DNA of 33,213 nucleotides from Glaciihabitans sp. Lineage in GTDB: Bacteria > Actinomycetota > Actinomycetes > Actinomycetales > Microbacteriaceae. Shown in pieces: positions 1 to 33,213 of this stretch. The notes below the pieces were generated by a model. It was not told the origin of the DNA and did no database searches. It saw only the letters and a program-made list of their open reading frames with translations. The position numbers and the translations under genes are program-made. The DNA lies in NCBI GenBank assembly GCA_017882805.1, contig JADGOT010000019.1, positions 1-33,213 of the forward strand, written 5' to 3'. Positions within the stretch are counted from its first letter, which is position 1; each line of letters begins with the position of its first letter.

Positions 1-1
1 G

Positions 2-145
2 AAGCAAGACCCGGACCTCGCTGCGCGTGAACTCCTGGCTTTCTGGACTGGACTTGAGCGGCAATGGGTAATGAACCCGTCCGTTGACTTCCTGGCCGTG
101 TGGGACAACTTCGCGGACCGATTCTTCCTGCGAGACGCTGGCTGA
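2..145 (+). CDS. C-terminal fragment of a TetR/AcrR-like regulator (truncated by window edge)
   Basis: Frame 2 is open from the window start and reads KQDPDLAARELLAFWTGLERQWVMNPSVDFLAVWDNFADRFFLRDAG*. It resembles a TetR C-terminal helical domain. It is absent from the ORF track because it has no start codon in the window. Confidence 0.5.
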   Translation, partial: KQDPDLAARELLAFWTGLERQWVMNPSVDFLAVWDNFADRFFLRDAG

Positions 146-231
146 GAGCATCCGCCATCGCCAGTGCTGCCCGTGGGGGTTCTGTGGTGGTGCGCCGGGT
201 TTTCGTGCTCCTTGGACCCGCTATCTCGGCC

Positions 232-1572
232 TTATTTCAGTGGTGTGCCGCCCGCGTTTCGGTAGGCGATTGTCTTCCTGTAGAGGTTGCCGCCGTCGGT
301 TTCAGCTGTGGTCGACAGGTCTGATCCTTGGCCGAACATCAGAGCCCCGACGTGGGCGCTTGCGACCTGGTCCATGTGGGAGAACAGCCAGTCCACCTTG
401 TCGTCCTGGTAGTGGTAGTCGGTGTTGTTCTGTGCCATGTTGCCGATCGGGATCTGCCAGACGACGATCGGGTGACCGACCGCCTCGGCCATCTGTTTCC
501 AATAGGCGAGTTGCGTGGCCCACTTCTGGTCGCTCCACAATGAGCTGCCATTCCCCTGCTTGATGTTGAGTCCGGAGTCCGTGGATTCAACCTCCCCGAC
601 CAGGAAGTCTGCACCCTTTCCTCCGAGGCCCACGTAAGTTTTGACACATTTATCCACGTTGCCGGGCCAGTCCCAGCAGGTGATGTGCAGGCCGACCTCC
701 GTGTTAGGGGCGTACTTGCGGGTCATGGCGATCAAGCAGCGGGCCAGACCCGCCACGGAGTCCGGCTGATTTCCGCAGTCGGTCGGATTCGCAGCGGTAA
801 CCTGCGCCGGGACCTGGGTCACATCTCCCATCCCTCGTGCGAAACCAAAGAAGTCGGGTTCGAGGTCGATCATGTCGTGCGAGGTGCCGATCTTCTGGAG
901 GAAGAAACGGTAGTCGTTCAGGTATCTGGTGAGGAGATCGGCATGGTTGACCGACTGCACCTCTTGCTGCCACGGAGTAGCAACACCGGGCTGACCGGGC
1001 ACGAGGAGACCGAGTTCAAACCATGTCCACATCACTCGCTGGGGATGCGATTTACCCAAGTAGGTGGCGTGCGCAGCGAGGGCTTCATCGTTGGTGACGA
1101 GCCCCCCGATGCTGCCGCCCACGCAACCCCACCAGCTCGTCCCATCCGGGCAAGACTTCATCGTGTAGTAGCTGCTGTCCGGTGCAGGCGGACTGACGAC
1201 GTATTGGTACTGAGCGTCGAATGGTGCCTGAGTCGAAGGCTTACCAGTCGACATTGTTCCGATCAACACCGTGCTGACGGAGCTTGCCGCCGGAGGCGCG
1301 GCCTTGTGCGACCCTTGCGGGACAGGGGCGGGAGCAACGCCCGTCGGTCCAGGCGTGGGAGTGCTTGTGGCGGCGCCGGTCGGGGTAGCGGTGTCCTGTG
1401 CGGACGCATCTTGCGCAACGGCACCTCCGCTCTCGGCAGCCGCCGCGAGTGCCTGCGCCGAGGTCGCGAGAGTAGAAGTCTTCGGCCCCCTCGGTACCGC
1501 ACCGATCGCGATAACGACTCCAACGACAAGCAAAATAGCGGCAATGATGATGCCCATGCGACGAAAACTCAT
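232..1572 (-). CDS. Secreted or membrane-anchored glycoside-hydrolase-like protein of uncertain family
   Basis: Start re-assigned from 1725 to ATG at 1572 (MSFRRMGIIIAAILLVVGVVIAIG) because of the GGGGGA SD just upstream. N-terminal TM/signal, Pro/Thr linker, then motifs such as MWTWFELG, HDMIDLEPDFFGF, VGLHITCWDW, GEVEST and PIVVWQIPIGN, suggesting a TIM-barrel-like hydrolase. Confidence 0.55.
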   Translation of the reverse strand: MSFRRMGIIIAAILLVVGVVIAIGAVPRGPKTSTLATSAQALAAAAESGGAVAQDASAQDTATPTGAATSTPTPGPTGVAPAPVPQGSHKAAPPAASSVSTVLIGTMSTGKPSTQAPFDAQYQYVVSPPAPDSSYYTMKSCPDGTSWWGCVGGSIGGLVTNDEALAAHATYLGKSHPQRVMWTWFELGLLVPGQPGVATPWQQEVQSVNHADLLTRYLNDYRFFLQKIGTSHDMIDLEPDFFGFARGMGDVTQVPAQVTAANPTDCGNQPDSVAGLARCLIAMTRKYAPNTEVGLHITCWDWPGNVDKCVKTYVGLGGKGADFLVGEVESTDSGLNIKQGNGSSLWSDQKWATQLAYWKQMAEAVGHPIVVWQIPIGNMAQNNTDYHYQDDKVDWLFSHMDQVASAHVGALMFGQGSDLSTTAETDGGNLYRKTIAYRNAGGTPLK

Positions 1573-1924
1573 CAAATCCCCCGGGTTGAATGAAAATCGC
1601 GATTGCTGTCCGAAACCATTACGGTCAGCGCCCAGCGGATATGGAAGACATACTCCGCAGGTGAACCAGAATCGTCGGCGTAGGCCGCTCATGCTGGAAC
1701 TCCTGCGAGCGAGGCTATCTATCACTTCATAGAATAGGTATTGAGTCTAGGCGGCGTCAACAAGCACGCTGGAAATGGATTGACGGTCCAAATTGCAACC
1801 GACTCGAGCATTGCTGTGACCGGAACCCAGGTCGAGCCAGCCAGCGGCTCCTATGCGCTGAACGACAGGCTGCCCAACCCCTCAAGTTGAGAGACCTTCG
1901 CATGCGTGGGATACTTTCGAAACG

Positions 1925-2938
1925 ATGGTAACGATACAGGACGTCGCGAAAGCCGCCGGGGTCTCCCCCATGACGGTCTCGCATGTTATTAACGAGCATC
2001 CGCACGTCAAGGCGAGCACTCGAGAACACGTGCTCGAGGTCATCGCGAAGCTGGACTACCGAGTCAACGTGGCAGCGCGGAACCTCCGCACCGGTCGCAC
2101 AAACACCATCGGTCTCGCAGTACCAGAAATCGACCGGCCCTACTACGGTGAACTTGCCGCCGCTATCATCCGGCACGCGTCGGCTTTCAATCTCCACGTC
2201 GTCATCGAGCAAACCGGAGCGTCCCGAGAGAACGAGCTCGACGCACTCGCTCTCTCTCGCAAACTCATGTACGACGGGCTGATTCTGAGCACCGTCGGCC
2301 TCGGCCCTAACGATGCAGATCTGCTGCCCGTCGACTACCCCGTGGTATTGCTCGGCGAGCGCATCTTCGCCGGCCCTCTCGACCATGTTGCGATGCCAAA
2401 CGTGGATGGCGCCAGGGCAGCGACCCAAGAGTTGATTGATGGAGGGTGCAAGCGAATCGCTATTGTTCGGGATAACAACGCCTCTCAGACCGGAATGTCG
2501 AGCTTGCGTTTCGCCGGCTACCTGGACGCGCTCGAATCGAGCGGAATTCCATTCGACCCGGAGCTATCCGTTCACGTTGACGAGTACTCGCTGGCAAGCG
2601 GCTTCGACGTCGGCATGCGGCTCGCGAATTCGGGCCTGAGCTTCGACGCGGTGTTCTGCATTACGGACATCCTTGCTCATGGCCTCTTGCGTGCGTTTGC
2701 GACTGCGCAAGTTGCCGTACCAGGCAAGGTGCGAGTGATTGGCTTCGATAACATCGAGCAAGATCAGTACAGCGTGCCTTCGCTGTCGTCAGTGGACCCG
2801 AATCACGACCTCATGGCGAAAACCGCGGTCGAGCTACTTGTGAGCAGAATCTCCGGCAAGCCTCGAACCGATCAGCGCGACTATGTTGGCTCGTTTCGAG
2901 TGGTCACTCGCGAATCCAGTTCAGCTCCCGCGCCGTGA
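1925..2938 (+). CDS. LacI-family transcriptional regulator
   Basis: MVTIQDVAKAAGVSPMTVSHVINEHPHVKASTREHVLEVIAKLDYRVN is a canonical LacI HTH plus hinge, followed by a periplasmic-binding-like domain. Confidence 0.95.
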   Translation: MVTIQDVAKAAGVSPMTVSHVINEHPHVKASTREHVLEVIAKLDYRVNVAARNLRTGRTNTIGLAVPEIDRPYYGELAAAIIRHASAFNLHVVIEQTGASRENELDALALSRKLMYDGLILSTVGLGPNDADLLPVDYPVVLLGERIFAGPLDHVAMPNVDGARAATQELIDGGCKRIAIVRDNNASQTGMSSLRFAGYLDALESSGIPFDPELSVHVDEYSLASGFDVGMRLANSGLSFDAVFCITDILAHGLLRAFATAQVAVPGKVRVIGFDNIEQDQYSVPSLSSVDPNHDLMAKTAVELLVSRISGKPRTDQRDYVGSFRVVTRESSSAPAP

Positions 2939-3264
2939 CCGTGGATTTCGGCAGGGACCGGGTCATCAAACGGGTTAGGAACCCATTCCGCCGATTCTGA
3001 CGCCGGCTCGGTGTCCGCCATCAGGCTGTCACGAATTATTTGCCGCGGATCGTACTGTCGGGGATCGAGCTTCTTCCAGTCGATGTCGCTGTACTCCGGG
3101 CCCAACTCGTCTCGCATTCGAGCCTGCGCACCGTCCACCATGTTGCGGAATGAGCGCACGAGCCGCGCGAGCTTTGCCGCATACTCCGGCAGCTTCGCGG
3201 GGCCAATCAGGAGCACAGCAACAATGCAGATGACGACGAACTTGTCTGGCGAAAAGTCCAGCAT
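2881..3264 (-). CDS. tatB: TatB-like twin-arginine translocase subunit
   Basis: MLDFSPDKFVVICIVAVLLIGPAKLPEYAAKLARLVRSFRN...DWKKLDPRQYDPRQIIRDSL: N-terminal TM, GP-x-LP hinge, amphipathic helix and the actinobacterial TatB tail DWKKLDPRQYDPR. Confidence 0.85.
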   Translation of the reverse strand: MLDFSPDKFVVICIVAVLLIGPAKLPEYAAKLARLVRSFRNMVDGAQARMRDELGPEYSDIDWKKLDPRQYDPRQIIRDSLMADTEPASESAEWVPNPFDDPVPAEIHGHGAGAELDSRVTTRNEPT

Positions 3265-3305
3265 CGTTCAGTCCCTTCCCCACCTGAGATCGAGTGGCCT
3301 CGGCG

Positions 3306-3515
3306 CTACTTGGTCAGCTCGGGTGCGTCTGCGACGGTGTGAGCAATACCGGTGTTACTCGAGGCGTCGTCGCCCGGCTGGGAAAGCTCGCTCTTGAAGA
3401 TCTTGGTCGATTGGCCGACCGCCTTGGCCAGCGCGGGTAGCCGCGTCGCGCCAAATAGCAGAACTACCACGGCGAGGATGATGAGGGCGTGCCAACCGGT
3501 GAGGTTTGAAAGCAT
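3306..3515 (-). CDS. tatA: TatA-like twin-arginine translocase subunit (69 aa)
   Basis: Start re-assigned from 3683 to ATG at 3515: MLSNLTGWHALIILAVVVLLFGATRLPALAKAVGQSTKIFKSEL, a typical TatA TM, FGxxxLP hinge and amphipathic helix. Confidence 0.85.
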   Translation of the reverse strand: MLSNLTGWHALIILAVVVLLFGATRLPALAKAVGQSTKIFKSELSQPGDDASSNTGIAHTVADAPELTK

Positions 3516-3546
3516 GATGTCTCTTTCTGTTAGTGGAGGATGAAAC

Positions 3547-4449
3547 TCACTTGATTCCCGAGCTGACGAAGCCTCGGACGTAGCTCCGCTGGGCGAACAG
3601 GAACAGGATGACCACGGGGAGTATGTAGATGAACGACCCGGCGGCGAGCAATTGCGGCAACAGGATTCCGTGAGCGTTGTCATAGCCGGTCGCGATGCCC
3701 ACAGCGAGGGTCGTGTTGTCAGCGTTCAGGAACAGTGTGGGCGCCACGTAGTCCCCCCAAGTCGCATTGAACGAGATAACGAACGCGGTAACCATAAGCG
3801 GCCTGGACAGAGGCACGAAGATCGAAATGAACGTTCGGAGGCGACCCGCGCCATCGAGCCGGGCAGCCTCTTCCAGCTCCTTCGGGAAGCTCGCATAGAA
3901 CTGGCGGTAGAGGAAAATCGCGTACGGCGCGCCGGCAGTCCCCCACAGAACCCACGGCCAATATGTGCCGATAAGCCCGAACTGCGAAAACAGCAAATAG
4001 GTCGGGATCAGCGTCACGATTTGTGGAACGATCATCATTCCGATGAGCACGGCAAAGAGTGCACGCTTTCCCGGTCCCTTGAGGCGCGCAAATCCGTATC
4101 CAACCAAGGCCGAACTAAGCGTCGTCAACAGGCTGTACACCACCGCAATGAAGGTTGAGATCGCGGCGAACTTGAAATACGGGATCTGGTTGAAGGCGTC
4201 AGGAATGTTCTGCCAACGCCAATCGGTCGGGAACCAGGAATTTGCACCCAGCTCAGACGCGGGCGTGAGGCCCTTGATCGCGAGAGCCACAAAAGGAAGG
4301 AACAGCGCGATGGAGACGACGAGCAGGAGCGTGAACTTGACGGGGTGACGCTCGGGCCGATTCTTGCGGTTGGGGCTCGAGGTCACTTTGTCCATCGGGG
4401 CGGCAGGCTTTGGCGCAGAAGACCGGTCCGTCTTTTCAAGGACGCTCAT
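3547..4449 (-). CDS. Carbohydrate ABC transporter permease (MalG/UgpE-like)
   Basis: Multi-TM protein with the EAA-loop motif ELEEAARLDGAGRLRTFISIFVPLSRP. Confidence 0.92.
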   Translation of the reverse strand: MSVLEKTDRSSAPKPAAPMDKVTSSPNRKNRPERHPVKFTLLLVVSIALFLPFVALAIKGLTPASELGANSWFPTDWRWQNIPDAFNQIPYFKFAAISTFIAVVYSLLTTLSSALVGYGFARLKGPGKRALFAVLIGMMIVPQIVTLIPTYLLFSQFGLIGTYWPWVLWGTAGAPYAIFLYRQFYASFPKELEEAARLDGAGRLRTFISIFVPLSRPLMVTAFVISFNATWGDYVAPTLFLNADNTTLAVGIATGYDNAHGILLPQLLAAGSFIYILPVVILFLFAQRSYVRGFVSSGIK

Positions 4450-5405
4450 TTGACGTCACCCTTCTGATCGGGGTCAACGGCGTAGTAGACGCTTCGTCCA
4501 CCGATCCGGAAGACGATCGCTGTCAGAATCAGGATCACGACGACGAAAACGATGATCATCGCCGAGCCGTAGCCATACCGCGAGTACTGGAAGAACTGGC
4601 TCCAGACATCCACCATGTAAAGCCGGTTCGCGACGGGCACCGACGCGACGGTCTGGGTTACGCCAACCGGCGCAAGAAGCAGCGCCGGAATGAAAACCTG
4701 CAGCGTAGTGATCAGCGTGAGGACTGTCTGGAAAAGGAGTATTGGCGAGATCGCGGGCAGGGTGACATGCCTGAATGTCGCCAGCGCACCCGCCCCGTCC
4801 ATCTTCGCGGCCTCGAGTTGCTCAGCGTCCACGGTCTGGAGTGCGGCCAGGTAAATGATGATGCCGGCGCCGATGCCCCACAGCATGACGACCAGCAGGG
4901 TGATGAACGCATTGTTGCCCGTCACCCAACTCACGGGATGAATCCCAAAGGTTCCGAGGACCCGGTTGACCGAACCCGAATCCTTGTCGAAGATCACCTT
5001 CCAAATCAGCGCGGCCGCGACCGCGGGCACGATGGCTGGCAGAAAGATGATGGTGCGAAAGACAATCCGTCCCTTTACCTTTTCGTTGAGCCAGATCGCC
5101 AGTACAAGACTGCCAAGGATGGTGGCCGGCACGACTATCGCTACGAGGAGGAGGGTTTTGCTTAGCGCTGACCAGGTATCCGGCGACGACAGTACTTCCG
5201 CATAGTTCGCCAACCCCACCCATGGTTTGAACGGAGAGATCCCGTCCCATGCAGTGAAGCTGACGTAGAGGGCATAGCCCAATGGAAATACGGTGAGTAC
5301 CGCCGTGCCCAATAGCCACGGTGAAATGAAACCGTAGAAGGCGAGGCCGTCGCGTCGACGCGCGCCCCGAATAGACCTCCGCCGGATACCGGTCAACGTT
5401 GTCAA
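4446..5405 (-). CDS. Sugar ABC transporter permease (MalF/UgpA-like)
   Basis: Multi-TM protein with EAA-loop EQLEAAKMDGAGALATFRHVTLPAISP. Its 3' end overlaps the next permease start by 4 bp. Confidence 0.92.
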   Translation of the reverse strand: MTTLTGIRRRSIRGARRRDGLAFYGFISPWLLGTAVLTVFPLGYALYVSFTAWDGISPFKPWVGLANYAEVLSSPDTWSALSKTLLLVAIVVPATILGSLVLAIWLNEKVKGRIVFRTIIFLPAIVPAVAAALIWKVIFDKDSGSVNRVLGTFGIHPVSWVTGNNAFITLLVVMLWGIGAGIIIYLAALQTVDAEQLEAAKMDGAGALATFRHVTLPAISPILLFQTVLTLITTLQVFIPALLLAPVGVTQTVASVPVANRLYMVDVWSQFFQYSRYGYGSAMIIVFVVVILILTAIVFRIGGRSVYYAVDPDQKGDVK

Positions 5406-5435
5406 TGTGTCCTACCTACCTCGCAGCTAGCCGGC

Positions 5436-6800
5436 CTACTTGCCCAGCTGCACCTTGCCGTTTGCAAGCACCGCGTTGACGGCTGTCGTCAGCGCGTCTG
5501 CCAACTTACCTGCGCTGTCACCGGCGGTAGCAGCCGCGGCGAACGCGGGAGTAACTACCGCGTTCATTGCCGAAGCGAGCGCGTACGGCGATGCAAGCGG
5601 AAGTACCTGCTGGAAGTCCAGCTCGGCCTTTTGCACCGCGAGCGACTGTTCCGTGAACTTGGTGTTGTTCGGGAGCAGGGGGAGGTAGGACTTGATCGAC
5701 GGCAGGCCGCTTCCGGACTCCGCGCGAACCTTCGCCCCCGCGCCGGCGCAGTACCACTCGATGAACTCGAAAGCGCCACCGGGGTTGGCGGCCTTGGTCG
5801 GTATCCAGTATCCGACGGCGCCGAACGACGGGCTTACCCGCTTCGAACCGAGCATTGGCGCGGCAGCGAACTTGGTCGTGGTCTGCAGCTTCGGGGCGGT
5901 CTGCTGAAGGAAGCCGTTGAACCAGTAGCCCAGCTGAACGTTTGCCTGCTTTCCGGCGAAGTACTGCGGTCCATCCCAGTCCGGGCTCGGGTTGGTCGGT
6001 GAGTAGCTGACGTTCGCCTTCGTCGCGTCAAGGAACCACTTGAGGACGGCCGTGACCTCGGGCGAGCTGAAGTCAACCTTCGCCAGTCCTGGCTGGAGAA
6101 CCCGTCCGCCGTTGGTCGCAGCCATCGCCTCGATGATGTCCATTGCGGGCAGCAGTGTGAACAGGCCGTACTGAGTGGTCGTTCCACCACTGCTCTTGGT
6201 TAGCTTGCGACCCGCATCCAGGAGTTCGTCGTAGCTGATCGGCTTGTTCGGGTCGGGCTCGGTAAGGCCAGCCTCGCTCCACGCTTGGCTGTCGTACCAC
6301 CACATGGAGTCCTGCGACCAGTCCTTCGTCATTCCGTAGCGAGAGCCCTTGCCCTGGGTTGCTCCGTCCCACTTCCACACGTCGTTAATGGGAAGGATGT
6401 CGGACTCCTTGATTACCGTGCTCTGCGCGAAGTACGGGTCCAGGTTGGTCGCAATGCCACGAGACGCGTAGTACGGCGTGACGTCGATACCGGAGTTCTC
6501 AAAGAGGTCCGGCGGGTTTCCGGCCGCGAGCATTGCGTTGGCACGTGTCGGGTCGGTGTTAATCAAGCTGAGCTTGAGGTGCGGGTGGCTCGCTTCGAAG
6601 TCCGCCTGCTGCTTGGCTGTGATCTCGCCCGGGCTCGCCATGATGGTGACGGTGCCGGCCTTGGCCTTCTTGGCAGTTCCGACGGCTCCGCCGGCTGCGG
6701 TCGGCGAACAACCCGCGAGGGTTGCCACGCCGGCGAATGCGGCGAGTCCCGCCGCACCCGTGAGCAGCGTGCGCCTGGTGACTCCACTGTCTTGCGTCAT
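5436..6800 (-). CDS. Extracellular sugar-binding lipoprotein of an ABC importer with putative Tat signal
   Basis: N-terminus VTRRTLLTGAAGLAAFAGVATLAGCSPT has a twin arginine, hydrophobic stretch and lipobox LAGC. Body resembles family 1 solute-binding proteins. SD AAGGAGA upstream. Confidence 0.92.
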   Translation of the reverse strand: MTQDSGVTRRTLLTGAAGLAAFAGVATLAGCSPTAAGGAVGTAKKAKAGTVTIMASPGEITAKQQADFEASHPHLKLSLINTDPTRANAMLAAGNPPDLFENSGIDVTPYYASRGIATNLDPYFAQSTVIKESDILPINDVWKWDGATQGKGSRYGMTKDWSQDSMWWYDSQAWSEAGLTEPDPNKPISYDELLDAGRKLTKSSGGTTTQYGLFTLLPAMDIIEAMAATNGGRVLQPGLAKVDFSSPEVTAVLKWFLDATKANVSYSPTNPSPDWDGPQYFAGKQANVQLGYWFNGFLQQTAPKLQTTTKFAAAPMLGSKRVSPSFGAVGYWIPTKAANPGGAFEFIEWYCAGAGAKVRAESGSGLPSIKSYLPLLPNNTKFTEQSLAVQKAELDFQQVLPLASPYALASAMNAVVTPAFAAAATAGDSAGKLADALTTAVNAVLANGKVQLGK

Positions 6801-6979
6801 AGCTGTGTCTCCTTGGTAAATGTAATCGATTCGACTGGAGTCGAACCGTCGGGGATTGCGATGGTCATGTCAGCGGGAGATTTCCGGGCGATGAGTGATC
6901 GCGCGACGAACCCGTTTCGCGGTCGATGCGGATGTGAGCCAGTCGACAGAAAGGTTTCCAATGAGAGCGAATCGATCAT
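6797..6979 (-). CDS. Putative 60-aa small protein or leader peptide, ATGA-overlapped with the SBP gene
   Basis: MIDSLSLETFLSTGSHPHRPRNGFVARSLIARKSPADMTIAIPDGSTPVESITFTKETQL*. Strong SD (AGGAAGGAG, about 6 nt before ATG). Its TGA overlaps the SBP ATG. Confidence 0.55.
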   Translation of the reverse strand: MIDSLSLETFLSTGSHPHRPRNGFVARSLIARKSPADMTIAIPDGSTPVESITFTKETQL

Positions 6980-7036
6980 CAACTGCTCCTTCCTGATCGA
7001 CGTTGACCGCTTTCGCTCCGTTCGCGAAAGCCGTGC

Positions 7037-7048
7037 TGTATCGTTACA
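7037..7048. promoter_or_regulatory. Putative LacI-family operator TGTATCGTTACA
   Basis: Part of an 18-bp sequence GCTGTATCGTTACATGAA (7035-7052) that recurs inverted at 7129-7146, in the divergent SBP/GH43 region. Confidence 0.75.
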
Positions 7049-7132
7049 TGAAAGTTTGAACAGCGCAAGCCTGATCGATTAACAATTTGGTGGCGTCCAT
7101 AAATTTGCGGGTTGCTCAACTCCCCAACTTCA

Positions 7133-7144
7133 TGTAACGATACA
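7133..7144. promoter_or_regulatory. Putative LacI-family operator TGTAACGATACA (inverted copy)
   Basis: Exact reverse complement of 7037-7048, with 18 bp of total identity. Centre-to-centre spacing is 96 bp. Confidence 0.75.
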
Positions 7145-7265
7145 GCTTGAGCCGCTGGAAGCCTCCGCGAACCGCCACCGAAGCCGGACGAAAGCACACG
7201 ATTCAAATGCCAAATGACGACACCTCCACGAGATTGCGCTGCAATCGATCCGACGAGCGCTCCTA

Positions 7266-8186
7266 GTGTCGTCCGATTCGCCGTCGACGGAGACCTCCGC
7301 CGGGCTGCCGTCGCCATTAGCCGGCTACCTTGCCGACCCAAACCTGGCTGTCCTCGATGGCACCTTCATGCTCTACCCAACGACCGACGGCACCGAGAAT
7401 TGGGCGGCGACCTCTTTTAGCGCATTTTCCTCACCGGACCTGGTGAGCTGGAAGGACCACGGGGTCATTCTCGAGTTGGGTACTCACGTAGCCTGGGCGA
7501 GGGTGGAGGCGTGGGCGCCGGCCATCGGGCACCGCAGCGACAAGTACTACTTGTACTTCACTGCGGAGTCCAACATTGGTGTGGCTACCGCCGACTCCCC
7601 CTTCGGACCATTTGTTGATCTCGGCCGGCCACTGGTTGCCGACGGCCAATTCTCGGGACGCGCCATTGATCCCGCGGTCTTTGTCGATGGCGACGGGAAG
7701 AGCTACCTCTACTGGGGAAACGGCGAGGCGCACGTGGTCGAGCTGGGACCTGACATGATCTCGTTCGACCACTCAAAGGTTGTCACTTGGACCCCCACGG
7801 AGTTCCGCGAGGCACCCTGGGTACATAAGCGGCGCGGTATCTACTATCTCTCCTGGTCGGTCGATGACACGCGAAGCGCTAACTATCGCGTTCGGTATGC
7901 GACGGGAAGCTCGCCATACGGGCCCTGGACGGATCGCGGCATACTGCTCGAAAAGGTTCCCGACCGGGGAATTCTCGCAACCGGACACCATTCGATCGTG
8001 AACGTCCCGAATACGGACGATTGGATCATTGCCTATCACCGGTTCGCCATTCCGGGCGGCGACGGCTTTCACCGAGAGGTCTCGTTCGACCGCCTGGTGT
8101 ACAACGCCGACGGAACAATTCAGAAGGTCGTACCTTCGTCAGAACCATTACGCATTCCACTCCAGCCCGAAAGGTTTGGCGCTTAG
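7266..8186 (+). CDS. Glycoside hydrolase family 43-like protein (intracellular)
   Basis: GTG start. ADPNLAVLDGTFMLYPTTDG, VEAWAPAIG, AIDPAVFVDGDGKSYLYWGNG and FREAPWVHKRRGIYYLSWS match the five-bladed GH43 pattern. No signal peptide. Confidence 0.88.
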   Translation: MSSDSPSTETSAGLPSPLAGYLADPNLAVLDGTFMLYPTTDGTENWAATSFSAFSSPDLVSWKDHGVILELGTHVAWARVEAWAPAIGHRSDKYYLYFTAESNIGVATADSPFGPFVDLGRPLVADGQFSGRAIDPAVFVDGDGKSYLYWGNGEAHVVELGPDMISFDHSKVVTWTPTEFREAPWVHKRRGIYYLSWSVDDTRSANYRVRYATGSSPYGPWTDRGILLEKVPDRGILATGHHSIVNVPNTDDWIIAYHRFAIPGGDGFHREVSFDRLVYNADGTIQKVVPSSEPLRIPLQPERFGA

Positions 8187-8851
8187 GGAACGAGTTGTCG
8201 CGAGACAAGTCTGGCTTGCAACGCGTCACGTCCGTCAACGAGCACGATTCGATTGCTGGACTCCCGAAATGCCCTGAACACATCTGTGGACTCCCGGTTC
8301 TCCGGATCCGATGCCGAGTCTGATCCATGCGCGGGCGCGTCCGCGAACGAGAGATCGAAGGAGAGCGAGCGAAGCGAAGCGGTGCACATGGGACCCACGA
8401 GCACGCCGGAGCTGTTGACCTCGCCAGGCGTCAAGACCACCTGAATCTCAGTTCGGGAGTGGGTTCGAATCCCCCACAGGAGTTGTGCGGTGCGAATCGA
8501 GTTGGTGACGATTGAGATCCGCGCGATACCGCCGAGAAGCCGCGCAAGCACGAGATCATGTGCTCCGGCGCAGAGTCCGAGAGACATCCCTGGCTCGACA
8601 AAGCGGATCGCCTGTTCTCTGAGTGCACGCTCTTGTGGGTCGCTGCGGTGTCCCTCACTCGGCGAAAGGGTCTTGAGCATTCCGCCGCCGTGACTTCGCA
8701 CAACATCAAACGCGCCGAGTCGATCGACGTCACGCCGCGCCGTGCCCACCGAGATCTTCCAACGCTGCGAAATTTCGCGAGAGGTCAGGAATCCATTCAC
8801 GCGAATCGATTCCAGGATTTCCCGCTGGCGCACCGAAATTGAGTAACTCAT
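8183..8851 (-). CDS. DeoR/GlpR-family transcriptional regulator
   Basis: SVRQREILESIRVNGFLTSREISQRWKISVGTARRDVDRLGAFDVVRSHGGGML is a DeoR-type wHTH with short sensor domain. It starts 5 bp after the ABC exporter stop codon. Confidence 0.82.
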   Translation of the reverse strand: MSYSISVRQREILESIRVNGFLTSREISQRWKISVGTARRDVDRLGAFDVVRSHGGGMLKTLSPSEGHRSDPQERALREQAIRFVEPGMSLGLCAGAHDLVLARLLGGIARISIVTNSIRTAQLLWGIRTHSRTEIQVVLTPGEVNSSGVLVGPMCTASLRSLSFDLSFADAPAHGSDSASDPENRESTDVFRAFRESSNRIVLVDGRDALQARLVSRQLVP

Positions 8852-8856
8852 TGGCT

Positions 8857-10626
8857 TCAGTTCATCTGCGTTTGATAGAGCTCTGAATAGCGGCCTCGGA
8901 GCTTGAGCAGCGCGTGGTGATTGCCGTGCTCGACGATCTTTCCGTTTTCCACGACGAGGATTGTGTCGGCCGCGCGAACCGTTGTAAGGCGGTGGGCGAT
9001 CACGAGTGTGCTTCGGCTTCTGGCGGAGCGCACGAGCGACTCGCGAATGAGTGCCTCTGATTCCGAATCGAGTGCCGAGGTAGCTTCGTCAAGCAGCAAG
9101 AGACGGGGCACGCGGATGAGTGCTCGGGCGAGCGCTATTCGTTGTCGTTGACCTCCCGAGAGCTGAGCCCCGCGCTCTCCGACAGCCGTATCGAGTCCGT
9201 CGGTAAATTGGCGGACAAAGTCAAGCGCGTTCGCTTCGTGAAGTGCAGCGTAGATCTCCTCTTCTGTGAAACCCGAACTGCCGTACGTCACGTTCTCTCG
9301 GATCGTGCCCCTGAACATGACTGCCTCTTGCGGGACGACGGACACGAATCGTCGAAACGTCCGTCGATCGATGTGCTCCAGGTTCACTCCATCGAGCAAC
9401 ACCTGACCGGCCGTGGGGCGGAGAAAACCTAGCGCGAGGTTGAGAAGCGTCGACTTTCCCGACCCGGAAGATCCGACCAGCGCGACGAGTCCGCCCGGGG
9501 CAAGCTCCATCGATACGCCGTCGACCGCGGGAGCGATTTGCCCAGAGTAGGAGTAGGTGACGTCGGCAAAGGTAATCCGACACTCTGGATCTGACACCTC
9601 GATCTTGCCGTGGTTAGGCTCGAGATCTCGCTCGTCCAGGAGCGATGCGATCGACCCCATTGCGTTGATGCCTCGCGAAATGACCGGGGCCAGACCGGTG
9701 AGTGAGATCACGCTCCCCGTCAACAAGGCGACGTACGAGCCCAGCAGCACGATGTCGCCCGCGGTAACTCCGGAAACACCGCCCAGGGCAATGAAGGCGC
9801 CGCCTAGAACAGCGAACAGCGAGAGCGCCTGGAAGGCAATCCAGCCAACGGCACCGAACCGCCCGATCAGAATGTCCAGGTGAAACCCGGATGCCTGCAC
9901 GCCTCGGGCCGCCTCCGTAAGCCGGCTGACCGCGACCTCCTCGATTCCGTGGGCGCGGACAACGTTCACCATGCTCGCCATTTCGCCGGCGCGCGACGAC
10001 AGGAGTTCCACGTCGTTCCGATATTTCTCGTTCCCACGGGCGATTGGGCGCCTGGTTGCAGTGACGAGCGCTCCGCCGATAGGAACCGCGATGAGCAGGA
10101 TGGGCAGAAACGCTGGTTCGCTGATCCCCGTTGCGACGAATGCACCGATGAGCGTGAGCACGGAAGACAGGCCCAACGGCAGCACGCTGTCGATGAAGCC
10201 CTCGACACTCTCGACGTCGCGGACGAGCTTGTTCTGAATGAACGCCGCGCTCGAGCGGGTGTAATAGAGGATCGAGAGTTCTTGCATCCGCTCGGCCAGC
10301 AACGTTCGCAACGTGAAGGAGATTTCGCGCGTCCCGCGGCTGAACAGGCGCACGAACAGCATGTTGAGCGGATAGTTCTGCGCGAGCAGCACTACTCCGA
10401 GTCCGCCATAAATCCACAACTGAGTGAGCGTGCCATGCGCCACGACCAGGTCGACAATCCGGGACACCAACACCGGCATCAGCCACACCGGGCTGCTCTT
10501 CACCGTGAACGCAACCGCCGCCACCGCGAACCGCCCGCGATGCCCGCGCGTCAGCTGCCACAGCACCGGCCCAAGACGCGGTCGCCGATCTGCCCCTTCC
10601 GGGTTGACTTTGGCTCTGATTCTCAC
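8857..10626 (-). CDS. ABC exporter, fused TMD-NBD (MsbA/MdlB-like)
   Basis: Six-TM domain plus NBD with Walker A GSSGSGKST, signature LSGGQRQRIALARAL, Walker B LLLLDEATSALD and H-loop IAHRLTT. GTG start as annotated. Confidence 0.92.
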   Translation of the reverse strand: MRIRAKVNPEGADRRPRLGPVLWQLTRGHRGRFAVAAVAFTVKSSPVWLMPVLVSRIVDLVVAHGTLTQLWIYGGLGVVLLAQNYPLNMLFVRLFSRGTREISFTLRTLLAERMQELSILYYTRSSAAFIQNKLVRDVESVEGFIDSVLPLGLSSVLTLIGAFVATGISEPAFLPILLIAVPIGGALVTATRRPIARGNEKYRNDVELLSSRAGEMASMVNVVRAHGIEEVAVSRLTEAARGVQASGFHLDILIGRFGAVGWIAFQALSLFAVLGGAFIALGGVSGVTAGDIVLLGSYVALLTGSVISLTGLAPVISRGINAMGSIASLLDERDLEPNHGKIEVSDPECRITFADVTYSYSGQIAPAVDGVSMELAPGGLVALVGSSGSGKSTLLNLALGFLRPTAGQVLLDGVNLEHIDRRTFRRFVSVVPQEAVMFRGTIRENVTYGSSGFTEEEIYAALHEANALDFVRQFTDGLDTAVGERGAQLSGGQRQRIALARALIRVPRLLLLDEATSALDSESEALIRESLVRSARSRSTLVIAHRLTTVRAADTILVVENGKIVEHGNHHALLKLRGRYSELYQTQMN

Positions 10627-10634
10627 GTTGCTAC

Positions 10635-10646
10635 TGTATCGTTACA
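10635..10646. promoter_or_regulatory. Putative LacI-family operator TGTATCGTTACA
   Basis: CTGTATCGTTACATGA (10634-10649) matches the SBP/GH43 copies exactly. Lies in the 59-bp gap between the ABC exporter and GH29 genes. Confidence 0.75.
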
Positions 10647-10685
10647 TGACGCCAAACTCGAGGTCACGTCGAAGGAGACTGCCCA

Positions 10686-12215
10686 ATGATTGATCGTTCG
10701 TGGATACCGCAACGCATCGAGTTGCCCGACGATGCAGCGGCGCTTCGCGAGGTCGACCGGGTGATTGAAGACGGACCGTACTCGTCGACTTGGGAATCAC
10801 TTCAGCAGTACCGCCCCCCTCGCTGGTTTGGCGAATCGAAGTTTGGGATATTCATCCACTGGGGCGTGTATTCGGTCCCCGCGTTCGCCGACGAGTGGTA
10901 CTCCCGCAATATGTATCGGCAGGACAGGCCGGAGTTCGACCATCACCGCGAGACCTACGGCGACCAAGCGATGTTCGGCTACAAAGACTTCATTCCCGCC
11001 TTCACAATGAACGAGTTCGATCCCGTGTCATGGGCCGCCCTGTTTCGACGAGCCGGCGCTCAGTACGTAGTCCCGGTCGCGGAGCACCACGACGGTTTCA
11101 CCATGTACGCCAGCGAGCGCACCCGTTGGACGGTCGCGCGGATGGGTCCGAAGCGAGACGTGTTCGGCGACTTGGCGACGGCAGTGCGCGACCAGTCGAT
11201 GGTGGTTGGTGGTTCATCGCACCGTGCGGAGCACTGGTTCTTCATGAACGGTGGGATGCGTTTCGACTCCGATGTTCGGGACCCCGAATTTGGCGATTTT
11301 TACGGCCCCGCTCAGCGCGAGGAGACATCGCCCTCGGAGGCCTACCTTTCGGATTGGCTGCTCCGCACCGTCGAGTTCATCGACCGCAATCGCCCGCAGG
11401 TGCTGTGGTTCGACTGGTGGATCGAAACTCCGGCGTTCGAGCCATACCTGCGTCGGCTAGCCGCCTACTACTACAACCGGGCGGCAGAGTGGGGCATCGG
11501 GGTGGTCATCAACTACAAGTGGAATGCCTTCGCCCCTGGCAGCGCGGTGTACGACATCGAACGTGGCGCGATGGGCGAAGCGCAACCGTTTGTGTGGCAG
11601 AACGACTCATCGGTGTCTCGAAGTTCCTGGTGTTGGACGGAGGGTCACGACTACAAGTCGATTGCCGAGCTCGTTGGAGAGCTCATCGACGTCGTTTCGA
11701 AAAACGGCAATCTCCTTTTGAATATTGGCCCGAAGCCCGACGGAACTATCGCGGCAGCCGAGGTCGCCATCCTCGAATCGATTGGCGACTGGCTGTCGAT
11801 CAATGGCGAAGCGATCTACGGAACCGTTCCGTACCGCGTGCCCGGTGAAGGTCCAACCCAGATCAAGGCTGGATCAATGATCGACGGTGACCAGTCCATC
11901 CTCACGGCCGACGACTTCCGGTTCACGGTGCGAAACGACTTCACTGGCTCGTATTTGTACGCGTCGACGGTCGACTGGCCAACAACAAACTCCATCACCC
12001 TGACCACTCTCGGCCTTCGCCATCAGATTGAGCCACGCACGATTGCGGACGTCAGGCTGCTCGGGGTCGAGGCGCCGCTTGAGTGGCGACGAGAAGACGA
12101 CGGACTGCACGTGAGCCTGCCAGGGGGCGAGCCGAACAAGCACGGCTATTCGCTGAGGATCAGCTTTGTGCCCGACGAGTCCCCACGACGAGCGGATTTC
12201 CTGCACCAGAATTAG
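10686..12215 (+). CDS. Alpha-L-fucosidase, GH29
   Basis: WFGESKFGIFIHWGVYSVPAFADEWYSRNMY, VPVAEHHDGFTMYASERTRWTVARMGPKRDVFGDL and VLWFDWWIETPAFEPYLRRLAAYYYN (candidate nucleophile Asp) are hallmark GH29 segments. No signal peptide. Confidence 0.92.
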   Translation: MIDRSWIPQRIELPDDAAALREVDRVIEDGPYSSTWESLQQYRPPRWFGESKFGIFIHWGVYSVPAFADEWYSRNMYRQDRPEFDHHRETYGDQAMFGYKDFIPAFTMNEFDPVSWAALFRRAGAQYVVPVAEHHDGFTMYASERTRWTVARMGPKRDVFGDLATAVRDQSMVVGGSSHRAEHWFFMNGGMRFDSDVRDPEFGDFYGPAQREETSPSEAYLSDWLLRTVEFIDRNRPQVLWFDWWIETPAFEPYLRRLAAYYYNRAAEWGIGVVINYKWNAFAPGSAVYDIERGAMGEAQPFVWQNDSSVSRSSWCWTEGHDYKSIAELVGELIDVVSKNGNLLLNIGPKPDGTIAAAEVAILESIGDWLSINGEAIYGTVPYRVPGEGPTQIKAGSMIDGDQSILTADDFRFTVRNDFTGSYLYASTVDWPTTNSITLTTLGLRHQIEPRTIADVRLLGVEAPLEWRREDDGLHVSLPGGEPNKHGYSLRISFVPDESPRRADFLHQN

Positions 12216-13149
12216 CCAACAGCCAATCACGTTCCTCGTTGGTGATCGTAATCACCGAGCCGTGACGCGCGTTGGGCGGCAACGCGGCATCCTCGACCGG
12301 AGTCCATTCTCCTGACGCGAGATCGCTCGACTCGAAGAGTCGGTACCCACGTCGGTTGGATTCGTCGATGAGCAAGAACCAGCCGTCGCGATCGAGGAGC
12401 TTTCCCACCGCCGGGCCCTCACCGAAATCGAGCGAACTCTTGCCCACGTCGACGGTAAGCGGAACGAATGCCGGATCAAAGATCGACGTGCCGCGCTCCA
12501 TAAAGACGTGCTTGCTGGGCCCGGAGTCGTCGACGACGTGCGCGTTCGCCGAGAAGCGGTAGGTCGCGTCCGCATCGGTGAGGAACATCGCGTCGATCAC
12601 GTGATGGCCCGCATCGAGGTAGACCTCTGCGGGCGTGAAAGATCGGAAGTCCTTGGTCGTGGACATGAGGAGGCGCTGGTACTGGGACTCATCACGAACA
12701 CCGTCCGGATAGAGAATGGACGCCCAGATGATCGTCCAGGCCTTGTCCTCGTCCGACCAGAACGCCTTCGGCGCCCATGCGTTCCCCGCGTTCTCTGGCG
12801 CCACGGTTGCCAACCATGGACCGTTCCAGGAAACGAGATCGGCCGACTCCCAAACCACAATCGACCTGCTGCCGTGCTCAACCGCGCGTTTCCAGTCGTG
12901 ATCGGGCCAAACCCGCAGATCGGTGGCTATGACAACGAAGCGATTTCGTGCCGAGTCGCGCAGAATGAACGGGTCGCGTACTCCGCGCTCACCTACGTTG
13001 GACCAGAGAACGGGCTGGCCGGCGTTTATCTCGGTCCAGGAATTCATGTTCGGGCCATCGCTCACTGCGAACCGAATCTGTTCGCCGTCTTCTGCGCCCT
13101 CCCCCGCGAAATAGACAAAGAGGTAGGCGCCTTTCTGGCGCGGGGTCAT
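12160..13149 (-). CDS. GH43-like glycosidase (arabinan/xylan-type five-bladed propeller), intracellular
   Basis: GAYLFVYFAGEGAEDGEQIRFAVSDG, RGVRDPFILRDSARNRFVVIATD, SIVVWESADLVSWNGPWL and GNAWAPKAFWSDEDKAWTIIWAS. Confidence 0.8.
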   Translation of the reverse strand: MTPRQKGAYLFVYFAGEGAEDGEQIRFAVSDGPNMNSWTEINAGQPVLWSNVGERGVRDPFILRDSARNRFVVIATDLRVWPDHDWKRAVEHGSRSIVVWESADLVSWNGPWLATVAPENAGNAWAPKAFWSDEDKAWTIIWASILYPDGVRDESQYQRLLMSTTKDFRSFTPAEVYLDAGHHVIDAMFLTDADATYRFSANAHVVDDSGPSKHVFMERGTSIFDPAFVPLTVDVGKSSLDFGEGPAVGKLLDRDGWFLLIDESNRRGYRLFESSDLASGEWTPVEDAALPPNARHGSVITITNEERDWLLANSGAGNPLVVGTRRAQS

Positions 13150-13197
13150 CGCAACTCCTGAAGTAGTGGTGTTAGCAATCCTGACGCAGATCGCGCA

Positions 13198-13213
13198 ACT
13201 GTATCGATACAGT
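13198..13213. promoter_or_regulatory. Putative LacI-family operator, 16-bp perfect palindrome ACTGTATCGATACAGT
   Basis: Direct reading; divergent region between the GH43-like gene and the beta-helix gene. Confidence 0.8.
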
Positions 13214-13243
13214 ATCTCAAAATCCCCGCGCGGCCAACCATCT

Positions 13244-13255
13244 TGTATCGATACA
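13244..13255. promoter_or_regulatory. Putative LacI-family operator TGTATCGATACA overlapping a candidate -35
   Basis: Second perfect palindromic copy, 44 bp from the first. TTGTAT (13243-13248), 17 bp, TATGGT (13266-13271) reads as a sigma70-like promoter overlapping it. Confidence 0.75.
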
Positions 13256-13319
13256 CAAAGCTGTGTATGGTTGCGCCATTCGTTCTCACGGATGCGTCAA
13301 CGTCGACGAAAGGACTGTC

Positions 13320-16124
13320 ATGAAATCCAAAGCACGCTGGTTAGCGTCAGCAGCTCTAGTTGCGATCGCGGTACTAACAACGCAGGGGCTCTCAGCGGCG
13401 AGTGCGTCCGCCACCACCTGCTCTACGTACTACGTTTCATCGTCCGCTGGAAGCGACAGCAACGATGGGTGCAGCACAAGCACCCCGTGGCAGAGTCTCA
13501 CGAACGTGAATGCGACGACCTTCGTGGCGGGCAATCAAATCCTGTTCCAGGCCGGCGGTTCGTGGACCGGCGAGCTGCACCCCCTTGGATCTGGCGCAAG
13601 CGGCAGCCCGATCGTTCTTTCGAACTACGGCACAGGGGCTGCCCCCATCATCGCCGGCGGCGGTGCCGCGGCAGCGGTCTACCTCTACGACCAGCACGAC
13701 TGGACCGTCCAAAATCTTGAGATCACCAATACCAGCACGACGACAGCTCAGCGAGCGGGAGTGCTGGCACAGAACGACTTGACCACGATTTTGCACGGAA
13801 TCCATCTGGTCAACAACACCATCGACAAGGTGAGCGGGCACTGGCAAAACGGTGACAGCCAGCCGGTCACGACATCCGCAATCTCGTTCGATCTCACCGA
13901 CGCGAACAAGACGGCGGGATGGGACGACGTTCTCATTTCAGGCAACACGCTCGCCAATGACGACGCCGGAGGCATCTACCTCGGTTCCCCCATCGGCCTG
14001 AACCACAATCTCTCTTCCACCAACGTTGTCATCCAAAACAACACGATCACCAATGCGGGCGGCAACTCGATCGTCTGCGTGTTCTGCACCTCTCCCCTCA
14101 TCCAGTACAACGTCGACACAGACAGCGGATACCGCTTCTCGGGGGCGGCGCTGTGGGAGGGCTGGACGAGCAATGCAGTGTGGCAGTACAACGAAGTCTC
14201 CAGAAACTGGCGCGCGCTGTATGACGGCGAGGCGTTCGACATCGACAACAACAACTCGAACACGGTCCTGCAGTACAACTACACGCACGACAATCCGTAC
14301 GGCTTCATGGAGTTCTGCTGCAACTCGACCTTCGGTGCCTTGGGCACCTCGGTCATCAGAGACAACATCAGCCAGAACGACGGCGCTTCAAACGCGGTCT
14401 TCGCAACGCAGGGCGGGATCGAGACGGGCGCAACCGCGCAGTTCTACAACAACACCGTCTACATGGGTCCCGGCGACAACGGAGATGTGACGAACGGAAC
14501 ACCTCCGTCAGGATCCTCGATCACCTACTCGAACAACCTCATTTACAAGCTCGGCACCGGCGGGTACTCCAATACGAGAACGACCTGGTCGCACAACCTG
14601 ATGTATGGCAACCATCCGTCGAGCGAACCCACGGATGCGTCGAAGGTGACTTCTGATCCCAAGTTGGTTCGTCCGGGTGGGGCGGCGGATGGTCGGGCTT
14701 CCGCGTCCGTGTACCAGTTGCAGACGGGATCGCCCGCGATCGGTGCCGGCGTGCTGGTCTCAGGCAATGGCGGACTCGACTACTTCGGGAACACCGTCTC
14801 AGCGACGACGGCACCGAACATCGGAGCCTACAACGGTAGTGGCGTTGCCGCGCCGACCGCGACGTACGGGGCGTATTGGCGATTGGACGAGGGAACCGGT
14901 AGCGCCGCTGCTGACTCCACGGGTGACGCAAACTCGGGAACCCTGCAGGCGGGCGCCTCATGGGCGAGCGGCCAGATCGGAACCGGTGCTGTTGCACTCA
15001 CGGGAGCATCGAACAGTTACGTGGACATCCCGACCCCGGCCGTCGACACGAGTGGAAGTTACACCGTCTCGGCCTGGGTCAAGCCAAACACCCTCACTGG
15101 CAATCAGACCTACGCCAGCATCGACGGAGGCACGATAAGTCCGTTCTATCTGCAAATATCCGCGGGCAAGTTCACGTTCGTGACAAGGAGCGCAGATTCA
15201 ACGAGCGCAACATACGCTCAGGTCGTCGGATCGGCGGCAACCACGGGCACCTGGTACCAAGTGACGGGCGTCTACGACAACGTTGGGCACACGATCAAGC
15301 TCTACGTCAACGGCGTTCTGCAAGGCACGACCGCGTTCTCGTCGCCATGGAAGGCGACGGGGCACTCGGTCATCGGTCGAGCCAAATGGAACGGCGGCTC
15401 AGTCGACTTTGCGAATGCGACTATCGACGATGTGCGGATGATGCCACGAACGGTAACCGATCGCGAAGCGTTCGCGCTCGGCACAGGTGCCACCGCCTAC
15501 TACGCGCTCGACGAAGGTACCGGAAACGCCTTCTCGGACATGACCGGCAACACTCCAAACGGTCACCTCGAAAGCAACGCCGCCTGGTCGGGCAGCGGCA
15601 AGGAGGGGTCGAACTCGCTGACCTTCGACGGCTCAACGGGAACGCTCGCAGAGGTCCCTGTCTCCGCCGTCGACACCAGCAAGAGCTACAGCGTCGGCGC
15701 GTGGGTCAAACTGAGCACGGTCAGCGGTACTCAGACCTTCGCGAGCATGTCCGGGTTCAATATCAGCCCGTTCTATTTGCAACTCAATAACAGCGCGAAG
15801 TTAGCGTTCACCGTTCGGAGCGCGGACTCGACCAGTTCCACTGCAACCTCGGTCGCGGCCTCCGCGTCCGCGGTGGCCGGAACCTGGTACCACGTACTGG
15901 GCGTATACGACTCGAGCGCGGGGACGATCGCGCTCTACGTCAACGGGGTGTCGCAAGGGACCGCCTCGTACACCACACCGTGGAAGTCGCTCGGGGCAAC
16001 GGTACTCGGCGCGGCGGAATGGAACCTGTCGCCGGTCGACATGACCAATGGTCAGATCGATGACGTCCATTTCTACAACCGGGTGCTGAGCGCTAGCGAG
16101 ATTGCGACGCTCTCCACTCCGTAG
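13320..16124 (+). CDS. Large secreted protein: parallel beta-helix domain plus two LamG/concanavalin-like repeats
   Basis: Start re-assigned to ATG 13320 giving a Sec-like signal MKSKARWLASAALVAIAVLTTQGLSAASASA. N-terminal TYYVSSSAGSDSNDGCSTSTPWQSL and NNT/N-rich repeats suggest a beta-helix. Tandem repeats YWRLDEGTG...IDDVRMMPR and YYALDEGTG...IDDVHFYNR are LamG-like. Confidence 0.85.
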   Translation: MKSKARWLASAALVAIAVLTTQGLSAASASATTCSTYYVSSSAGSDSNDGCSTSTPWQSLTNVNATTFVAGNQILFQAGGSWTGELHPLGSGASGSPIVLSNYGTGAAPIIAGGGAAAAVYLYDQHDWTVQNLEITNTSTTTAQRAGVLAQNDLTTILHGIHLVNNTIDKVSGHWQNGDSQPVTTSAISFDLTDANKTAGWDDVLISGNTLANDDAGGIYLGSPIGLNHNLSSTNVVIQNNTITNAGGNSIVCVFCTSPLIQYNVDTDSGYRFSGAALWEGWTSNAVWQYNEVSRNWRALYDGEAFDIDNNNSNTVLQYNYTHDNPYGFMEFCCNSTFGALGTSVIRDNISQNDGASNAVFATQGGIETGATAQFYNNTVYMGPGDNGDVTNGTPPSGSSITYSNNLIYKLGTGGYSNTRTTWSHNLMYGNHPSSEPTDASKVTSDPKLVRPGGAADGRASASVYQLQTGSPAIGAGVLVSGNGGLDYFGNTVSATTAPNIGAYNGSGVAAPTATYGAYWRLDEGTGSAAADSTGDANSGTLQAGASWASGQIGTGAVALTGASNSYVDIPTPAVDTSGSYTVSAWVKPNTLTGNQTYASIDGGTISPFYLQISAGKFTFVTRSADSTSATYAQVVGSAATTGTWYQVTGVYDNVGHTIKLYVNGVLQGTTAFSSPWKATGHSVIGRAKWNGGSVDFANATIDDVRMMPRTVTDREAFALGTGATAYYALDEGTGNAFSDMTGNTPNGHLESNAAWSGSGKEGSNSLTFDGSTGTLAEVPVSAVDTSKSYSVGAWVKLSTVSGTQTFASMSGFNISPFYLQLNNSAKLAFTVRSADSTSSTATSVAASASAVAGTWYHVLGVYDSSAGTIALYVNGVSQGTASYTTPWKSLGATVLGAAEWNLSPVDMTNGQIDDVHFYNRVLSASEIATLSTP

Positions 16125-16133
16125 TTACAGGTC

Positions 16134-16187
16134 GATGACAGGGCCGGTCGAACACTCCCGACAGGCCCTGTCATCATTGTTTTCTCT
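16134..16187 (+). terminator. Hairpin, putative intrinsic terminator or attenuator
   Basis: 12-bp perfect stem GATGACAGGGCC (16134-16145) / GGCCCTGTCATC (16164-16175) followed by ATTGTTTTCTCT, 10 nt after the beta-helix gene stop. Confidence 0.75.
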
Positions 16188-16202
16188 AGGAGGATCAGGC
16201 GA

Positions 16203-17009
16203 ATGAAGTCGGCGAATCGCAGGCGGGCGACAGTGCTAACGGCACTCGCGGCAGCGGTTGTCGTCGCTGCCGTTATTGTGATCGTGGTAGACGTGACTGG
16301 CTCACGGACAACTCCGCCCGGGGCCGAGGCGACTGTGGCCAAAGTCAATGGCATCGCGATTCCGACCCGGGAGTTTGTGCTCTTTCTGGATCAGGATCGC
16401 GCCGGGGTCTTTTCCTACTTTCAACAGCACTACAGCGCACAGGACAGCGCAACTTTTTGGACCACGAGTTTCGCGGGGCAGACCCCCAGCGAGCGACTCA
16501 AATCGGTGGCTCTCGGCGACGTCGCGCGCACCACGGTTCAACTCGCTCTCGCATCCAGGTACAAGCTGATCCCCTCTGCGGAATACACAGTTTTCCTGAG
16601 CGCTTGGACAGCCGAAAATCTGAGACGCAAGAGCGCTATCGCCAACCATCAACCCATCTATGGGCCGCAGCAGTACACCGAGGCAAACTACCTGACCTAC
16701 GCCGTCGGCAACCTGGGGTTTGAGGTGCAGGACAGACTGGTCGCCGATGGAACCTTCGATCCCAGCCAGGCAAATCTGCAGTCCTACTACTTGACGCATC
16801 TTGCCGACTTCTCGAGTGGCCGCATCGGCCCAATGCCTGCCGACTTCGAGTTCGCTAAAGAACAGGTCCGCCTCGGCTACCTCGATGCGCAGTATACGAA
16901 GTTGATCGATCGGCTCGCGAAGTCGGCCGCTGTGACGACGACTCCAAATATGCGACGGCTCACAGAATCTGACTGCCTCAGCTCGGGCGCCTGTTTTTCT
17001 CAGGGCTGA
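16203..17009 (+). CDS. Membrane-anchored SurA/PrsA N-domain-like protein, probable foldase-type chaperone
   Basis: N-terminal TM (RRRATVLTALAAAVVVAAVIVIVV) followed by VAKVNGIAIPTREFVLFLDQDR, typical of the start of a SurA_N-like domain. SD AGGAGG at 16188. No obvious rotamase domain. Confidence 0.55.
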   Translation: MKSANRRRATVLTALAAAVVVAAVIVIVVDVTGSRTTPPGAEATVAKVNGIAIPTREFVLFLDQDRAGVFSYFQQHYSAQDSATFWTTSFAGQTPSERLKSVALGDVARTTVQLALASRYKLIPSAEYTVFLSAWTAENLRRKSAIANHQPIYGPQQYTEANYLTYAVGNLGFEVQDRLVADGTFDPSQANLQSYYLTHLADFSSGRIGPMPADFEFAKEQVRLGYLDAQYTKLIDRLAKSAAVTTTPNMRRLTESDCLSSGACFSQG

Positions 17010-17138
17010 GAAAGACGAACGCCAAACCTGACTTGGTCGAACGTCGGTCACTTTTCCTGGTCGCTCCACCGGACGGCTTCCAATGCAGCTTCGGCGCGAC
17101 AACCGAGCAATCATCAGGCCGCCGCCTAAACTAACCGG

Positions 17139-17663
17139 ATGGCTCGGAGTCGTCGGACACTGCTGATAGCCCTTCTTCCTATCGGGATCACTGTCGCTGC
17201 AATTGCGCTCCTCATATTCGGGCTTGGCTACGCCTTTGGTGCATTCCACGACAACGTCGCGCAGAACAAGCTGGCAACGCTAACCAAGTCGCTCGATGCG
17301 TTGGGCGGGCATCAGATATGCGGCGAAGGCGACGCCGGCTTTGGCCCCGACAACACGGACCCCTGGGAACACGTCTGGTATCAGATTCCGAACGATTCCG
17401 TGGCTCGTCCCGTGCTGTTCAGTGCGGCAGCAATAAATGGGTACCCGCTCGCGCCGATGTCCGACAAGTACGTGAACGGCGATCACCGAAACTCCTACTT
17501 CTTCACGTCGACGGTGGGGGAGCCGACGGAGGAGGGCATGGTGGTGGTTGTATACCGTCACCAGTCGTTCAAGCTCGACTGTGCAGCTAAGGCAAGCAAA
17601 GCCGTGGGCGGCGGTGCGATTTTTGAAATCGACCTGGTCCTGCCGTCGCAGACGCGCCGATAG
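17139..17663 (+). CDS. Hypothetical membrane-anchored protein (174 aa)
   Basis: ATG start, N-terminal TM segment LLIALLPIGITVAAIALLIFGLGYAFG, then an extracytoplasmic domain of unknown function. Confidence 0.65.
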   Translation: MARSRRTLLIALLPIGITVAAIALLIFGLGYAFGAFHDNVAQNKLATLTKSLDALGGHQICGEGDAGFGPDNTDPWEHVWYQIPNDSVARPVLFSAAAINGYPLAPMSDKYVNGDHRNSYFFTSTVGEPTEEGMVVVVYRHQSFKLDCAAKASKAVGGGAIFEIDLVLPSQTRR

Positions 17664-17697
17664 CGGGCAGAGCGGCGCGCATTCGGGATTGCGACCA

Positions 17698-17710
17698 ATA
17701 CATGTGACGT
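17698..17710. promoter_or_regulatory. Putative GntR/FadR-family operator ATACATGTGACGT
   Basis: Identical 13-mer at 22756-22768. Located 26 bp upstream of the GntR gene. Confidence 0.65.
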
Positions 17711-17735
17711 CCCAACTGTGCTCTAGAATCGACGA

Positions 17736-18503
17736 ATGTCGACGGAAACGCGCGCGCAATCCACCCGAGTGCGGGGGGCGCTCAGCAAGGAGCCTCGGAT
17801 TCCCGCCGAGCGGTTGGGCATTGGCGTGGTTCGTGATCTGGTGGACTCAATCGTGTCCGGCGCGGCGAAGCCTGGCGAGACACTCCCCCCCGAGGCGTTG
17901 CTCGCCACCGAATTCGCGGTGAGCCGCACGGTCATTCGCGAATCGATCAAACGCGTCGAAGAGAAGGGACTCATTCAGGTCGAGCAGGGACGAGGCACCA
18001 TCGTGTCTCCGACCAACAATTGGAACGTGCTCGATCCGGATGTGCTTGACGCGATGATCGCCCATGACGACTCGCTCGGAATTCTCGATGAGGTGGTGAG
18101 CGTGCGCGCGCTGCTCGAGTCGGAGATGGCGGCCGTCGCGGCCTCCGTCGTCACTGACGACGAGATTAACGATCTCCGATCGAGCCTCGAACAGATGCAA
18201 CAGGACATCGCCGATCTGGTTGCATTCCCCGCCGGCGACATCCTCTTCCACGCCATCATCATGAACATCTCGACCAGCAGACTCGGCGCGAGCATTTCTC
18301 GTGTGCTGGTCGGCGCAGCGCTGGAGAGTCGACGGTACCGGGGTGGCTTCGGCGATAAGTATCACCAGGACACGCTCGACGAACACGCCGCCATTCTCAA
18401 AGCCATCTCCGAGCGGGATGTCGCGGGAGCGCACGAGGCCATGCGCCATCACATCCTCGTTGCGTGGGAGCGACGTCGTCCGCCGGTCGCCGGCAAGGAC
18501 TGA
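17736..18503 (+). CDS. GntR-family regulator, FadR/FCD type
   Basis: PGETLPPEALLATEFAVSRTVIRESIKRVEEKGLIQVEQGRGTIV wHTH plus C-terminal FCD-like helical domain (HAAILKAISERDVAGAHEAMRHHI). Confidence 0.92.
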   Translation: MSTETRAQSTRVRGALSKEPRIPAERLGIGVVRDLVDSIVSGAAKPGETLPPEALLATEFAVSRTVIRESIKRVEEKGLIQVEQGRGTIVSPTNNWNVLDPDVLDAMIAHDDSLGILDEVVSVRALLESEMAAVAASVVTDDEINDLRSSLEQMQQDIADLVAFPAGDILFHAIIMNISTSRLGASISRVLVGAALESRRYRGGFGDKYHQDTLDEHAAILKAISERDVAGAHEAMRHHILVAWERRRPPVAGKD

Positions 18504-18507
18504 CTCG

Positions 18508-19491
18508 TCATCCGACCGGCGCGTCACCGCGTAACAGCCCAGCGGCCCTGAGCTCTATCCACAGTTCGCGCGGCACCGTTGCGTTATAGAGTTCGGCATT
18601 GCGGTGCACCTGAGCGGCGTTTCGCATCCCCAACGTGACGTTCACGACGGACGGATGGCACAGCGGAAACGCAATCGCCGCCTGCGGCACCGTGACCCCA
18701 AACCGGGAACACACGTCGGCAATGGCTTCTACCCGTGCTATCAGACGCGCTTCGGCCGGTTGATATTCATACCTGGCATCTGACGCCGGAACGTCGGTTG
18801 CCAGCAACCCTGAGTTGAAGACACCGACGGCGACAACACTCTTGTCCATTGACGACGCCACTCGAAGTGCGTCATCGAGCGAGTCCTGCTCGAGCAGCGT
18901 GTAACGGCCCGCGAGCATTGCCAGGTCGAGGTCGGTGCGCGACAGCAAACGCGCAGCCTCTCGGCCGCTATTGGTGCCGACACCGACGGCGTTGACCACT
19001 CCCTGTTCTCGAAGTTCCACCAGGAATGGAGCGACACGAATTCCCGCATCCGGATCCGCCTGATCGGGGTCGTGAGCGTAGAGGATGTCAACCCGATCGA
19101 GCCCAAGCCGGTCGAGGCTGGCGTCCAGCGATCGCCGAACGCCGTCCCGGGAGAAGTCCCACTGGCGCACGACGTCGTCCGGGACGATGAAGCCGTCGTT
19201 GTCGCGCCCCGTCTTGTGCTCGTTGGGAACGAGGAGGCGCCCGACCTTGGTCGATATCACGTATTCATCGCGAGGATACTTTCGGAGCGCGCGCCCAATC
19301 CGCCGTTCCGACAGGCCAAGCCCGTAGTGCGGTGCAGTGTCGAAATAGCGGATGCCGAGGGCCCAGGCCGCATCGACCGCGGCCTCTGCCTCGGCATCGG
19401 TGGTCTCACGAAACAGGTTCCCGAGACTCGCTGCACCGAATCCGAGCTCGGTCACTCGCAGGCCCGTACGGGCCAGAGTCCGTTCATCCAC
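18508..19491 (-). CDS. Aldo/keto reductase, D-threo-aldose 1-dehydrogenase (L-fucose dehydrogenase)-like
   Basis: Start re-assigned to GTG 19491 (VDERTLARTGLRVTELGFGAASLGNLFRETTDAEAEAAVDAAWALGIRYFDTAPHYGLGLSERRIG), overlapping the upstream gene by 8 bp. Confidence 0.85.
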   Translation of the reverse strand: MDERTLARTGLRVTELGFGAASLGNLFRETTDAEAEAAVDAAWALGIRYFDTAPHYGLGLSERRIGRALRKYPRDEYVISTKVGRLLVPNEHKTGRDNDGFIVPDDVVRQWDFSRDGVRRSLDASLDRLGLDRVDILYAHDPDQADPDAGIRVAPFLVELREQGVVNAVGVGTNSGREAARLLSRTDLDLAMLAGRYTLLEQDSLDDALRVASSMDKSVVAVGVFNSGLLATDVPASDARYEYQPAEARLIARVEAIADVCSRFGVTVPQAAIAFPLCHPSVVNVTLGMRNAAQVHRNAELYNATVPRELWIELRAAGLLRGDAPVG

Positions 19492-20356
19492 GGGCGCTCG
19501 TCCCGAATCGGTATGCGGAACCCGCAGTGCGGGAAAAGATCGCTGCCTGCTCGTCCGCGCTGAGGCTGGATGTGAGCGTCCGAGCGGCACTCAGCCAGGC
19601 GCCATAGCCACCACACAGTTCGACGAGGGGCCAGTCGGACCCGAACATGAGCCGCTCCGGACCAAAGCAGTCGAGCGCAACGACGGCCGCGCGCTCAAGG
19701 TCGCCGACCGACCAACTCTGCCAGTCGGCTTCCATCGTGAGACCGGATAACTTCGCATAGACGTTGGGAAACTCGGCCAGCGCACGCAGGGCTGACTCCC
19801 ACTCCGAAATGTTCTCCGAGCGCAGCGCGGGCTTGGCCAGGTGATCGAGAACAAAAGTCAGGCCAGGGTGTTCGGATGCGATGGCCGCACAATCGGCTAG
19901 CTGCCCCGGCGTGACGACGAGGTCGAATGAGAGGCTCGCGGCCGTGAGCTCGTTGAGGCCCCGCGATACCGTTGCCCTTCTCAGCCACTGCGGATCCGGA
20001 TCGACGTGAGCGAGGTGGCGAATGCCCGAAAGCAGCCCTCCGTTTGGCAATGCGCGCGCCTCGGCTATGCGCGCCCCGACATCCGGGGAAGTCAGGTCGA
20101 CCCACCCCACAATCGCACCAACGGACGCGGGCAGATCCGCCGTCAGGTGGTCGCGCGTCTCCTGACTGGAATTACTGGCCTGCACGAGAACAGCGGACGT
20201 GACGCCGTTGCTCGCCAACACTTCACCGAGGTCGTCGAACCAGAAGTCGCGGTCGATGACGTGCATCGAAACCGGATCGATCCAGTCCTGCGGCGTGCGG
20301 CGACGTTGCCACAGGTGCACGTGCGCGTCGACCACGGCGCCGGAATAGACGCCCAC
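19484..20356 (-). CDS. Amidohydrolase-2 family, L-fucono-1,5-lactonase-like
   Basis: VVDAHVHLWQ, FVLDHLAKP and ERLMFGSDWPL motifs. Probable GTG start at 20356 overlapping the mutarotase stop (TAGTG). Confidence 0.82.
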   Translation of the reverse strand: MGVYSGAVVDAHVHLWQRRRTPQDWIDPVSMHVIDRDFWFDDLGEVLASNGVTSAVLVQASNSSQETRDHLTADLPASVGAIVGWVDLTSPDVGARIAEARALPNGGLLSGIRHLAHVDPDPQWLRRATVSRGLNELTAASLSFDLVVTPGQLADCAAIASEHPGLTFVLDHLAKPALRSENISEWESALRALAEFPNVYAKLSGLTMEADWQSWSVGDLERAAVVALDCFGPERLMFGSDWPLVELCGGYGAWLSAARTLTSSLSADEQAAIFSRTAGSAYRFGTSARG

Positions 20357-20682
20357 TAGTCGAGGTGCCAGACGAGTGTGCCGTCGAACCAGAGCGCCCC
20401 CTCGGGAGTTCCGTCGACGGGTACCTGGCACGGGTCGGTGTGGGTCCACCACTCGAGCGACACCGGATCGGCTTCAATCAGCTTCATGTCCGCCGCGTGA
20501 TTGTCACCGACGTACTCGTAGTACGCAATCAGGGTGTCCCCCGCGATGAAGATCGAGTAGTTGGTGATGTGGGCCGCAGTGATGGTCGCCTCGACTCCGG
20601 GCCACACTGCCGCGTGGAGCCGCAGGTACTCCTCGCGACGCTCGGGCCTGACATTCACAATCAGCCCGTGTCGCTCAACCAT
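20356..20682 (-). CDS. RhaM-type L-rhamnose/L-fucose mutarotase
   Basis: 108 aa: RHGLIVNVRPERREEYLRLHAAVWPGVEATITAAHITNYSIFIAGDTLIAYYEYVGDN...WWTHTDPCQ, a RhaM-like fold signature. Confidence 0.85.
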   Translation of the reverse strand: MVERHGLIVNVRPERREEYLRLHAAVWPGVEATITAAHITNYSIFIAGDTLIAYYEYVGDNHAADMKLIEADPVSLEWWTHTDPCQVPVDGTPEGALWFDGTLVWHLD

Positions 20683-22681
20683 CGACGAGTGCGCTTCCTT
20701 CGGCCGTGTCCCACGGTGCGAGATAGGTCTGAGGCTTCGCGTGAAGGACGGTCTGCAAGGTGAGCCTCACGCTCGTCCCCGGAGGCAAGACAATTTTGAG
20801 ATACGAGCTCTCCACTCTCGAGACGGTCTGCACCGGCTCGATTTCACTCCCGATGTACTCGTAGAAGCTTCCAGTCCAGTTCCCATCGAATGAACCATAA
20901 GTAACGCTCTCGATCTGATTCTCGGCGTACGCGCCAGCCTGGAGGATGACCTTCCGCTGATGCGACGCCGAGAGGTTCACGACCTCGACGATGGTGGCCT
21001 GCGGATCGATCGACGAGACCAAAGCCCCGACGTCTGCGGGAAGGCCAGCCCGTCGCCCGTCGCTGTCCCACCATCGGATGCGCGTCTGCAGCTGTCCGCC
21101 GTTGTAGATCACCTGCGGACCGCCGAGGGTGAGGTGGGTCAGGGCTTCTGTCACGATTGGCTGCACGAGCTGCCAGATGTGGATGTCCGCTTCGTCAACC
21201 GGCTTGTTACCGAACTCTTCAATCAGGGCAAGCCGACGGCGCACCTGGTATTGCGCTGCGGCCAGGATCAACTCGGGATACTCGGGGTTGTCGCCCTCCA
21301 GGTACGTGAACCACGCGTCCTCGTGACCACCCTCCTCCTTTTCGCGTACCGGTCGAACCGTGCGCCAATCGAATCCGCTCCGCTCTCGCAGCGCGCGCAG
21401 CCGAGCGAGGTCCCCCGGATCGTTCGAGAAGTGCCAGAGCGCAAACGGGACAGAGACTTGGATGGGGTTCCAGTCAAAGCGTCCCTTGTCGCTTCGACGA
21501 TACGGAACCAGCAGCGTCGGGGTATCGACTTCTGGCCCGAGATGTGCGCCCCACCAGTGTTTGACGGATGAATCGCTCGTCGAGAACGCTGCCGTTCGAC
21601 CGTTCGCGATCACGTCGTCGTATTGCGCGCGCGCGAGGTCGAGATAAGAGAGGTCTCCGGTGACAATGGCGGCCGCCATCGAGCCAACGGCGGCAGCCTG
21701 GCCCAGACTGTAGATTCCGTGTGGCCAGGTCCATCCGTAGTGCCCGCCATAGAATCGGCCGTCGAGTTGCGAACCGACCACTCCATCGAGTCCGACGTTG
21801 TCGGGGATTATTCCGCCGTTGTCGTTCGCTCGACCGCGCCACCCCGAAACATAGCGCTCAATCCAGTGCGCGTATTTTTCGTCGCCGGTCAATGCAAATG
21901 CGTTGAGCACGAGGCCCGAGATACTCAGGTTCGCGACAACGTCACCGCGCCCGAGGCGCTGCTGCATCTCGGCGCCCAACCGGGGATCCGGCGCGAAGTC
22001 CTTGTGCGGCGCGGGTGCCCCGTCCATCCAGTCGAGCGGAAACCCGTACTTCTTGGCCTCGTCGGCGAGCCACGGGTAATTCTCGGTGTCGGACACGCCC
22101 TCCCGCGCTCCCCCGCTTCCGTTGTGGGGTGCCTTCACGATGTTGAGCGCTTCGTCGTAGTTTCCGTGCTTCGGATCGACGTAAAGATCCGCGAAACGGG
22201 CGGAGCGTTCACGCCATTGCGCTGGAGAGGCGGCCGAGAGAAAGTACATGAAGAGCATCGCTTCGCCCTGGTGGAACCAGTCGTACCCGATCTCGAAATC
22301 GTCTTTGACGATGTTCAGCCCCGTCAGCTGATCGGTGAGTGCTCTCCAATGCTTCTCGCTGGCGGTGAGGATCCTCGCGTCGCCACCCAGCAGGTAATAC
22401 TCGGGCCAATTGAAAAACGTCTCATAGAAGTCGTCCCCGCCGTCGCGCGAACTGAGCTTCCCGACATAACGCAGCGATCCGTCCGGATCGCAAAAGGAGG
22501 TTTCGAATAGTCGCCACGAGTCATCGAGCAGGGCGAACAGTGCCCTCTCCGCGACGGCCCAGGCCGGCGGACTTGTGAGCGGCACCGAGGCGGTGATTGT
22601 GGTCGAGGGAAGGGAGCCTGCAGGATGAGGAGGCGGCATCGGGTGGCTTTCTGTGGGGATCTTCGGCAGGGGAATCTGCAT
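20675..22681 (-). CDS. Uncharacterised 668-aa enzyme-like protein, possibly an (alpha/alpha)-barrel glycan-active protein
   Basis: Full-length ORF with SD (AAAGGAC), translationally coupled to the mutarotase. Helical-repeat-like body (ALTGDEKYAHWIERYVSGW, WTWPHGIYSLGQAAAVGSMAAAIVTGDLSYLDLARAQYDDV) and a C-terminal beta-rich tail. No signal peptide. Family not recognised. Confidence 0.7.
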   Translation of the reverse strand: MQIPLPKIPTESHPMPPPHPAGSLPSTTITASVPLTSPPAWAVAERALFALLDDSWRLFETSFCDPDGSLRYVGKLSSRDGGDDFYETFFNWPEYYLLGGDARILTASEKHWRALTDQLTGLNIVKDDFEIGYDWFHQGEAMLFMYFLSAASPAQWRERSARFADLYVDPKHGNYDEALNIVKAPHNGSGGAREGVSDTENYPWLADEAKKYGFPLDWMDGAPAPHKDFAPDPRLGAEMQQRLGRGDVVANLSISGLVLNAFALTGDEKYAHWIERYVSGWRGRANDNGGIIPDNVGLDGVVGSQLDGRFYGGHYGWTWPHGIYSLGQAAAVGSMAAAIVTGDLSYLDLARAQYDDVIANGRTAAFSTSDSSVKHWWGAHLGPEVDTPTLLVPYRRSDKGRFDWNPIQVSVPFALWHFSNDPGDLARLRALRERSGFDWRTVRPVREKEEGGHEDAWFTYLEGDNPEYPELILAAAQYQVRRRLALIEEFGNKPVDEADIHIWQLVQPIVTEALTHLTLGGPQVIYNGGQLQTRIRWWDSDGRRAGLPADVGALVSSIDPQATIVEVVNLSASHQRKVILQAGAYAENQIESVTYGSFDGNWTGSFYEYIGSEIEPVQTVSRVESSYLKIVLPPGTSVRLTLQTVLHAKPQTYLAPWDTAEGSALVDG

Positions 22682-22755
22682 CGGATACTGTCCTTTTCTG
22701 GTCGACGTCCTTGACGACCTTGCTTGCCATGATTCCGGGCCTCCGACATTACATC

Positions 22756-22770
22756 ATACATGTGACGTAT
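22756..22770. promoter_or_regulatory. Putative GntR/FadR-family operator ATACATGTGACGTAT
   Basis: Imperfect palindrome (ATAC...GTAT) sharing 13/13 bp with the site upstream of the GntR gene. In the divergent promoter of the 668-aa and Zn-ADH operons. Confidence 0.7.
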
Positions 22771-22866
22771 ACTGCAAGAATCCATCTGATGCTGCCCGGC
22801 CCGCCGGGATGAGGCAGAATTGGGATCGCGCGAAGAATTCATCAGATCAATTGAGGAGCATCGTCA

Positions 22867-23889
22867 GTGTTGACAGCCAGCTACGCGGGCAACCGCACGA
22901 TCACCATCGCCGAGGCAGAGCCCGTCTCTCCCGCACAAGGACAGGTGCAGATCAAGGTGGCGTACACCGGGCTCTGCGGCACCGACCTGCATATCCTGCA
23001 CGGCAACATGGATGCCCGGGTCAGTACACCACTCGTCTTCGGCCACGAGATGAGCGGAACGATTTCCGCGCTCGGTGACGGCGTCACGGGCTGGAGGGTT
23101 GGCGACGCCGTCACCGTTATGCCGCTGGACTGGGATGGTACGTGCCCTGCGTGCCTCGCTGGCAACCAGCACATCTGCCAGAATCTGAACTTCATCGGCA
23201 TCGACTCCCCCGGTTCGCTTCAGGGCTATTGGAACGTTCCCTCCGAAGTTTTGGTCGCCCTCCCGTCAACTCTCCGCCTCGATCACGCCGCATTGGTGGA
23301 GCCGACGGCGGTCGCAGTTCACGATGTGCGGCGCGGCAACGTGCAGCCAGGAGACAAGGTGGTGGTGATCGGTGGTGGGCCCATCGGCGTTCTCATCGCA
23401 TCGGTGGCACGCGAGTTCGGGGGCGAGGTCGTTGTCATCGAGCTCGACCCGAACCGTCGGGCCCAGATCGGTGAACTCGGGTTCGAAACCCTGGACCCGC
23501 GCGAAACCAATCAGGTGGACTGGGTGACGCAGTGGACCGATGGCGCCGGCGCGGACATCGTGTTCGAGGTCTCGGGCGCTGCAGCCGCCGTGCTCGGCGC
23601 TACCGACCTGGCAAAGGTGCGCGGAACGCTGGTCGTCGTCGCCATTCACCCCGTCCCCCGCGAGATCAACCTGCAGCGCCTGTTCTGGCGCGAGCTCACG
23701 ATTCTTGGTGCCCGCGTCTATCAGCGCGTTGATTTCGAGAAGGCCGTCGAGCTGCTTGATGGCGGCATCATCCCGGCCGACCTGCTCATCACGAAGATCG
23801 TGCCACTGACCGAGACGCAGGATGCCTTCGGCGATCTCGAGGGCGGGCTCGCCATGAAGATCCTGGTCGACGTGCAGGCCGGATCGTGA
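22867..23889 (+). CDS. Zinc-dependent medium-chain alcohol/sugar(-acid) dehydrogenase
   Basis: GTG start with GAGGAG SD. GLCGTDLHILHGNMDARVSTPLVFGHEMSG, four-Cys loop DWDGTCPACLAGNQHIC, VIGGGPIGVLIA Rossmann motif. Confidence 0.9.
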   Translation: MLTASYAGNRTITIAEAEPVSPAQGQVQIKVAYTGLCGTDLHILHGNMDARVSTPLVFGHEMSGTISALGDGVTGWRVGDAVTVMPLDWDGTCPACLAGNQHICQNLNFIGIDSPGSLQGYWNVPSEVLVALPSTLRLDHAALVEPTAVAVHDVRRGNVQPGDKVVVIGGGPIGVLIASVAREFGGEVVVIELDPNRRAQIGELGFETLDPRETNQVDWVTQWTDGAGADIVFEVSGAAAAVLGATDLAKVRGTLVVVAIHPVPREINLQRLFWRELTILGARVYQRVDFEKAVELLDGGIIPADLLITKIVPLTETQDAFGDLEGGLAMKILVDVQAGS

Positions 23890-24644
23890 ACGATCTGTTC
23901 GATCTCAGCGGTCGCACGGCGGTCGTCACTGGCGCCAAGCGGGGAATCGGTTTCGCAATGGCGAACGCGCTCGCCGGGGCCGGCGCCGACATCATTGGAG
24001 TAAGCGCCACGCTCGAGCCGACGGGCAGCGCGATTGAACAGGCCGTGCTCGCCCACGGGCGTTCCTTCACAGGTTTTGCGGTCGATTTCGCGGATCGGGA
24101 CGCCGTGATCGAGCTCGGAACGAAGCTCTCGGCGCTGCACCCAGACATCCTCGTGAACAATGCCGGCACCATCGAACGCTCACCGGCCGTCGATCACCCG
24201 CTCGAACTCTGGGACCGCGTAATCGGCGTAGACCTGTCTAGCCAGTTCGTTCTCGCGCAAGCCATCGGACGATCGATGCTCGAGCGCGGATCTGGCAAGA
24301 TCATTTTCACGGCATCACTGCTCAGTTTTCAGGGAGGTATCAACGTGCCCGGCTACACAGCAGCAAAGTCCGGAATCGCCGGCCTGACCAAAGCCCTCTC
24401 GAACGAGTGGGCGGGCAAGGGGGTGACGGTCAACGCGATCGCGCCCGGCTACATCGCGACCGACAACACGCAGGCGCTTCAGGATGACCCGGATCGCTCG
24501 CGCGCCATCCTGGACAGGATCCCCGCCGGCCGCTGGGGAACCGCGGGCGACCTCGCGGGAGCCACGGTCTTCCTGGCCTCGAGCGCGTCGGACTACGTGT
24601 CCGGCATCACACTGCCGGTCGACGGCGGATGGCTCGGACGATGA
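23886..24644 (+). CDS. SDR oxidoreductase (KduD / 2-keto-3-deoxy-sugar-acid dehydrogenase-like)
   Basis: VTGAKRGIGFAMA cofactor motif, VNNAGT, YTAAKSG active site, SGITLPVDGGW terminus. Confidence 0.88.
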   Translation: MNDLFDLSGRTAVVTGAKRGIGFAMANALAGAGADIIGVSATLEPTGSAIEQAVLAHGRSFTGFAVDFADRDAVIELGTKLSALHPDILVNNAGTIERSPAVDHPLELWDRVIGVDLSSQFVLAQAIGRSMLERGSGKIIFTASLLSFQGGINVPGYTAAKSGIAGLTKALSNEWAGKGVTVNAIAPGYIATDNTQALQDDPDRSRAILDRIPAGRWGTAGDLAGATVFLASSASDYVSGITLPVDGGWLGR

Positions 24645-25279
24645 CCGCCACATCCACGCTGGCGCGACTGGCCGACATCCGCATCATCCCGGTCATCACC
24701 ATCGACGACGCCGCGAAGGCGTCCGATGTCGCTGCGGCCCTGCTCGCCGGCGGAATTGCGTGCGGCGAGATTACCCTTCGCACGCCGGACGGCCTGGCGG
24801 GCGTCGCGGCAATCAGCGACGTAGTCGGTTTCGTCGGCGGCGCAGGCACGGTCATTACCGTCGATCAGGTGGATCGCTGCGTCGATGCTGGCGCGCAGTT
24901 TCTCGTCTGCCCTGGCTTCGACGACGAGGTCGTCGAGCGGGCCCAGTTCCACGACATCGCCATCCTGCCCGGCGTCGCCACCGCCACCGAAATCCAGCGC
25001 GCAATGAAGGCCGGACTCGACGTGGTCAAGTTCTTTCCCGCCGATCGTCTTGGCGGCCTCGACACGATCAAGGCTCTCGCGGCGCCGCTTGCCGACGTCG
25101 GCTTCGTGCCCAGCGGTGGCGTCAACCCCACCAATATCGTCGAGTACCTCGCCCATCCGGCGATCTTTGCCGTCAGTGGGAGCTGGATGGCAACTCGCGC
25201 AGCCATCGCGACCGGTGACTTCGATTCGATCGAGCGACTGAGTCGCACCGCCTCGGGGCTCGCCGCAGGAGCGAAATGA
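24641..25279 (+). CDS. KDPG/KDPGal-type aldolase
   Basis: Start chosen at ATG 24641 (ATGA overlap with SDR). LLAGGIACGEITLRTPDG and VVKFFPADRLGG (Schiff-base Lys) motifs. Confidence 0.88.
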   Translation: MTATSTLARLADIRIIPVITIDDAAKASDVAAALLAGGIACGEITLRTPDGLAGVAAISDVVGFVGGAGTVITVDQVDRCVDAGAQFLVCPGFDDEVVERAQFHDIAILPGVATATEIQRAMKAGLDVVKFFPADRLGGLDTIKALAAPLADVGFVPSGGVNPTNIVEYLAHPAIFAVSGSWMATRAAIATGDFDSIERLSRTASGLAAGAK

Positions 25280-26217
25280 AACCGGTCGTCACTCTCGGCG
25301 AAACCATGGGGCTGTTTCGCGCCGCATCCATCGGTTCACTCGCCCACGTCTCAGACTTCACCCTCGGAATCGGCGGCGCAGAGAGCAACGTCGCCATTGC
25401 GCTGACTCGTCTCGGCACTCCGGCCCGCTGGCTTGGGCGAGTCGGAGCAGATCCGATCGGTCGTCGGGTTGTGCGCGAGCTCCGCGCGGAAGGTGTTGAC
25501 GTGCGAGCCATCGTCGACCCCGGCGCTCCGACGGGAATCATGGTGAAGGAGCAGCGCACGTCGGATGCGACGCGCGTGCAGTATTACCGCGCGGCAAGCG
25601 CCGGAAGCCGACTGTGCATCGATGATCTAGCCGCTGCGGACATCCCGAACACCGCCCTGTTGCACGTGACCGGCATAACCCCCGCACTATCCTCCAGCGC
25701 TCACGAGGCCGTGCTTGAGGCGATCTCGATCGCGTCAGCGGCGGGCATTCCCGTTTCGTTCGACATCAACCACCGTCCTTCGCTCTGGCGGGACGATCCG
25801 GCACCGGTGTATCGCGAGCTGGCTAGCGCAGCGCAGATCGTCTTCGCTGGCGACGACGAGGCTCGCCTCCTGTTCCCGGATTCAGCCACACCGCTTGAGC
25901 TTGCGCACCACATCGCCGACCTCGGACCGAGTCAGGTTGTCATCAAGCTAGGCGAAGCCGGCTGCGTCGCCGTGATCGATGGCACGGAGTACCAACGTGA
26001 CGCACTGGCCATTCGAGCGGTCGACACGGTAGGGGCCGGCGACGCCTTTGTCGCGGGATACCTCGCAGAGTTGCTCGCCGGGCTATCCGTCGATGATCGA
26101 ATTACCACCGCCGTTACCCTCGGCGCCTTCGCCTGCCTCAACTCGGGCGACTGGGAAGGCCTCCCGACCCGTGACGAACTGGGATTGCTGACCAGAAGCG
26201 AGCCCGTGCAGCGCTAG
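25276..26217 (+). CDS. PfkB-family sugar kinase (2-keto-3-deoxygluconate kinase-like)
   Basis: GGAESNVAIALTRLG N-terminal and DTVGAGDAFVAGYLAELL C-terminal PfkB signatures. ATGA overlap with aldolase. Confidence 0.9.
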   Translation: MKPVVTLGETMGLFRAASIGSLAHVSDFTLGIGGAESNVAIALTRLGTPARWLGRVGADPIGRRVVRELRAEGVDVRAIVDPGAPTGIMVKEQRTSDATRVQYYRAASAGSRLCIDDLAAADIPNTALLHVTGITPALSSSAHEAVLEAISIASAAGIPVSFDINHRPSLWRDDPAPVYRELASAAQIVFAGDDEARLLFPDSATPLELAHHIADLGPSQVVIKLGEAGCVAVIDGTEYQRDALAIRAVDTVGAGDAFVAGYLAELLAGLSVDDRITTAVTLGAFACLNSGDWEGLPTRDELGLLTRSEPVQR

Positions 26218-27845
26218 CTGAACCGCGGCAGGCTGATAGCCGACGGATGCTCCGCGTCGGCGAAGACGGCCTGCTCGGCCGCGAACATCGCGGTGCCGAC
26301 ATCGTGGCGCTCATCGCTGCCAAGGTTTCGCGCGTAGCGAGGATGTGCGCCGCTCGAGATCTGAACGCGGAGCCGATGCCCCCGGCGGAAGAGTTGCGCG
26401 GTTGGCGACAACTCGAGGTGGATGAGCTGCGGCTCTGCACTGACCGCGGCGACTGCCACCCGGATGAGACCATCCGTGACATTGAAGGATCGGCCGCGGG
26501 CATCCACCTCGCACAGGCGAACGAACAGGTCCCAGGTTGGCCGGTTCGACGACATCCAGATGTCGGCGGACACCGAACCAACGATTCGCAGGTCTTCGGC
26601 GAGCGCCGCCGAGGTAAACGTCAGAACGTCGTCGCGCGACTCCAGGGCGCGGTTGTTCTTGCGTCCGGCGCCGGCGAGCAGCAGCCGTCCGCCCACGGAT
26701 GGCGTCGGGACGACTGGGTCGTAGGTGTAACAGCTGGGATCGCCTGCAATGGTGGTCGCACCCAGCGATCCGTCCGCGCCGAGAAACCAATTCTCCGACA
26801 CCGACTGAGTAGGCGGCCACTGGTGGAGATCGAGCCACTCGTTCGCGCCCATGACGAATGCCCGAACGGGCGCGCGGGAGACTCCCGCCGGTTGACCCGA
26901 GTGGATGCCGCTCCATTCGAGTGTGTCCTTGACCGACGCGTTGGATGCACCCTTCGATGCGTGGGTCCAGGGAACGATCGTCAGTCGCGCCGGCGTGCCC
27001 GCAGCTTGCAGGGCGTGGAAATCCTTGAGCTCGTCGATCAGGAACGGGTCATACCAACCAGCGACGAAGCTGGCGGGAATTCGCACCCGAGGAAGATCGA
27101 CCCGACGATCCCACGGTTCCCAGCGCGGGTCATCCTCGGTTCGCGTGACCGTGTCTTTGAAGAAGGGCCACGCCGCCCCGATCGCCTTCTCGTCGATTAC
27201 ATTGATCGGCAGCGTGTTCATGGCGGTCTGCAGGTGCTTCTCGTCGATGCCGAGCGCGACGCGTGCGTTGGCGCGCGGCCGCTCCTGCATGGCAGTCACC
27301 CACGCCCAGCGGGCCGCGGTGTCGAGTTCGACTGCACCCGTGCTCAGGAAGTTCTGCGCAAGCCGGGCGGAGGTGAAGTGCGGGTGCATCGCAACCACGT
27401 CATGCGCAGCCTCGGCGGCAACCGCCCATTGGGTGTAACCGAGATAGCTGGCCCCGGCCAGGATTATCGACCCGGAGTACCAGGGTTGTCCCCGCACCCA
27501 GTCGAGCACCGCGTGCCCGTCGTCGCGCTCGTGGTGCATCGCGTAGAACGGGCCGCCGGTCGAGCCGAAGGTTCCGCGCGAGTTGACGACGACGGTCTGG
27601 AATCCTCGTTCCGCGTAGGCGCGGGCCACGAAACCGGAAAACGCTTTGCGGGAGTAGCAGGTGCGAATGAGGATGGTCGGCGCATCAGTTGCGGTGGACG
27701 GCGCCCAGCGGTCCGCGAGCAAGACCGCGCCGTCGGGCATCGGGATGCCAACATCCAGCTCCCCGGTGATTCGCCGAGCGGTCGCCTTCGGCAAACCGAA
27801 AACCGCACCGAACACACGGCGTGTAACGGCGTGCGTTCGTGTCAT
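26214..27845 (-). CDS. CocE/NonD-type (peptidase S15, X-Pro dipeptidyl-peptidase-like) hydrolase
   Basis: ILAGASYLGYTQWAVA (GxSYxG nucleophile), FVAGWYDPFLIDELKDFHAL, C-terminal jelly-roll LRVQISSGAHPRYARN. Confidence 0.87.
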   Translation of the reverse strand: MTRTHAVTRRVFGAVFGLPKATARRITGELDVGIPMPDGAVLLADRWAPSTATDAPTILIRTCYSRKAFSGFVARAYAERGFQTVVVNSRGTFGSTGGPFYAMHHERDDGHAVLDWVRGQPWYSGSIILAGASYLGYTQWAVAAEAAHDVVAMHPHFTSARLAQNFLSTGAVELDTAARWAWVTAMQERPRANARVALGIDEKHLQTAMNTLPINVIDEKAIGAAWPFFKDTVTRTEDDPRWEPWDRRVDLPRVRIPASFVAGWYDPFLIDELKDFHALQAAGTPARLTIVPWTHASKGASNASVKDTLEWSGIHSGQPAGVSRAPVRAFVMGANEWLDLHQWPPTQSVSENWFLGADGSLGATTIAGDPSCYTYDPVVPTPSVGGRLLLAGAGRKNNRALESRDDVLTFTSAALAEDLRIVGSVSADIWMSSNRPTWDLFVRLCEVDARGRSFNVTDGLIRVAVAAVSAEPQLIHLELSPTAQLFRRGHRLRVQISSGAHPRYARNLGSDERHDVGTAMFAAEQAVFADAEHPSAISLPRFS

Positions 27846-27901
27846 GGTTGCCCCTGAGGAATTGTCGTCGACCTATTCTCTTCGGTTTAGCACGCCAACC
27901 T

Positions 27902-27918
27902 GATTGGCGACGCCAATC
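27902..27918. promoter_or_regulatory. Inverted repeat GATTGGCG-A-CGCCAATC, candidate operator or 3' hairpin
   Basis: Perfect 8-bp arms. A third CGCCAA arm lies at 27893-27898. Sits between the ABC permease stop and the hydrolase start. Confidence 0.45.
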
Positions 27919-27924
27919 GAACCT

Positions 27925-28788
27925 CTAGGAGAGGATGTCCTTCGCGGCGAAGCGGCCGTAGGCGAGGGCCGCGAAGACGATGATGTATCCGCCCTGAAGC
28001 TCGGCATTCGTGACGAAGTTCGCCCAGGAGATCGGGTCGCGCAGAAAATCGCCAAAGCCGAGCCAGTAGTTGCTGAACAGCCACGGGTGCAACCAGCCGA
28101 GTTGGGGCAGCTGGTCGAGCACCTCAGACGTGACCGACAGGATGATGGTCGCGGCCATGGCCCCGACCGGCACATCCGTGAGCGTCGACAGAAAAAGGCC
28201 GATGGCGGAGAGCCCGAGCAACGAGACCGTGACGTAGAGGGCGACCAACAGCGATCGCCCGAGTGCGTTGCCAAGACTCACCGTGTCGCCGGAGAGGATG
28301 GTGACGGAGCCAGACGGGAACAGAGCGAACCCAATCAGGGCACCCGCGATGCACACGACCAGCGTCGCCGCCAGACAGAAGGCCGCAGCGCCGACGTACT
28401 TCACCGCGAGAAGTCGGATGCGACCTGCCGGCGCAATGAGCAGGTAGCGAAGTGTGCCGTTGGATGCCTCGCCCGCGATGGTGTCACCGGCCACGACCCC
28501 CACGGTCAGCGGCAGGAACAGGGGTACGCAAACACCGAGCGCTACGAACACAACGAAGAGTCCGTTGTTCTCGATCCGGTCGAGGAACGCCGGTCCCGCT
28601 CCCCCGCCGCTGCCCGAGCGGGTAAGCCGCACCGCGATGGCAATCAGGATGGGAACAGCGGCAAGGGCGGCGAGCATCGCCCAGGTGCGCTTGCGGCGGA
28701 ACAGCACGGAAAGCTCCGTGCCGAGCAGCGCGAGCCCGCTGGCGGGGCGAGTGCGGATCGTGTTAGTGGTCAACGTTGAACCCCTCAC
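27925..28788 (-). CDS. ABC-2 type transporter permease
   Basis: Multi-TM protein coupled to the upstream ATPase gene by overlap. Confidence 0.85.
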   Translation of the reverse strand: MRGSTLTTNTIRTRPASGLALLGTELSVLFRRKRTWAMLAALAAVPILIAIAVRLTRSGSGGGAGPAFLDRIENNGLFVVFVALGVCVPLFLPLTVGVVAGDTIAGEASNGTLRYLLIAPAGRIRLLAVKYVGAAAFCLAATLVVCIAGALIGFALFPSGSVTILSGDTVSLGNALGRSLLVALYVTVSLLGLSAIGLFLSTLTDVPVGAMAATIILSVTSEVLDQLPQLGWLHPWLFSNYWLGFGDFLRDPISWANFVTNAELQGGYIIVFAALAYGRFAAKDILS

Positions 28789-29719
28789 CGGTGAGCGAGA
28801 CGAAGCGATCCTCGAGGCTGGGACTCTCGACCGCGAAGCCGCGCACGCGCACCTTCGCCTTCACCAAGGCCGCGACGACAGTGTCGGGTTCCACCGGCTT
28901 GTCGCCGAAGATAGCGACGACCGTGGTGTCCACGGAGTCTGGCGGGAGCTGCTGCACGGTCATCCCGAGCTTTTCGAGCACGCCGGTTGCAAGCTGCGGG
29001 TCGGGTGTCTGGACGCGTGCCCGCGGCCGACCGACGTCACGCAGTTGATCGAGCGTTCCCTGGGCGACGAGACTGCCGACGCTCATCACGGCGGCGTGCG
29101 TGCAGATTTGCTCGATCTCGGCGAGGAGGTGGCTCGAAACGAAGATCGTCGTTCCCTGCGACGCCAGCGAACGTACCAGGCTTCGCACCTCGCGCGTCCC
29201 CTGCGGGTCCAGACCGTTAGTCGGCTCATCCAGGATCAGAAGTTCGCGCGGCGTGAGCAGGGCGTTCGCGATGCCCAGACGCTGCTTCATGCCGAGCGAG
29301 TAGGCCTTGACCTTCTTGCCCGCTGCGGCAGAAAGTCCAACTCGCTCGAGCGCATCCGCGACCCGCGCACTCCTCGTTCGCGATGGCGCGTAGAGGTCGG
29401 CACTGTCGAGCCGACGGAGGTTGTCCGCGCCAGACAGGTACGGGTAGAAGCCCGGGCCCTCGACCAGGGCGCCCACCCGGGGAAGCACACTCGCGTTGTC
29501 GCGGGGCATGGCTGCGCCGAGCACGCGAACCTCGCCGCTCGTCGGCGACGCAAGCCCGAGCAGCATCCGGATCGTGGTCGTCTTGCCCGACCCGTTCGGA
29601 CCGAGAAATCCAAACACCGAGCCATGCGGAACGCTCAGGTCGATGTCATTTACTGCGGCATACCCACCGAAGCGCTTGGTCAGCCCGCGTGTTTCGATCG
29701 CGAGTTCGGCCGCGGTCAC
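28763..29719 (-). CDS. ABC transporter ATP-binding protein (CcmA/BcrA-like)
   Basis: GFLGPNGSGKTTTIRMLLGL Walker A, LILDEPTNGLDPQG Walker B, SSHLLAEIEQICTHAAVM. Confidence 0.93.
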   Translation of the reverse strand: MTAAELAIETRGLTKRFGGYAAVNDIDLSVPHGSVFGFLGPNGSGKTTTIRMLLGLASPTSGEVRVLGAAMPRDNASVLPRVGALVEGPGFYPYLSGADNLRRLDSADLYAPSRTRSARVADALERVGLSAAAGKKVKAYSLGMKQRLGIANALLTPRELLILDEPTNGLDPQGTREVRSLVRSLASQGTTIFVSSHLLAEIEQICTHAAVMSVGSLVAQGTLDQLRDVGRPRARVQTPDPQLATGVLEKLGMTVQQLPPDSVDTTVVAIFGDKPVEPDTVVAALVKAKVRVRGFAVESPSLEDRFVSLTGEGFNVDH

Positions 29720-30831
29720 TGCGCGGTTGCTACTTCTTGCAGACGAGCGACCGAGACGGAGCCGGCGACGATCCGACCATCCGATGTGAACAGCACGTTG
29801 AACAGCGACGTATGCAGCAGCCGTCCGCCGGCGACAGCAGTAGTCAGCTCGCCGAACGAACGCGACTGGGACAGCGTGCCGAGCGAGTTCGCCGCAGCGA
29901 CAGTCACGACGGCATCCCAGCCATGGCCGGTGACCGTCTCGGTGGGCTTGGTAGCGGGCGCGTCAGGCGCCTTCGGCGCGGTTGCGTGCTGGTTGATCTC
30001 GGTCACCTTCGCTCCGGCCGGGGCCGAAAAGGCAAACAGCGAAGCGGCGGGAGTCGCGAGGTCGATCGAGCTGAAACCAATGTTCACGGCGGGGGTCTTT
30101 TGACCGCGCGCGTCGATCCGAACCTGAAGTGGAACACCGGTCTCGGCGTCAACAGCGATCGAGACGGATCCAATCAGTGTGTCAGTGACCTTTGGAGTCA
30201 GCACCAGGTCGTAGGCCGGGCGGCCGGCCACACGAACGTTGGAGTCGACGCTGAGCGTGCTGGTCGGCTCGAGCTGGGCGATCAGCTTCTTGGCGAGACC
30301 CGCGGGCGTCGCATCCTGCGGATCGGGGGTCGTGGGGTCGGGAGACGTGGCCTGTGGCGTGGTACCCGGCCGCACGAAATGTTGCCGCGAGGCGAGGGTG
30401 GTGTGAGCGACGGAATTGTCTTTGGAGTCGTAGACCCAGACGTCGCTACCGTTGCGAATCACGTCCCGCTCGGCCAGTGACTCGAGGTTTTGCACTCGAG
30501 CTTTCGAGGGGCCGTCGACGTAGACGCGGAGGCTGTTCGGTCCGGTGAGCAGAGACAGATCCGCCGCCGAAAGCGCGCCACTCGATGAGCCCCGCGAGCT
30601 CGACGGAACGCTGCCTGCGGGCAGCGATGGTAGGCCGAGATCGGAGGTCTCCTCGACGGTTCCGGAGAAGGCTCTCACGTTGCTCGACGCGACGAGTTCC
30701 AGAATCTGGGTTGGTGTCTTGTCCGGGAGGCTGACGGAGGCGTTGGCCACCGTCGGAACCGCTATAGCGACGCCCGCAACCACGACGACTGCCGCTGCGG
30801 CCGGAGCCCATCTAAGCCAATTTCTGGACAT
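29716..30831 (-). CDS. Exported LolA/RseB(MucB)-like protein
   Basis: Signal peptide MSRNWLRWAPAAAAVVVVAGVAIAVPTVANA, then FSGTVEETSDLGLP...VWVYDSKDNSVAH pattern typical of LolA/RseB-like domains. Overlaps the ATPase gene by 4 bp. Confidence 0.7.
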   Translation of the reverse strand: MSRNWLRWAPAAAAVVVVAGVAIAVPTVANASVSLPDKTPTQILELVASSNVRAFSGTVEETSDLGLPSLPAGSVPSSSRGSSSGALSAADLSLLTGPNSLRVYVDGPSKARVQNLESLAERDVIRNGSDVWVYDSKDNSVAHTTLASRQHFVRPGTTPQATSPDPTTPDPQDATPAGLAKKLIAQLEPTSTLSVDSNVRVAGRPAYDLVLTPKVTDTLIGSVSIAVDAETGVPLQVRIDARGQKTPAVNIGFSSIDLATPAASLFAFSAPAGAKVTEINQHATAPKAPDAPATKPTETVTGHGWDAVVTVAAANSLGTLSQSRSFGELTTAVAGGRLLHTSLFNVLFTSDGRIVAGSVSVARLQEVATAQ

Positions 30832-30968
30832 CCGATGCCCGCCTTCCCAAACATGTTGCTGTTGAGTCGAAAGTACGCCCGAATTGCTGTGAATTGCCCG
30901 CTTTCACAGGAAGATCATCCTCTGGGAGTACGGGCAATTAGGATGAGCGTTGCTGCCCAAGGAGATCC

Positions 30969-31514
30969 GTGACCGACCCTGCACTAACCGAATCAGAGCC
31001 GCTGCGCTTCTACCGCTCGTTCACCGTCGGCCCCGAATTTCCGTCGAAGCTCGCGGTCGCGTCGTTTCGCTACATCCTCTTCAGCCCTATTGGCCTCGTA
31101 CGGGTGCTCGTGGTCGCGATTGCTTTTGCCATCGCGGCATACCTCAGTACCGTGCGGTCAAACGGCCAGGCCTACGCACTCGGTATCGGCGCTCTGGGAT
31201 TCGCCGGTTTCGTTGTTGTGATTGCTCTGGTCACTGTGATCGGTTTCGTGGTCGAACGCCGACGACTCCGCGATCGGATACCGGCCGGATCCGAATTCGC
31301 GGTCGGATTCCGCGACGCCACCATCCTCATGCGAAGCCCGATGGATACCGCCGAGGTCGCGTTTACGCAGTACCAGTCCTTCGAGCAGGTCGGCGACTTC
31401 GTGCTGCTGCGGCGACGGTCATCCCGAATACTCAACTTCCTGCCCGTCGAGTGCTTCACGCCCGATTCTCTGGCTTACCTCCGCGAGAAGATCCCGCTGC
31501 CCGCCAAGCGCTAA
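30969..31514 (+). CDS. YcxB-like two-TM protein
   Basis: Two TM segments followed by a C-terminal domain ending FVLLRRRSSRILNFLPVECFTPDSLAYLREKI. GTG start. Confidence 0.65.
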   Translation: MTDPALTESEPLRFYRSFTVGPEFPSKLAVASFRYILFSPIGLVRVLVVAIAFAIAAYLSTVRSNGQAYALGIGALGFAGFVVVIALVTVIGFVVERRRLRDRIPAGSEFAVGFRDATILMRSPMDTAEVAFTQYQSFEQVGDFVLLRRRSSRILNFLPVECFTPDSLAYLREKIPLPAKR

Positions 31515-31557
31515 GCCAGTTTCACCGCTCCAGTTTCGGGTGGCCAGGGAAGACTCG

Positions 31558-32568
31558 CTAGGCCTCGCGGGTTTTCGGCGACGACTCGAGCGTCAGCGCG
31601 GGATCGCGCAGCACCGAGTCGCCGAGCACGTCGTCGATCTTCGCGAGCAGCTCCGCCGGGATCTCGACGCCGGATGCGACCACGTTCTCCTTAACCTGCT
31701 CGGGGCGTGATGCCCCGATGATCGCCGACGCGACGTTCTCATTCTGAAGAACCCATGCGACGGCAAGCTGAGCGAGCGAGAGGTTCAACTCGGCCGCAAT
31801 GGGCTCGAGCTCTTGAACACGGGTCAGGATGCTTTCCTGCATCCAGCGGGAGATCATCTTGGCGCCACCCTTGTCGTCGGTGGCTCGAGTTCCCTCGGGC
31901 AGCGCAGCACCTGGCTTGTACTTTCCGGTCAGGACGCCCTGCGCGATGGGCGACCAGACGATTTGCGAGATGCCGAGCTCCTTCGAGGTCGGCACAACCT
32001 CGGCCTCGATGACCCGGTAGAGAGCCGAGTACTGCGGCTGGTTGGAGATGAGCTGGATCTTGAGCTCCTTCGCGAGCGCCGCGCCGGCGCGAAGCTGGTC
32101 GGCCGTCCACTCGCTGACACCGATGTAGAGCGCCTTGCCGGAACGCACGACGTCGGCGAACGCCTGGAAGGTCTCCTCGAGCGGGGTCTCGTAGTCGAAC
32201 CGGTGAGCCTGATAGAGGTCGACGTAGTCGGTCTGCAGTCGGCCGAGCGACAGGTCGATGGACTCGAGGATGTGTTTGCGCGAGAGTCCGACGTCGTTGT
32301 GGCCCTTGGGCCCGGTCGGCCCGAAGACCTTGGTGAAGATTTCGAGCGACTGGCGGCGTTCACCCTTGAGGGCCTCACCGAGAACTGTCTCCGCGGCGGT
32401 GTTCGCGTAGACATCCGCGGTGTCGAACGTGGTGATCCCGTTCTCGATCGCAGCCTTCACACACAGGCTCGCAGTGTCGTTCTCCACCTGTGAGCCGTGC
32501 GTGAGCCAGTTGCCGTACGTGATTTCGGAGATCTTGAAACCGGAGTTGCCGAGGTAGCGAAATTTCAT
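31558..32568 (-). CDS. Aldo/keto reductase (Kv-beta/YajO-like)
   Basis: MKFRYLGNSGFKISEITYGNW, FDTADVYANTAAETVLGEAL, DYVDLYQAHRFDYETPLEETFQAF. Confidence 0.92.
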   Translation of the reverse strand: MKFRYLGNSGFKISEITYGNWLTHGSQVENDTASLCVKAAIENGITTFDTADVYANTAAETVLGEALKGERRQSLEIFTKVFGPTGPKGHNDVGLSRKHILESIDLSLGRLQTDYVDLYQAHRFDYETPLEETFQAFADVVRSGKALYIGVSEWTADQLRAGAALAKELKIQLISNQPQYSALYRVIEAEVVPTSKELGISQIVWSPIAQGVLTGKYKPGAALPEGTRATDDKGGAKMISRWMQESILTRVQELEPIAAELNLSLAQLAVAWVLQNENVASAIIGASRPEQVKENVVASGVEIPAELLAKIDDVLGDSVLRDPALTLESSPKTREA

Positions 32569-32598
32569 ACGTTAACCCTATGCGGGGCTCGCGAGGTA

Positions 32599-33201
32599 CT
32601 AGTGCGCGCGTCTGCGGGCGATGGCGTCGAACACGAAACCCAGAGCAAACACGATGGCAATCGCGATGAGTGCTGCAACCAGCGGATTGACAGGGAACCA
32701 GAATCCCGCCGCCGCACCGACCCCAACGTGATACAGCGTGTAAATCGTCGATGCGACGAAGGACCGCGGCAGATATCTGCGCACGGCGAGCCCGCTGGCG
32801 CCAGCCGTCATCGTGACAGCGACCCGAACAAACGGCAGAAACTTCGCGCCCACGAGGTAGAGTCCCGGTCGCCGATTCAGACCCGCGGATGCCCGCGCAA
32901 AGATCTGGGTCATCCGCGGTCCGCGCATCCAGCGCCAACGCTCGAGTCCCACGCGTCGGCCAATGAAGAACGAGATCGCATCCCCGACCATGGTGGCCGC
33001 CACCGCCACAGTGAGCACGAGCCACAGCTGCGCTCCGCCGTTCGCGGCGACGAGCGTCGACAACGTGACGACACCGGTCTCGCCGGGGACAAATGGAAAG
33101 AACCCGTCGACAATCAGGATTGCCGCCATGACCACGTAGGCCCACGGGCTGGAACCGATCTGGGGAATCAGGTTCTCGACTCCGATGACCATGCCGCACA
33201 C
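32599..33201 (-). CDS. DedA/SNARE-associated family membrane protein
   Basis: ILIVDGFFPFVPGETGVV, GDAISFFIGRRVG, KFLPFVRVAVTMTAGASGL typical of DedA. Confidence 0.88.
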   Translation of the reverse strand: MCGMVIGVENLIPQIGSSPWAYVVMAAILIVDGFFPFVPGETGVVTLSTLVAANGGAQLWLVLTVAVAATMVGDAISFFIGRRVGLERWRWMRGPRMTQIFARASAGLNRRPGLYLVGAKFLPFVRVAVTMTAGASGLAVRRYLPRSFVASTIYTLYHVGVGAAAGFWFPVNPLVAALIAIAIVFALGFVFDAIARRRAH

Positions 33202-33213
33202 GATAGCCGTCCC

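Follow-up and report, generated by a model that had tools for sequence, protein, structure and literature searches.

The window, i.e., the whole stretch of 33,213 nucleotides analysed here, corresponds to contig C354 of G000, a Microbacteriaceae MAG of 3.01 Mb in 371 contigs (84% complete). Between 2881 and 6800 on the reverse strand, five closely spaced genes follow one another: a sugar-binding protein (SBP) gene (5436..6800, 454 aa), a MalF/UgpA-type permease gene (4446..5405; PF00528 3.7e-14, best NCBIfam matches GlcT/UgpA), a MalG/UgpE-type permease gene (3547..4449; PF00528 2.3e-17, best NCBIfam matches UgpE/MalG), tatA (3306..3515, 69 aa) and, as the last gene of the operon, tatB (2881..3264, 127 aa). 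The two permease genes overlap by 4 bp, and the gaps from permease to tatA and from tatA to tatB are 31 bp and 41 bp; in both, a purine-rich stretch that resembles a Shine-Dalgarno sequence precedes the ATG. The tight one-strand order given in the initial annotation is thus borne out by Pfam, NCBIfam and the gap lengths. No terminator-like site was found between the permease, tatA and tatB genes, and a promoter scan was uninformative. At the other end, the 3' end of tatB overlaps that of the convergent lacI. The SBP and the two BPD_transp_1 permeases (Pfam PF00528/PF01547, NCBIfam) make this a CUT1 sugar ABC importer, and the operon has no ATPase gene of its own. An upstream 61-aa sORF (6797-6982), which had been counted as an operon member, is doubtful as a gene, as its third-position GC is 0.58 versus 0.70–0.80 in real genes, and among the loci fetched nothing resembled it convincingly.

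Searched as a protein against Pfam, the SBP gave no match; PF01547 found it in the genome search at 5.3e-17, and NCBIfam points to a weak NgcE similarity. Its predicted signal peptide MTQDSGVTRRTLLTGAAGLAAFAGVATLAGC (6708..6800, reverse strand) has the form MTQDSGV-TRR-TLLTGAAGLAAFAGVATLAG-C, where the two arginines are residues 9-10 and the lipobox ends at Cys31. The combination of a twin arginine with a lipobox can therefore be read from the sequence as first described, and the pattern TRRTLL...LAGC, with RR before a weakly hydrophobic core and the lipobox after it, is that expected for a candidate RR-lipoprotein substrate of the Tat pathway. On this basis, export of the SBP is predicted to be Tat-dependent. 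It is improbable, in our opinion, that Sec exports the SBP despite its RR and that tatAB serves another Tat substrate. Most sugar SBPs of these genomes do have ordinary lipoprotein signals and RR alone is no proof of Tat use, but the signal here is Tat-like (TRRxLL and a weakly hydrophobic core rich in Gly/Ala), and inspection of the ORF list has revealed no other secreted protein of the cluster that looks clearly like a Tat substrate. The weakest of these exclusions is the product of 17139-17663, in which SRRTLL is followed by a very hydrophobic segment.

Homologues of the SBP, 34–40% identical, are found in four other genera. The SBP-permease operons that encode the four nearest ones contain no tat genes, yet two of these four SBPs carry RR signals. 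Linked tat genes are thus not needed for such SBPs in general, and SBPs of this type were probably exported in folded form before tatAB was added. The same homologues rule out that tatAB is a conserved part of this importer.

The window TatA matches PF02416 at 2.9e-14 (52.5 bits, cut-off 21) and TIGR01411 (TatA/E) with 55.4 bits (cut-off 53.9), and it shows the N-terminal transmembrane helix, FG hinge and amphipathic helix of the TatA/E family (LLFGATRLPALAKAVGQSTKIFKSEL). The window TatB matches PF02416 above the cut-off (5.1e-7), and its best NCBIfam matches are the actinobacterial TatB models, with scores under their equivalog cut-offs. Together with these profile matches, its TatA-like N-terminus with a GP hinge and its longer C-terminus place it among the actinobacterial TatB proteins; it contains the motif DWKKLDPRQYDPRQII, and GPxKLP and LDPRQYDPRxII are common to it and the other TatBs of the genome. 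Identity is 51% between the window TatA and that of contig C156, and 49–53% between the window TatB and the two other TatBs of the genome. In trees, both proteins are too short for the window copies to be placed, and no single source is indicated. A named search for close TatB relatives returned mostly tatB genes of the Arthrobacter and Phycicoccus types, which are not accompanied by sugar operons.

A pattern search has located the palindrome TGTAWCGWTACA six times in the window at up to one mismatch, against 0.06 expected. Two copies of this LacI-type operator, TGTATCGTTACA at 7037..7048 and TGTAACGATACA at 7133..7144, lie in the intergenic region shared by the SBP operon and a divergent GH43 glycoside hydrolase gene (7266..8186, forward strand; PF04616 2e-58). 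Another (10635-10646) separates a GH29 alpha-L-fucosidase gene (10686..12215, forward strand; PF01120 2.5e-97) from a divergent ABC-exporter gene, two more (13200-13211 and 13244-13255) lie between the gene 12160-13149(-) and that of a LamG-domain secreted protein, and one copy with one mismatch covers the lacI start. The LacI-family regulator encoded there (1925..2938, forward strand; PF00356, PF13377), convergent with tatB, is likely the regulator of the cluster. Since operator copies are common to the cluster, the importer should belong to a sugar regulon, and probably tatA and tatB as well. Judged from the shared strand, the gaps of 31–41 bp, the lack of a terminator-like site and the operator upstream, SBP, permeases, tatA and tatB would be co-transcribed, so that the Tat genes would share the regulation of their putative substrate. 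As for what is imported, a fucose-containing glycan is suggested by the GH29 gene and by a group of genes further right, of dehydrogenase, amidohydrolase, aldolase-like and kinase-like type. The genes in 18508-26217 (aldo/keto reductase, amidohydrolase, zinc dehydrogenase, SDR, aldolase-like and PfkB-like) resemble a non-phosphorylating sugar-acid pathway, possibly for fucose. Two long proteins of the glycan cluster, 232-1725(-) and 20675-22681(-), had no Pfam match at 1e-5. The divergent gene 8857-10626(-), which has the operator at 10635-10646 in common with the alpha-fucosidase gene, encodes an exporter-type ABC half-transporter, which is odd for a sugar-uptake regulon.

Outside the window, a PF02416 search of the genome has found TatA on C156 and TatB on C156 and C11 (both of these TatBs score below the Pfam cut-off and are clear by alignment), and the single TatC match of the genome lies on C156. 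G000 therefore has two tatA, three tatB and one detected tatC, and the window indeed contains no tatC, as stated initially; with the MAG at 84% completeness, another tatC may lie in the part that it lacks. The tatB on C11, adjoined by a methyltransferase gene and a gene for a small conserved protein, has the context of the single tatB of other genus members and is therefore the housekeeping copy. The initial annotation had considered that the window genes might be the only tatAB of the genome, i.e., relocated housekeeping genes. This is ruled out by the C11 tatB and by a block of tatA-tatC with a convergent tatB on C156.

In the genus members G001, G002 and G005, tatA-tatC lies between pafBC and a helicase gene, and in G003 tatC is still at this site. 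In G000, pafC ends at C320:2542 and the helicase gene starts at 2550 with no gene between them, and the sister species G004 has the identical 7-bp junction. For both genomes, the only detected TatC belongs to the block of tatA-tatC with convergent tatB (C156 in G000, C30 in G004). This block adjoins a divergent operon with a gene for a twin-arginine lipoprotein SBP, permease genes and a GH42-like gene, which is complete in G004 and cut by the contig end in G000. The C156/C30 TatC is 51–58% identical to other TatCs of the genus and 69% identical to one from another genus. It falls outside the genus TatC clade in the free tree, and a constraint that keeps all genus TatCs, including this one, in one clade is not rejected (p-AU 0.067). 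The block could thus be either a replacement by a transferred set or a relocation with divergence. The original proposal has the window pair work with the chromosomal TatC; this TatC is not in its usual location, as the pafC-helicase site is empty and the single TatC detected lies beside another sugar importer. In G003 (loci L064 and L038), no tatA was found beside the tatC of the pafBC site, and the only TatA match is on another contig; tat genes in this genus are seemingly unusually mobile.

The empty canonical site in G000 and G004, and the two tatA, three tatB and one tatC that G000 keeps, would agree with a more general role, namely that the lineage lost its normal tatA-tatC locus and that its dispersed tat genes, the window pair among them, jointly serve the whole cell with no preference for the SBP. 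We consider this unlikely. The canonical site is empty in G004 as well, yet neither a homologue of the window SBP nor an additional window-type tatA-tatB pair was detected in that genome; as it manages without such a pair, the C156/C30 set appears sufficient. Besides, control by a sugar operator would be odd for a housekeeping function.

To see how far such links extend, we have surveyed 250 genomes of the family by PF02416, of which 37 with three or more matches were listed fully, and 40 regions were fetched. Many of the 250 have more than two matches. Accessory tat sets are common in the family and often adjoin a gene whose product begins with an RR signal, including dioxygenase-like, ferritin-like, SDR and sugar-isomerase-like proteins. 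The pairing of tat genes with sugar SBPs, for which a survey of relatives had been proposed, was found at four independent loci besides the window, all adjoining CUT1 importer operons. In G163, the order SBP-permF-permG-tatA is window-like, with tatA 30 bp behind the permease gene. In G000/G004, the C156/C30 block is divergent from SBP-permease genes-GH42. Complete tat sets are present in two other genera, tatB-tatA-tatC divergent from permF-permG-SBP in G106, and tatA-tatB-tatC on the opposite strand from a nearby SBP-permease genes-GH32 operon in G181. A lone tatA in G001 comes after a sugar importer with LacI-GH32-LacI genes in between. No other genus member carries the window-type tatAB. 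Without the window, about 4 of 35 accessory loci are at sugar operons versus roughly 3–6% expected (p 0.02–0.16), where both the expectation, derived from the number of importer operons, and the count of ~35 are our own rough estimates; the excess is thus modest.

Several other partners were seen in the same survey. At seven loci (L073, L076, L080, L085, L089, L091 and L095), accessory tat genes lie beside the gene of a conserved RR-signal protein that weakly resembles intradiol dioxygenases and whose start is like MSRIPEPEQTPEGPAYEGRLLDRADEEVVDQG; second Tat systems in the surveyed Microbacteriaceae seem to have this partner most often. Accessory sets in G181 (L078) and G021 (L067) also adjoin an RR-signal protein gene, the product being ferritin-like (Ferritin_2) in L078. 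In Paenarthrobacter sp. DKR-5 (L013, 2468-6357), tatA-tatB lies beside genes for a purple-acid-phosphatase-like protein with an SRRGFF signal and a phosphoesterase, an arrangement reminiscent of Bacillus PhoD.

We have further compared the signals of linked and other SBPs. All five directly linked SBPs have RR and a lipobox (TRRTLL in the window, DRRVLL in G004, SRRDMF in G106, SRRGFL in G163 and DRRTVI in G181), and the sixth linked SBP, that of G001, has no RR. Among 49 other sugar SBPs, mostly the best PF01547 matches of the same six genomes, RR occurs in 3 under a strict motif, [STDN]RRx(FLVIM), and in 11 under a loose one, i.e., any RR with this shape and the proper spacing. With the window left out and G001 counted as a failure, the comparison is 4/5 versus 3/49 (Fisher p = 0.0005, strict) or 4/5 versus 11/49 (p = 0.018, loose), for few linked loci and with a home-made motif, not a trained predictor, that was set after the examples had been seen. 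The idea that TatAB serves the linked SBP gains support from this result, because the independent links between Tat genes and importers in the family also involve RR-lipoprotein SBPs; a general need for linked tat genes does not follow, as the homologues do without them.

The distribution also bears on whether the pair is a neutral passenger, recently inserted behind the permease gene and with little effect on export. That tatAB is missing from the nearest SBP-operon homologues and from other genus members, and that the trees tie it to no one source, would be in line with such an insertion. The GC of the left 20 kb of the window (0.60–0.61, versus 0.62–0.64 in other contigs) is likewise compatible with recent acquisition. 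Nevertheless, tatA and tatB are both intact and keep conserved motifs, and the association with RR-lipoprotein SBPs arose repeatedly, so we give this explanation a rather low chance, somewhat below that of the general role discussed above. A contaminant contig is unlikely, as the tetranucleotide composition of the right 13 kb of the window agrees with that of other G000 contigs (r 0.99); the left part deviates more.

Overall, we favour, with a probability of roughly 0.55, the reading that the window TatA and TatB are sugar-inducible accessory Tat subunits, an extra supply for the folded SBP of their own operon that works with the only TatC. As is established for the Tat pathway, the receptor consists of TatB and TatC, whereas permeation depends on TatA. 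In the presence of the sugar, the operon would be released by the LacI-type repressor, and SBP, permeases, TatA and TatB would be made together. The SBP would fold in the cytoplasm and dock with its RR signal on the only TatC of the cell, encoded on C156; co-made TatB would enter the receptor, and co-made TatA would supply protomers that carry the SBP across. After export, the SBP would be lipidated and then serve the permeases. The extra TatA and TatB would raise the capacity on the single TatC upon induction of the sugar operon, and may thus boost the Tat pathway instead of merely duplicating it. It is plausible that the pair works like a dedicated Tat module. More tentatively, Microbacteriaceae sugar importers with Tat-exported SBPs may repeatedly recruit Tat subunits, and in one lineage an importer-linked set may have replaced the housekeeping translocase, leaving the only TatC beside a sugar-uptake operon.

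CUT1 importers of the MalEFG/UgpABE type with LacI control share with the window an SBP, two permeases, glycoside hydrolases, LacI-type operators and the lack of an ATPase gene in the operon, but here the operon runs on into tatA and tatB. In Bacillus subtilis, as summarised in PMC3827258, PhoD is secreted by TatAdCd, encoded by phoD-tatAd-tatCd. As in the window, Tat component genes are linked to one substrate, for which they are specialised in that system, whereas the window has TatA and TatB without TatC and the substrate would be the binding lipoprotein of a sugar ABC importer. The substrate locus of the PhoD type has its own TatC, which is absent from the window and present in the related G106 and G181 loci; for lack of a TatC, the window falls outside this class. 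Campylobacter jejuni also has extra TatA-type subunits, TatA1 and TatA2, with substrate-dependent contributions; the substrates there are mostly redox enzymes, and no sugar-importer operon is known to be involved (PMC4148689). Accessory Tat loci in the same family are also on record, as the second tatC loci of Actinobacteria that are listed in Table 2 of PMC3827258 include one in Microbacterium testaceum. That survey tracks tatC, and in the passages covered we have found no description of extra tatA/tatB without tatC or of a link to sugar importers. Nor did we find, in the open literature covered, a report of tat genes in sugar-importer operons.

Substrate-linked Tat modules are already known; what is new is the recurrent tie of Tat subunits to the binding lipoproteins of sugar importers, with TatA/TatB lacking TatC. 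This suggests that export helpers are supplied by some sugar importers themselves, and it touches on two open questions, namely why bacteria export folded binding proteins and why genomes keep several TatA/TatB copies. If true, it would warn that tat surveys based on tatC only miss such modules, and the recurrent link between accessory Tat genes and RR-lipoprotein SBPs would allow substrate-specific Tat subunits to be studied in natural, probably inducible systems.
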